Below, piece by piece: positions 1 through 46,358 of a stretch of DNA of 46,358 nucleotides. This DNA comes from Eubacterium sp. (lineage in GTDB: Bacteria > Bacillota > Clostridia > Oscillospirales > Ruminococcaceae). A model generated the notes under the pieces. That model had not been told where the DNA came from. It was given only the letters and a program-made list of their open reading frames with translations, and made no database searches. Made by a program: the position numbers and the translations under genes. The stretch lies in NCBI GenBank assembly GCA_022511265.1, contig JAFLRX010000006.1, positions 1-46,358 of the forward strand, written 5' to 3'. Position 1 is the first letter of the stretch. Each line of letters begins with the position of its first letter.

Positions 1-154
1 GGAGTTTCGGCATCAGTTCCTTCTGTGTCTTTGCGAATACGGATTTGAAGATCGGCGTGCCGTCTTCTTTATGTCCGATGACGATGCGTCCTTCCCATCG
101 CCCGTCCTTGCGTTTGCGTACCATTCCGTCACCCGACGGTCGTCTTTTTGACAT
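1..154 (-). CDS. Tyrosine recombinase/integrase, N-terminal fragment (runs off window)
   Basis: Only the first 51 codons are in the window; the gene continues leftwards past base 1. ATG at 154-152 follows an AAGGAGGTGAT ribosome site. The N-terminus contains KRKDGRWEGR followed by DGTPIFKSVF, the arm-type DNA-binding domain typical of integrases from conjugative transposons and phages. The catalytic domain is not visible, so family membership rests on this domain and on the excisionase-like and HTH genes upstream. It is presumably the integrase of the element whose xis-like and HTH genes lie at 472-1115 on the same strand. Confidence 0.75.
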   Translation of the reverse strand, partial: MSKRRPSGDGMVRKRKDGRWEGRIVIGHKEDGTPIFKSVFAKTQKELMPKL

Positions 155-178
155 TGTATCACCTCCTTGTAGGACAAC

Positions 179-207
179 ACTATACCACAAAGTTTTTTGA
201 ATATCCA
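179..207 (-). promoter_or_regulatory. Putative promoter of the integrase fragment
   Basis: Reading the minus strand, TGGATA (207-202), a 17-nt spacer and an extended -10 TGGTATAGT (core 184-179) lie 25 nt upstream of the integrase ATG. The same arrangement, down to the CTTTGTGGTATAGT core, stands before the small ORF at 1799-1924, and a decayed copy lies near 20340-20385. This suggests a shared element-borne promoter. Confidence 0.5.
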
Positions 208-471
208 GCGAAAATAGAAAAATTTTTTATTTCTTGTAACTAAATAAAGGCATATTCTTTGCTCGTTTTCTGAACCCTTAAAACACCACAAAGTTTCAAT
301 AATCCAACAGCAACGCCTGAATATTTCGCTTAAGAAGGCGAGTTTTCGCTATAGCAACCCCAAAATGATATAAATGCCGTAATTGCAACCCCTAAACAAA
401 AAACGTCCGCAAACCGCTTGCGGTCGGCATTGCCGTCCGCTGTGAACCGCATAGGGGTGCTTTAGCAACCC
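208..471. other. Intergenic region with GCAACCCC repeats and a hairpin
   Basis: No gene is supported here. GCAACCCC occurs three times (near 354, 386 and 465). A hairpin with arms GCATAGGGG and CCCCTATGC spans about 449-473 and is followed on the plus strand by a T run, so it could act as a terminator. The repeats could be binding sites for the HTH protein encoded immediately upstream, but nothing in the sequence proves this. Confidence 0.4.
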
Positions 472-909
472 CTATGCTTTTTCCTGCAAGATTTTCTCAT
501 CGTTCAAATCTCCAAGAAAACGCTGTCTTTGTAATGTCTCATCGTTGCGTTTTATCTGCATCTCATAGTTGTATCTGACAGCATCTTCAATAGGTCGGAT
601 AGTATAACGCAAGCTGCCGTTGCGTTTTGTGCCAAGCTGTGTAATGATTGTTGTAGGCTCCGATGTTATAAGCCTTTTCTCGCACAGACCTTCGATATAT
701 TTCCTGACGGTATTTCGGCTCGCGTTGATGGCTCTGCCTATTGTACGGTAGCTGGGATAGCATTGATAGGTTTTCCTGTTTTCACATCTCATCAAAAAAG
801 AATATACTGCTATCTCACCGGCAGAGAGTTCTAAATCAAATATCTCGTTTGGGAGGGGAAAATAATTTTTGGTTGCATTGCGTTTTTGATAGGGATAGTA
901 ATTTTTCAA
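472..909 (-). CDS. Helix-turn-helix protein of an integrative element
   Basis: A 145-aa protein. I place the start at TTG 909-907 because it follows GGGAGG at good spacing and overlaps the stop of the upstream xis-like gene; the longer ATG at 939 has no ribosome site. The centre reads LSAGEIAVYSFLMRCENR followed by CYPSYRTIGRAINASRNTVRKY, a winged helix-turn-helix of the kind found in replication-initiator or DnaD-like proteins of conjugative transposons. It is probably a DNA-binding regulator or replication protein of the element. It sits between the excisionase-like gene and the integrase as a tight minus-strand operon. The exact role is unknown. Confidence 0.65.
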   Translation of the reverse strand: MKNYYPYQKRNATKNYFPLPNEIFDLELSAGEIAVYSFLMRCENRKTYQCYPSYRTIGRAINASRNTVRKYIEGLCEKRLITSEPTTIITQLGTKRNGSLRYTIRPIEDAVRYNYEMQIKRNDETLQRQRFLGDLNDEKILQEKA

Positions 910-1115
910 TTCGCACCTCCCGAATTTTGTTCCACCCACTTTATAAATTTTTCTTTGGGCACCACCAGACGTGAGCCGATTTTCAGCACCGGAAAATCTT
1001 TTTCGTGCATCAGTTCATATCCGCTTGAGTGAGAAATACCAAGCAGCTTTGATATTGTTTTCGCATTAAGAAACAACGGCAGTTCGTCATAAGATTTGTA
1101 GATAGATTCTTTCAT
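906..1115 (-). CDS. Excisionase-like (AlpA/Xis-type) HTH protein
   Basis: A 69-aa protein starting at ATG 1115, preceded by AGAAAGGAAAAAGCT; an ATG 30 nt further upstream lacks a ribosome site. The order LPLFLNAKTISKLLGIS, then FPVLKIGSRLVVPKEKFIKWV, matches the MerR-like winged HTH of Tn916-type excisionases and DNA-binding excisionase families. Such proteins bend DNA at attachment sites and direct the integrase toward excision. The overlap with the next gene (ATTGA) and the downstream integrase support an excision module. The upstream region is AT-rich with no clear consensus promoter. Confidence 0.75.
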   Translation of the reverse strand: MKESIYKSYDELPLFLNAKTISKLLGISHSSGYELMHEKDFPVLKIGSRLVVPKEKFIKWVEQNSGGAN

Positions 1116-1307
1116 AGCTTTTTCCTTTCTTTTTTTGTGCTGCAAAAATCACGGCTATTGATTTATTGCAATCATAGTATTACTTTTTTCTGTTCCTTAT
1201 CTATTAGAAAAAATCACCTTCCTACTTGTATAGGAATGAAATTTGCGTTTTGCACAACTTTTTGAGAAAATATTTTGTAAAAAAACACATATATCCAACT
1301 AATTAGC

Positions 1308-1475
1308 TCATAATGCTAAAATCCACTCAATAAAATTCAATGCACATCTTTTCGGCCAATTAAGTACAGAAAGTAGTGAAGGAGCGTAATCATTATCTAC
1401 TTTTTCTTTTTCCTTATCTTTGTTTATTGCTGCGCAGATTTTGAACTGTACAGTGAATGCTAAAAACAAGAAAGC
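1308..1475 (-). pseudogene. Open-frame remnant, function unknown
   Basis: The 1116-1511 interval has no intact gene. An open minus-strand frame ends at TGA 1310-1308 and reads KICAAINKDKEKEKVDNDYA before a hydrophobic tail. No start codon with a ribosome site is seen, and the frame runs into a terminator at its 5' side. The KICAAI segment lies in a 28-nt motif that recurs near 19088 and 27564. I treat it as an element remnant, not a gene. Confidence 0.25.
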
Positions 1476-1513
1476 AACGGTGCTGTGATTTAACTCACAG
1501 TACCGTTGCTTTT
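1460..1513 (-). terminator. Rho-independent terminator after the DUF6809-like gene
   Basis: A long hairpin with arms around AAGCAACGGT and ACCGTTGCTT (1471-1513) and an inner stem CTGTGA/TCACAG. On the minus strand it is followed by TTTCTTGTTTTT. The stem begins at the stop codon of the gene at 1512. Confidence 0.75.
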
Positions 1514-1802
1514 ACACCTTTGTTGTAAAGAAATCTTCGGTTTCCATCATCACTTCAATCATTATCCTTGTGCCTAAGCAAAATCCGGATATGAACTCGT
1601 CGCACTGGCTAATGGATGACAGCTCTGATTGACTTTCCATAAATATGTCGAGGATTTCTTTCGCCTCATCTGATAAAAGAGTATCTAACTTTTCTTTGTT
1701 ACTCCTGCTGAGCTTGACAAGCTTAGCAAAGCGGTCGTTTTCAAATGGATTTCGTTCAATTGGTCTTATGTTTCCTGACCATAATTCTTCAAGAATTTTC
1801 AT
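1512..1802 (-). CDS. DUF6809-like small protein of mobile elements
   Basis: A 96-aa protein beginning MKILEELWSGNIRPIERNPF and ending in FISGFCLGTRIMIEVM. The pattern of an N-terminal Leu-Tyr/Trp-Gly-Asn-Ile segment, an acidic middle helix and a C-terminal Phe-Gly-Leu-Gly-hydrophobic helix resembles the DUF6809 family, which is common in Firmicutes conjugative transposons and prophages. No enzymatic motif is visible and the function is unknown. Its ATG overlaps the TGA of the upstream 41-aa ORF (ATGA), so the two are probably translationally coupled. A strong terminator follows directly. Confidence 0.6.
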   Translation of the reverse strand: MKILEELWSGNIRPIERNPFENDRFAKLVKLSRSNKEKLDTLLSDEAKEILDIFMESQSELSSISQCDEFISGFCLGTRIMIEVMMETEDFFTTKV

Positions 1803-1924
1803 GTTGTACCTTCGAATAGTAAGAGGGCGGCTCTGTATCGATTATTGCTCGATACAAAGTCGCCCTCGGCTTTTATTCTGCTGTTTTTACTTTGGTATAG
1901 TTGTTCTATACTTATTTGTGACAT
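1799..1924 (-). CDS. Small hypothetical protein, 41 aa, coupled to DUF6809-like gene
   Basis: ATG at 1924-1922 follows AAAGGAGGTGCTGAT, an excellent ribosome site, and the frame ends in a 4-nt ATGA overlap with the next gene. The protein starts MSQISIEQLYQSKN and has no recognised domain. Part of the coding sequence can fold as a long hairpin (GAGGGCG...CGCCCTC, about 1821-1865), so it may also act as an attenuating leader. A promoter at 1950-1978 lies directly upstream. I do not recognise its function. Confidence 0.5.
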   Translation of the reverse strand: MSQISIEQLYQSKNSRIKAEGDFVSSNNRYRAALLLFEGTT

Positions 1925-1949
1925 ATCAGCACCTCCTTTGCAAGTATCA

Positions 1950-1978
1950 ACTATACCACAAAGGAGAGTGGAAGTCCA
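1950..1978 (-). promoter_or_regulatory. Promoter of the small ORF/DUF6809-like pair
   Basis: On the minus strand: TGGACT (1978-1973), a 17-nt spacer, then an extended -10 TGGTATAGT with core 1955-1950. It has the same layout as the integrase promoter at 179-207. Confidence 0.55.
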
Positions 1979-2121
1979 GAGAAATTTGTGATTTTTTATG
2001 TGAAAAGCATAGGTGAAGGGCTATTGTAAAATATGTTCAGTGATGTGTCGTAAGCTTGAAAAAAACTTTTCATGAAATCACTTGACATTTTTAGTGTTCT
2101 AAGCTAACATAGCACTATCCT

Positions 2122-2156
2122 GTTGAAATAAAAATCCGTTGAAAAATCAACGGATT
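2122..2156 (-). terminator. Terminator facing the outward promoter
   Basis: Perfect 10-nt arms AATCCGTTGA (2133-2142) and TCAACGGATT (2147-2156) with a 4-nt loop, followed on the minus strand by TTTTATTTC. It lies about 100 nt downstream of the minus-strand promoter at 2266-2294 and would stop that transcript in the present orientation. Confidence 0.7.
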
Positions 2157-2215
2157 AGCTTTACTGTTTTTAAAGAGGGCAAAAAATTGTGATAATAAAA
2201 GTTTGTAATAAAATA

Positions 2216-2238
2216 CCACTTATCACACACATAAATGG
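2216..2238 (+). repeat. Left inverted core-type recombination site
   Basis: Arms CCACTTAT (2216-2223) and ATAAATGG (2231-2238) flank a 7-nt spacer CACACAC. Positions 2220-2237 are the exact reverse complement of 3567-3584. Short inverted arms around a 6-8 nt crossover region are the known architecture of tyrosine recombinase core sites. Confidence 0.8.
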
Positions 2239-2265
2239 ACATAAAAAAGCATTTTATTCTTAAAT

Positions 2266-2294
2266 ATTATATCGTATTTTAGTAAAATTGTCAA
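2266..2294 (-). promoter_or_regulatory. Consensus promoter inside the invertible segment, pointing left
   Basis: On the minus strand: TTGACA (2294-2289), a 17-nt spacer, then TATAAT (2271-2266). Both boxes match the sigma-A consensus perfectly. Expected transcription starts near 2259 and exits through the left core site. No minus-strand gene is served in this orientation before the terminator at 2122-2156. Confidence 0.85.
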
Positions 2295-2428
2295 TATAAA
2301 GTTCAAAAAATTTGATTATCCGGACGATTTTATCTTCGAAATGTTTAATTTTTAAATTTTTTCAAAAGTTTAAGCCGTCAAAATTTCCGTCATGTATAAT
2401 TATAATAAAAACTTGTGAGGTGACTATC

Positions 2429-3502
2429 ATGTCTAAGAAAGGTACAAATATTTACAAACGTAAAGACGGACGGTGGGAGGCAAGGTATATAAAATCCGTT
2501 GAATCTGACGGCAGCAAAAAATACGGCTCTGTTTATGGTCACAGTTACCGTGAAGCTCGTGACAAGCAGTTGTATTTTATGCATAATCTTCATTTATCCG
2601 TACAACAGACACATATCACATTAACGGAGTTGACGAGAGAGTGGCTGTCAAGTATTGTCTTTTCTGTAAAAAAATCAACATATCAAAAATACGAAAGTCT
2701 CATCCGCAACCACATTGAGCAGGTCCCTATAGGTCAAATGCAGGTAAGATTTATAACAAGTAAAACAATAAACGACTTTGCTGTAAAAAGATTGGATAAA
2801 TTGTCAGTAAAAACTGTAAATGATATCCTTGTAATCATGAGTTTAGCTTTATCATACGCTGAGGAAATATACAATATCATAAAGCCGAAAATACGTTATC
2901 TTAAAACCCCTACAAAAGAAACCCGAGTGCTGTCAATTAGCGAGCAGCAGCAACTTGAAACATATTTGCTGCAAGATATGGATATATGTAAGTTTGGAGT
3001 TTTGCTGGCTTTATATACCGGTATCCGTGTAGGCGAGCTTTGCGCTTTGCAGTGGAGTGATATGAAAGCAACCGAGATAGTTATCTCGAAAACACTGCAT
3101 AGAATAAAAGACCGTACAGGCACGATACTGGAAACAACAGAGCCAAAAACCAAAAGCTCAAACCGGATAATTCCGATACCAACTTTTTTCATTCCTATCG
3201 TTGAACAATTCAGAAGTTACGGAAGTGTACTGAAACTCAGTAACGGTAATATCGTAGAACCGCGTCTTATGCAGCATAAGTTTGAGAAATATATCAAGGA
3301 ATGCGGTTTGCCTAAAACAAACTTTCATGCTCTTCGGCATACTTTTGCTACGCGATGTGTGGAGTCTGGTTTTGATATAAAATCTTTATCTGAAATATTA
3401 GGGCATACGGACGTAAGAACTACGCTCAACAAATATGTCCACTCCTCATATGAGCAAAAGCAAAAAAATATGGAGCTTTTGCGACCGGCAAGTAATTTAT
3501 AA
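2429..3502 (+). CDS. Tyrosine recombinase, probable DNA invertase
   Basis: A 357-aa protein. The start is ATG 2429, behind GTGAGGTGACT; an upstream in-frame ATG at 2312 has no ribosome site. The N-terminal arm domain is KRKDGRWEARY, a SAM-like core-binding domain lies around residues 65-170, and the catalytic domain shows TGIRVGEL (Arg I), HALRHTFATR (His-x-x-Arg) and LGHTDVRTTLNKYVH (His and nucleophilic Tyr). All catalytic residues are present. It lies wholly between two inverted core-type sites, which suggests that it inverts its own locus and the outward promoter at 2266-2294. A TATAAT at 2395-2400 may serve as its -10. Integration or excision is an alternative function, but attachment sites would then be direct repeats, which I do not see. 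Confidence 0.9.
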   Translation: MSKKGTNIYKRKDGRWEARYIKSVESDGSKKYGSVYGHSYREARDKQLYFMHNLHLSVQQTHITLTELTREWLSSIVFSVKKSTYQKYESLIRNHIEQVPIGQMQVRFITSKTINDFAVKRLDKLSVKTVNDILVIMSLALSYAEEIYNIIKPKIRYLKTPTKETRVLSISEQQQLETYLLQDMDICKFGVLLALYTGIRVGELCALQWSDMKATEIVISKTLHRIKDRTGTILETTEPKTKSSNRIIPIPTFFIPIVEQFRSYGSVLKLSNGNIVEPRLMQHKFEKYIKECGLPKTNFHALRHTFATRCVESGFDIKSLSEILGHTDVRTTLNKYVHSSYEQKQKNMELLRPASNL

Positions 3503-3521
3503 GCCGTCATAAATATGGTCA

Positions 3522-3556
3522 AAGCAGTACTGTAAACGCAGTACTGCTTGTTTTTT
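3522..3556 (+). terminator. Terminator of the recombinase gene
   Basis: Perfect 11-nt arms AAGCAGTACTG (3522-3532) and CAGTACTGCTT (3539-3549), then a T run at 3551-3556. It sits just inside the right recombination site and isolates the downstream operon from recombinase transcription in this orientation. It would move away on inversion. Confidence 0.9.
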
Positions 3557-3563
3557 CGGATTA

Positions 3564-3590
3564 TTTCATTTATGTGTGTGATAAATGAAA
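3564..3590 (-). repeat. Right inverted core-type recombination site
   Basis: Perfect 10-nt arms TTTCATTTAT (3564-3573) and ATAAATGAAA (3581-3590) flank the 7-nt spacer GTGTGTG. The spacer is the reverse complement of that in the left site. It lies 92 nt before the start codon of the first operon gene. Confidence 0.8.
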
Positions 3591-3682
3591 TCTTATCTTC
3601 TCAATACTATTATTCCCGCAAGATCACGGCATAACCTAAAACCAAGGCGAAAGTCTGAAATAATTATAAAGGAGATGTTTCG

Positions 3683-6600
3683 ATGAAACTTAAAAGAATG
3701 TTAGCAGGGCTGTTGGCGGCATCAATAACATTGACTACGATCGCTACCTCGTTTGTTGCAGGAGCGGAGAATGCCGGGGTGTCCGGCATTGCCCAAACGG
3801 TTCAGAGCGGAATCGCGCAGGATGAGAATAAACCTATAAATAATAACAACTCTATTGAAACTGCGCCTGTTCCCAATACGGAGATAATGCGCCCTGCATC
3901 TTTAAGTACGCCTGTGATAAAGAACCCTGTATACATTTCAACAGCGTCCGGGGATTTAGTATACGGCGACGAAACCGTTACAAGGGCAGAATGGCTGCAC
4001 GATTTGGCAGTAGTATTTGATATGTCTGTCGACGAAATGCTTATGCCGGATAATTATTTCAATGATTTGGAGAATTCCCATAAATATTATAGTGATATTT
4101 TACTTACAGTGGAATTTGGCGTTGTTGATATTGAAGCAGGACAAAACCTTTATCCTGATGACCCTGCAACGCGTGAATTTGCAGCTACAACGTTGAATTT
4201 CTGCCTTGGTTATCAGCTTGATGAGGAAGAGTACATTTTTTCTGATATTAGTGAAGTAAGTTCTCCTGTTGACGCTCAAGTGGCGATAAACAACGGATGG
4301 CTTGCGCTTATCGATGGAAAATTCTTACCGGATAGAGCCATAACACCTGATGAAGTTCAGGGAATGATGGATTATGCGTCATTAGTCGTAGATTCGACTA
4401 TCGTTGATGATAATTATGACAGCGTATATGAATTTCAGAGTGATGTTATTATAGTTCCGGATGGCACAGAGGTGTCAGGCGAATTTGCCGTCGAAGAAGG
4501 CGACACCAACATAATTAATATAGTTGACTGTCCGGTTACCATACAAACAGGGGATAAGTTTGCTGTTTATTTTAATGAAATTCCGGTTGTGTATTCTGCC
4601 TTAAAAGTGACTAAGAGTGGAAATATAACTACAATATCCGCAGATAATGTTTCAACAGAAGATGCTTTTGTGTACATTTCAGCCCAGGGTTCTGTAGGTT
4701 CGGATAGTATGACTTTTACTCCTGTAGAGGATGCAGATGTAGAAGTTTATAATGATGATACAGGTGAACTGGTAAATTCATATAAGGCTTATGCAAATGT
4801 CAGCCAGTCTGTTATTCCGGCTTCAAATGCTAAAGCAAAGGCTTCTTTATTAGGCAGCAACTCTTCAATTTCTGTTACGCAAACTTTAAAGGTAGATTCT
4901 GCAAAGCTTACAGTAAAAGCAAAGATAAAAAATCCGGAAATAGAATACAGCGCAGGTTTAGATTGGATGGATGCGCATGCCTATGCGACTCTTATTGCCG
5001 ATGTTGAATATGAATTTAGCATAACCACTGATGCAGGCGCATTGACCGGAACAAAAACTTCTGTGGATTTTGGCACTTTCGGTGTACCTGGCGTCGGCGG
5101 TATTACGCTTTCACTGGAGGTTGATCTTTCAGGTAAGGCTTCCGGAACTGTTAAAGGAACATTATGTACAGGAATTCAATGGACCTTAAAAACAGGACTG
5201 CGAACAATAAGAAGCTTCTCTAAAACTGATTGCTATACCAGTATAGAAGCAAGCGCATCGGCATCTCTTGTCTTTAAATTCGGCATTACTCAGTTGCCTA
5301 TAATAAACGCTTATGCTTATGCTAAAATCGGTTTGAAAGCAGATTTTAAGGGCGTTACATATTCGGATAACGTTTCTCCTCATATGTGTTCGGATTTTTC
5401 GTTTTATATTACTGCAAGTATCGGATTTACCATTAAAATAGATATAAAAGTATGGAGTAATAAATGGGATTTTAATTATGACATAATTAATAAATCGAAT
5501 AGTCCTATTCGAGTTCAACATCATTATGAAGATGGACTGGAAGTAGCAAAATGTACAAGAGGTTCGACTTCGGGTTCAGATTCGTCCGGAGATACTTCAT
5601 CCGGTGGATCGTCATCGGGAGGCGCATCATCTTCACGTTCCGGATATGTAACCAAAGGAACCTCACGTTGGAGCGGCAGCGGATGGTCCGGCGCAAACCG
5701 CGCTTACAGCATCAATGATGACGGCACTCCGATGCAGCTTTATGATTATACAGTTGACGGCGAAAATGCCACTATTACAAAATATAAAGGATATTCTAAT
5801 TTTGTGAACATCCCCGACACTATAGACGGCTATACCGTTACCGCTATAGGAGAGAGTGCGTTTGAAGACAATACCCGTCTGGCAATGGTAGTTATACCGT
5901 CTACCGTTAAAGAGATAGGCAGTAGTGCATTTTATAACTGTACTTCATTAAGTTCTGTAAATATACCTGATGGTGTTAAAGAGATAAAGAGATCAACTTT
6001 TGAAAATTGCTACAATTTATCAAGTATTACTATACCGGACAGCGTAACTGAAATACAAAGCTTTGCTTTTGCAAATTGTACATCTGTCAGCAATTTGGTT
6101 CTGTCAAAAAATCTGACATATATTAATCACGGTGCTTTTATGAATTGTACAAAACTCTCTTCTGTTCTTATTCCCAAGTCTTTAGAGAGTGCAGATGTTT
6201 ATTCAGATTTATGGGGAACCTTGTATTATGGCGTTTTCGAGGGAACAAATTTAACTTCAGTAACTTTTGAAACTGGTATCAAAAAAATCCCTGATTGGCT
6301 GTTTTTTAATTGTGATAAACTCCCCCAAATAACTGTTCCGTCATCTGTTGTTTCAATTGGACGAGGCGCATTTTATGCTTGCGTAGGTTTAGAAGAGGTG
6401 TCATTAAGTGATAATTTAGTTACTATAGAGAGTTCGGCATTTGAAGATTGTGCATCTCTTACTAAAATTGTTATTCCTGATAGCGTGACTGAAATAGGAA
6501 GTGTTGCTTTTAGGAATTGTTCATCACTTGAAGATGTAAAACTCCCAAAAAATTTAACTTTTATCGATTATGGCGCATTTATGAATTGTGAAAAATTAAA

Positions 6601-7471
6601 GAAAATAATCATACCAAAAGCCTTAGAAAGGGCAAGCTATAACGATAATGTATGGGGGGACAGGTTCGACGGAGTATTCGAGAACTCTGGTTTAAAAAAT
6701 GTAGAGTTTGAAACAGGGATGACTAGAGTTCCAGCTTGGCTATTTTTTAATTGCAGCAGTTTGGAGAGCATCACTATCCCTGAAACTGTTGTGACGATAG
6801 ATACCGGAGCATTTTATAATTGCACAGGTCTTAAAAATGTATCAATTAGCGAGAATATATTAGAAATACACAATTTAGCATTTCTCGGATGCACTTCTCT
6901 GACCGAAATCGAAATACCCGATAGTGTTGTTTCAATCGATGGATATGCGTTTAGCGATTGCGTTTCTTTATCCAATGTAAAGCTGTCAAATCACCTCACA
7001 TATTTAGGATATGGAGTATTTGAAAATTGCGAAAACTTGACCAAAATCTTTATACCTAAATCTCTTGAAGAAACAGATGCGAACAGTAGCATTTTTGGTG
7101 GATATTATGGCGGTGTATTTAACGGCAGCGGATTAAAAGATGTTGAGTTTGAAAAAGGAGTAACTTCTATTCCTGAGTGGTTGTTCTTTGACTGTGACAG
7201 TCTTGAAACCATTATTATACCTGATACAGTGAGAAGTATCGGATATAGTGCTTTCCGTGGCGCTGATGGACTAAAAACTATAGTGTTACCGTCGGGGTTA
7301 GAGGATATTGATAGTTATGCGTTTTTTGAATGTACATCTCTTGAAGAAATAACTATTCCTGAAAAAATCCATATACTTAACCAATACGTATTCTATGGTT
7401 GTACATCTCTTGCTAAAATTGTTATTCCTGATAGCGTGACTAGAATTGGAAATTCTGTTTTTGAAAATTGA
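3683..7471 (+). CDS. Secreted SLH-like/LRR_5 (BspA-type) surface protein, N-terminal part; truncated by in-frame TGA
   Basis: ATG 3683 follows AAAGGAGATGTTTCG. Residues 1-27 form a signal peptide. Residues ~98-240 resemble S-layer homology repeats (TRAEW...FNDL...YYSDI...YPDDPATREFAA). A beta-rich middle region is followed by a Ser/Gly linker at ~630-660 and BspA-type LRR_5 repeats from about residue 690 (IPDSVTEIGSVAFRNCSSL pattern). A higher-order unit of ~147 aa (PKSLE...GVFE...IPxWLFFNC) occurs three times, near nt 6174, 6615 and 7054. TGA at 7469-7471 replaces a conserved Cys codon inside a repeat, and the same frame continues to 9742 with more repeats and a dockerin. Without readthrough the product loses the dockerin. 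First gene of the putative phase-variable operon. Confidence 0.85.
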   Translation: MKLKRMLAGLLAASITLTTIATSFVAGAENAGVSGIAQTVQSGIAQDENKPINNNNSIETAPVPNTEIMRPASLSTPVIKNPVYISTASGDLVYGDETVTRAEWLHDLAVVFDMSVDEMLMPDNYFNDLENSHKYYSDILLTVEFGVVDIEAGQNLYPDDPATREFAATTLNFCLGYQLDEEEYIFSDISEVSSPVDAQVAINNGWLALIDGKFLPDRAITPDEVQGMMDYASLVVDSTIVDDNYDSVYEFQSDVIIVPDGTEVSGEFAVEEGDTNIINIVDCPVTIQTGDKFAVYFNEIPVVYSALKVTKSGNITTISADNVSTEDAFVYISAQGSVGSDSMTFTPVEDADVEVYNDDTGELVNSYKAYANVSQSVIPASNAKAKASLLGSNSSISVTQTLKVDSAKLTVKAKIKNPEIEYSAGLDWMDAHAYATLIADVEYEFSITTDAGALTGTKTSVDFGTFGVPGVGGITLSLEVDLSGKASGTVKGTLCTGIQWTLKTGLRTIRSFSKTDCYTSIEASASASLVFKFGITQLPIINAYAYAKIGLKADFKGVTYSDNVSPHMCSDFSFYITASIGFTIKIDIKVWSNKWDFNYDIINKSNSPIRVQHHYEDGLEVAKCTRGSTSGSDSSGDTSSGGSSSGGASSSRSGYVTKGTSRWSGSGWSGANRAYSINDDGTPMQLYDYTVDGENATITKYKGYSNFVNIPDTIDGYTVTAIGESAFEDNTRLAMVVIPSTVKEIGSSAFYNCTSLSSVNIPDGVKEIKRSTFENCYNLSSITIPDSVTEIQSFAFANCTSVSNLVLSKNLTYINHGAFMNCTKLSSVLIPKSLESADVYSDLWGTLYYGVFEGTNLTSVTFETGIKKIPDWLFFNCDKLPQITVPSSVVSIGRGAFYACVGLEEVSLSDNLVTIESSAFEDCASLTKIVIPDSVTEIGSVAFRNCSSLEDVKLPKNLTFIDYGAFMNCEKLKKIIIPKALERASYNDNVWGDRFDGVFENSGLKNVEFETGMTRVPAWLFFNCSSLESITIPETVVTIDTGAFYNCTGLKNVSISENILEIHNLAFLGCTSLTEIEIPDSVVSIDGYAFSDCVSLSNVKLSNHLTYLGYGVFENCENLTKIFIPKSLEETDANSSIFGGYYGGVFNGSGLKDVEFEKGVTSIPEWLFFDCDSLETIIIPDTVRSIGYSAFRGADGLKTIVLPSGLEDIDSYAFFECTSLEEITIPEKIHILNQYVFYGCTSLAKIVIPDSVTRIGNSVFEN

Positions 7472-7486
7472 AAATCTTTAGAGAAT

Positions 7487-9742
7487 GTGGTTTTATCTAA
7501 GGCATTACAAACTATAGATAGTTATACTTTTTATGGCTGTGAAAAGCTTAAAACTATCACTATTCCGGAAGGTGTAACTGCAATTTATGAAAGAGCATTT
7601 GAAAACTGTACCTCACTGGTTGAAATTGATCTTCCTGATACTCTTACTCATATAAACAACAGGGTTTTTAGAAATTGCGATTCGCTTGAAAACATTGTTA
7701 TACCGGAAAAAACTGATACTATAGGATATGAGGCTTTCTATGACTGCGATTCTCTTAAAACAGTCGTCCTTCCTGATTCCCTTGGAAGCATTGAAAGTTC
7801 AACATTTTACAGCTGTGACTCTCTTGAAAGTGTAGATTTAGGCAACGGTATTAAGAATATAGCCTATGACGCATTCCGCCTTTGTCCGGCACTTACCGAA
7901 ATAGTTCTACCCAAGAGCCTTGAGAAAATAGGGACTAACGCCTTTGCTGAGTGCACAAAACTCACGAAAGTAACAATCTACCCCAACACCACGGAAATAC
8001 CAAACAACGCTTTCTCTTATCCTGCAAGGACTACCGTGTACGGTTACAAAGGCACCTATGCTGATGAATACGCAAATTCAAGAGGTATGACCTTTGTGCC
8101 GCTTGATAAAATCACTGCTGATAAGATAACATTTGATATCAGCGAACAGGAATACACCGGCAAGCAGATAAAACCTGATGTCATCCTGACCGATGACGGA
8201 TATAAACTGAAAAAAGGCGTTGATTACGCAATAATGTCCTATGGCAACAACACCGAGGTCGGCAAAGGAACTGTAAAGATAAATCTTATTGGTGCTATGT
8301 ACGAAGGTGCAATTGAAGCTGTCTTTGAAATCGTTCCTGCAAACATTGCTAATGCCAATTGCTATTCGGACGGAAGCGTTTACTATAACGGCTCATATCT
8401 CGAAGAGGGCAAGGATTATACTGTTTCGTACAGATATAACCTTGACTCGGAGGGTTATGATGTAGTATTTAACGGTATCGGCAACTTTACCGGAACGGCA
8501 ACGGTAACAGGGGAGGACGCAAAACCGCTTCTTTCATATCGTACAGGTTGGGAGGACGAAGACGCCCTCAACATGAATTGGGACCTTGACTTCTCACTAG
8601 CTGACGATGATGTATGGCATTCAGTTGACAGAGTAGAGGCTGTAGTGTACACAAACGGCAGTATATCAGCCGGACTGGGCGCACAGACTGTAAATTCTGA
8701 CTGGGTACAGGTGTACAATAAATCAGTTTACGGTTATCAGACTATTGTAATTGATGATATGGGTGGTCTGAAAACCGGCGTAGATGAAAACGGAGAAAAC
8801 CAAGCAGTTCTGAATTTCGGCTTATGGTGGATGGATTCCTATACATCTGCGTCGCTGATATCTGTTACGCTGTATGACAAAAACGGCAATGTAATAATGG
8901 AATTCCCGCAATCGGAGAATTTCCTCATATATGAGTTGAACGATGATGGTACGGCTAATATTATTGATGCGGATGTTATCGGATCGGAAATTGTTATACC
9001 CGATGAGATTAACGGACATGAAATCACATCTATAGCTGATAACGCATTCGCGGATAATGCAGGGCTTACTGATATTACTATCCCCGGCAGCGTTGATTCT
9101 ATAGGTGATAATGCGTTCGCCGGTTGCTCGGATGAACTTACTATCCATGGATATATCGGCTCTTACGTTGAAGAGTATGCGGCAGAAAATAATATCAATT
9201 TTGCTCCGATAGTGGACATCGTTGATAAAAATACCGGAATAGGTATAAGCGATCCCGATAATTCAGTTCCCGATGATGCTGTGCTTGTTGTTGAAGAAAC
9301 CGAAACCAATGATAAGCGTGCTGTTTACGAGATAACCCTTATAGATTCCTACGGTGATGCTGTACAGCCGGACGGCGAGGTCACCGTTCTTATCCTCATT
9401 CCCGAGGCTTGGAAAACTGCTGAAGAAATATATGTATATTACCGCGATGAAAGCGGTAATCTTACCGATATGAACGCTTACATTTACGGTGATTACATTG
9501 TGTTTAACACCACGCATTTCAGCGAATATGTAGTGTCTGTTGAGGAACAAACTGAGTTTGATGTTCTTATCGGTGACGTCAACGGAGACGGCGTGATCGA
9601 TCCTCTTGATAATATCGCGCTTGCTATGTGGCTTGCAGGTTGGGACGGCGAAATAAACGAAGCTGCTGCCGACATAAACGGCGACGGTACTATCGACCCG
9701 CTTGACAACATCGCGCTTGCCATGCAACTTGCCGGATGGTAA
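7487..9742 (+). CDS. C-terminal part of the same LRR protein, with dockerin (disconnected by TGA at 7469)
   Basis: In the same frame as the preceding gene; together they would encode 2019 aa. GTG 7487 is the first possible start but has no ribosome site, so this part is probably not made independently. It carries further LRR_5 repeats to about nt 8060, an Ig-like/beta module (~8100-8340), a second beta domain, one more LRR pair (~8990-9150), and a C-terminal type I dockerin from ~9568. The dockerin has two DVNGDG/DINGDG calcium loops, each followed by DPLDNIALAM and then xLAGW. Dockerins bind cohesins, and a cohesin protein ends this operon at 16702. Either this is a broken allele, or a sequencing error, or the stop is bypassed. 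Confidence 0.75.
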   Translation: MVLSKALQTIDSYTFYGCEKLKTITIPEGVTAIYERAFENCTSLVEIDLPDTLTHINNRVFRNCDSLENIVIPEKTDTIGYEAFYDCDSLKTVVLPDSLGSIESSTFYSCDSLESVDLGNGIKNIAYDAFRLCPALTEIVLPKSLEKIGTNAFAECTKLTKVTIYPNTTEIPNNAFSYPARTTVYGYKGTYADEYANSRGMTFVPLDKITADKITFDISEQEYTGKQIKPDVILTDDGYKLKKGVDYAIMSYGNNTEVGKGTVKINLIGAMYEGAIEAVFEIVPANIANANCYSDGSVYYNGSYLEEGKDYTVSYRYNLDSEGYDVVFNGIGNFTGTATVTGEDAKPLLSYRTGWEDEDALNMNWDLDFSLADDDVWHSVDRVEAVVYTNGSISAGLGAQTVNSDWVQVYNKSVYGYQTIVIDDMGGLKTGVDENGENQAVLNFGLWWMDSYTSASLISVTLYDKNGNVIMEFPQSENFLIYELNDDGTANIIDADVIGSEIVIPDEINGHEITSIADNAFADNAGLTDITIPGSVDSIGDNAFAGCSDELTIHGYIGSYVEEYAAENNINFAPIVDIVDKNTGIGISDPDNSVPDDAVLVVEETETNDKRAVYEITLIDSYGDAVQPDGEVTVLILIPEAWKTAEEIYVYYRDESGNLTDMNAYIYGDYIVFNTTHFSEYVVSVEEQTEFDVLIGDVNGDGVIDPLDNIALAMWLAGWDGEINEAAADINGDGTIDPLDNIALAMQLAGW

Positions 9743-9780
9743 GAATAATAAATTATATAACATACTGAAAGGATATTATT

Positions 9781-10176
9781 ATGAAAATCAAGAAAATATC
9801 GGCAGATGTACTTGCCGGAATAATTACTGTTTCTTTACTGGCTGCCGGAGCAGCACTTAACGTGTCAGCAATCTTAAGCAGCGATGCTACAGTTGGTGCG
9901 TCAACCGACCCTGTGCCCGGAGATTCGACCGAACCCGCACCGGGAGATTCGAGCAGCCATGTGCCGGGCGAAACCGAACTTCCGCCTGAGATAATTATAG
10001 GCGACGTAAATGGTGACGGTAATGTTGACCCTCTCGACAATATCGCATTGTCTATGTGGCTTGCGGGTTGGGATGAGAATATAATCGAGGAAGCCGCCGA
10101 CATAAACGGTGACGGATCGGTTGATCCGCTTGATAACATCGCTCTTGCTAGGAAGCTGGCCGGATGGGAAGATTAA
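9781..10176 (+). CDS. Dockerin-only secreted miniprotein
   Basis: A 131-aa protein, 38 nt after the LRR gene, with ribosome site GAAAGGA. It consists of a signal peptide (residues 1-29), a Pro/Ser/Thr/Glu linker with repeated PGDS units (~38-62), and one complete type I dockerin with two calcium loops (DVNGDGNVDPLDNIAL and DINGDGSVDPLDNIAL). No catalytic or binding module is present. The dockerin is almost identical to those at the ends of the neighbouring large proteins. It may cap or compete for cohesin sites, or it may be a remnant of a larger protein that lost its cargo. The intact signal peptide, linker and frame suggest that it is expressed. The role is inference. Confidence 0.8.
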   Translation: MKIKKISADVLAGIITVSLLAAGAALNVSAILSSDATVGASTDPVPGDSTEPAPGDSSSHVPGETELPPEIIIGDVNGDGNVDPLDNIALSMWLAGWDENIIEEAADINGDGSVDPLDNIALARKLAGWED

Positions 10177-10208
10177 GTTTTTAACGATTGTATTGAAAGG
10201 GAAAAACT

Positions 10209-12671
10209 ATGAAATTAAAGAGAACAACATCTGGACTGCTTGCCGGTGTAATGACGCTGACAACGATATTCTCATCGTTTGCCGCCGAGGCTAAAAGCAT
10301 TAATTCTATTCCGACCGCCTTAGAAACTGGAATCGTTGAAGAATCTGTTGCAACCGGCGTATCAGGAGACTATGAATATGATTTTCTTAATGATGGGACT
10401 ATTGAGATAACATGGTATAGTGGTGACGAAACCGAACTAGTCATTCCGTCGGAGATAGATGGGTATAAGGTGACAAGCATAGGGGACTTCGCTTTTGAGT
10501 ATTGTGCAGGTTTTACTTTAATATCAATACCGGACAGTATAACGAGTATAGGAAATTATGCTTTTGCTGGTTGTTACAACCTTGCATCAATAATAATGCC
10601 TAACAGTGTGATTAGTATAGGCGATTTTGCTTTTGTTGGTTGTTCTAATCTTACATCAATTATAATACCCAACAGTGTGACGAGTATTGGTGAGTTTGCT
10701 TTTTGCAATTGCTCCAGCCTTACCTCAATAATAATACCCGGCAGTGTAACAAGTATAAGCGAGTCAATCTTTGCTGGTTGTTTCGGCCTTACCTATATAA
10801 CAATAAATGACAGTGTTACCAGTATAGGATATGATGCGTTTTATCAATGTTTTGATCTTACTGATGTTTACTACACCGGAACACAAGAACAATGGAATGA
10901 AATTGATATAAATATAGATGACTATGGGAATGATGCTTTATTAAACGCCACCATCCACTACCACGGAGAATATACAATCAAAAACGAGATAGAGCCCACA
11001 TGTACAGAAGAAGGCTCTTGTGAAAAAGTATACTACTGTGAAATATGTGATGAAGAGCTCGGACGAGAGACCGTTACGATTGATGCTCTCGGTCACGACT
11101 GGGGCGAATGGGGTATAATCAGCGAGGCGACCGAGACTGAGCCAGGAGAAAGACAGCATACCTGCAAACGCTGCGGTGAAATAGAGAAAAAAATTACACG
11201 ACTGCGCGAAATTCCTGTTGATCAGAGTAAAGTGCTTTACGGCGAACTCGAAGGAGACGGAAATCTACGTATTGAAATATATAATTATTACGGAGATACG
11301 GGCAATCCTGAAGTATCCCCTATTGTTCCCGCTAATATCATAGACGCATATTCTGTTTCGGTTACTTTTACTATCACAGGTCTTAATGATTTGCTGGATA
11401 CTGTTGATTATTCCGCTGCTATGATTTTCGCTGACAAGAGCTGGTACGCGATGGATATGAGAAACACCATCATTCCTATAATCATCAGCGATGGTACATA
11501 TACAATTACCAGCAACTTTGAGCCTTGGGTAGATGAAGATACCGGCGATCCCTTTCTGCCTATTGCTAACGGAGTGACTTGTCTGGTGGTAGAAATTATC
11601 GGACTAGCTGACGATTTAAGCAACAGCGATTTTAGTAAGTTTATCATTTCTGATGTTAAAGTAGTGATAGAGACTTCGTATGATGGGGAATTTGTTGGCA
11701 ATGACCATGAGTCGGAATATATTTCGCACGCTCATATCGCATCAGAAACAGTTCGTGAGAATGGATATGATGCAACATGCACTGGATACGGTTCATATTA
11801 CTTAATAACACGTTGCGAATTGTGTGATAAAATAATTCGTAGAAAGACAGTAACTAAACCCGCCCTCGGTCACGACTGGGGCGAATGGAATATAATCAGC
11901 GAGGCGACCGAGACTGAGTCAGGAGAACGACAGCATATCTGCAAGCGCTGTGACAAGATAGAGAAAATTATTACTCCCCCTACCTCACTGGAGACGACAG
12001 AAGTACCGCTCGATAATGCCGGAATGACTGTTGACGATGGCGGACTTCGTGTTAATATTGTTCATCCTTGGGCAAGTTCGGATGATTGGGATACTTTCAA
12101 TATTATTGATTCTGTCAAGTTTGAAGGTACTCAGACAATATCCTTTAAATTTACCGTAGAGGGTTACGAAGAATACGGAAAGCCATTTAACGCTTGGCTT
12201 ATATTTGCTACTAACACTTGGGATGATGAAAGCAATCTTTACTATTGGGGCGCAGGCGATTCCTTCGGTGTTCATCAGACGCCTGTTGCTATCCGCGGAA
12301 ATGGTGAATATGTGATTACTCTTACTACCGATCGTCCGATAGTAGTTGAGGATAACTTTTTCATTGCTTTGCAAACGGACATCATACCGGATTACGATGA
12401 AAAATATGAGTTAATTAATATTCCGCAGCTTTCTCTTGCGCAGGCTGCCAGAGACGGAGCGCTTATCGCCGACAGCCAAAGCAATATCCTCATCGGCGAT
12501 GTAAACAACGACGGGGCTGTTGACCCGCTCGACAATATTGCCCTTGCTATGTGGCTTGCAGGTTGGGAAGGCGATATAAACGAGGCTGCTGCTGACATAA
12601 ACGGCGATGGTACCATCGACCCGCTTGACAATGTCGAGCTTGCAATGAAACTGGCAGGTTGGGACGGCTGA
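10209..12671 (+). CDS. Secreted LRR_5/CxxC-repeat protein with C-terminal dockerin
   Basis: An 820-aa protein with ribosome site GAAAGGGAAAAACT. It has a signal peptide (1-27), then about six BspA-type LRR_5 repeats (~residues 75-240; IPNSVTSIGEFAFCNCSSL type). Two copies of a cysteine unit follow (CTEEGSCEKVYYCEICDEEL then LGHDWGEW...CKRCGEIEKK, ~260-335 and ~515-590), each before a beta-sandwich-like domain of unknown type. The C-terminus is a dockerin (DVNNDGAVDPLDNIAL and DINGDGTIDPLDN). The LGHDWGEW/CxxC unit is the same module that is repeated seven times in the cohesin protein at 16702. It is probably displayed on the cell by dockerin-cohesin binding. The ligand is unknown. Confidence 0.85.
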   Translation: MKLKRTTSGLLAGVMTLTTIFSSFAAEAKSINSIPTALETGIVEESVATGVSGDYEYDFLNDGTIEITWYSGDETELVIPSEIDGYKVTSIGDFAFEYCAGFTLISIPDSITSIGNYAFAGCYNLASIIMPNSVISIGDFAFVGCSNLTSIIIPNSVTSIGEFAFCNCSSLTSIIIPGSVTSISESIFAGCFGLTYITINDSVTSIGYDAFYQCFDLTDVYYTGTQEQWNEIDINIDDYGNDALLNATIHYHGEYTIKNEIEPTCTEEGSCEKVYYCEICDEELGRETVTIDALGHDWGEWGIISEATETEPGERQHTCKRCGEIEKKITRLREIPVDQSKVLYGELEGDGNLRIEIYNYYGDTGNPEVSPIVPANIIDAYSVSVTFTITGLNDLLDTVDYSAAMIFADKSWYAMDMRNTIIPIIISDGTYTITSNFEPWVDEDTGDPFLPIANGVTCLVVEIIGLADDLSNSDFSKFIISDVKVVIETSYDGEFVGNDHESEYISHAHIASETVRENGYDATCTGYGSYYLITRCELCDKIIRRKTVTKPALGHDWGEWNIISEATETESGERQHICKRCDKIEKIITPPTSLETTEVPLDNAGMTVDDGGLRVNIVHPWASSDDWDTFNIIDSVKFEGTQTISFKFTVEGYEEYGKPFNAWLIFATNTWDDESNLYYWGAGDSFGVHQTPVAIRGNGEYVITLTTDRPIVVEDNFFIALQTDIIPDYDEKYELINIPQLSLAQAARDGALIADSQSNILIGDVNNDGAVDPLDNIALAMWLAGWEGDINEAAADINGDGTIDPLDNVELAMKLAGWDG

Positions 12672-12702
12672 TATTTAACTGCTTACACCGAAAGGAAAAA
12701 CT

Positions 12703-15700
12703 ATGAAAATAAAGGAAACAGCAAAAAGGCTTCTTGCCGGGGTAATGGCATTGACGATGATGCTGACGACATCGGTGTCGTTTACTACCTATGGCGAAAG
12801 TGCGTATGATGATTATTCAGGCGGTAACGCTGCTGTAAGCAGCGACTTGGATGTGTCAGGCAACGGCTCTCTCGGTAACATGATCGCCGATGAGTTGCTT
12901 GAGAAGAACGACGAACAGCAGGAAAACAACGGCTGTAATGTGTTTTCCGTTGAGGTGGAAGGCACTACCGCTTACGTTTCCTACGAGACAACTCAAGATT
13001 GCACGCTGACGGTAGGTATATATGACAATGAGGGTGAAGAGTTGCTTGCGGTCGGCACGGCTCAGGTTTCCGCAGAGGAGACCGACGCGGAGGTAGAAAT
13101 CGTCACCGACAACATGCCGGAATATTTCTACATAAGAGCATATCTTGTGAAAAGCGACACACTGCGCCCGCTCTGTACCGAGTATGATTCACCTATGTAT
13201 ACTAAGGATATGCAGGAATTCCTTGGAAAAACTACCGAAGATTTTGACGAGGAAAGAGTCCTGAACTTTGACGAGGACGAGGATACAAACTTTGCGGTAT
13301 TCAGCGAGGAAACCGTGCTTATCCATGACGGTGCGACAAACGTTGTTATCTCAGCAGATGAGGAAAAGCAGGAATATGTTTTCGGTAATGTGGATGAAAA
13401 GATAACCTCGCTACGCAAGGGTGATATTTTTGCGCACGAAAACAACGGCGAGCTGCTGATAGTAAAGGTTGGCAGTATCACCGTCAACGGCACGCAAGCC
13501 ACCGTCAACGGCGATGATGTTGAGCTGGAAGAGGTCTTTGAGCATTTAAGGATAGACGGCGAAGCACCCACCGAGAGTGCTGTTGTCGATACCTCCGACC
13601 TTGAGGACGGGGTTACATATTTGGGATGTGTTGAGGACGGAAACGACAGCGAGATTGCGACTTATGCGGTTGACGAGGAGGGGAAATCCGGTTTTTCTTT
13701 AAAATTTGAAATTAAAGACGACGAAAAAAACGAGAACGACCCAAGTAATACAAGCTTTAGTTTTTCAGCCTCGTTAACTATAAAAATAGAGGCTTCAGCA
13801 AAACTTTATATATCTTTATTTGAAACAAATATTCAAGTAAAATTGGATTATTCTAATAAAGTAGAAGTGAAATTTGAAGGAAATTCAAAAGATACATATC
13901 CTCTTGCATCTTTAAGGATAGACGTTGTTCCCGGAATAGTTGCTATAGAACTTACACCGTCCTTTGTATTTGAATTTAGCGGCACCGCTAGCCTTAATGG
14001 TACGCTTAAAGGATCAGTAGGGTTTAAAGCTTCAACACAAACCGGTGCGCAAAGCCTCACAACCACTCCATCGTTTACAGTTAGCGGTGAACTGCAAGTG
14101 ACCTTATTTGTTGGGCTTTCTCTTGAACCTAAATTAATAGTAGTTCACGAAAAAGTTGCTAATGCATCATTAACTGCAAAGGTTGGAGCTGAGGTAAAAG
14201 CAGTTTTTTCAAGTGTGACCACAGCAGTACAAAATGATACCATCCACGACTGTGTAAAATGTATTGACGGAAAAGTAAACGCAAAATTCCAAGTAAAAGC
14301 AAAAGTGAAATTGCTTGATGCGGATTGGTTGAGTTTTGATATTAATATTCTGGAAACAACTGTCAAGCTTTTCAACTTTTATTATTCTCTTACATTTAAC
14401 GAGCGAGGATTTACAGAATGTCCTCATATACGTTATTTGCACGAAATAAAGATACACAATTTGAATTCAGAACCTATAAGCGGTGCGAAAATAATCATAA
14501 ATGATAATGAAGAAGTTTTAACCACCAATGAAGATGGCGTTGCTAAAGTATATCTGCCTCTGGGTTTCTATGATATAGAGGTTTCTGCAAATGGATATGT
14601 CACCAAAAAAACAAGCATAGGTATAGTAAAAAATATAAGCTTTATGCGCTCGTCTATTGTGAAACTGCTTACACCTGAGCAGGATAACGAAGCTCAAAAA
14701 CTGGTAGATCAAATGCTTGATTCTTTTGGTTTTGCCCGTGATGGCTCGTCTAATCCTGAGGATGTGGATTATGAGAAATGGGATAGTGAGAATAACCCTG
14801 GGGAAGATATTCCAGAGGAAATTGAAGGTGTAAAGGTCAAGCAGGTTAGTCTTGGAGAGACCCACAGCGCTGCAATAACAACAGACGGCAGTCTTTATAT
14901 GTGGGGAGATAATTATCACGGTCAGCTTGGAAATGGAACTAATGAAGACAGTTCTGTTCCTATAAAAATTATGGATAATGTTGCATTTGTAAGTCTGGGG
15001 TATTATCACAGTGCTGCAATAACAACAGACGGCAGTCTTTATATGTGGGGTTATAATTATTCAGGTCAGTTAGGAAATGGCACAACAGAAGACTGTTATA
15101 CCCCTATAAAAATTATGGATAATGTCGCATCTGTCAGTCTTGGAGACGAACATAGTGCAGTAATAACAATAGATGGAAGTCTTTATACATGTGGACAGAA
15201 TCTAGGAGGTGCTCTTGGAAACGGAACAATAGAAGGCAGTTATATTCCCATAAAAATCATGGATGATGTTACAACTGTCAGCCTTGGTGAAAATTATAGC
15301 TCAGCAATAACAACAGACGGAAGCCTTTATATGTGGGGAGTTAATTGGTACGGTCAGCTTGGAAACGGCACAACAGAAGACGGTTATATTCCTGCAAAAA
15401 TAATGGACAATGTTACAGCAGTAAGTCTTAAATACGAAAGCGGTGCAGCGATAACAACAGACGGAAGTCTTTATATGTGGGGACAAAATGATTATGGTCA
15501 GCTTGGAAACGGTAAAAGCGGAGGAAACTATTTTGAATATGACGAAAGCATTGACAGTTATACTCCTATTAAAATCATGGACAATGTTGTGTCTGTAAGT
15601 CTTGGGAATGCACATAGTGCAGCAATAACAACAGACGGCGATCTTTATATGTGGGGATGGAATGAAAGCGGTATGATTGGAAACGGCACAACCGAAGATA

Positions 15701-16617
15701 GTTCTACCCCTATCAAAATAATAAATAATGTTGCATCTGTCAGTCTTGGATATGTACATAGTGCGGCAATAACAACAGATGGTAGCCTTTATACTTGGGG
15801 CGATAATTATTATGGTCAGCTCGGCAATGGCAAATGTGGAGGCAATTCTTGGTACGGCGGGTTTGACGACGGCATTGACAGCTCCACTCCTATAAAAATT
15901 ACCATTCCGCCTGTGGCATCTGCTGCCAACGCAACATCTACATATTCGATGATGAAAGCTTCTCCATCCAACATCACCCAAACCTTTACCGACCTTATAC
16001 CTAACGAGATATACAACTACTATTCCGTAAAATCCCGCACGGTAAAAGACGTTCTGTCGGCGTACAACCTGCTGTACATTGGGCAGGCGGTGTCGGACGA
16101 AAAAGGCACCCTTACCGTAAGCGTCCCCGATGGGGTGGTCTTTGTAAAGGCAATGACGGAATTTACCGTACGCAATGCGGATATAACCGAGGCTACGGCG
16201 TGCGAAGAATCGGTATCCCTGACATGGAATCCTGTGGACAATGCCGATGAATATGAGGTGATTGGCATCACGAAAGACGGCATCAGCGTTCAGGTAAAGA
16301 CCTCCGATACGTCTATCGAGATAGACGGACTTACGCCTGATGAGGATTATGCTTTCGTTGTGACCTCAATCATTTACGGTGAACAATCTGTACCATATGT
16401 TAATGATTTTGTGTTAGTTCATACCGACAGTACAGAAGTGCTTATAGGCGATGTAAACAACGACGGAGTTGTCGACCCGCTCGACAATATCGCCCTTGCT
16501 ATGTGGCTTGCAGGGTGGGAAGGCGATATAAACGAGGCTGCTGCCGACATAAACGGCGACGGTGCTATCGATCCGCTTGATAATGTTGCTCTTGCTATGT
16601 GGCTTGCCGGATGGTAA
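12703..16617 (+). CDS. Secreted RCC1-repeat protein with fibronectin-like domain and dockerin
   Basis: A 1304-aa protein. It has a signal peptide (1-28), an acidic N-terminal beta region, a middle beta region (~340-590) and a carboxypeptidase-regulatory-like fold (~590-650; HNLNSEPISGAKIIINDNEE). Seven RCC1-type blades follow at nt ~14840-15900, each with SLGxxHSAAITTDGSLYMWG then GQLGNGT; seven blades would close one beta-propeller. A fibronectin type III-like domain (~1165-1245) and a dockerin (two DPLDN loops, then AMWLAGW) end the protein. RCC1 propellers usually bind proteins or ligands. No protease or glycosidase motif is seen. It lies 31 nt behind the previous gene with the same ribosome site, so the genes are probably co-transcribed. 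Confidence 0.85.
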   Translation: MKIKETAKRLLAGVMALTMMLTTSVSFTTYGESAYDDYSGGNAAVSSDLDVSGNGSLGNMIADELLEKNDEQQENNGCNVFSVEVEGTTAYVSYETTQDCTLTVGIYDNEGEELLAVGTAQVSAEETDAEVEIVTDNMPEYFYIRAYLVKSDTLRPLCTEYDSPMYTKDMQEFLGKTTEDFDEERVLNFDEDEDTNFAVFSEETVLIHDGATNVVISADEEKQEYVFGNVDEKITSLRKGDIFAHENNGELLIVKVGSITVNGTQATVNGDDVELEEVFEHLRIDGEAPTESAVVDTSDLEDGVTYLGCVEDGNDSEIATYAVDEEGKSGFSLKFEIKDDEKNENDPSNTSFSFSASLTIKIEASAKLYISLFETNIQVKLDYSNKVEVKFEGNSKDTYPLASLRIDVVPGIVAIELTPSFVFEFSGTASLNGTLKGSVGFKASTQTGAQSLTTTPSFTVSGELQVTLFVGLSLEPKLIVVHEKVANASLTAKVGAEVKAVFSSVTTAVQNDTIHDCVKCIDGKVNAKFQVKAKVKLLDADWLSFDINILETTVKLFNFYYSLTFNERGFTECPHIRYLHEIKIHNLNSEPISGAKIIINDNEEVLTTNEDGVAKVYLPLGFYDIEVSANGYVTKKTSIGIVKNISFMRSSIVKLLTPEQDNEAQKLVDQMLDSFGFARDGSSNPEDVDYEKWDSENNPGEDIPEEIEGVKVKQVSLGETHSAAITTDGSLYMWGDNYHGQLGNGTNEDSSVPIKIMDNVAFVSLGYYHSAAITTDGSLYMWGYNYSGQLGNGTTEDCYTPIKIMDNVASVSLGDEHSAVITIDGSLYTCGQNLGGALGNGTIEGSYIPIKIMDDVTTVSLGENYSSAITTDGSLYMWGVNWYGQLGNGTTEDGYIPAKIMDNVTAVSLKYESGAAITTDGSLYMWGQNDYGQLGNGKSGGNYFEYDESIDSYTPIKIMDNVVSVSLGNAHSAAITTDGDLYMWGWNESGMIGNGTTEDSSTPIKIINNVASVSLGYVHSAAITTDGSLYTWGDNYYGQLGNGKCGGNSWYGGFDDGIDSSTPIKITIPPVASAANATSTYSMMKASPSNITQTFTDLIPNEIYNYYSVKSRTVKDVLSAYNLLYIGQAVSDEKGTLTVSVPDGVVFVKAMTEFTVRNADITEATACEESVSLTWNPVDNADEYEVIGITKDGISVQVKTSDTSIEIDGLTPDEDYAFVVTSIIYGEQSVPYVNDFVLVHTDSTEVLIGDVNNDGVVDPLDNIALAMWLAGWEGDINEAAADINGDGAIDPLDNVALAMWLAGW

Positions 16618-16701
16618 GTCTAATTATCCGTCAAGGAAGTTTTAATCAGATTATTAATCCCAAAAGGGTTTAATAAAATATAAAAAAGGAGATATAAAAC
16701 C

Positions 16702-18276
16702 ATGAAGAAATTAATTTCTTCCATTTTGACAGCAGCTGTCGCACTGACTGCAGCTTGTTGCACAGCAGCTGTCGCAAGTGCTGCGGACGCAAATGATGCG
16801 AAAGTAACACTCAGTGTATCCTTGGATAAGGATACTGTCTCAAGAGGCGATACCGTAACGGCAGTCATCTCTTTGGATGACAATCCCGGAATCATAGGCG
16901 CAAGACTTAATGTAGCGTATGATGAAAGTGTTTTGTCTATCGCTGATGCAAGCAGCGTTGTAGACAAACAACTGCTTGGTGGGCTTATCCCCGTAACTGT
17001 AGCTAATAACCCGTTTATAATTTATTGGTTAGAGGGCATGGGAATGGCAACCGCAAACAACACTTCTGAAGGTGTTTTGGCAGAGATCACTTTTAACGTA
17101 AAAGAGGATGCTGAATTCGGGGCACTTACAGATGCAGTTACGGTAGAAGTACTTCAGATCCCGTATATTTCGGAATCCGGTGCGCGTTTACAGTATACTG
17201 CTGATACTTATGTAGATAATTCTACCGAACTTCGTGTTCCCTGTACGACCCACTCATGGGGTGCATGGAATGAAACCAAAGCTGCAACATGTACTGCAAC
17301 AGGCTCTCAAACAAGAAAATGCACTGTTTGCGGCGAGACGGAAAATGGAACAATCAAGGCCCTCGGTCACGATTACGGCAATTGGGCGTTGTCTACTAAT
17401 CCTACTTGCACCGAAGCAGGTGAAGAAACCAGAACATGCTCTCGTTGCGATGCAAAAGAGACTCGCCCTGTTGATAAGCTTGGTCATGACTTTGGCAACT
17501 GGGAGCAGACCACTGATCCTACCTGTACTGAGAAAGGCGAAGAAACCAAGACATGCTCACGCTGTGATGCTAAGGAAACACGCACTGTTGATGCCCTCGG
17601 ACATGACTGGAGCGAGTGGGAAGTAGCTGTTGAACCTACTTGCATCGAAAATGGCAAGGAAATCAGAACCTGCTCACGCTGTGATGCGGAAGAAACATTT
17701 ATCAACGATGCTCTCGGACACAAGTGGGGCAGTTGGGAAATAACCGATGAGCCTACATGTACCGAAGAAGGTAAGCAGGTCAGAAATTGCGAACGTTGCG
17801 ATGCAAGCGAAGAAGATGTTGTTACCGCACTTGGTCATGATGTATCGGAAGAGAATGCCGAAGTAGTTAAGGAAGCTACTTGTACCGAGGACGGAGAACT
17901 TAAGGGTATATGCGATCGCTGCGGAGAGGAAGTAGTTGAGACAATTCCTGCTCTTGGTCACGATTGGGGTGAATGGGAAGTAACCAAGGAAGCCACCGAG
18001 ACTGAAGAAGGCGAGCAGACCAGAACCTGCGCACGCTGCGGTGAAACAGAGACTGAGGTTATCCCTGTTATTGAGCCTGAAGAACCCGACAATACTGAGG
18101 AACCCGGAAACACCGAGGAGCCCGGTAACACTGAAAATCCCGGTAATACCGAAGCACCCGACAATTCCAACAATGATAATCCTCCGACCGGGGTTGTTCC
18201 CGCTGTAAGTATTTTCGTGCTTATATCTGCCGCAGGCGCTGCAATGGCAGTATCCGGCATAAGAAAGCGCAAGTAA
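16702..18276 (+). CDS. Cell-wall-anchored cohesin protein (mini-scaffoldin) with seven CxxC repeats
   Basis: A 524-aa protein with ribosome site AAAAGGAGAT. Signal peptide 1-28. Residues ~33-175 fit a cohesin: VTLSVSLDKDTVSRGDTVTA, then NPGIIGARLNVAYDESVLSI, and a late GVLAEITFNVKEDAEFG strand. Seven ~40-aa repeats follow (~178-455), most with an LGHDxGxW start and TCTExGxxxRxCxRC pairs of cysteines that could bind zinc. Then come a Pro/Glu/Asn-rich wall-spanning linker, NPPTG, a hydrophobic segment and an RKRK tail, which is a sortase sorting signal of variant type. It is the only cohesin in the window, so it is the natural partner of the dockerins encoded upstream. The cohesin call is by pattern; a structure comparison would settle it. 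Confidence 0.8.
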   Translation: MKKLISSILTAAVALTAACCTAAVASAADANDAKVTLSVSLDKDTVSRGDTVTAVISLDDNPGIIGARLNVAYDESVLSIADASSVVDKQLLGGLIPVTVANNPFIIYWLEGMGMATANNTSEGVLAEITFNVKEDAEFGALTDAVTVEVLQIPYISESGARLQYTADTYVDNSTELRVPCTTHSWGAWNETKAATCTATGSQTRKCTVCGETENGTIKALGHDYGNWALSTNPTCTEAGEETRTCSRCDAKETRPVDKLGHDFGNWEQTTDPTCTEKGEETKTCSRCDAKETRTVDALGHDWSEWEVAVEPTCIENGKEIRTCSRCDAEETFINDALGHKWGSWEITDEPTCTEEGKQVRNCERCDASEEDVVTALGHDVSEENAEVVKEATCTEDGELKGICDRCGEEVVETIPALGHDWGEWEVTKEATETEEGEQTRTCARCGETETEVIPVIEPEEPDNTEEPGNTEEPGNTENPGNTEAPDNSNNDNPPTGVVPAVSIFVLISAAGAAMAVSGIRKRK

Positions 18277-18317
18277 GCACTATTTTTTCGTATCAATATA
18301 ATTATTTGATTTAAAAC

Positions 18318-18354
18318 AAATCTCAGCCACTGTGAAGTGGCTGAGATTTTTCTT
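18318..18354 (+). terminator. Terminator of the dockerin/cohesin operon
   Basis: 13-nt arms AAATCTCAGCCAC (18318-18330) and GTGGCTGAGATTT (18337-18349), followed by TTCTT. It lies 40 nt after the cohesin gene. Confidence 0.85.
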
Positions 18355-18370
18355 GTAGCTTAAGCGAAAA

Positions 18371-19090
18371 TAAACCACCGCTTGAAGCGGTGGAATAAAA
18401 ATCTTTAGATGCAAGAAAAATCCTCCTGTGGTATAATAGAAGCGGGTTTGGCAACCGCAAAAAGAACCAAATGAGGAAATGTCACTGAATGACAATCATA
18501 GTTTAACACATTCTAAGTGGAATTGCAAGTATCATATAGTGTTTGCGCCGAAATATCGGAGAAAAGTGATATACGGACAAATAAAGGCGGATATCGGAAG
18601 TATATTGAGGAAGTTATGTGAACAGAAACGAGTAAATATAATAGAGGCAGAAGCGTGCCCTGATCACATACATATGTTGGTAGAGATACCGCCCAATTTA
18701 AGCGTATCGCAGTTTATGGGGTATCTAAAGGGAAAAAGCTCACTAATGATATTCGACAGACATGCGAATTTGAAATACAAATATGGGAACAGGCATTTCT
18801 GGTGCAGAGGGTATTACGTAGATACTGTCGGAAAGAATAAAAATGCAATAGAAGAATATATACGAAACCAACTACAAGAAGATATTGCAATGGACCAGAT
18901 AACGCTGAAAGAGTATATTGACCCGTTTACGGGTAGCAAGAACCAATAAGCAATAAAGAACAGCCGCTATAGCGGCTGCTCGTGAATAAGAATGCGGTTG
19001 CCAGGCTTTTCAAGCGTGCCTTCAGGCACAAGCCGATATTACGCCCTTGAAGGGCGAGTGCAAACCATCAGTTTCACTGGTGGTTTTGAT
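18371..19090 (+). mobile_element. IS200-type insertion sequence
   Basis: A single transposase gene is bracketed by imperfect subterminal hairpins rather than inverted terminal repeats. The left hairpin is CCACCGC-TTGAA-GCGGTGG (18375-18393). On the right are CAGCCGCTATAGCGGCTG (18961-18978), CGCCCTTGAAGGGCG (~19053-19067) and a final CCATCAGTTTCACTGGTGG-type hairpin before 19090. An extended -10 TGGTATAAT (core 18431-18436) precedes the transposase, followed by a GCGGGTTTGGCAACCGC hairpin that may hide the ribosome site. Exact ends are estimates. It inserted downstream of the operon terminator. Confidence 0.7.
18479..18949 (+). CDS. tnpA: IS200/IS605-family Y1 transposase TnpA
   Basis: A 156-aa protein behind GAGGAA. 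WNCKYHIVFAPKYRRKVIYG is the family's N-terminal signature. The HUH motif is DHIHMLVEIPP, and the catalytic tyrosine is in the helix around WCRGYYVDTVGKN. TnpA proteins cut and rejoin single-stranded DNA at hairpin ends. The length is normal and all key residues are present, so it is probably active. No tnpB follows, so this is an IS200-like element without the RNA-guided partner. Confidence 0.95.
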   Translation: MSLNDNHSLTHSKWNCKYHIVFAPKYRRKVIYGQIKADIGSILRKLCEQKRVNIIEAEACPDHIHMLVEIPPNLSVSQFMGYLKGKSSLMIFDRHANLKYKYGNRHFWCRGYYVDTVGKNKNAIEEYIRNQLQEDIAMDQITLKEYIDPFTGSKNQ

Positions 19091-19233
19091 TGTCTATTGC
19101 GGCGCATATTATAATCTTTCTCGGTTTGGAATACTCGATATTACGCCAAGGTGATATAGAATGTCTTTCATGACGCAATAAAACTCCTTCGCAACGAAAT
19201 TTCTGGATGCTCCGTAATTGAATGTACCATAAA
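19091..19233. other. Intergenic stretch with recurrent 28-nt motif
   Basis: No gene. The segment 19088-19116 resembles segments at 1419-1450 and 27564-27594 (core GTCTAyTGCGGCGCA). Nothing else is recognised. Confidence 0.3.
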
Positions 19234-19659
19234 TCAGATTAAAACCCCATTGCAATGGTCCACTTCATGCTGAATAATTTGCGCAGTCCAGCCTATGTAG
19301 GTTTTTATACGCGTTTGCAGTTCAGTAGTTTGATACCGCACCTTAATCGTCCTGTACCGCTTGCATTTGCGAGGACCACCAAGGAGGGACAAGCAGCTTT
19401 CCTCGGTATCGTACGCGCCGTCCTTCTTGATAATTTCGGGATTTAGAATCACCGTATATATGGGATTTCGCCCGCTTTCATCTAGAAAGGCGATAATTCG
19501 CTTGCGAATGCCAATCATATTCGCCGCCATTCCGACGCAGCTGTCCTTGTGTGCCGTCAGCGTATCGAGCAAATCCTGCGCAACCTGCATGTCATCTTTT
19601 GCCGCCGTTTCCGACTTTCCCGCAAGGAAAATCGGATCGTGCATGAGTTCTTGAATCAT
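19234..19659 (-). CDS. def: Short-form peptide deformylase
   Basis: A 141-aa protein starting at ATG 19659 behind GGGAAGAG. It removes the N-formyl group from new proteins. Motif I is GMAANMIG, where the usual form is GxGxAAxQ; motif II is EESCLSL with the metal-binding Cys; motif III is QHEVDHCNG with HExxH. The canonical catalytic Gln of motif I is not present. As far as I recall this belongs to a short deformylase family of Clostridia that ends soon after motif III. It lies 14 nt behind the Bcp gene and is probably co-transcribed with it. Confidence 0.85.
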   Translation of the reverse strand: MIQELMHDPIFLAGKSETAAKDDMQVAQDLLDTLTAHKDSCVGMAANMIGIRKRIIAFLDESGRNPIYTVILNPEIIKKDGAYDTEESCLSLLGGPRKCKRYRTIKVRYQTTELQTRIKTYIGWTAQIIQHEVDHCNGVLI

Positions 19660-19673
19660 CGCACTCTTCCCTT

Positions 19674-20129
19674 TTACGCTAGCTCCGCCAAAATCTCCGA
19701 CGCGTTGGTGTCGGGATTGACCTTCGACATGATTTTTTCGATGTTTCTGTTTTCGTCGATGATAAAGATGGTACGGACAACGCCAATTCTGATCTTGCCG
19801 TAGTTTTTCTTCTCCTGCCACACTCCGTAGGCTTGGATCGCTGTCAGCTCGGGATCGGATAGGAGGATGAAGGGCAGATTATACTTCTCGACAAACTTTT
19901 GGTGTGATGCAGTACTGTCCTTGCTGATGCCGATGACTTCGACGTTCTTCTCCTGAAAGCTCTGATACGATCTAGCGAAGGCACAAGCCTGCTGGGTACA
20001 GCCGTGTGTGTTGTCCTTGGGATAGAAATAGAGGACTACTTTTTTACCGAGGAAATCGGACAACGAAACTGATTTGCCGTTCTTGTCCTGTAATGTAAAA
20101 TTCGGTGCTTTGGTTCCGATTGTAAGCAT
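19674..20129 (-). CDS. bcp: Thiol peroxidase, Bcp/AhpE-type peroxiredoxin
   Basis: A 151-aa protein with ribosome site AAGGAGT. It reduces hydrogen and organic peroxides using thioredoxin. APNFTLQDKNGKSVSLSDF and VVLYFYPKDNTHGCTQQAC show the peroxiredoxin fold. The peroxidatic Cys is in GCT and a resolving Cys lies five residues later, as in Bcp/PrxQ. A His stands where most members have Pro (NTPGCT). The length is normal. First gene of a two-gene minus-strand unit with the deformylase. Confidence 0.93.
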   Translation of the reverse strand: MLTIGTKAPNFTLQDKNGKSVSLSDFLGKKVVLYFYPKDNTHGCTQQACAFARSYQSFQEKNVEVIGISKDSTASHQKFVEKYNLPFILLSDPELTAIQAYGVWQEKKNYGKIRIGVVRTIFIIDENRNIEKIMSKVNPDTNASEILAELA

Positions 20130-20310
20130 ATTTTTATACTCCTTGTTGATTTATTGGTGTGTTGTTACGCTGTATAACACCTTCAGCCATGTAACTAAAT
20201 TGTATAATGAATCATGCTACTAAAGGACATTATTTTTTTGTGAACGATCCCATGATTCCGCGAAATCCATATTTTCTCTGTCGCATTCACCATGGCACTG
20301 TACTTCTTCA

Positions 20311-20385
20311 CTTATTTGTACTATCTCTGCATCTTCTTTGTAGAAACAACATCTACCACAAAGGTTTGCTGAAGTCCAAAAAAAT
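20311..20385 (-). other. Decayed copy of the 1911-1980 promoter/leader region
   Basis: The 20130-20396 gap has no supported gene. Bases 20311-20385 align by eye with 1911-1985 (shared CTTATTTGT, CTTTG, CTACCACAAAGG, GAAGTCCA). The -10 (TAGATG instead of TATAGT) and the start region are degraded, so this looks like a remnant of the same mobile-element family. Confidence 0.4.
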
Positions 20386-20396
20386 AAAATGTAGGA

Positions 20397-21215
20397 CTAT
20401 TTGTTTTCTATGTTATCAAACCTTTTTTCTTGAAATACAACTTCGCCATACAGGAAATCCATTATTATCATTTTAACAACCAATTTATCTCTATCCAGAT
20501 ATGTAATATATCGGTACATATCATCTTGAATGTCCGCCCAATCCATCATGAAAAGGCCAAAATCGAGCTCGCCATCTCCTTCCATTTTTTCAAGTATTGG
20601 CTGCACGACAAAAATATTCCTAAAGACTCTAGAGCCTATTTCGGGCAACATTTTGTCGTTCATAACTTCTGCGCACTCAAGCTTTTCCCACTCCGTTTCA
20701 CTGATAGTTGATCTCATTATGTATTTAGTATACAGAGGATCTCCATCCCAATCGTGAAAGTAATAATTTTCAGATAGTTCATATACAACATGACCAATTG
20801 CTAATTTAAGAAGTATCCGACCAATCCTATTATCAAAAACAAAGTGTTTTTGATCTAATGCTTCTTTGATTGATATTTTGGCTTCTCGCTTTTCCTTTCG
20901 GTCATCTGGATCTATTTGTAAAATTTCCAGATTATTATCAACAAAAATTGCTTTTAGACATTCGATATATGTCCTTGTATACAGTTCATCGGGGGAAAAA
21001 CTGTTATTACATTTTTCACATGCCGGTAATACAGGGGGATCACTTGGTAATGGCCTTTTCAGAAATGCTTTTGATGGCACATGCTCTCTTGTATTTGCAA
21101 TTGAACCGCAGTAAATACAGTAGTGAGTTCCTTTTCTGGAAAACTCTACAAAAGGCTTTAGAGTTTCGTTTCCCCAAAAGCAATTAAAACTGAATTCTTT
21201 TTCTTCGGCATCCAT
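20397..21215 (-). CDS. HNH-type nuclease-like protein of defence operon
   Basis: A 272-aa protein with ribosome site GAGGTG. Residues ~31-75 hold a zinc-HNH-like core, HYCIYCGSIANTREHVPSKA then PACEKCNN, with two CxxC pairs and the EHVP segment of HNH endonucleases. The C-terminal half is acidic, has no recognised domain, and ends at TAA 20397. It lies 66 nt downstream of the receiver-like gene in the same direction and is probably the last gene of the methyltransferase/ATPase operon, where it would be a candidate effector nuclease. Whether the core is catalytic is uncertain. Confidence 0.6.
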   Translation of the reverse strand: MDAEEKEFSFNCFWGNETLKPFVEFSRKGTHYCIYCGSIANTREHVPSKAFLKRPLPSDPPVLPACEKCNNSFSPDELYTRTYIECLKAIFVDNNLEILQIDPDDRKEKREAKISIKEALDQKHFVFDNRIGRILLKLAIGHVVYELSENYYFHDWDGDPLYTKYIMRSTISETEWEKLECAEVMNDKMLPEIGSRVFRNIFVVQPILEKMEGDGELDFGLFMMDWADIQDDMYRYITYLDRDKLVVKMIIMDFLYGEVVFQEKRFDNIENK

Positions 21216-21281
21216 ATATTCACCTCATATGTGGTAATTAATGTACTTAAGCTATCCTAATTTTTCTATAAATGTTTCCTT

Positions 21282-23285
21282 TCACACAACAAACAAATTG
21301 ACTGTATTTTTGGCCTTTTGAATTTTGAGCTTTTTACCATTTGATAATGATAACTCTTTTTCTTCGGAATCAATAATCAATTCACCGTCGGCTAATGAAG
21401 AAATTTCTATACCCAGCGTTTCAGTTATCCTCTCTATTTCTTTTTTGTCAATAACCCAGCACCAATCTTTGCGATTATTCTTGTCTGGATTAGGGACACA
21501 CTGAATACAGGCAAACAAATCTTTTTCCAGGTTGCGATTAAACACAACTGGAAGTATAGTTTCTTCTTGGCGAATAAGATTAATGGTTTGGAAGGGCTGA
21601 CGTCCACGATATTCTAAATAAAGCTTATACAAATAAAAGACATAGCTATGAGTAAGACGACAAACACGCCGAAGATTAAAAGTTGGCGTATCGCTATCCA
21701 TTTCAAAATCATTGAAAGATATTAAGCGTGGGGTATAATCATTGCTAGTGATCAGATTAAACGCTTCTTCTGCTTGTCCCCTCAAAACTTTAATTGAAGA
21801 GAAAAACTGCTGTAATCTTTTATGATATTCAACCATGTAGTTGGGCAAGAGCTTATACTGTATGTTGTCTAACCCTTGTGATAGTGTAATTTTGCACTGA
21901 CCGTCAGAGTTAAAAGCACACAGATTGATTATCTCATGCGCTATGTATTCTCGATGTTGATAATCGACTTGGAGTATTTCGCTTTCATCAGTGAGCGATT
22001 TTCGAAAATTGTATATTGAGGCTGTTTTTAGATTGTTTGCCCACTTAGAAAATTGCGATTGTTTCAAGAGGGTGGCCGGCAATAATTCAGCCAATGCATT
22101 CCTGGGGCTTTTGTTGGGTCTGCGTGCCATATCGCAGTCTTGTCCAATCAATACATACCAATGACCGTTATCATCTGTAAAGATATCCCCAGCAGCAACA
22201 GGTAAATAATACTCATTTATGGTGTAGTCAAAAGCCTCTAATGTATTGAGCTTTTGAAGGGACACGTCTGGCACATCATCGGAGTCCTCAAGACTATTAA
22301 TCACTCGTGATAGCGCTATTAAATGCTTAATAGTCTCTGAATTCTTATTTGAAGCTGTAGAAAGAAGTCGAATCCAATCGTTGATAATTTGATATTCTGA
22401 TTCCCCCTCGTTCCGAGCTTTTCTTGATAAGTAGAAAGCAATTCCCTTATTTTTCTTGGCAGATTCAAACGCCCCATCTAATCCGACAAGTGTTTCGTTT
22501 TTAAGTTCAGACAGGAAGTAATTGTAGGCACTCTTTGCGATACTGGTCTCAAGATTATCAATGCTATCTTTGGATGTATATTCGAAATAAACTTTATCAC
22601 TAATTACTTCAAAAGCATCTTGTGATGAGAAGATACTTCCAACAATATTTTTCCTTTCCGAAGTACATGCCTCCTCGATGACTTTAACTATCTCATCAGC
22701 GCGCTTAGCATCATCTAATTGGTTATCGATAATACAGACTACACTCTGATTGTTAGTAGCCTTATCAATATCGGTTTTAAACAAGCTCTGTGTTGAAGCC
22801 GAGAAATCCGTATAAATGCGTATAGGCTTTGTACGACTATCAAAAAGAACATAATCGTCAAAAAGGACATCAAACTGAGAAGGGTGAGTTACTCCAATGC
22901 CATATTTTGCGCCCAGTTTGTATGCATCAGGAAGGGCCTCTCCTTCAATATCAGAGTACAGTTGTTCAATTTCGTCTTTTAGAGCAGGATCAAAGGCGTT
23001 TACAAGCGAAAAAGCCCCGGTAATATCTCCAAAAGTGACATTGTCTCTCCAGCTACCAATTGCATCAAAACATTTATCGAAAGCTTCGAGATATCTTTGT
23101 AATTTCACCGCAAGATCTGGAGAAACGCTGTTGATATCAGACAAATAAAGCTTACGATCTTCTAAATGCAGGCGTGTTATATCATATAATGCACTTTCCT
23201 TTTTGTATTTGTTCTGTTTGAAATCGTCCTCAAAAATAATAATGCATTGACAATTTATCGAAGAAAATAATTCTCTATAGTTCAT
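21282..23285 (-). CDS. Receiver-like protein coupled to GHKL ATPase
   Basis: A 667-aa protein whose ATG overlaps the stop of the ATPase gene (TAATG), so translation is probably coupled. Residues ~183-265 read QSVVCIIDNQLDD then VGSIFSSQDAFE and VYFEYTSKD, which fits a response-regulator receiver fold with an Asp on strand 3, Ser/Thr on strand 4 and Lys on strand 5, although divergent. A region around 365-400 (YLPVAAGDIF then WYVLIGQDCDMARRP) looks like a second domain. The rest is not recognised. With an ATPase that has a histidine-kinase-like C-terminus next to it, this may be the signalling partner of a defence system. Function is inferred. Confidence 0.5.
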   Translation of the reverse strand: MNYRELFSSINCQCIIIFEDDFKQNKYKKESALYDITRLHLEDRKLYLSDINSVSPDLAVKLQRYLEAFDKCFDAIGSWRDNVTFGDITGAFSLVNAFDPALKDEIEQLYSDIEGEALPDAYKLGAKYGIGVTHPSQFDVLFDDYVLFDSRTKPIRIYTDFSASTQSLFKTDIDKATNNQSVVCIIDNQLDDAKRADEIVKVIEEACTSERKNIVGSIFSSQDAFEVISDKVYFEYTSKDSIDNLETSIAKSAYNYFLSELKNETLVGLDGAFESAKKNKGIAFYLSRKARNEGESEYQIINDWIRLLSTASNKNSETIKHLIALSRVINSLEDSDDVPDVSLQKLNTLEAFDYTINEYYLPVAAGDIFTDDNGHWYVLIGQDCDMARRPNKSPRNALAELLPATLLKQSQFSKWANNLKTASIYNFRKSLTDESEILQVDYQHREYIAHEIINLCAFNSDGQCKITLSQGLDNIQYKLLPNYMVEYHKRLQQFFSSIKVLRGQAEEAFNLITSNDYTPRLISFNDFEMDSDTPTFNLRRVCRLTHSYVFYLYKLYLEYRGRQPFQTINLIRQEETILPVVFNRNLEKDLFACIQCVPNPDKNNRKDWCWVIDKKEIERITETLGIEISSLADGELIIDSEEKELSLSNGKKLKIQKAKNTVNLFVV

Positions 23286-25897
23286 TACAAGTCCTCCGAT
23301 GTATTGCTGACAATCAAAAACTTAAACCGATTTCCGTATTGATTTCGATCCTCAAGCAATTCGATTTCTCCACCAAAAGAATTCAAAAGTTTCCTCACAA
23401 TATATAATCCCATACCGCGTCCTTCGGAAAATGGTTTTCCGGATTGTAAAGGTTCAAAAAGAATATCTTCCATGCTCTTAGATACACCAGTACCAGTATC
23501 ATATATTATTATTCCGTCAATACCATGTTCTTCGATAGTAATCTCATCAACTCCAGAAAAAGAGTAATAAGGATCACTTTGCGCTCTTTTCCTCCGGACA
23601 TCAATCCAATAAAGAGAATTGTTAATTAGATTATAAAAAACATGCAAAAGAACTCCTTTGGGAACAAACCAAGTGAGATCTCCTGTTTTGCAGTTGATAA
23701 AGATTTTTTCTTTTTTAACATTTTCCTTTAAATTTTCGGCAATCCCAGAAACTACAGAAAAAACGCTTTGATAAATAAACTCATCGAACGTACCTTTCTT
23801 TATAAACGTAGTTTCTAAAAAAGAATACAAATCACCGACTTGATCTAATTTCCCGGAAATATTAGTATAGCTATTTTGGATTGGTACAACGTGATGATTA
23901 TATGCTGGCACATCACCACTATTCACAAAATAATCTTTCAAATAAGCAAAGTGCTCATCAGTTTTCGGTGATATTCCGGTTTTGCTTAGAGAATGAAGTT
24001 CATGGGTTATCGTCTCAGTAATAAGTCCGTTTGCCATTAGCTTGTAGTTGTTGTAGGACTCGACCTCTATAGCCTTTAGTTGTGCATCTGCTTCGGAAAG
24101 AAGTACAGCTGTTTTTTCTTGCACAGTTGAATCGGCCTTAATATCACTGTCAAGTTTCTTTAGCGTATCAGATAAAAAAGAATAACTCTTCTCGGGTAGT
24201 GAAACCTGATCGGTTCCATCAATCCTTTTTCCCTGATCTAAATGCTGTGCAACATCTTGCAAGGCTTTTTGCATACGTTTATTTCTGCGGATCATCTCTT
24301 GGAGATCTGCATCATTCTTTTTTACTCTTTTTGCTAAATTTTCGCCTAATAAACCTTCTTCAGCCAATAGAACTTTGATAATATCATTTGCCTTTCTGTT
24401 AAGCTCATAAAACAAATAATTGAAGACGACATTAATCAACAATTTAAATGCTTCCGATGTCCTATTTTCACTGATATCAAGCCTAGAGCTGATTTCCTGA
24501 ATATTATCTTGGGAATCATCAGAAAGAGAAACATAGCCCACGGTATTACCTAAATCAAATCGATACCACTGTTGACCTTTTGTCCTGAATTGTTGCAATT
24601 TAATCCAATCGCTTTCTTTATCTCCCAAGAAACCGATTCGATATACACCACGGTATAATTTTACTCCATTATAATTTTCCAAAAAATATTTCAAATCGCT
24701 CAGTGAATAGCGATGATCCGTATGGTTCAATTCAAATGCAGAATCTATAATAATTTTATCTCCAATAGCTGCACCCTGTTTAAAACTATATATTGAACCA
24801 TTAACAGGAGCGATTTTAGTTAATTCTTTGATAGTCTCATTTGCTTTTTGTCTAATAAAGTCTTCGAAGACTTCCTTTTTCCTTGGTGATTCATTCGTTG
24901 CGTAGAAGTCGCTTAATATCTGATAGAAATAATCGGTTAGCTCATTTGTAGATAATGTAGACTCAAGAACATTGCCTATACGACCCGAGTTTTTAATAAG
25001 CAATTCCTCATAATATTGATGAGATTTTTTTAACCGCTTGAATGCTTCCGCTTTGACAAGCGCACGATGGACACGTTCAATAAACCATGGTTTAATAGAT
25101 AATCCATAGTTTAGTAATTTCTCTTCATTTCTTTGAAATCGGAAATGATGGACAGATTCAGCCAATTCCAGCGTATCATGTGGGAACGCGATATCAACTT
25201 TATTGTTATCAAAATAAAAGTTAATGCGAGGGGAATTAGTGTTATCAGTAATGAATGGTGAAATCAAAAAATTAAGTGCCGATTTAAGATCTCGGTTAAT
25301 CTGTATTTGGTTTTCTACTCCACCGATACCGTCAAGTGGCAATTGCTGAAACTGAATCGCATTGTCAATGTAGTCCTCAAGATTAATTCCAAAAATCCAC
25401 AGACGAGTATGATGACTAGTGGATGGTGCTTCAAAACTGGGGACCTCTTTTGCACCTTTAATTACATCTTCCCAATTGATAAAAACATAAGATGTGTGAT
25501 TCTCTTTAGGAGAAGAGGTTTCAACAAGAAGAGCAGAACCGAGACGCTGTGTAGCAAGTCGCCCAATTCCCTTCTCTCCAAGAGAGCTGCTTTCATTAGA
25601 CTTAATATTCGTCGCGATTTTTAAAAATCCATCATCAATAACGCGATCAGTCATTCCTAAACCATCGTCTTCAACAATAAGAAATGGCATCCTAAAGTAA
25701 TCATGAGGAATATTTTCTGCAAGTAAGTTGTCATTTACCTCTATCGGAAGGAAATTATTACATACACGTAAATTGATTGTTTTTGCTTTAGCGTCAATAG
25801 AGTTCTTAACAAGCTCAATTACTGCGACCTCTGACGAAGTTATTAAATCTCGCCCAAGATGCTTAATTACACGCGGATCAATTACGATTTGTCTCAT
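23285..25897 (-). CDS. Dual GHKL ATPase (MORC/histidine-kinase-like)
   Basis: An 870-aa protein. The N-terminal GHKL/HSP90-type ATPase has ELVKNSIDA (N box, ~28-36), VEDDGLGMT (~75-83) and SLGEKGIGRLATQRLG (~104-119), as in MORC/MutL-like proteins of restriction systems. Residues ~510-610 are predicted coiled coil. The C-terminal part looks like a histidine kinase: ETITHELHSLSK (H-box-like His), NLINNSLYW (N box), YDTGTGVSK (G1) and GRGMGLYIVRKLL (G2). Two ATPase modules in one chain are unusual. It overlaps the methyltransferase gene by 20 nt and is followed by the receiver-like gene. It is probably the sensor/ATPase of a modification-linked defence system. Confidence 0.75.
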   Translation of the reverse strand: MRQIVIDPRVIKHLGRDLITSSEVAVIELVKNSIDAKAKTINLRVCNNFLPIEVNDNLLAENIPHDYFRMPFLIVEDDGLGMTDRVIDDGFLKIATNIKSNESSSLGEKGIGRLATQRLGSALLVETSSPKENHTSYVFINWEDVIKGAKEVPSFEAPSTSHHTRLWIFGINLEDYIDNAIQFQQLPLDGIGGVENQIQINRDLKSALNFLISPFITDNTNSPRINFYFDNNKVDIAFPHDTLELAESVHHFRFQRNEEKLLNYGLSIKPWFIERVHRALVKAEAFKRLKKSHQYYEELLIKNSGRIGNVLESTLSTNELTDYFYQILSDFYATNESPRKKEVFEDFIRQKANETIKELTKIAPVNGSIYSFKQGAAIGDKIIIDSAFELNHTDHRYSLSDLKYFLENYNGVKLYRGVYRIGFLGDKESDWIKLQQFRTKGQQWYRFDLGNTVGYVSLSDDSQDNIQEISSRLDISENRTSEAFKLLINVVFNYLFYELNRKANDIIKVLLAEEGLLGENLAKRVKKNDADLQEMIRRNKRMQKALQDVAQHLDQGKRIDGTDQVSLPEKSYSFLSDTLKKLDSDIKADSTVQEKTAVLLSEADAQLKAIEVESYNNYKLMANGLITETITHELHSLSKTGISPKTDEHFAYLKDYFVNSGDVPAYNHHVVPIQNSYTNISGKLDQVGDLYSFLETTFIKKGTFDEFIYQSVFSVVSGIAENLKENVKKEKIFINCKTGDLTWFVPKGVLLHVFYNLINNSLYWIDVRRKRAQSDPYYSFSGVDEITIEEHGIDGIIIYDTGTGVSKSMEDILFEPLQSGKPFSEGRGMGLYIVRKLLNSFGGEIELLEDRNQYGNRFKFLIVSNTSEDL

Positions 25898-27014
25898 TAT
25901 TGCCCTCCTGTATTTCTTTCAAAGTTTCTTTTAAAGTTTTAGCGATAGCAGCAGCCATTAAATAGGGAACCCCGTTTCCTATCATCTTAAATTTATCTGA
26001 CAAAGAAAGCATGGGGAGTACGATAAATTCCTTGGGTATCGACTGAATAGCCATTGCCTCAGCGACAGAGATTCGCCGCTCCTTATACGGGTGTAAGTGG
26101 ACCTCATTATGTCCGTATGCAGCAGTTGGAGAGTATCTCCATCGATGCAAACGCTTAAAGGATTTTCTACTAGTATCTCCTTCTTGTATAGTTGCAATCT
26201 TCTCCCGCCCTTTTTTTACTGTAAAAACATCATTGCCGTTAATGTGATGTATTACATCGTTTTTATCAAACCAATATTCAACAGTTAGTTCTTGAGGAAT
26301 ATCTGGAAATATGAATTTGAACGAACCGTCAACTTCAAAGTCTCTTGTAGTAGGCCATTTTCTCGCTAAAATATTTTCAGTGTTAAAAAGACTATATCTG
26401 TCCCAATCAAAAGAAAAAAAGTTCGGAACCACGCGAAATATGTCCTTATTAATCCCAATCATAAAAGCGCGCTCTCTAAACTGAGGAACCCCGTATGCCA
26501 AAGAGTTTATTATTTTGTCATCAAAAAGATAATTATTTGCTTGAACTTTTCTCTTCATTTCATTGTAAAAGACTCGATGTTTCTCTGTTTTTACCAAGCC
26601 CTTAACGTTTTCAAATAAGAAGAAATCAGGTTTGCACCGACATATAATATCAAAATACACTTTTGTTAATCTACCATTTTTCCCACTTGCACCTGCATTC
26701 TTTCCTGCAACAGAAAAGTCCGGACACGGTGGACCGCCGATAAACCCAACTACGTTGCCTTTTTCGCGTTCTTTTGCAATTAACTCTATTAGATTCCGCT
26801 TTCCACGACGTTTTGCGTATCTTTCAGCACTATCATTATGATATCCATAGATCGGAGTATTTAAATGCATCTGCTGTCTGGCATATTGGTATGCAGATAT
26901 AAATCTATGGTCATACTCATTAACAAAAACTATATTATAGCCATTTCTTTCAAACGCTAAATCCAAAATGCCTATGCCGGAAAAGAAGGAGAAAACTGTT
27001 AATTTTTTTTGCAT
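25878..27014 (-). CDS. DNA (cytosine-5) methyltransferase
   Basis: A 378-aa protein. The motifs are in normal order: SFFSGIGILDLAF (I, AdoMet), GGPPCPDFSVAG (IV, catalytic Cys), FLFENVKGL (VI, ENV), QFRERAFMIG (VIII), RRISVAEAMAIQSIP (IX) and GNGVPYLMAAAIAKTL (X). It methylates C5 of cytosine in a sequence set by the target-recognition region (~220-300), which I cannot read. It sits between an HTH regulator and the GHKL ATPase, so it would be the modification arm of the operon. The ribosome site is weak (GAG). Length and motifs indicate a functional enzyme. Confidence 0.93.
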   Translation of the reverse strand: MQKKLTVFSFFSGIGILDLAFERNGYNIVFVNEYDHRFISAYQYARQQMHLNTPIYGYHNDSAERYAKRRGKRNLIELIAKEREKGNVVGFIGGPPCPDFSVAGKNAGASGKNGRLTKVYFDIICRCKPDFFLFENVKGLVKTEKHRVFYNEMKRKVQANNYLFDDKIINSLAYGVPQFRERAFMIGINKDIFRVVPNFFSFDWDRYSLFNTENILARKWPTTRDFEVDGSFKFIFPDIPQELTVEYWFDKNDVIHHINGNDVFTVKKGREKIATIQEGDTSRKSFKRLHRWRYSPTAAYGHNEVHLHPYKERRISVAEAMAIQSIPKEFIVLPMLSLSDKFKMIGNGVPYLMAAAIAKTLKETLKEIQEGNNETNRN

Positions 27015-27041
27015 AATAATCTCAATCCCTAATTTATTTGG

Positions 27042-27242
27042 TTATTTAACTATTTCCATTACATCGCAAAAATCGCAATTCAAAACCTTGCATATACAAA
27101 CAAGAACGGCCATTGCAACAAGTTCATTTTTATTAAGTTTTGTAAATGTAGAGGGAGAGATGTCCGCCGCTTTGCGGAGCTTTAGTTTCGTCATGTTTTT
27201 TTTAATTAACAGTATCCATAATTTTTTATAATCTACCAACAC
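27042..27242 (-). CDS. Cro/C1-type HTH regulator of the methyltransferase operon
   Basis: A 66-aa protein. I choose GTG 27242 as start because GAGGTG lies 7 nt before it; a longer frame from 27371 crosses the promoter. The sequence YKKLWILLIKKNMTKLKL then ISPSTFTKLNKNE then LNCDFCDVMEIV is the compact HTH_26/XRE type common in Firmicutes. The promoter at 27295-27323 contains a palindrome between its boxes, so the protein probably represses its own operon, much as C proteins of restriction-modification systems do. The methyltransferase follows after 27 nt. Confidence 0.8.
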   Translation of the reverse strand: MLVDYKKLWILLIKKNMTKLKLRKAADISPSTFTKLNKNELVAMAVLVCICKVLNCDFCDVMEIVK

Positions 27243-27294
27243 TATTTGCACCTCATATTTTGAGATTAGCCTGTGGCTACAATTTTTTATTGTT

Positions 27295-27323
27295 AGTATA
27301 ACACAATCCGACGGATTTTTCAA
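27295..27323 (-). promoter_or_regulatory. Promoter of the defence operon with built-in operator
   Basis: On the minus strand: TTGAAA (27323-27318), a 17-nt spacer, TATACT (27300-27295). The spacer contains the palindrome AATCCGTCGGATT (27317-27305; arms AATCCG/CGGATT). A protein bound there would block RNA polymerase, so it is the likely operator of the HTH regulator encoded just downstream. Confidence 0.75.
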
Positions 27324-27384
27324 GGTAATATCGGGAAAAAACAAGATAATTTGCAAATATTTAGAAATCACAGCAGAGAAGCCA

Positions 27385-27412
27385 ATTATATTCGCTCATC
27401 GAATTCAATCAA
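27385..27412 (-). promoter_or_regulatory. Second upstream promoter candidate
   Basis: On the minus strand: TTGATT (27412-27407), a 16-nt spacer, TATAAT (27390-27385). It lies about 90 nt upstream of the operator-bearing promoter and could give a longer leader for the same operon. Confidence 0.45.
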
Positions 27413-27563
27413 ACATAGAATGTCAAAATTCATTTTAAGCTTGTAATGTCAGATTGACTTTCGACAATATATAGACAGGGAAATTGCGATTTCAGAATAT
27501 TTTGAGAAAAAATAGAATGGACTAATTTTGATTTTTAAATAAAACGAGATGCGCAACCGCCAA

Positions 27564-27594
27564 TTTCTTTGTCTACTGCGGCGCAAATTTTGAT
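27564..27594. repeat. Copy of a dispersed GTCTAyTGCGGCGCA motif
   Basis: Resembles 1419-1450 and 19088-19116. On the minus strand all three can be read as an Ile-Cys-Ala-Ala peptide, so they may be remnants of one repeated intergenic element. All three lie at edges of mobile or accessory blocks. Confidence 0.35.
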
Positions 27595-27617
27595 CGTAGG
27601 AATATTTGTCAAACCGG

Positions 27618-27700
27618 TTGACTTACCAGCGGAATAGAGTTACAATACAAATGCTCCTACGGGCGGGCGCTAAGGCGTCGCTTCTGTAGGAGCATTTTTT
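27618..27700 (+). ncRNA. Promoter-terminator unit: possible ~50-nt small RNA
   Basis: TTGACT (27618-27623), a 17-nt spacer and TACAAT (27641-27646) form a good promoter. Starting about 5 nt after the expected transcript start, a hairpin with 9-nt arms TGCTCCTAC and GTAGGAGCA closes a GC-rich loop of about 25 nt and runs into TTTTTT near 27698. No reading frame fits. It could be a small RNA, or an attenuator for something downstream. The family is not recognised. Confidence 0.45.
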
Positions 27701-27835
27701 ACGACCACATAACTGACCATAGTGCGATTTGGAGTACGTGGAAACAGTGGAGACAAGAGGGCACGAAAGCATCTTTTCCGGAGCGGAAAGTGCCGAAAAC
27801 GGCTATTTCCCAGTTAAAAAATGTTCAGACCGCCC

Positions 27836-27880
27836 TTTGGGATGTTGAGGCCGCAGGTTCGAACCCTGTCACTCCGACCA
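27836..27880 (+). tRNA. 3' half of a tRNA-Pro(UGG), likely attachment-site remnant
   Basis: From TTTGGGA (anticodon loop with TGG) to the end the sequence reads as a tRNA-Pro: T arm GCAGG-TTCGAAC-CCTGT, acceptor strand CACTCCG, then A and CCA at 27878-27880. The matching 5' half is absent: the upstream bases do not pair with the anticodon stem, and no CGGAGTG acceptor strand lies at tRNA distance. Many integrases recombine within the anticodon loop or T arm and copy the 3' end of the tRNA, so this is probably an att site left by an element. Confidence 0.7.
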
Positions 27881-27887
27881 AAAAATG

Positions 27888-27918
27888 GAACCGCAATTAG
27901 ATGCGGTTCTTCTTGTTT
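27888..27918 (+). terminator. Terminator after the tRNA-Pro fragment
   Basis: Arms GAACCGCA (27888-27895) and TGCGGTTC (27902-27909), followed by TTCTTGTTT. Confidence 0.65.
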
Positions 27919-28021
27919 GCAAGTATAAAATGAAAAGGATGTAATATCAGTCACTACTTTTTCAAAATAATATTAGCAACTGTCTATGTTGTTTCTCTAT
28001 GGCTCCCATATCAGTACCTGT

Positions 28022-28765
28022 TTATTCCACATCACCGCTGCTATCAATAAACCCCAATTTTTTTAATCTGGCGCGTATACCGCCTCTTGATCTTTTTAAT
28101 GTCGCGGCGATCTCCGAGACAGGAACGTTTTTGTTAAACAGATCGACCAAACATTCTTCCTCTTCCGGCGTCCACGCCTGACCTTTGTTTTCAACAGCGG
28201 CTTTCTTCTTGCTATCTGAATAATTGACGATAACCTCAATGTTATCAAGTATGAATTGCTGTGCTTCTCTGTTATATAACACTACCGTGTAATTGCCGTT
28301 ATAGCCTACTCGCTGTTCCGTCAGTATACCTAACTCTTCGCCCTGAACTGTGGGGCGTTTTTTCTTCGCGCCGTCCGGCATAACTTTTTCTTCAAGCGCA
28401 CCTATTTCAATCAGCCATGAAGTAATTTCTGAATACTTTAACTTGTAACAGGTTTCTAGATCAGCCAAATCATTTATACGCTTGGCTATTTCGCTTACAG
28501 GGATAGGTGTAGGAGAAAAAGAAAATTGAGTTATTTTTTCGGCGGGGAGGGAAAAAGGCTGCTTGGTTGTTTTTGATTTTGCGATGACGCCGTTGTTCTC
28601 AATTACCTGTCGTAAAATATCCGAGACATAAAACAAGCATCGGGAAAGACGGACGTTATTTATAATATCCGTGTCTGATGCAGGGGTGTCGTCAATTGGG
28701 TTGATACCGTTCGCAAGCTTATCAATATACATTTTTGCTCTTTGCATTTTCTCAAGTTCAGTCAT
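28022..28765 (-). CDS. Hypothetical protein with C-terminal Myb/HTH domain
   Basis: A 247-aa protein with ribosome site GGAGG. The last ~45 residues contain WTPEEEECLVDLF then VPVSEIAATLKRSRGGIRAR, a SANT/Myb-like helix-turn-helix with a resolvase-like recognition helix. The N-terminal 100 residues are helical and the middle (~90-165) resembles a winged helix (YKLKYSEITSWLIEIGAL). It is probably a DNA-binding protein; as I recall, related proteins with this tail are common single genes in Clostridia. A promoter and a perfect inverted repeat lie directly upstream, so it may regulate itself. No specific function is recognised. Confidence 0.65.
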   Translation of the reverse strand: MTELEKMQRAKMYIDKLANGINPIDDTPASDTDIINNVRLSRCLFYVSDILRQVIENNGVIAKSKTTKQPFSLPAEKITQFSFSPTPIPVSEIAKRINDLADLETCYKLKYSEITSWLIEIGALEEKVMPDGAKKKRPTVQGEELGILTEQRVGYNGNYTVVLYNREAQQFILDNIEVIVNYSDSKKKAAVENKGQAWTPEEEECLVDLFNKNVPVSEIAATLKRSRGGIRARLKKLGFIDSSGDVE

Positions 28766-28803
28766 TATATTAACCTCCGAAAAAATTAATAATCCGCAAG
28801 CTT

Positions 28804-28826
28804 AACAGTATTTTATACATACTGTT
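28804..28826. promoter_or_regulatory. Possible operator upstream of the Myb/HTH gene
   Basis: Perfect 8-nt arms AACAGTAT (28804-28811) and ATACTGTT (28819-28826) with a 7-nt centre, just downstream of the predicted -10 and 38 nt before the start codon. Confidence 0.5.
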
Positions 28827-28832
28827 TTATTA

Positions 28833-28861
28833 ATTTTATCATATATTTCAAACTTTTTCAA
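28833..28861 (-). promoter_or_regulatory. Promoter of the Myb/HTH gene
   Basis: On the minus strand: TTGAAA (28861-28856), a 17-nt spacer, TAAAAT (28838-28833). Confidence 0.6.
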
Positions 28862-28977
28862 CTAATTATGGGATAATAATGATATGCTTTTCTTAATCAA
28901 AAAGAAGTTTTATGATATTATTATCGAAAATGATTTGGCTATAGATTAGTTCTATAACCTACTATACCTATATGATA

Positions 28978-29007
28978 TTGGACTTTCGAGAGCTTTTCTG
29001 CTATAAT
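28978..29007 (+). promoter_or_regulatory. Promoter of the sulfur amino-acid operon
   Basis: TTGGAC (28978-28983), an 18-nt spacer, TATAAT (29002-29007). The -10 is perfect and the -35 is weak. The expected start is near 29014, about 25 nt before the leader peptide. Confidence 0.6.
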
Positions 29008-29038
29008 GTAACAAGAGAAAATCAAGGAGGACACTTAA

Positions 29039-29128
29039 ATGGCGATAAAAACACCTATACCTCGGTCTATTCGCATGGTGTGGTTAAAAGAGTGCTGCGT
29101 GATACGATGTTGCATCGGTCGAATGTGA
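29039..29128 (+). CDS. Cys-codon-rich leader peptide, 29 aa
   Basis: ATG 29039 follows AAGGAGG at ideal spacing. The peptide begins MAIKTPIPRS and contains ECCVIRCC, that is two pairs of adjacent Cys codons, near its end; TGA at 29126. After it lies a hairpin GCCGAAG...CTTCGGC (~29143-29169) that has no T tract. The gene stands 97 nt before a cystine-type ABC transporter and C-S lyase operon. Paired codons for the pathway's amino acid are the mark of attenuation leaders: ribosome stalling at low Cys-tRNA would change the RNA fold. The exact mechanism is not clear from the sequence. Confidence 0.65.
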   Translation: MAIKTPIPRSIRMVWLKECCVIRCCIGRM

Positions 29129-29224
29129 CGCTTGCATTGATTGCCGAAGGAGCGGCAAATCGCTTCGGCTGCTGAAAAAGAAATAAAAACAAACCCTGTG
29201 TAGAAACGAAAGGAAGAAATCACA

Positions 29225-30040
29225 ATGAAGAAAAATTTTAAACGTATTATAGGATCGGTTTTGAGCTTTGCTCTCGTGCTTGGCGTATTTTCGGGATGCT
29301 CGACCGAAGAGGAGAACGACGACCAGCTTGCGGCTATTCAAAAGTCCGGTAAGATAGTTGTCGCTGTAGAGGGCACCTATCCTCCCTTTACATATCATGA
29401 TACCGACAGCAACGAGCTTATCGGTCTCGATATTGAGATAGCGCAGGCTATCGGCGAAAAGCTAGGCGTTGAGGTAGAATTTGTAGAGGGTGCGTGGGAT
29501 ACGCTGCTGGCAGGTGTACAAAGCGGACGCTTTGACACCGTTATCAACGCGGTGACCGCCACAGACGAGCGCAAAGAGACGCTGGATTTCAGCGACCCCT
29601 ACTTATATATCCCCAGAGAGATAATCGTAAAGGGCGATAATGACGAGATAAAAAGCGCGGATGACCTTGACGGTAAGGTAATAGCAACCAACGCAACCAA
29701 CGTAATAATCCCGTATGCCGAAGAGCACGGCGCGACATTAGCCGGCATTGACACCAGCGGCGAGGCGGTTGATCTGATACTGTCAGGACGCGCGGACTTT
29801 ACCTGCTTTACACCCTTAGTACTTAAAAGCTATCTGGATGCGCACCCCGATGCAGATCTGAAGGTAGCGTACGTTATCCCGGGCTTTACCGATCCGGTGG
29901 CTATTCCCATCCGCAAGGGTGAAGACCGTCTGCGCGAGGCAATCAATGAGGCCCTCAACGAGATGAGAGAGGACGGCACCCTGTCTGCTATCTGCGTTAA
30001 GTACGCCGAGTACGACTATACAAACAAAGCGGAAGAATAA
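29225..30040 (+). CDS. Amino-acid (probably cystine) ABC transporter, substrate-binding lipoprotein
   Basis: A 271-aa protein with ribosome site GAAAGGAAG. The signal peptide ends in a lipobox, FSGC, so Cys27 is lipidated. The type-3 solute-binding fold is clear: VAVEGTYPPFTYHD, then ELIGLDIEIAQAIGEKLGVE and DTVINAVTATDERKETLDFSDPY. It captures an amino acid outside the membrane and hands it to the permease at 30059. The polar amino-acid family is certain; cystine is inferred from the Cys-rich leader and the two sulfur-metabolism enzymes in the same operon. Confidence 0.9.
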   Translation: MKKNFKRIIGSVLSFALVLGVFSGCSTEEENDDQLAAIQKSGKIVVAVEGTYPPFTYHDTDSNELIGLDIEIAQAIGEKLGVEVEFVEGAWDTLLAGVQSGRFDTVINAVTATDERKETLDFSDPYLYIPREIIVKGDNDEIKSADDLDGKVIATNATNVIIPYAEEHGATLAGIDTSGEAVDLILSGRADFTCFTPLVLKSYLDAHPDADLKVAYVIPGFTDPVAIPIRKGEDRLREAINEALNEMREDGTLSAICVKYAEYDYTNKAEE

Positions 30041-30058
30041 GACGGAAAGCAGGACGCT

Positions 30059-30775
30059 ATGAGTGAGAGATTATTTGGGATACTGACGGAATCTTTCCCG
30101 AAAATTTTGATGGCGTGTATCCAGGTTACCATTCCGCTGACCCTGCTGGTGTTTTCGATAGGACTGATTTTGGGATTCTTTCTGGCGCTGGTGCAGGTGG
30201 CAAATGTGCCGGTGCTCAGGCGAGCGGCGCGTGTGTATGTCTGGCTGTTTCGAGGGACGCCCCTTTTGGTACAACTTTATATCGTGTTTTTTGGGCTGCC
30301 CTCTATCGGAATCACGCTGGATGCATTTCCGTCGGCTTTGATAGCTTTTTCACTCAACAACGCAGCCTATACATCTGAGACTGTCCGTGCCGCACTTCTG
30401 TCTGTCCCGCAGGGGCAGACAGAGGCCGGTTATATGGTAGGGCTGAGCTATGGACAGATAATGCGCAGGATAGTGATACCGCAGGCTGCCAGGGTGGCGT
30501 TTCCGACACTGTCTAATTCGCTTATCAGTCTGACTAAGGATACATCGCTCGCTGCCGCGATAACGGTCGTCGAGCTGTTCAAGACGGCACAGCAGGTGGC
30601 GGCAGTGTATTTCGAGCCGTTCGCGCTGTACTGCGAGGCGGCACTCGTTTATCTGATGCTTAACACGCTTCTTACGCTTTTGCAATCTTTCTTGGAAAAG
30701 AAAATAAACCCGACCTCCGCAAAGAAAACGCGGCGATCGTTAATTCAAATCGGAAAGGAAAAAAACCATGCCTAG
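30059..30775 (+). CDS. Amino-acid ABC transporter permease (HisM/TcyB family)
   Basis: A 238-aa protein with about five hydrophobic segments. VQVANVPVLRRAARVYVWLFRGTPLLVQL is the N-terminal signature region of the family (shown in part), and the EAA loop is QTEAGYMVGLSYGQIMRRIV with PQAAR following. It forms the membrane channel with the ATPase at 31276. It starts 18 nt after the binding protein and ends with an 8-nt overlap with the next gene. Confidence 0.93.
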   Translation: MSERLFGILTESFPKILMACIQVTIPLTLLVFSIGLILGFFLALVQVANVPVLRRAARVYVWLFRGTPLLVQLYIVFFGLPSIGITLDAFPSALIAFSLNNAAYTSETVRAALLSVPQGQTEAGYMVGLSYGQIMRRIVIPQAARVAFPTLSNSLISLTKDTSLAAAITVVELFKTAQQVAAVYFEPFALYCEAALVYLMLNTLLTLLQSFLEKKINPTSAKKTRRSLIQIGKEKNHA

Positions 30776-31283
30776 AATAAATGTAATAGATTTAGAAAAT
30801 GCCTCTCCCGAGGTGAAAAAAACTATAGAAGCCCACGTCGCAAAGGGTCATCGCGTTACCAATGAAAAGCTGACGCTTTTGCACAATGTGCCGTCTTTTC
30901 TGGCGCTTGAAGAAAGCTCGTATACCCTTGCTGAAGAGCTGGAACGCCTTATCGGAAGACGTGCGTCTAATTTCTTCGAATATGCCATTTCTGTACAAAA
31001 CGAATGCCTTGTATGCACCGCTTATTTCTCCAAGCTGTTAAGGGCAAACGGTATCGACTATGAGACCTTTGAATTTACCGACCGCGAGAAGCTGCTGATA
31101 GAATACGGTCAGGCCATCGCAAAAGAGCCAAAGGCTGTTCCGGATGAGTTGTACGAACGTATGCAGAAAGAATTTACCGATGAAGAGATAGTTGCCATCA
31201 CCACAATGGGAGTAATTATGATAGCAAATAATTATTTCAACGATATTTTGCAGGTGACACCCGAGGCGATATTCGATGCTTGA
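30768..31283 (+). CDS. Carboxymuconolactone decarboxylase/AhpD-like protein
   Basis: A 171-aa protein with ribosome site GAAAGGAAAAAAACC. The pattern RRASNFFEYAISVQNECLVCTAYFSKLL contains a CxxC in the helix that carries the redox cysteines of AhpD-type proteins, although the usual His nearby is not in its normal place. Members act as alkylhydroperoxidase reductants or small-molecule decarboxylases. Its position between the permease and ATPase genes, overlapping both by 8 nt, suggests a role linked to the imported substrate, for example reducing cystine to cysteine. That role is inference. Confidence 0.75.
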   Translation: MPRINVIDLENASPEVKKTIEAHVAKGHRVTNEKLTLLHNVPSFLALEESSYTLAEELERLIGRRASNFFEYAISVQNECLVCTAYFSKLLRANGIDYETFEFTDREKLLIEYGQAIAKEPKAVPDELYERMQKEFTDEEIVAITTMGVIMIANNYFNDILQVTPEAIFDA

Positions 31284-32028
31284 AGTAGCAGATCTGCACA
31301 AAAGATTTGACGGCAACGAAGTCCTGAAAGGCGTAAATTTTAAGGTTGACAAGGGCGAGGTAGTCGCGGTGCTGGGCAGCAGCGGTTCAGGTAAAACCAC
31401 TCTGCTGCGCTGCATCAGCTTTTTGGAAAAGGCAGACCGTGGCGGGATAGTTTTCGGCGATTTTCATAAGGATATAACAAAGGTCAAAAGCAAAGAGATA
31501 CGCCAACTGCGCATGAGGATGGGGTTTGTATTTCAAAGCTATAATCTTTTCCGCAATAAAACAGCCATACAGAACGTGATGGAGGGACTGACCGTTGCGC
31601 GAAAGACTCCTGACGCAGAGGCAAAGGATATTGCCGTCAGCATGCTGAAAAAGGTAGGTATGCTTGACCGTGCCGATTATTATCCCGATCAGCTATCCGG
31701 AGGTCAGCAGCAGCGTGTGGCTATCGCACGGGCAATCGCGACCTCTCCTGAGATAATTTTATTCGACGAGCCTACCTCAGCGCTTGACCCGGAGCTTACC
31801 GGCGAGGTGCTGGACGTAATGAAGCTGCTGGCAGGCGAGGGGACTACCATGGTGGTAGTTACGCATGAGATGGGCTTTGCCCAAAGCGTCGCCAACCGCG
31901 TTGTGTTTATGGACGGCGGAGTTATCATAGAAGACAGACCCTCAAGCGACTTCTTCAGCAATCCCAGAGAAGAAAGTGTAAAGCGTTTTCTCAGAAGGAC
32001 GATGTTCGATTATGATTATTCTATCTAA
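31276..32028 (+). CDS. Amino-acid ABC transporter ATPase
   Basis: A 250-aa protein. Walker A GSSGSGKTT, Q-loop FVFQSYNLF, signature LSGGQQQRVAIARA, Walker B IILFDEPTSALD and switch VVVTHEM are all intact. It powers the transporter formed with the proteins at 29225 and 30059. A minor difference is an insertion around DFHKDITKVKSKEIR before the Q-loop. It overlaps the AhpD-like gene by 8 nt. Confidence 0.95.
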   Translation: MLEVADLHKRFDGNEVLKGVNFKVDKGEVVAVLGSSGSGKTTLLRCISFLEKADRGGIVFGDFHKDITKVKSKEIRQLRMRMGFVFQSYNLFRNKTAIQNVMEGLTVARKTPDAEAKDIAVSMLKKVGMLDRADYYPDQLSGGQQQRVAIARAIATSPEIILFDEPTSALDPELTGEVLDVMKLLAGEGTTMVVVTHEMGFAQSVANRVVFMDGGVIIEDRPSSDFFSNPREESVKRFLRRTMFDYDYSI

Positions 32029-32050
32029 TGGGCTGACGGGCTAAAGACAT

Positions 32051-32197
32051 CTTGCGGCACTTTTACATGTTATATGGGGCAGTACTTTTGTTGCGGCAAA
32101 GGTGCTGCTTCGTCAGTTCGGGGCTGTAGAGATAATCTTCCTGAGATTAGCGATTGCGTTAGATAATTTCTTAAAAAAGGAGACAGATAAAAAATGA
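32051..32197 (+). pseudogene. Remnant of an EamA/DMT-family transporter gene
   Basis: An open frame without a start codon (a stop lies just upstream at 32042) reads LAALLHVIWGSTFVAAKVLL then EIIFLRLAIAL, the first transmembrane hairpin of EamA-type metabolite exporters. It then ends at TGA 32195-32197, overlapping the next gene's ATG. The rest of the transporter is gone. It lies in an otherwise tight operon, so a deletion probably joined the ABC genes to the PLP enzymes. Confidence 0.7.
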
Positions 32198-33345
32198 GCA
32201 ATGAGATTGAGACCCGATGTGTCCACGGAGATATAAATTCAGGCTTGAAGGATGAACACCGCGCGATAAGCTATCCTATCTATCAGACGGCGTCCTTCAG
32301 CCATATTAAAACCGGACACAACGACAGCGGATTTGACTACACACGAGAGTCTAATCCTACCCGCAGACGGCTGGAGGAGGTAGTGGCTTCTTTAGAGGGC
32401 GCGGACGGAGCGACCGCGTTTTCTTCCGGCATGGCGGCGGTCAGCGCAACATTTGAGCTGTTTTCGCCCGGCGATCATATCATCTGCTCGGAGGATCTAT
32501 ACGGCGGCGTGATACGCCTGCATAACCTGATAAGCAACAAAAACGGAGTAACCGCCGATTATGTTGACACCACGGATATACAGGCGATAGCGTCCGCTAT
32601 CAGACCGGACACAAAGGCGATTTACATAGAGACGCCCAGCAACCCTATGATGAATATTACCGATCTGCGCGGCTGCGCAGAGCTGGCAAAAGAACACGGG
32701 CTGCTGCTGATAGTGGATAATACCTTTCTTTCCCCTTATTTTCAAAATCCGCTGTCTTTGGGTGCTGATATTGTAATACACAGCGGCAGCAAGTTTTTGG
32801 CAGGACATAATGACACTATATCCGGCTTTGTCTGCACTAAGGACCCCGCGCTTACCGCTAAGATAAGATTGCTGTCCAAAACCACCGGCGGCACTCTGTC
32901 GCCGTTTGACAGTTGGCTGGTAATGCGCGGAATAAAAACTCTTGCGGTGCGCATGGAGCGTCAGCAGGAAAACGCCGTGAAAATTGCCGAATGGCTGTTA
33001 AAACAGCAACAGGTCGCAAAGGTGTTCTATCCCGGTCTGAAAACCCACCCCGGATATGAGATAAACGCATGTCAGTCGCGGGGCGGCGGCAGCATGATCT
33101 CTTTTAATGTTGACAGCCAAGAGACCGCGCTGCGGATATTGCAAAAGGTAAGGCTGGTGATTTTCGCGGAAAGCCTAGGCGGTACGGAATCGCTGATTAC
33201 TTATCCGACGGTTCAGACGCATCCCGACGTTCCGCAGGAAATGCGAGAGCATCTCGGTATTACCGATACGCTTTTGCGCCTGTCGGTGGGACTGGAAAAC
33301 GTGGACGATATTATTGCTGATTTGAAACAGGCATTTGAGGAATGA
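32194..33345 (+). CDS. Cystathionine gamma-synthase/gamma-lyase (Cys/Met PLP enzyme)
   Basis: A 383-aa protein behind AAAAAAGGAGACAG. It is a fold-type I PLP enzyme: YTRESNPTRRRLEE, FSSGMAAVSA, ETPSNPMMNITD, VDNTFLSPYFQNPL, and IHSGSKFLAGHND with the PLP lysine. A TESLITYPTVQTH segment lies near the C-terminus. The family interconverts cystathionine, homocysteine, cysteine and related thioethers. Whether this copy is synthase (MetB) or lyase (MccB) cannot be decided from motifs alone. Together with the transporter and MalY-like enzyme it suggests processing of imported cystine or cystathionine. Confidence 0.9.
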   Translation: MSNEIETRCVHGDINSGLKDEHRAISYPIYQTASFSHIKTGHNDSGFDYTRESNPTRRRLEEVVASLEGADGATAFSSGMAAVSATFELFSPGDHIICSEDLYGGVIRLHNLISNKNGVTADYVDTTDIQAIASAIRPDTKAIYIETPSNPMMNITDLRGCAELAKEHGLLLIVDNTFLSPYFQNPLSLGADIVIHSGSKFLAGHNDTISGFVCTKDPALTAKIRLLSKTTGGTLSPFDSWLVMRGIKTLAVRMERQQENAVKIAEWLLKQQQVAKVFYPGLKTHPGYEINACQSRGGGSMISFNVDSQETALRILQKVRLVIFAESLGGTESLITYPTVQTHPDVPQEMREHLGITDTLLRLSVGLENVDDIIADLKQAFEE

Positions 33346-34538
33346 GTATGGGAGCATATAATTTTGATAAGGAAATTTCACGGCGCAATACCAACAGCCT
33401 GAAATACGATTTTGCGGTAGAGCGCGGACGTCCTGCGGACGTCCTTCCGCTTTGGGTGGCGGATATGGATTATCCCGCGCCGCAGCCGGTTCTGGATGCG
33501 CTGAACAAGGCGGTAGATCACGGCATTTTCGGCTACAGCGAGGTGAAAAACGACTATTACAGAGCCGTTTCCTCTTGGTTCAAAAAGCATTTCGGTTGGG
33601 AGACAAAACCTGAATGGCTTATCAAAACGCCGGGGGTGGTGTTTGCGCTGGCGATGGCGGTGCGCGCTTTAACAGAGCCCGGCGACGGTGTGCTTATCCA
33701 GCCGCCGATCTACTATCCGTTTTATGAAGTGATAAGGGATAATGACTGCAATATAGTAGAAAATGAATTGATATATGATAACGGTCGCTATGAGATCGAC
33801 TTTTCTGATTTTGAGGCGAAGGTCAGAGAAAACGGTGTGAAATTGTTTATTCTCTGTTCACCGCATAACCCTGTCGGACGTGTTTGGACAGAAGCTGAGC
33901 TTCAGCGGCTGGGTGAGATTTGCGAAAAATACGGAGTTACGGTAGTATCGGACGAGATACATTGCGATCTTGCCTTCGCAGAGTATCCGCACACAGTCTT
34001 TACCGACGCTTGTCCGAATTTGGCCGAACGCTCGATTATTTGCACCGCGCCCAGCAAAACCTTTAATTTGGCAGGCTTGCAGGTATCAAATATCTGGATA
34101 CAAAGCTCGAACATCCGCGGAAAATTCCAAAAGGAGATAAACCGCAGCGGGTATTCTCAATTAAATTCCCTTGGATTGGTCGCGGCGCAGGCTGCATACG
34201 AGACAGGCGAGGAATGGCTGACGGAATGTAAAAGGTATTTGCGGAGCAATTTGGATTTTCTGCGTGATTTTTTACGCGACAGACTTCCGCAAGTCAGGCT
34301 TGTCGAGCCGCAGGGTACCTATTTCGCGTGGCTGGATTGCTCCGGCTTGGGATTGGATAAAAAACAACTGAACGACCTTGTCGTTAACCGCGCAAAGCTA
34401 TGGCTGGACGCAGGACATATTTTCGGCGAAAGATCCGAACTGTTTCAACGTATTGTTTTGGCGTGCACCCGAAAGACGTTGGAGCAGGCACTGACGCAGC
34501 TAGAGTCGGCAGTTTATAAATCGCAGCAGATTGTATAG
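33342..34538 (+). CDS. MalY/PatB-type C-S lyase (cystathionine beta-lyase)
   Basis: A 398-aa protein; its ATG overlaps the stop of the previous gene (ATGA), and a second ATG two codons later is possible. FDKEISRRNTNSLKYDF and LPLWVADMDYPAPQPV are the MalY/PatB N-terminal signature. CSPHNPVGRVW, VVSDEIHCDL and APSKTFNLAGL (PLP lysine) are typical aminotransferase class I/II motifs. The enzyme cleaves cystathionine or cysteine S-conjugates to homocysteine or thiols, pyruvate and ammonia. It is the last gene of the operon; a terminator follows 33 nt later. Confidence 0.9.
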   Translation: MSMGAYNFDKEISRRNTNSLKYDFAVERGRPADVLPLWVADMDYPAPQPVLDALNKAVDHGIFGYSEVKNDYYRAVSSWFKKHFGWETKPEWLIKTPGVVFALAMAVRALTEPGDGVLIQPPIYYPFYEVIRDNDCNIVENELIYDNGRYEIDFSDFEAKVRENGVKLFILCSPHNPVGRVWTEAELQRLGEICEKYGVTVVSDEIHCDLAFAEYPHTVFTDACPNLAERSIICTAPSKTFNLAGLQVSNIWIQSSNIRGKFQKEINRSGYSQLNSLGLVAAQAAYETGEEWLTECKRYLRSNLDFLRDFLRDRLPQVRLVEPQGTYFAWLDCSGLGLDKKQLNDLVVNRAKLWLDAGHIFGERSELFQRIVLACTRKTLEQALTQLESAVYKSQQIV

Positions 34539-34571
34539 AAAAAATAGCAGTTTTATAAACACATAACACTA

Positions 34572-34613
34572 AATCCGGCGAGCCGATTTTTCGGCTCGCC
34601 GGATTGTTTTTTT
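34572..34613 (+). terminator. Terminator of the sulfur amino-acid operon
   Basis: 15-nt perfect arms AATCCGGCGAGCCGA (34572-34586) and its complement (34591-34605) with a TTTT loop, followed by GTTTTTTT. Confidence 0.95.
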
Positions 34614-34759
34614 ATTTAGTTGTTTGATTTCTCAGTTATGGATATCGCTTATTTGCTTTGTTAAGTTCATCTTTGCTCGGCAGCACCGTCATTATGCTGC
34701 CTTTTCCTTGGCGTGATTAAAATAACATCCCCACACTTTTCACAGCTAACTAAAGCGAA

Positions 34760-35308
34760 TTATCGGTCATTTTCATTCTCTTCCAAAAGCTTTTGCTTTA
34801 TCATATCCCTCGCCCGCTTTACGCGTATTCTCTCATTGCTGAGTGAAACACCGATCATATCCGCGATATCCTTATCTTTCATACCTAAATGATATTTTAG
34901 CATAATGACCGATGAATATTTATCATCAAGCGAGTTGATTATATTCATCACATGTTGCTGAAAAACTTTATTTTCTACTTTTTCTTCAAGTCTGCTCAGA
35001 TCCGGACTTTTTTCTAAAAATTCATCATCAGCGACCTCGTTTTTGTTTTTATTATAAATCTTCAGTGCTTTGTTCTTTGCGATAAGAATCAAAAAATTGC
35101 GGGTTTCTTTTGAGTACGGATCGTCGATCTTATCCATCCTTTTTATCAAATATAAAAAGGTGTCATGTACCGCGTCTTCAGCAAGAAAATTGTCTTTTAA
35201 TATCTTATAAGCGTGATAGTACAGCACGCTGCGGTATGTAGTATATATCGTTTCAAATTTATCTTTTTCCTCATCGGTATCAAGCATTGATAGATATATG
35301 CTGATCAT
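34760..35308 (-). CDS. ECF-family RNA polymerase sigma factor
   Basis: A 182-aa protein with ribosome site AAAGGAGC. Region 2 is YRSVLYYHAYKILKDNFLAE then DAVHDTFLYLIK; region 4 is LDDKYSSVIMLKYHLGMKD then IADMIGVSLSNERIRVKRAR. It directs RNA polymerase to a small regulon. No anti-sigma gene follows within 145 nt, where most relatives have one; the downstream 34614-34759 stretch holds no supported gene. Its own promoter at 35348-35376 is of the housekeeping type. It is divergent from the cas operon, but nothing shows control of cas genes. Confidence 0.92.
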   Translation of the reverse strand: MISIYLSMLDTDEEKDKFETIYTTYRSVLYYHAYKILKDNFLAEDAVHDTFLYLIKRMDKIDDPYSKETRNFLILIAKNKALKIYNKNKNEVADDEFLEKSPDLSRLEEKVENKVFQQHVMNIINSLDDKYSSVIMLKYHLGMKDKDIADMIGVSLSNERIRVKRARDMIKQKLLEENENDR

Positions 35309-35347
35309 TTTATGCTCCTTTTACAGATTGTATTGTTTATACTGTAT

Positions 35348-35376
35348 ATTATACCGCATTTAACGTAATTTTTCAA
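35348..35376 (-). promoter_or_regulatory. Promoter of the ECF sigma gene
   Basis: On the minus strand: TTGAAA (35376-35371), a 17-nt spacer, TATAAT (35353-35348). The start lies about 40 nt downstream. Confidence 0.75.
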
Positions 35377-35594
35377 GTGCATTACAGATTATTTCAATAT
35401 ATGCGTATAGTCAGCTGTAAAATATAAGGCGGAATTTGTTAAAAAGTTAAATTAAGACGATATATATAAAAATAAAAACTGCATTAAAATTTTGTTACAA
35501 AATTTTTTAAAAAAAGATAAACGAAATTTTATAGCTAAAATTGTACAAGTATAACGAAGATATTGTAAAACGGCGAAAAATGTCGCATGCGTTA
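35377..35594. other. AT-rich intergenic region between sigma gene and cas promoter
   Basis: No gene is seen. The sequence is strongly AT-rich with A and T tracts and several TATA-like words but no convincing hairpin. Such composition often marks curved promoter DNA. Confidence 0.4.
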
Positions 35595-35623
35595 TTGACT
35601 GGGTGGTTATCTTTTTTTATAAT
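35595..35623 (+). promoter_or_regulatory. Promoter of the cas operon
   Basis: TTGACT (35595-35600), a 17-nt spacer, TATAAT (35618-35623); near-consensus. The expected start is ~35630, giving a leader of about 45 nt before cas3. Confidence 0.8.
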
Positions 35624-35673
35624 TAATTTGAAAAAATAAAACGATATACAGAAAATGACGGTAGGTAAGATAT

Positions 35674-38049
35674 ATGACAGATAACGGTGCTTTTAAGACA
35701 CATTTCAACGAAAACACAGGAGAGTATCAAACCAATCAAGCTCATCTGACGCGCACAGCAGAGTTGGCACAAAAGCGCAACCGACTGCCCGAGCTGGATA
35801 ATATAGTGCATCTTGCGGCTTTGCTGCACGATGTAGGCAAATATTCAGATGCTTGGCAGGAGTATTTTCTTAAAAGTGTAAAAGATGAACCCGGCGGAGA
35901 AAAGCTGGATCACGCAACCGCAGGCGGTCAGGCGGCAAGAGAGTTGATGGGCGGCTCTCCGGCGTCAGTAATGATACAGACGGCGATATATTCTCACCAC
36001 GGGCTTTGTGACTGTTATTCTTTGTATGATGATACTTTTTTGCTGGATAAACGTAACAATAAGGCGGCAAGTCTTCCTATAGCGGAGTGTACGGAAAACT
36101 TTTATAACGAATTTAATAAGGAAGATATAAAAAAACTGGCAGAGCTGGCTGACGCGGACGCAAGAGCTTTATGCGTAAGGATAAAGGAGAAAATTAAAGA
36201 ATGGGGCGGCGAAAAAAACGCGTACGGAAACAGCCGTTTTTATCTCGGCATGTATCAGAAATTACTGATGTCGCTGCTTATAGACGCCGACAGGCGTGAC
36301 ACCGAGGATTTTGCTTTCGGAAGAGATATTGGCTGTACCGTAGAGGACACCGCCCGTCTTTGGGAAGAATGCGAAAAAACGTTGGAAAATATGCTTGCCG
36401 GTTTTAAGGCGGACAGCGATATAAACAGACGCAGAAGCGAAATATCGTTAATGTGCAAAAACGCGGCGGACCAAAGCTGCGGCAGGTATCTGCTTACCGT
36501 GCCGACCGGCGCGGGAAAAACGCTCAGCAGTCTGAGGTTTGCCATATCGCACGCGAAAAAGTTCAACAAAAGCAGGATTATCTATGTCGCGCCTTTTCAG
36601 TCGATAGTTGAGCAGAACGCTCACGAGATAAGAGAGGCATTGGGACATCCCGGCGTAGTGCTGGAGCATCACTGCAACATTATCATAGAAGATGAAGAGC
36701 AGCAGATGAAGTATGACCGTATCACCGAGGATTGGCAGTTTCCTGTTATCGTGACTACGGCAGTACAGTTTTTGAATACGATATTTTCCGCAAAAACCGG
36801 ATGCCTGCGGCGTATGCACAGTCTTTGCGACAGCGTGATAATAATAGATGAGGTACAGGCGTTGCCGATAAACATCACTGAGCTGTTCAATATGGCAGTG
36901 AATTTCTTTTCAGAGTTTGCGGGGACTGATTTTGTGCTGTGCACTGCTACCCAGCCGAGACTGTCAGAGCTGAAAAAGAACAATTTGCTTTTTGCCGGGC
37001 AGATGGCGGGAGATCCAAAGCAATACGAACAGGCGTTCAAGAGGGTCGATATAGACGACGATACAGGCATTATTCCCGCCGGGATGAGCATTGAGGATGC
37101 CGCCTTGTACATATCTGAAAAAGCGGAAAAATACGGCAGCGTTTTGTTTATCGCCAATACAAAAAGCTGCGCCGAAAAAATCTATCAAAGAGTAGCTCAG
37201 CTTAAAGGCGGCGAGTTTGAGGTAAGTCATCTCAGTACAAATATGTACCCTGAGCACAGACGTCAGGTGATAAAAAGTCTGAAGAAAAACACCGATAAAA
37301 AGCGTATCTGCATTAGCACTCAGATAGTAGAGGCGGGGGTGAATATATCCTTTAAGTGCGTAATACGCTCATTCGCGGGGCTTGACAGTATTATACAGGC
37401 AGCGGGACGCTGCAACCGCAACGGCGAGTATGACCGCGGAAATGTATTTGTAGTGCGTATGAACAGCGAAGCGGAAAATCTTTCGCATCTGAAAGATATA
37501 CGGTTGGCGCAGCAGGCGATGATAGATGTACAGATGTACATAAAAGATAAAAACAGAGATATGTCGCTTGACTCGCCCGAGGCGATAGAACTTTATTTCA
37601 ATCGTTATTATGAGAGCAGGAAAAACGAACTTGATTATCCTGTTACAATAAACGGTACTGCTACCGGAATATTAGATATGCTTTCCGAGAATAAAAAATT
37701 CTGTCAAGAAAAGCACAAGCCGATGCTGGTACAGGCGTTCAAGACCGCGGGAGAAGAATTTGAGGTAATCGCTGACGCGGGTAAAATAACTCTTGTGGTG
37801 GAAACAAAGGAGACAACCGAAAAGCTGGCTATGTTGGAGGATATCAAGACCGACGGAAAAGACAAGCGGCGCATACTGCGAGAGCTTCAATCCTACACTG
37901 TGTCGGTGTCCGGATATCAGAAGGACAAGCTGGCAGGCGGGATACGAACTATTATGAACGGACAGATAGCGGTGCTGGATGAAAGGTTTTATAATGAAAA
38001 AATCGGCGTTACTTATGAGCCAAAGCCTATGGCTTTTATAAATCTATAA
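35674..38049 (+). CDS. cas3: CRISPR-associated helicase/nuclease Cas3 (type I-C)
   Basis: A 791-aa protein. The N-terminal HD nuclease is seen in HLAALLHDVGKYSDAWQEYF, followed by DHATAGG and YSHHGL. The superfamily 2 helicase has Walker A VPTGAGKTLSSLRF (~275), a DEVQ box (IIIDEVQAL), TATQP, STQIVEAGVNISF and QAAGRCNRNGE. Cascade recruits it to unwind and degrade the non-target strand. HD and helicase are fused in the usual order, and all motifs appear intact. The ribosome site is weak (GGTAGGTAAG). First gene of the operon. Confidence 0.96.
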   Translation: MTDNGAFKTHFNENTGEYQTNQAHLTRTAELAQKRNRLPELDNIVHLAALLHDVGKYSDAWQEYFLKSVKDEPGGEKLDHATAGGQAARELMGGSPASVMIQTAIYSHHGLCDCYSLYDDTFLLDKRNNKAASLPIAECTENFYNEFNKEDIKKLAELADADARALCVRIKEKIKEWGGEKNAYGNSRFYLGMYQKLLMSLLIDADRRDTEDFAFGRDIGCTVEDTARLWEECEKTLENMLAGFKADSDINRRRSEISLMCKNAADQSCGRYLLTVPTGAGKTLSSLRFAISHAKKFNKSRIIYVAPFQSIVEQNAHEIREALGHPGVVLEHHCNIIIEDEEQQMKYDRITEDWQFPVIVTTAVQFLNTIFSAKTGCLRRMHSLCDSVIIIDEVQALPINITELFNMAVNFFSEFAGTDFVLCTATQPRLSELKKNNLLFAGQMAGDPKQYEQAFKRVDIDDDTGIIPAGMSIEDAALYISEKAEKYGSVLFIANTKSCAEKIYQRVAQLKGGEFEVSHLSTNMYPEHRRQVIKSLKKNTDKKRICISTQIVEAGVNISFKCVIRSFAGLDSIIQAAGRCNRNGEYDRGNVFVVRMNSEAENLSHLKDIRLAQQAMIDVQMYIKDKNRDMSLDSPEAIELYFNRYYESRKNELDYPVTINGTATGILDMLSENKKFCQEKHKPMLVQAFKTAGEEFEVIADAGKITLVVETKETTEKLAMLEDIKTDGKDKRRILRELQSYTVSVSGYQKDKLAGGIRTIMNGQIAVLDERFYNEKIGVTYEPKPMAFINL

Positions 38050-38074
38050 ATCAAAACAGAAAGGAAGGTATCAA

Positions 38075-38794
38075 ATGCACGAAAACAAGATAGAGTTTGA
38101 AGTATCGGGCGACTATGCGCTGTTTTCCGACCCTGTCACAAGGGTGGGCGGCGAAAAGCTCTCTTACCAAATACCTACATACGAGGCGTTAAAGGGGATC
38201 ATACATTCCATATACTGGAAGCCTACCATAATTTGGGTAGTGGACGCGGTAAGAGTGATGAACCCCATACAGACCGAGTCCAAGGGCATCCGCCCTATAA
38301 AATACAACGGCGGAAACGACCTGTCTTATTACACCTACTTAAAAGATGTCAGGTATCAGGTTAGGGCTCATTTTGTGTGGAACGAAAACCGTCCCGAGCT
38401 TGAACATGACCGCAACGAAAACAAACACCATAACATTGCGAAAAGAATGGTAGAGCGCGGGGGAAGAAGGGATATCTGGCTTGGTACAAGAGAATGCCAG
38501 GGGTACGTTGAGCCTTGCGTATTCGGCGAGGGAGAAGGGGCCTATGACAACATCAACGAGTTAGACTTTGGGTTTATGTATCATGGGATAACCTACGCCG
38601 ACGAGGCGATGAACGAAAAAGACAAGGGCGCAATGACAGTCAGATTTTTCAATGCGGCAATGAAAAAGGGAATAATCGAATTTCCAAAGCCCGAAGAGTG
38701 CGAGAAAACACGTTTTATCAAAAATATGGAGATAAAGCCATTCGGAAATGATAATTTCTCGGGCTTCTCGGAATTTGAGGGGGTGACTGATTGA
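38075..38794 (+). CDS. cas5c: Cas5c (Cas5d), crRNA-processing Cascade subunit
   Basis: A 239-aa protein with ribosome site GAAAGGAAGG. The start VSGDYALFSDPVTRVGGEKL then SYQIPTYEALKGIIHSIYWK is the Cas5d RAMP signature. In type I-C, where Cas6 is absent, Cas5 itself cuts the pre-crRNA and caps the 5' handle. The C-terminal Gly-rich region (FGNDNFSGFSEFEG) is at its usual place. The stop overlaps the TTG start of cas8c by 3 nt. Confidence 0.95.
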   Translation: MHENKIEFEVSGDYALFSDPVTRVGGEKLSYQIPTYEALKGIIHSIYWKPTIIWVVDAVRVMNPIQTESKGIRPIKYNGGNDLSYYTYLKDVRYQVRAHFVWNENRPELEHDRNENKHHNIAKRMVERGGRRDIWLGTRECQGYVEPCVFGEGEGAYDNINELDFGFMYHGITYADEAMNEKDKGAMTVRFFNAAMKKGIIEFPKPEECEKTRFIKNMEIKPFGNDNFSGFSEFEGVTD

Positions 38795-41130
38795 ACTGGG
38801 TAAGAGAGCTGTATGACCTGTATGACAAGAACAGGGATTTGGTGGGAAAGATAGAGAAAGGAAGATACGGAGAGGATCTAATATTACTGCCTGCCTTTCA
38901 TACCACCGTAAAGGCGCAGATAACGGTGACGCTGAGCCCGGACGGTAGGTTTTTGGGGGCAGAGAGGGTAACCGGTGAGGATAGCCTGACAGTGATACCT
39001 GTAACTGACAAATCCGCATCAAGAGCCTCCGGTATAGCAGCGCACCCACTTTGTGACAGCTTAAAATATCTTGCCGGTGATTATATGGAATATGTTTCAG
39101 CCGATAAAGATGAGGATAATTCCGAGTATCACAGACAGTATATGGAAGGCTTGGAGCGGTGGGCAAAATCAGAGCAATCTCATGAAAAGGTAAGAGCGAT
39201 ATACACATATCTTTTGGAAGATGAGATCATGAAAGACCTGTTTGCCTGCGGGGTGCTTATTCCGGACGCTGACGGAAAGATTAGAAGTCCAAAATACGAT
39301 GATAAAAAAGATGAGAAAAAAGCAGGGAAGATTGATGGGATACGGCAGGCGTCGGCATTTGTCAGGTTTGCGGTAGGCTTAGACGGAGAAAAGAGCAAAT
39401 GCTGGTTGGACGGCACTTTGTATGATTCGTATATCGAATATTGTCGTGCTACCGCACAGGATAAGGGCATTTCGTACCTTACAGGCGAAATCGGAACAAT
39501 TACGTATCTTCAACCAAGAAAGATACGCAATGAAGGCGACAGCGCAAAACTCATCTCCGCCAACGATGAAAGCGGCTTTACCTATCGAGGACGCTTTGCC
39601 GACAAAACCGAAGCATTTGCTATCGGCTATGAGGATTCGCAAAAGATACACAACGCCTTGAAATGGATAATACGAAAACAGGGCGGAAGATACGGCGAGC
39701 TTTCGGTAGTGACATGGGAATCAGGCCTTAATGAAATCCCGGACTGGAGCAGTGATACTGACAGTATATGCGACGGTTATTATGAAAATCTGTTTGAGGA
39801 TGAGGATAACAGCGCACAGCAGTACACGGATACGGGCGAAAAGGGAGCAGCAAGATTTCTCAGCGCGATAGACGGATACCGCCAAAAGTTGGACGCAAAA
39901 CCCGGACAATCGGGCTCTAATGTAATGATAATGGCATTTGATGCCGCCACGCAGGGTCGCCTGTCGGTGGTGGAATCGGCACAGCTCAGCTGTAGCTTAT
40001 ATCTTAAAAATATATGCCGTTGGCATGAGGATTGCAAGTGGCTGCAAACAAAGTATAAAAACGGGTATTATCAGTATCTCGGTATCCCCGCAGTCAGGGA
40101 TATAGCAGAGCTGCTTTACGGTTCTGAGGAGAGGGGCGGACTTTCCCTGAAAGGCTCCAACGAAAAACGATTGCCGGAGATATGCAACCGCATACGTCCC
40201 TGTATAGTATACGGCAGACCTGTGCCGCAGGATATGGTTGATCTGGCAGTACGCCGGGCAAGCGCACCGGAAGGCTTTGAAAGCGAAATAGTATGGGAGC
40301 GGGTTCTGGGGCTTGCCTGCTCGCTGGTGAAGAAAAAAGAGAGCGAAAAAGGCTCAAAGGAGGTATGGTCAGTGGCGTTAAACACTGAAAGCCGCGACAG
40401 AAGCTATCTGTACGGACGTATGCTTGCCGTTGCGGATAGGATAGAACGGCGGACCTATGATGTTAATGAAAAAAGGACAACCAATGCCAAGCGGCTTATG
40501 AACGCGTTTTCAAAACGTCCCTATAGTACATGGAAGATAATTGAAGAGCGCGTCATAACTTATCTGGACAAGCTGAACGGCGGAGAAAGAATAACGTACT
40601 CACAGCTGTTGGACAAGCTTTGTCAAAAATTTGATGAGGGCGATTTTGAAGATGACACAGCTTTGAGTGGGCTTTACCTGCTGGGTTATCACAGCCAATC
40701 GCTGGGATTATCAGGGAAAGCGGAAGAAAGCTCACAGGAAGCCGACCCTGAGATCACCCAAAGCAATGAAAGAACAGACAGAAGCTATTTGTACGGGCGT
40801 CTGCTGGCTACTGCCGATAGGATAGAATATTGCACCTACGGTTGTGATGACGCAAGGCAGACCAATGCAAAGCAGCTTATGAGTTCTTTTTCACAGCGTC
40901 CTTTTCGCGTATGGCAGACTATTGAGGAGAGAATACAGCCGTATTTGGCAAAGCTGAAAAATGCTCAGAGGATAAGGTACGAAAAAGTGCTTAATGAGAT
41001 TTTCGATAAATTCAAAGACGGCGATTTTGAAAAGGAAGAGCCGCTGGACGGGCTTTACCTTTTGGGATTTCATAAACAGTCCTATAATTTCAATCATATA
41101 AAAAATAAGGAGGAAAAAGAAAATGACTGA
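38791..41130 (+). CDS. cas8c: Cas8c (Csd1) large subunit with duplicated C-terminal domain
   Basis: A 779-aa protein. It uses a TTG start (ATTGA junction with cas5) behind GAGGGGGTGA. It begins MNWVRELYDLYDKNRDLVGK and has the Csd1 pattern FAIGYEDSQKIHNALKWIIRKQ (shown in part). It recognises the PAM and starts R-loop formation. The length is greater than I expect for the family (roughly 600-660). The cause is visible: residues 537-637 (nt 40399-40701) and 664-764 (nt 40780-41082) are two gapless 101-aa copies of the RSYLYGR...LYLLG domain, about 56 of 101 identical by hand count. This is the region that type I-C also makes separately as Cas11c. Confidence 0.93.
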   Translation: MNWVRELYDLYDKNRDLVGKIEKGRYGEDLILLPAFHTTVKAQITVTLSPDGRFLGAERVTGEDSLTVIPVTDKSASRASGIAAHPLCDSLKYLAGDYMEYVSADKDEDNSEYHRQYMEGLERWAKSEQSHEKVRAIYTYLLEDEIMKDLFACGVLIPDADGKIRSPKYDDKKDEKKAGKIDGIRQASAFVRFAVGLDGEKSKCWLDGTLYDSYIEYCRATAQDKGISYLTGEIGTITYLQPRKIRNEGDSAKLISANDESGFTYRGRFADKTEAFAIGYEDSQKIHNALKWIIRKQGGRYGELSVVTWESGLNEIPDWSSDTDSICDGYYENLFEDEDNSAQQYTDTGEKGAARFLSAIDGYRQKLDAKPGQSGSNVMIMAFDAATQGRLSVVESAQLSCSLYLKNICRWHEDCKWLQTKYKNGYYQYLGIPAVRDIAELLYGSEERGGLSLKGSNEKRLPEICNRIRPCIVYGRPVPQDMVDLAVRRASAPEGFESEIVWERVLGLACSLVKKKESEKGSKEVWSVALNTESRDRSYLYGRMLAVADRIERRTYDVNEKRTTNAKRLMNAFSKRPYSTWKIIEERVITYLDKLNGGERITYSQLLDKLCQKFDEGDFEDDTALSGLYLLGYHSQSLGLSGKAEESSQEADPEITQSNERTDRSYLYGRLLATADRIEYCTYGCDDARQTNAKQLMSSFSQRPFRVWQTIEERIQPYLAKLKNAQRIRYEKVLNEIFDKFKDGDFEKEEPLDGLYLLGFHKQSYNFNHIKNKEEKEND
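40372..41130 (+). CDS. cas11c: Predicted internally initiated Cas11c, here a tandem double copy
   Basis: Inside cas8c, in the same frame, AAAGGAGG (40356-40363) stands 8 nt before GTG 40372. From there a 252-aa protein would be made, starting with VALNTESRDRSYLYGR. In other type I-C systems the small Cascade subunit Cas11c is produced by such internal initiation in cas8c. Here the product would contain both copies of the ~100-aa domain, joined by a ~26-aa linker, instead of one. No in-frame start with a ribosome site is seen directly before the second copy. Inference from known I-C biology plus the visible ribosome site. Confidence 0.6.
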   Translation: MALNTESRDRSYLYGRMLAVADRIERRTYDVNEKRTTNAKRLMNAFSKRPYSTWKIIEERVITYLDKLNGGERITYSQLLDKLCQKFDEGDFEDDTALSGLYLLGYHSQSLGLSGKAEESSQEADPEITQSNERTDRSYLYGRLLATADRIEYCTYGCDDARQTNAKQLMSSFSQRPFRVWQTIEERIQPYLAKLKNAQRIRYEKVLNEIFDKFKDGDFEKEEPLDGLYLLGFHKQSYNFNHIKNKEEKEND

Positions 41131-41971
41131 TTTGAAAGGAAAAATTGATTTTGTAGCTCTCGTGTCTATTGATAACGCTAACCCCAACGGTGACCCGCTG
41201 AACGGCAACCGCCCCCGCGAAAGTGCCGACGGTTTCGGCGAGATGTCTGATGTGTGCATCAAGAGAAAGATAAGAAACAGACTTCAGGATATGGGAGAGA
41301 GGATATTTGTCCAATCTGACGACCGCTGCGATGACGGCTGTGACAGCCTGAAGACAAGGGCTGAAAGCTGTGCCGAGCTTAAAGCAGAGATAGGCAAGGG
41401 CAAAAAAGCAAACAGAGACATCTGCGCCGAAATAGCCTGCCAAACATGGACTGATGTAAGAATGTTCGGACAGGTGTTCGCTTTCAAGAACACGGATGTT
41501 TCTTTGGGCATCAGAGGACCTGTATCCATTCATCAGGCGGTAAGCGTTTCTCCCATAGACATAATAAGTATGCAGATCACCAAGAGCGTAAACAGTGAAT
41601 CTAAAGAAGGACGTGCCTCCGACACAATGGGAACAAAGCATAGGATAGGTTACGGTCTTTATGTGATAAAAGGCAGCGTAAATGTTCAGCTGGCTGAAAA
41701 AACAGGCTTTTCACAGGCGGATGCTGAAAAGCTTAGGGAAGCCCTGATAACACTGTTTGAAAACGACGCTTCCTCCGCAAGACCTGACGGCAGCATGGAG
41801 GTCAGCAGACTGTACTGGTGGCAGCACAGTGAGAAAACCCCCGCAGTTTCTACCGCAAAGATACATAGGAGTGTGAAGGTCACACCTATTACACCAAAAC
41901 CCAAGAGCTTTGAGGATTATTCGGTAGAACTGGAGCTGCCTGAGGGCTGCCCTGAGCCTGAGGTATATTGA
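41123..41971 (+). CDS. cas7c: Cas7c (Csd2), Cascade backbone
   Basis: A 282-aa protein with ribosome site AAGGAGG; it overlaps cas8c by 8 nt. DFVALVSIDNANPNGDPLNG, then VSPIDIISMQITKSVN and GTKHRIGYGLYVIKG, are the typical Csd2 motifs. Several copies coat the crRNA. Length and motifs are normal. Confidence 0.96.
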   Translation: MTDLKGKIDFVALVSIDNANPNGDPLNGNRPRESADGFGEMSDVCIKRKIRNRLQDMGERIFVQSDDRCDDGCDSLKTRAESCAELKAEIGKGKKANRDICAEIACQTWTDVRMFGQVFAFKNTDVSLGIRGPVSIHQAVSVSPIDIISMQITKSVNSESKEGRASDTMGTKHRIGYGLYVIKGSVNVQLAEKTGFSQADAEKLREALITLFENDASSARPDGSMEVSRLYWWQHSEKTPAVSTAKIHRSVKVTPITPKPKSFEDYSVELELPEGCPEPEVY

Positions 41972-42637
41972 TTGTACACGGAAGAGGATTATTTGCAGCT
42001 TTCGGGTATACAGCACTTTGCCTTTTGCAGAAGGCAGTGGGCGCTGATCCATATCGAGCAGCAATGGGCGGAAAACCTGCGCACTGTTGAAGGGCATATA
42101 ATGCATGAAAGAGCGCACGACAGCAGCATCGCGGAAAAGCGCGGAGACCTGATAATATCAAGGGCAATGCCTGTTCATTCCGCAACGCTCGGTATCAGCG
42201 GAGAGTGTGACATTGTGGAATTTCACCGCAGCGATGACGGTGTATTTATACCCGAATATAACGGTAAATTCACCGTGACACCTGTTGAGTACAAGCGCGG
42301 CTCTCCTAAAGAAAACGATGTTGATGAATTACAGCTCTGCGCGCAGGCGATATGTCTGGAGGAAATGCTGTGCTGTGACATACCCATCGGATATATTTAT
42401 TACGGTGAGACAAGGCGGCGTCAAAAGGTCGCGTTAAGTGAAGAGCTAAGGGGCAGGGTAAAGGCTTTACTTGAGGAAATGCATCGACTTTACGACAGAG
42501 GTCATACGCCCATGGTTAAGCGCACAAAGTCCTGCAATTCCTGCTCGATAAAGGACTTGTGTCTGCCTACCATTGAAAAGCGCAGGTCGGTGAAGGAATA
42601 TATTGACAGCATACTGGAGGAGGTCACAGACCAATGA
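41972..42637 (+). CDS. cas4: Cas4, spacer-acquisition exonuclease
   Basis: A 221-aa protein with a TTG start directly after the cas7 stop, behind GAGG. It has a RecB-type nuclease core (HERAHD, GECDIVEF, PVEYKRG) and four iron-sulfur cysteines: one in HFAFCRRQW and a CNSCSIKDLC cluster near the C-terminus. Cas4 trims prespacers and selects PAMs with Cas1-Cas2. It overlaps cas1 by 4 nt. Confidence 0.95.
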   Translation: MYTEEDYLQLSGIQHFAFCRRQWALIHIEQQWAENLRTVEGHIMHERAHDSSIAEKRGDLIISRAMPVHSATLGISGECDIVEFHRSDDGVFIPEYNGKFTVTPVEYKRGSPKENDVDELQLCAQAICLEEMLCCDIPIGYIYYGETRRRQKVALSEELRGRVKALLEEMHRLYDRGHTPMVKRTKSCNSCSIKDLCLPTIEKRRSVKEYIDSILEEVTDQ

Positions 42638-43665
42638 AAAAACTTCTCAATACTTTGTATGTGACCTCTCCTAACCGCTATCTTTCTCTTGACGGAGAAA
42701 ACATTGTAGTTTTAGAGCGGCAGGAGGAGATAGCCAGGGTACCGCTGCATAATCTTCAAAGTGTGGTTACCTTTGGTTATACCGGCGCTAGTCCTGCGCT
42801 GATGGCAGCATGCGCAAAACGGGATATAGATCTTGTTTTCCTGTCTAACAGCGGTAGATTTCTTGCACGGGTATCAGGCGAAATACGAGGGAATATCCTG
42901 CTTCGCAAAGAGCAATACAGGGTGGTGTCAGACAAGAATGCCAGCCTTGAAATCGCCCGAAACTGCATACTGGCTAAGGTGCATAACTCAAAATGGATCA
43001 TAGAGCGGGCGTGCAGAGATTATTCAATGCGTTTGGATGTTGAAAAGCTGAAAAGAAAATCTCAGCTTTTGTCTCAGTCGATGCAGCTTATACGTCAATG
43101 CGGTGACGCAGAGCAGTTGAGAGGATTTGAGGGCGAAGCTGCGGCAGTTTATTTTTCGGTGTTTGACGATCTTATCCTACAGCAAAAGGAGCAGTTCTTA
43201 TTCAAAGGCAGAAGCCACCGTCCGCCGCTGGACAAAGTAAATGCGATGTTGTCTTTTGCGTATGTTCTGCTGACAGGGATGTGTGCAGGAGCGTTAGAAA
43301 CGGTGGGGCTTGACCCATATGCCGGGGTTTTCCACACCGACCGTCCCGGGAGAATGTCCCTTGCGCTGGATATGGTAGAGGAACTGCGCAGCGTGATGGC
43401 GGACAGATTTGTTCTTACCGCAATAAACAAGCGCATCATATACGGTAGCGACTTCAATGAAAAGGAAAACGGCGCAGTGATAATGGGCGATACGGCAAGA
43501 AAAGCTTTTTTGGCGCAATGGCAGCTGAAAAAACAAGAAACTATCACACATCCGTACTTAGGTGAAAAGGTTGAATGGGGCATGGTGCCTTATGTTCAGG
43601 CATTGTTGTTGGCAAGATATCTCAGAGGGGATCTTGATCAATACCCGCCTTTCCTTTGGAAGTGA
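42634..43665 (+). CDS. cas1: Cas1 integrase (type I-C)
   Basis: A 343-aa protein. LLNTLYVTSPNRYLSLDGEN is the I-C type N-terminus. The metal-binding residues lie in GFEGEAAAVYF (Glu), VGLDPYAGVFHTDRPGR (His region) and SLALDMVEELR (Asp/Glu). It inserts new spacers at the leader end of the array together with Cas2. Length and motifs are normal. Confidence 0.97.
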   Translation: MKKLLNTLYVTSPNRYLSLDGENIVVLERQEEIARVPLHNLQSVVTFGYTGASPALMAACAKRDIDLVFLSNSGRFLARVSGEIRGNILLRKEQYRVVSDKNASLEIARNCILAKVHNSKWIIERACRDYSMRLDVEKLKRKSQLLSQSMQLIRQCGDAEQLRGFEGEAAAVYFSVFDDLILQQKEQFLFKGRSHRPPLDKVNAMLSFAYVLLTGMCAGALETVGLDPYAGVFHTDRPGRMSLALDMVEELRSVMADRFVLTAINKRIIYGSDFNEKENGAVIMGDTARKAFLAQWQLKKQETITHPYLGEKVEWGMVPYVQALLLARYLRGDLDQYPPFLWK

Positions 43666-43674
43666 GAGAAAATT

Positions 43675-43965
43675 ATGCTTGTGTTGATAACCTACGATGT
43701 TAATACTGAAACTCCTGCAGGGAAAAAGCGGCTGAGAAAGGTCGCAAAGCAATGTGTCAACTACGGACAGCGGGTGCAGAATTCTGTTTTTGAGTGCAAT
43801 ATGGATGCTGCAAAGTACCGTGAGGTAAAGGCTATGCTTGAAAAGCTGATAGACAAAGAGCACGATAGCCTCCGCTTTTATAATTTGGGCAGTAACTACA
43901 AAAGCAAGGTGGAGCATATAGGCGCAAATCCCGGCTTTGACGTTACTGAGCCTTTGATAATATGA
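43675..43965 (+). CDS. cas2: Cas2
   Basis: A 96-aa protein, 9 nt after cas1. MLVLITYDVNTETPAGKKRL has the strand-1 Asp of Cas2, followed by QRVQNSVFECNMD. It forms the Cas1-Cas2 integration complex. Last cas gene before the leader and array. Confidence 0.96.
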   Translation: MLVLITYDVNTETPAGKKRLRKVAKQCVNYGQRVQNSVFECNMDAAKYREVKAMLEKLIDKEHDSLRFYNLGSNYKSKVEHIGANPGFDVTEPLII

Positions 43966-44150
43966 AATGTGCGAATGGCAAGCTATCATAAAATGCTCTG
44001 AACATTCGCACCGTAACACTGAACAAAAATGCGAGGGTTTTACGGTAAAATATGGGATTTTACGATATTTTGAGTAGTTGCAAGCGTTTTGGATTTGGTG
44101 TTTTTGCGCAAATTGCACAATACCGATAGGCACATTTGTGCAAATTTGCT
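43966..44150 (+). promoter_or_regulatory. CRISPR leader
   Basis: 185 nt between cas2 and the first repeat. It contains an inverted repeat GTGCGAATG (43969-43977)/CATTCGCAC (44003-44011), and an imperfect inverted pair GCGCAAATTGCACAA / TTGTGCAAATTTGC (~44107-44150) that ends at the first repeat. The second could be a leader-anchoring site for Cas1-Cas2 or a host factor. No strong consensus promoter was identified. Confidence 0.7.
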
Positions 44151-46358
44151 GTCGGGACCCGTGGGGGTCCCGTGGATTGAAATGCGTGTCGTCATATCGG
44201 GGGTTATTCCGAGGGATGTCGGGACCCGTGGGGGTCCCGTGGATTGAAATGCTTACCTCATCAATTGCACAGCGGAAACGCATACGTCGGGACCCGTGGG
44301 GGTCCCGTGGATTGAAATCGCTTAGTACAACCTCGGTAGTATTATCTATCTCCGGTCGGGACCCGTGGGGGTCCCGTGGATTGAAATGTGTCACAATCTG
44401 CGCCCCTTTCACGTTTTTTCCTGTCGGGACCCGTGGGGGTCCCGTGGATTGAAATACCTAGTGACAGAAAGGACAAATATGCAAAGTAGAGTCGGGACCC
44501 GTGGGGGTCCCGTGGATTGAAATATCCTCATCTGCTCCGGCATACTTTTGCAACAAAGTCGGGACCCGTGGGGGTCCCGTGGATTGAAATAAGTAAGGAT
44601 GATAACTTTTAAGCAGGGTGTCCCGTCGGGACCCGTGGGGGTCCCGTGGATTGAAATCGATTAGATACGATTGAGAAAAAAATGGATAGAGTCGGGACCC
44701 GTGGGGGTCCCGTGGATTGAAATATATATATCAAGGGAAATACTTTTAATTTATTAATGTCGGGACCCGTGGGGGTCCCGTGGATTGAAATAGAACAGTA
44801 TAACCACAATAAACGGCAACATTTCGTCGGGACCCGTGGGGGTCCCGTGGATTGAAATACAGTGGACAATAGCTATACCGTCCGAAAGGGCGCAGTCGGG
44901 ACCCGTGGGGGTCCCGTGGATTGAAATCCTACAAAGCTTGTGTGGAAATATCGCGGCGGTCGTCGGGACCCGTGGGGGTCCCGTGGATTGAAATAAGTCG
45001 TTCGCAGTGCCGATTATCGGCACTGCCGTCGGGACCCGTGGGGGTCCCGTGGATTGAAATAATTTGATGAATGTAAAGATAAGTTCAAATATTGTCGGGA
45101 CCCGTGGGGGTCCCGTGGATTGAAATAGGGTCAGCTGTCAACAACACAGTTGTATATTTATAGTCGGGACCCGTGGGGGTCCCGTGGATTGAAATACAAA
45201 ATTAAATTGTGAACACAAAACAGGACACAAAGTCGGGACCCGTGGGGGTCCCGTGGATTGAAATAATACCGCCGAACTCGCGCGCCTTAAAATGCTGGTC
45301 GGGACCCGTGGGGGTCCCGTGGATTGAAATCCCATTAATGTTACCCGATAAAACGTCGGGGGTAGTCGGGACCCGTGGGGGTCCCGTGGATTGAAATTCT
45401 ACCTAGTAAGTAATCAATGCTTATTTCAAAGTCGGGACCCGTGGGGGTCCCGTGGATTGAAATTCAAATTGCTTTATCTTGGTTTGTAAATAAAGCTGTC
45501 GGGACCCGTGGGGGTCCCGTGGATTGAAATATAGTCATCATATGCAGAAAGAGAGCCTAAACCGTCGGGACCCGTGGGGGTCCCGTGGATTGAAATTCGT
45601 CAGGGACAATACCGAATACCTGCTTTAAGTGTCGGGACCCGTGGGGGTCCCGTGGATTGAAATAATCCACTTATTTTCGGCAATGCTGCCGTAAGTAGTC
45701 GGGACCCGTGGGGGTCCCGTGGATTGAAATGTGTGAAAGATGTGCATGTGGAGAGGTTGCAAGAGTCGGGACCCGTGGGGGTCCCGTGGATTGAAATAGA
45801 GTTTTATACTCCTGTACGATTTTACCAATTTCGTCGGGACCCGTGGGGGTCCCGTGGATTGAAATAAGAGTTTTGAAACTTTCGTGAAAGAGATATTTAG
45901 TCGGGACCCGTGGGGGTCCCGTGGATTGAAATTGCGCAAAGCTCTACGGAAGGAGTGCTGATATAAGTCGGGACCCGTGGGGGTCCCGTGGATTGAAATA
46001 TCAGGCAGGTAATAGCATTGATACATATATAAGGGTCGGGACCCGTGGGGGTCCCGTGGATTGAAATAAGAGTTTTGAACTGTTCGTAAAAGAAATATTT
46101 AAGTCGGGACCCGTGGGGGTCCCGTGGATTGAAATCTTTTGCCGGACTTTTGGTTATCGCTACAGCTTGGGTCGGGACCCGTGGGGGTCCCGTGGATTGA
46201 AATCTAATCGATTTATAGCCCCGTGCAAATCGGGGCTATGTCGGGACCCGTGGGGGTCCCGTGGATTGAAATAGAGTTTTGTACTCCTGTACGATTTTAC
46301 CGATTTGTCGGGACCCGTGGGGGTCCCGTGGATTGAAATTTGAAGATAACGGGCTGTT
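44151..46358 (+). CRISPR. Type I-C CRISPR array, 33 repeats, continues past window
   Basis: The 33-nt repeat starts GTCGGGACCC, contains an internal hairpin GGGACCC-GTGGG-GGTCCC and ends GTGGATTGAAAT, the usual I-C 3' end. It occurs 33 times (first 44151-44183, last complete 46307-46339). I see no variation between copies by eye. The 32 complete spacers are 33-36 nt and a 33rd is cut by the window edge. The leader is on the left, so the newest spacers are near 44184. Spacers 25/32 and 26/29 form near-identical pairs; spacers 13 and 31 are strong inverted repeats. Confidence 0.99.

Follow-up and report, generated by a model that had tools for sequence, protein, structure and literature searches.

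A predicted self-encoded promoter inversion switch upstream of a cohesin–dockerin operon in a Eubacterium genome

In the Salmonella H segment, an outward-facing promoter switches the adjacent operon. In the RecV and FimB systems of C. difficile and E. coli, the recombinase gene lies outside the inverted segment. Common inverton finders limit the distance between repeats to less than 1 kb. Several described systems resemble the locus presented here in part. The H segment, acted on by Hin at hix sites, likewise has its recombinase gene inside the inverted DNA (PMC5903667). Hin, however, is described as a serine recombinase with a Fis-bound enhancer, whereas our locus has a tyrosine recombinase, sites with 7-nt spacers and putative arm repeats. 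An 844-bp invertible segment of Providencia stuartii, near a fimbrial locus, also has inverted repeats enclosing a recombinase ORF; in the source it is a single, proteobacterial example, and the likeness is one of layout (PMC5903667). The Cdi switches of C. difficile and fimS of E. coli are similar in that tyrosine-type recombinases (RecV and FimB, respectively) invert a promoter or switch for surface functions, but these segments are short, given as 154–230 and 314 bp (PMC5903667). Closer in host range, hCom2 inverton group 139 (invertase group 35), with 32 of 33 from Clostridia, is linked to a tyrosine-type recombinase (PMC11892184). Sequencing reads are reported to show orientation shifts in two named examples of this group, short Clostridia invertons near a recombinase gene (PMC11892184). 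The read evidence thus concerns a short type and not the 1.4-kb type described here: in these two examples the repeats lie about 205 and 227 nt apart, which leaves no room for the invertase gene, and the comparison is by description (PMC11892184).

Here we analyse a stretch of 46,358 bases from Eubacterium sp., referred to as the window, which forms the start of contig C54 in an assembly of 2.26 Mb, 57 contigs and 99.87% completeness. We consider it very probable that segment 2220–3584 is a self-contained ON/OFF promoter switch, that its recombinase inverts its own segment, and that the operon at 3683–18276 is thereby phase-variable. Its predicted assignment to the invertible-promoter kind is well supported by comparison, with a Hin-like layout but an integrase-type tyrosine recombinase and an unexpected target.

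The predicted invertible segment of the window

A scan of the window found an exact 18-nt inverted pair at 2220–2237 and 3567–3584, and an inverted-repeat search delimited arms of 30 nt each at 2208–2237 and 3567–3596 that are 87% complementary. When the region 2000–3800 was dinucleotide-shuffled 1,000 times, no exact pair of 18 nt or more arose at a spacing of 700–2,500 nt; the longest measured 17 nt, and pairs of at least 16 nt appeared in 2 of the 1,000 shuffles. The 18-mer is private to these two positions, with no further copy at up to two mismatches in the whole 2.26-Mb assembly. The right recombination site (3567–3596, minus strand) reads TTTCATTTAT-GTGTGTG-ATAAATGAAA, the spacer being flanked by the arms TTTCATTTAT and ATAAATGAAA. 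The left site (2208–2237, plus strand) has an equal 7-nt spacer, CACACAC, and an outer arm that has diverged to CCACTTAT. Two inverted core-type sites with 18 identical nt and a common 7-nt spacer had been predicted at this locus, and the repeat search and assembly scan bear this out. The limits first proposed for the unit, 2216–3682, are corrected to 2220–3584, with sites reaching to about 2208 and 3596; the remainder, 3585–3682, is fixed DNA.

Between the sites lies the complete tyrosine recombinase gene that had been expected there, an intact plus-strand frame of 357 aa (2429–3502, with the ATG at 2429 and the stop at 3502; Pfam Phage_integrase, 1.1e-23). The protein belongs to the Phage_integrase family and not to the serine recombinases of the Hin/DNA-invertase type. 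Residues R200, H300, R303, H326 and Y336, which we take to be the catalytic R, H/R/H and Y of a tyrosine recombinase, are invariant in alignments of 16 and 33 rows and were aligned to the Int of PDB entry 6en0. This ‘Int protein’, presumably the Tn1549 integrase, is also the best solved-structure match of the recombinase (E 4.7e-30). The likeness to Tn916/Tn1549 integrases (IntTn916 subgroup) may extend to the conserved N-terminal domain and the arm-like repeats (PMC8138268); those integrases move elements, whereas the inverted sites of the window should yield inversion. The N-terminal 46 residues are strongly conserved (GENIYKRKDGRWEARY). A weak Pfam AP2 match falls in this domain in 3 of 16 sequences (best E 0.096), and comparison of the domain with solved structures by sequence gave no credible match. 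In 2331–2429, where the recombinase gene's own promoter would be expected, no sequence matched a full sigma-70-type promoter, although the gene may have its −10 element in a TATAAT at 2395.

Two putative arm-type direct repeats, both with a 12-nt period on the plus strand, flank the gene. The first, CCGTCA-CCGTCA at 2375–2392 ([CG]GTCA starting at 2376 and 2388), ends two bases 5′ of the TATAAT at 2395; the second, CCGTCA-GGTCA at 3504–3521 (starts at 3505 and 3517), lies directly 3′ of the recombinase stop. Neither the 5′ leader nor the window matched an Rfam family at gathering thresholds.

The outward promoter, TTGACA-17-TATAAT on the minus strand at 2294–2266, sits inside the left end of the segment and is the sole 12/12 match in the 46-kb window. 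As assembled, it would fire leftward, out of the segment and into an intrinsic terminator outside the left site (2156–2133, minus strand; 10-bp stem, TTTTTATTT tail, −13.3 kcal/mol, RNA fold z −6.1). A further intrinsic terminator lies within the segment, behind the recombinase gene (3522–3549, plus strand; 12-bp stem, GTTTTTT tail, z −5.2). The original prediction included both the perfect promoter that faces outward at the left end, towards a terminator, and the second terminator at the right end, and both are confirmed. Because of the orientation of promoter and terminator, the operon at 3683–18276 is called OFF as assembled, in agreement with that prediction. Inversion in silico carries the promoter to 3510–3538, and no terminator-like hairpin separates it from the ATG at 3683 in the inverted sequence. 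The predicted placement of the promoter before this ATG therefore stands, with two amendments: the distance from the end of the −10 element to the ATG is 144 nt, where about 135 had been estimated, and the fixed stretch 3585–3682 holds one weak promoter-like match (9/12, at 3585–3613). Matches of at least 9/12 are frequent, with 18 in a 2-kb scan against 7.6 expected from shuffles.

Related cassettes in Clostridia

To place the segment among its relatives, recombinase searches covered 60 related genomes as well as 71 from the genus, with one genome per species, and alignment searches covered the GTDB contig set (best 80 loci), which may omit near copies, and IMG/VR (best 79 loci). With duplicates removed, the matches listed contain 242 distinct recombinase loci, which are not a random sample; 24 of them were set aside as truncated. 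Plasmid and phage records held relatives of the recombinase locus only below 60% identity. A second copy of the cassette was sought in viral contigs with one exact 26-mer, which had no match. Each locus was scored by its best ungapped inverted pair, with up to 600 nt allowed before the gene and up to 450 nt after it, and ORFs, ON/OFF calls and promoter and terminator matches were assigned mechanically.

Where the recombinase matched that of the window with at least 200 bits, inverted sites enclosed the gene in 105 of 128 untruncated loci. Below 200 bits, sites were found in 5 of 90 loci (2/19, 1/47 and 2/24; Fisher p = 3e-32 against the closer loci), and cross-locus null pairs reached the site threshold in 1 of 485 cases. 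We use ‘cassettes’ for the 107 passing loci with at least 150 bits, which leaves out three passing loci below 150 bits; their median length is 1,417 nt (n = 107). Among the 23 of 128 close recombinases without a flanking pair at threshold, several have weaker pairs in place and others have none. One locus, L045, fails the site test with its frame ending inside the right site, which shortens the tested stretch, and a 16-nt exact pair is present. Separately, at L037, the start was set too far downstream (the ORF begins at 8808) and the 5′ gap is overstated. A short inverton beside the gene, of the group 139 type, was considered for the 23 pairless recombinases and rejected: within 2.5 kb on either side there was one pair of at least 15, which crosses a gene end, and none lying on one side.

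A tree of 185 proteins places all 105 site-flanked rows on one 138-row side, with a support of 93 that is below the 95 mark. The same side holds 33 rows without a site pair, among them nine partner recombinases. The site label needs 24 changes on this tree, as against 60 on average in shuffles. The 105 cassettes included are all but two of the 107, the absent ones being L096, whose frame is interrupted by a stop at codon 68 of the stretch read, and L122, which fell short of inclusion; the three passing loci below 150 bits are also absent. The window's clade (support 99) consists of five rows from four genomes: the window locus, L036 (genome G005), L037 (G029), and L254 and L255 (both G094). 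Named organisms with cassettes include Blautia parvula, Butyricicoccus pullicaecorum and Dorea sp. 5-2. Recombinase matches at E ≤ 1e-40 number seven in one relative's genome and eight in another, not all of them confirmed cassettes.

When 95 cassettes were aligned by palindrome centre, the sites had consensus arms of 10 bp, TTTCGCAGAG, and a 7-nt spacer. When the two ends of these cassettes are compared, mismatches occur in at most about 1% at any one of the seven spacer positions and in as many as 28% at arm positions within 11 nt. The spacers are identical at both ends in 94 of 97 cassettes and unequal in three, as counted with a site finder that could overlook a cassette with several mismatched spacer bases. 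From one cassette to the next they vary widely, with 88 distinct spacers among the 97, so that one genome could hold several independent switches. For 26 cassette pairs that reach 72% identity or better across a stretch longer than 700 nt, the spacer is common in 5 and different in 21, a count that includes one centring artefact (L043/L044; 20 without it) and pairs that overlap in members and are not independent. In all 21 spacer-differing pairs, both ends of each cassette are alike. Within the window's own clade, L254 and L255 are 96% identical and have the spacers TGTATCC and TGTATTC, each at both ends. Concerted spacer change, as read from these comparisons, is the pattern that strand exchange across an overlap region requires or generates.

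Inside their 5′ site, 61 of the 107 cassettes have an outward promoter of at least 11/12, compared with 2 of 107 on the opposite strand and 0.7 per 107 in shuffled sequence; the median distance to the site is 30 nt. The remaining 46 have no outward match of at least 11/12, and four of the cassettes none of 8 or more. By the orientation of the first outside ORF (n = 107), 58 cassettes are OFF and 15 are ON; in 20 the ORFs on both flanks face away from the cassette and 14 are neither, which leaves 34 undecided. Terminators were counted in the 103 cassettes with flanks of at least 120 nt, and the shuffles for promoters and terminators alike move non-overlapping dinucleotides only. Terminators against the outward promoter stand on the non-gene side in 20 of 55 OFF cassettes and on the gene side in 3 of 55 (shuffled 1.8 and 0.8); the corresponding counts for ON cassettes are 6 of 15 and 3 of 15.

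Both orientations are present at homologous targets in relatives, and the window's clade is assembled OFF at each of its five loci. The cassettes L121 and L130 are 93% identical on the same strand, and their 741-nt target flank (72% identical) is joined to opposite ends; their first target genes are 75% identical. Likewise, at L043 and L044, in a single genome, a 310-aa gene (97% identical) sits at opposite ends, with target DNA 93% identical. Elsewhere, the Pfam families commonest among 66 first target genes are HTH_3 (7), response regulator (6), LytTR (5), HTH_31 (5), TadZ-like (4) and TetR (3).

The arm-like repeats recur across the family. With cassettes pooled, the 21.1 kb from the 5′ site to the gene contain 62 copies of CCGTCA on the plus strand, which is that of the recombinase, and 5 on the minus strand (2.6 plus-strand copies in shuffles); the 8.6 kb from the recombinase stop to the 3′ site contain 62 and 2 (1.6 in shuffles). 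Beyond the sites, there are 6 plus and 13 minus copies on the 5′ side (20.7 kb) and 6 plus and 8 minus copies on the 3′ side (21.4 kb). The recombinase coding region holds 40 plus and 42 minus copies in 73.3 kb, which is also above the shuffled 9.9, so the case for arm repeats rests on density and strand bias and not on the shuffle alone. The relaxed motif [CG]GTCA is found on both sides of the gene in 57 of 107 cassettes, most commonly at a spacing of 12 nt (33 and 20 cases); L037, from the window's own clade, has no copies in the examined parts of its stretches. By analogy with Tn916-type integrases, the repeats may be arm sites for the recombinase's conserved N-terminal domain, which has no credible solved-structure match by sequence and an AP2 match that is only suggestive. 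An invertase with arm sites would be unusual, judged from two accounts only, since one ties arm-binding domains to recombinases of mobile elements (PMC8138268) and the other describes the Rin invertase as having no arm domain (PMC6109161).

All the switch parts named in the original prediction are present, and the 242 related loci support self-encoded promoter inversion. The comparison favours such a switch over a passive or mobile element and places the segment in a large Clostridia family.

Proposed mechanism and competing readings

In the mechanism we propose, the recombinase would act on two inverted 27-bp sites, made up of 10-bp arms and a 7-nt spacer, and so invert a segment carrying its own gene and the outward promoter. 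In the assembled orientation, the promoter would run left into the terminator and the operon would be OFF; after inversion, it would run right and transcribe 3683–18276, which encodes LRR, RCC1 and dockerin proteins and one cohesin protein. As this operon is the whole detected cohesin–dockerin set of the genome, inversion should make the entire surface complex phase-variable. The family would represent integrase-type recombinases kept as invertases, with putative arm repeats that flank the recombinase gene, bind its N-terminal domain and influence the flip rate. The sites, promoter, terminators, spacer co-change, opposite orientations in relatives and dockerin and cohesin content can be read from the sequence itself. 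The segment presumably flips in the source strain by its own recombinase, and the promoter at 2294–2266 would be the operon's main promoter in ON cells. Several observations weigh against this reading: OFF cassettes outnumber ON ones 58 to 15, and the window's clade has no ON locus; 23 of 128 close recombinases have no flanking pair at threshold; 46 of 107 cassettes have no outward match of 11/12 or better; three of 97 have unequal spacers; the recombinase gene itself has no full sigma-70-type match; and one operon gene contains an in-frame stop. The left outer arm has also drifted from consensus, so that switching could be slow.

The strongest competitor, which we nevertheless judge unlikely, is that the locus is a locked relic, once a switch but no longer able to invert, with the promoter fixed OFF or the operon using another promoter. 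The uniformly OFF assembly of the five clade loci, the drift of the left outer arm and the in-frame stop in one operon gene are consistent with such a relic. Yet the recombinase frame is intact and keeps its expected conserved residues, the spacer is equal at both ends and has changed in concert in the nearby paralogues L254 and L255, the 12/12 promoter and both terminators are kept, and the only alternative promoter match in the fixed stretch 3585–3682 is the weak 9/12 one.

We give still less credence to a mobile element, in which the sites would mark where a small transposon driven by its integrase begins and ends, with the promoter being incidental. Inverted sites with a common asymmetric spacer should yield inversion, not excision, and the assembly holds no direct-repeat partner, at up to two mismatches, through which excision or integration could proceed. 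Promoter direction, terminator side and target orientation are, moreover, organised around the neighbouring gene. What speaks for mobility is the ‘Int protein’ of 6en0 as best solved-structure match and the presence of related recombinases in several copies per genome, in different places, although spread over evolutionary time is also compatible with a switch. Least credible of all is a two-way switch in which the promoter alternates between the right operon and leftward genes (a short ORF at 1924 and a DUF6809 gene from 1802), for although ORFs face away from the cassette on both flanks in 20 of 107 relatives and the leftward short ORF has a good ribosome site and starts 296 nt from the site, the terminator at 2156–2133 stands between the promoter and these genes.

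Returning to the self-inverting promoter switch, we lean slightly towards a broader proposal: that a widespread integrase-type family of Clostridia has given rise to self-inverting promoter cassettes of about 1.4 kb, with same-strand arm repeats, one pair of them at the gene start, that tune or bias the flip, and that in the window's clade a whole cohesin–dockerin adhesion complex has become phase-variable. The switch family looks portable, with recombinase, sites, promoter and often a terminator together, mostly with a spacer of their own. The cassettes could serve as natural, possibly orthogonal toggles, and would offer a direct test of an arm-site integrase becoming an invertase.

The cohesin–dockerin operon

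Cohesin–dockerin systems are best known as fibre-degrading machines. The set in the window shares features with that of Ruminococcus flavefaciens, in which ScaE is described as a sortase-attached cohesin scaffoldin (PMC4081043) and LRR proteins with dockerins are reported (PMC2930009). The R. flavefaciens system, however, is a large enzymatic cellulosome with 180–223 dockerin proteins per strain in these accounts (PMC4081043, PMC2930009), whereas the window has a minimal set behind a predicted switch, with no glycoside hydrolase domain found in the operon.

The operon at 3683–18276 comprises six plus-strand ORFs with gaps of 15–84 nt. The first encodes a BspA-type LRR protein (3683–7471) with a start that, by eye, resembles a signal peptide, and ends at an in-frame TGA (7469–7471). 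After a gap of 15 nt, an ORF for LRR plus dockerin (7487–9742) follows in the same frame, and the two look like one LRR–dockerin gene split by the TGA. They are followed by a small dockerin protein of 131 aa (9781–10176; PF00404, 6e-11) and, assigned by Pfam, an LRR–dockerin protein of 820 aa (10209–12671) and an RCC1-repeat dockerin protein of 1,304 aa (12703–16617). The last ORF encodes a single-cohesin protein of 524 aa (16702–18276), whose NPPTG-hydrophobic-KRK tail appears, by eye, to be a sortase-type signal. The cohesin–dockerin complex would accordingly sit on the outside of the cell, probably displayed on the cell wall.

In a genome-wide Pfam search (E ≤ 0.001), all four dockerins and the one cohesin detected fall in this operon, a domain content that predicts a complex of a cohesin scaffold and dockerin partners. 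Pfam found LRR, RCC1, fn3 and CarboxypepD_reg-type domains in the six operon proteins and no glycoside hydrolase. A cellulosome was considered and rejected, as dockerin-borne plant-polysaccharide enzymes are absent from these six proteins. A phase-variable cohesin–dockerin set was not found in our searches of open-access literature. If the proposal is true, only part of the cells in a clone would produce this complete and apparently non-enzymatic cohesin–dockerin set, as a bet-hedging surface system.

The association of cassette and cohesin–dockerin set holds across the clade. Behind the cassette are three of three dockerins and the one cohesin in G029, and one of two dockerins and the one cohesin in G005; in G094, six of seven dockerins and both cohesins lie behind two separate cassettes. 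In total, over four genomes and five loci, 14 of the 16 dockerins and all five cohesins belong to sets adjoining a cassette. A genome Pfam search of G001, whose recombinase is 49% identical and falls outside the clade, found zero dockerins and zero cohesins. The five cohesin proteins are homologous, and each is encoded 3′ of the dockerin genes of its set. Across the genus, with 48 recombinase matches and 72 cohesin matches, exactly the five clade loci share a contig with a cohesin, a count taken over many fragmented assemblies. Cohesin homologues were also seen in G035, G015 and G092, on short contigs that start inside or just before the preceding operon gene.

Variant cassettes among the related loci

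A sub-family of the related recombinase loci (L041-L044, L047, L050, L051 and L053) carries an extra recombinase gene, with an ORF of 304-345 aa, which lies immediately outside one of the inverted sites. Several sites in this sub-family have unequal halves, one canonical (TTTCGCAAAA) and the other unlike it, as if each of the two recombinases bound one half, in the manner of XerC/XerD. In two other cassettes, L106 and L145, the core site is present twice, in tandem, within the inverted arm, and the best ungapped inverted pairs around the recombinase genes score 73 and 54, respectively. Recombinase cassettes flanked by inverted sites are also found on putative phage contigs of the viral collection IMG/VR (L176, L181-L184 and L188), where those of L176, L181 and L182 precede ORFs of more than 1000 aa.

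The putatively switched operon and its 3′ flank

An in-frame TGA at 7469-7471 divides the stretch 3683-9742 of the switched operon into two ORFs. This stretch looks like a single LRR-dockerin gene cut by the stop codon, which may be either an assembly error or a real mutation. Immediately behind the operon lies an IS200-type transposase gene (18479-18949; Pfam Y1_Tnp).

Other gene groups in the window

The minus-strand group at 21282-27014, possibly a defence or restriction island, includes ORFs of 870, 667 and 378 aa. The 870-aa protein has two HATPase domains, a Pfam search with the 667-aa protein returned no match, and the start of the 378-aa ORF appears similar to a DNA methyltransferase. 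The window also carries type I-C-like CRISPR-Cas genes (35674-43665), with the Cas3-like gene at 35674 and Csd1 at 38791 assigned by Pfam and the remaining genes solely by where they lie. Behind them is a repeat array (44557-46339) whose unit is GTCGGGACCCGTGGGGGTCCCGTGGATTGAAAT.
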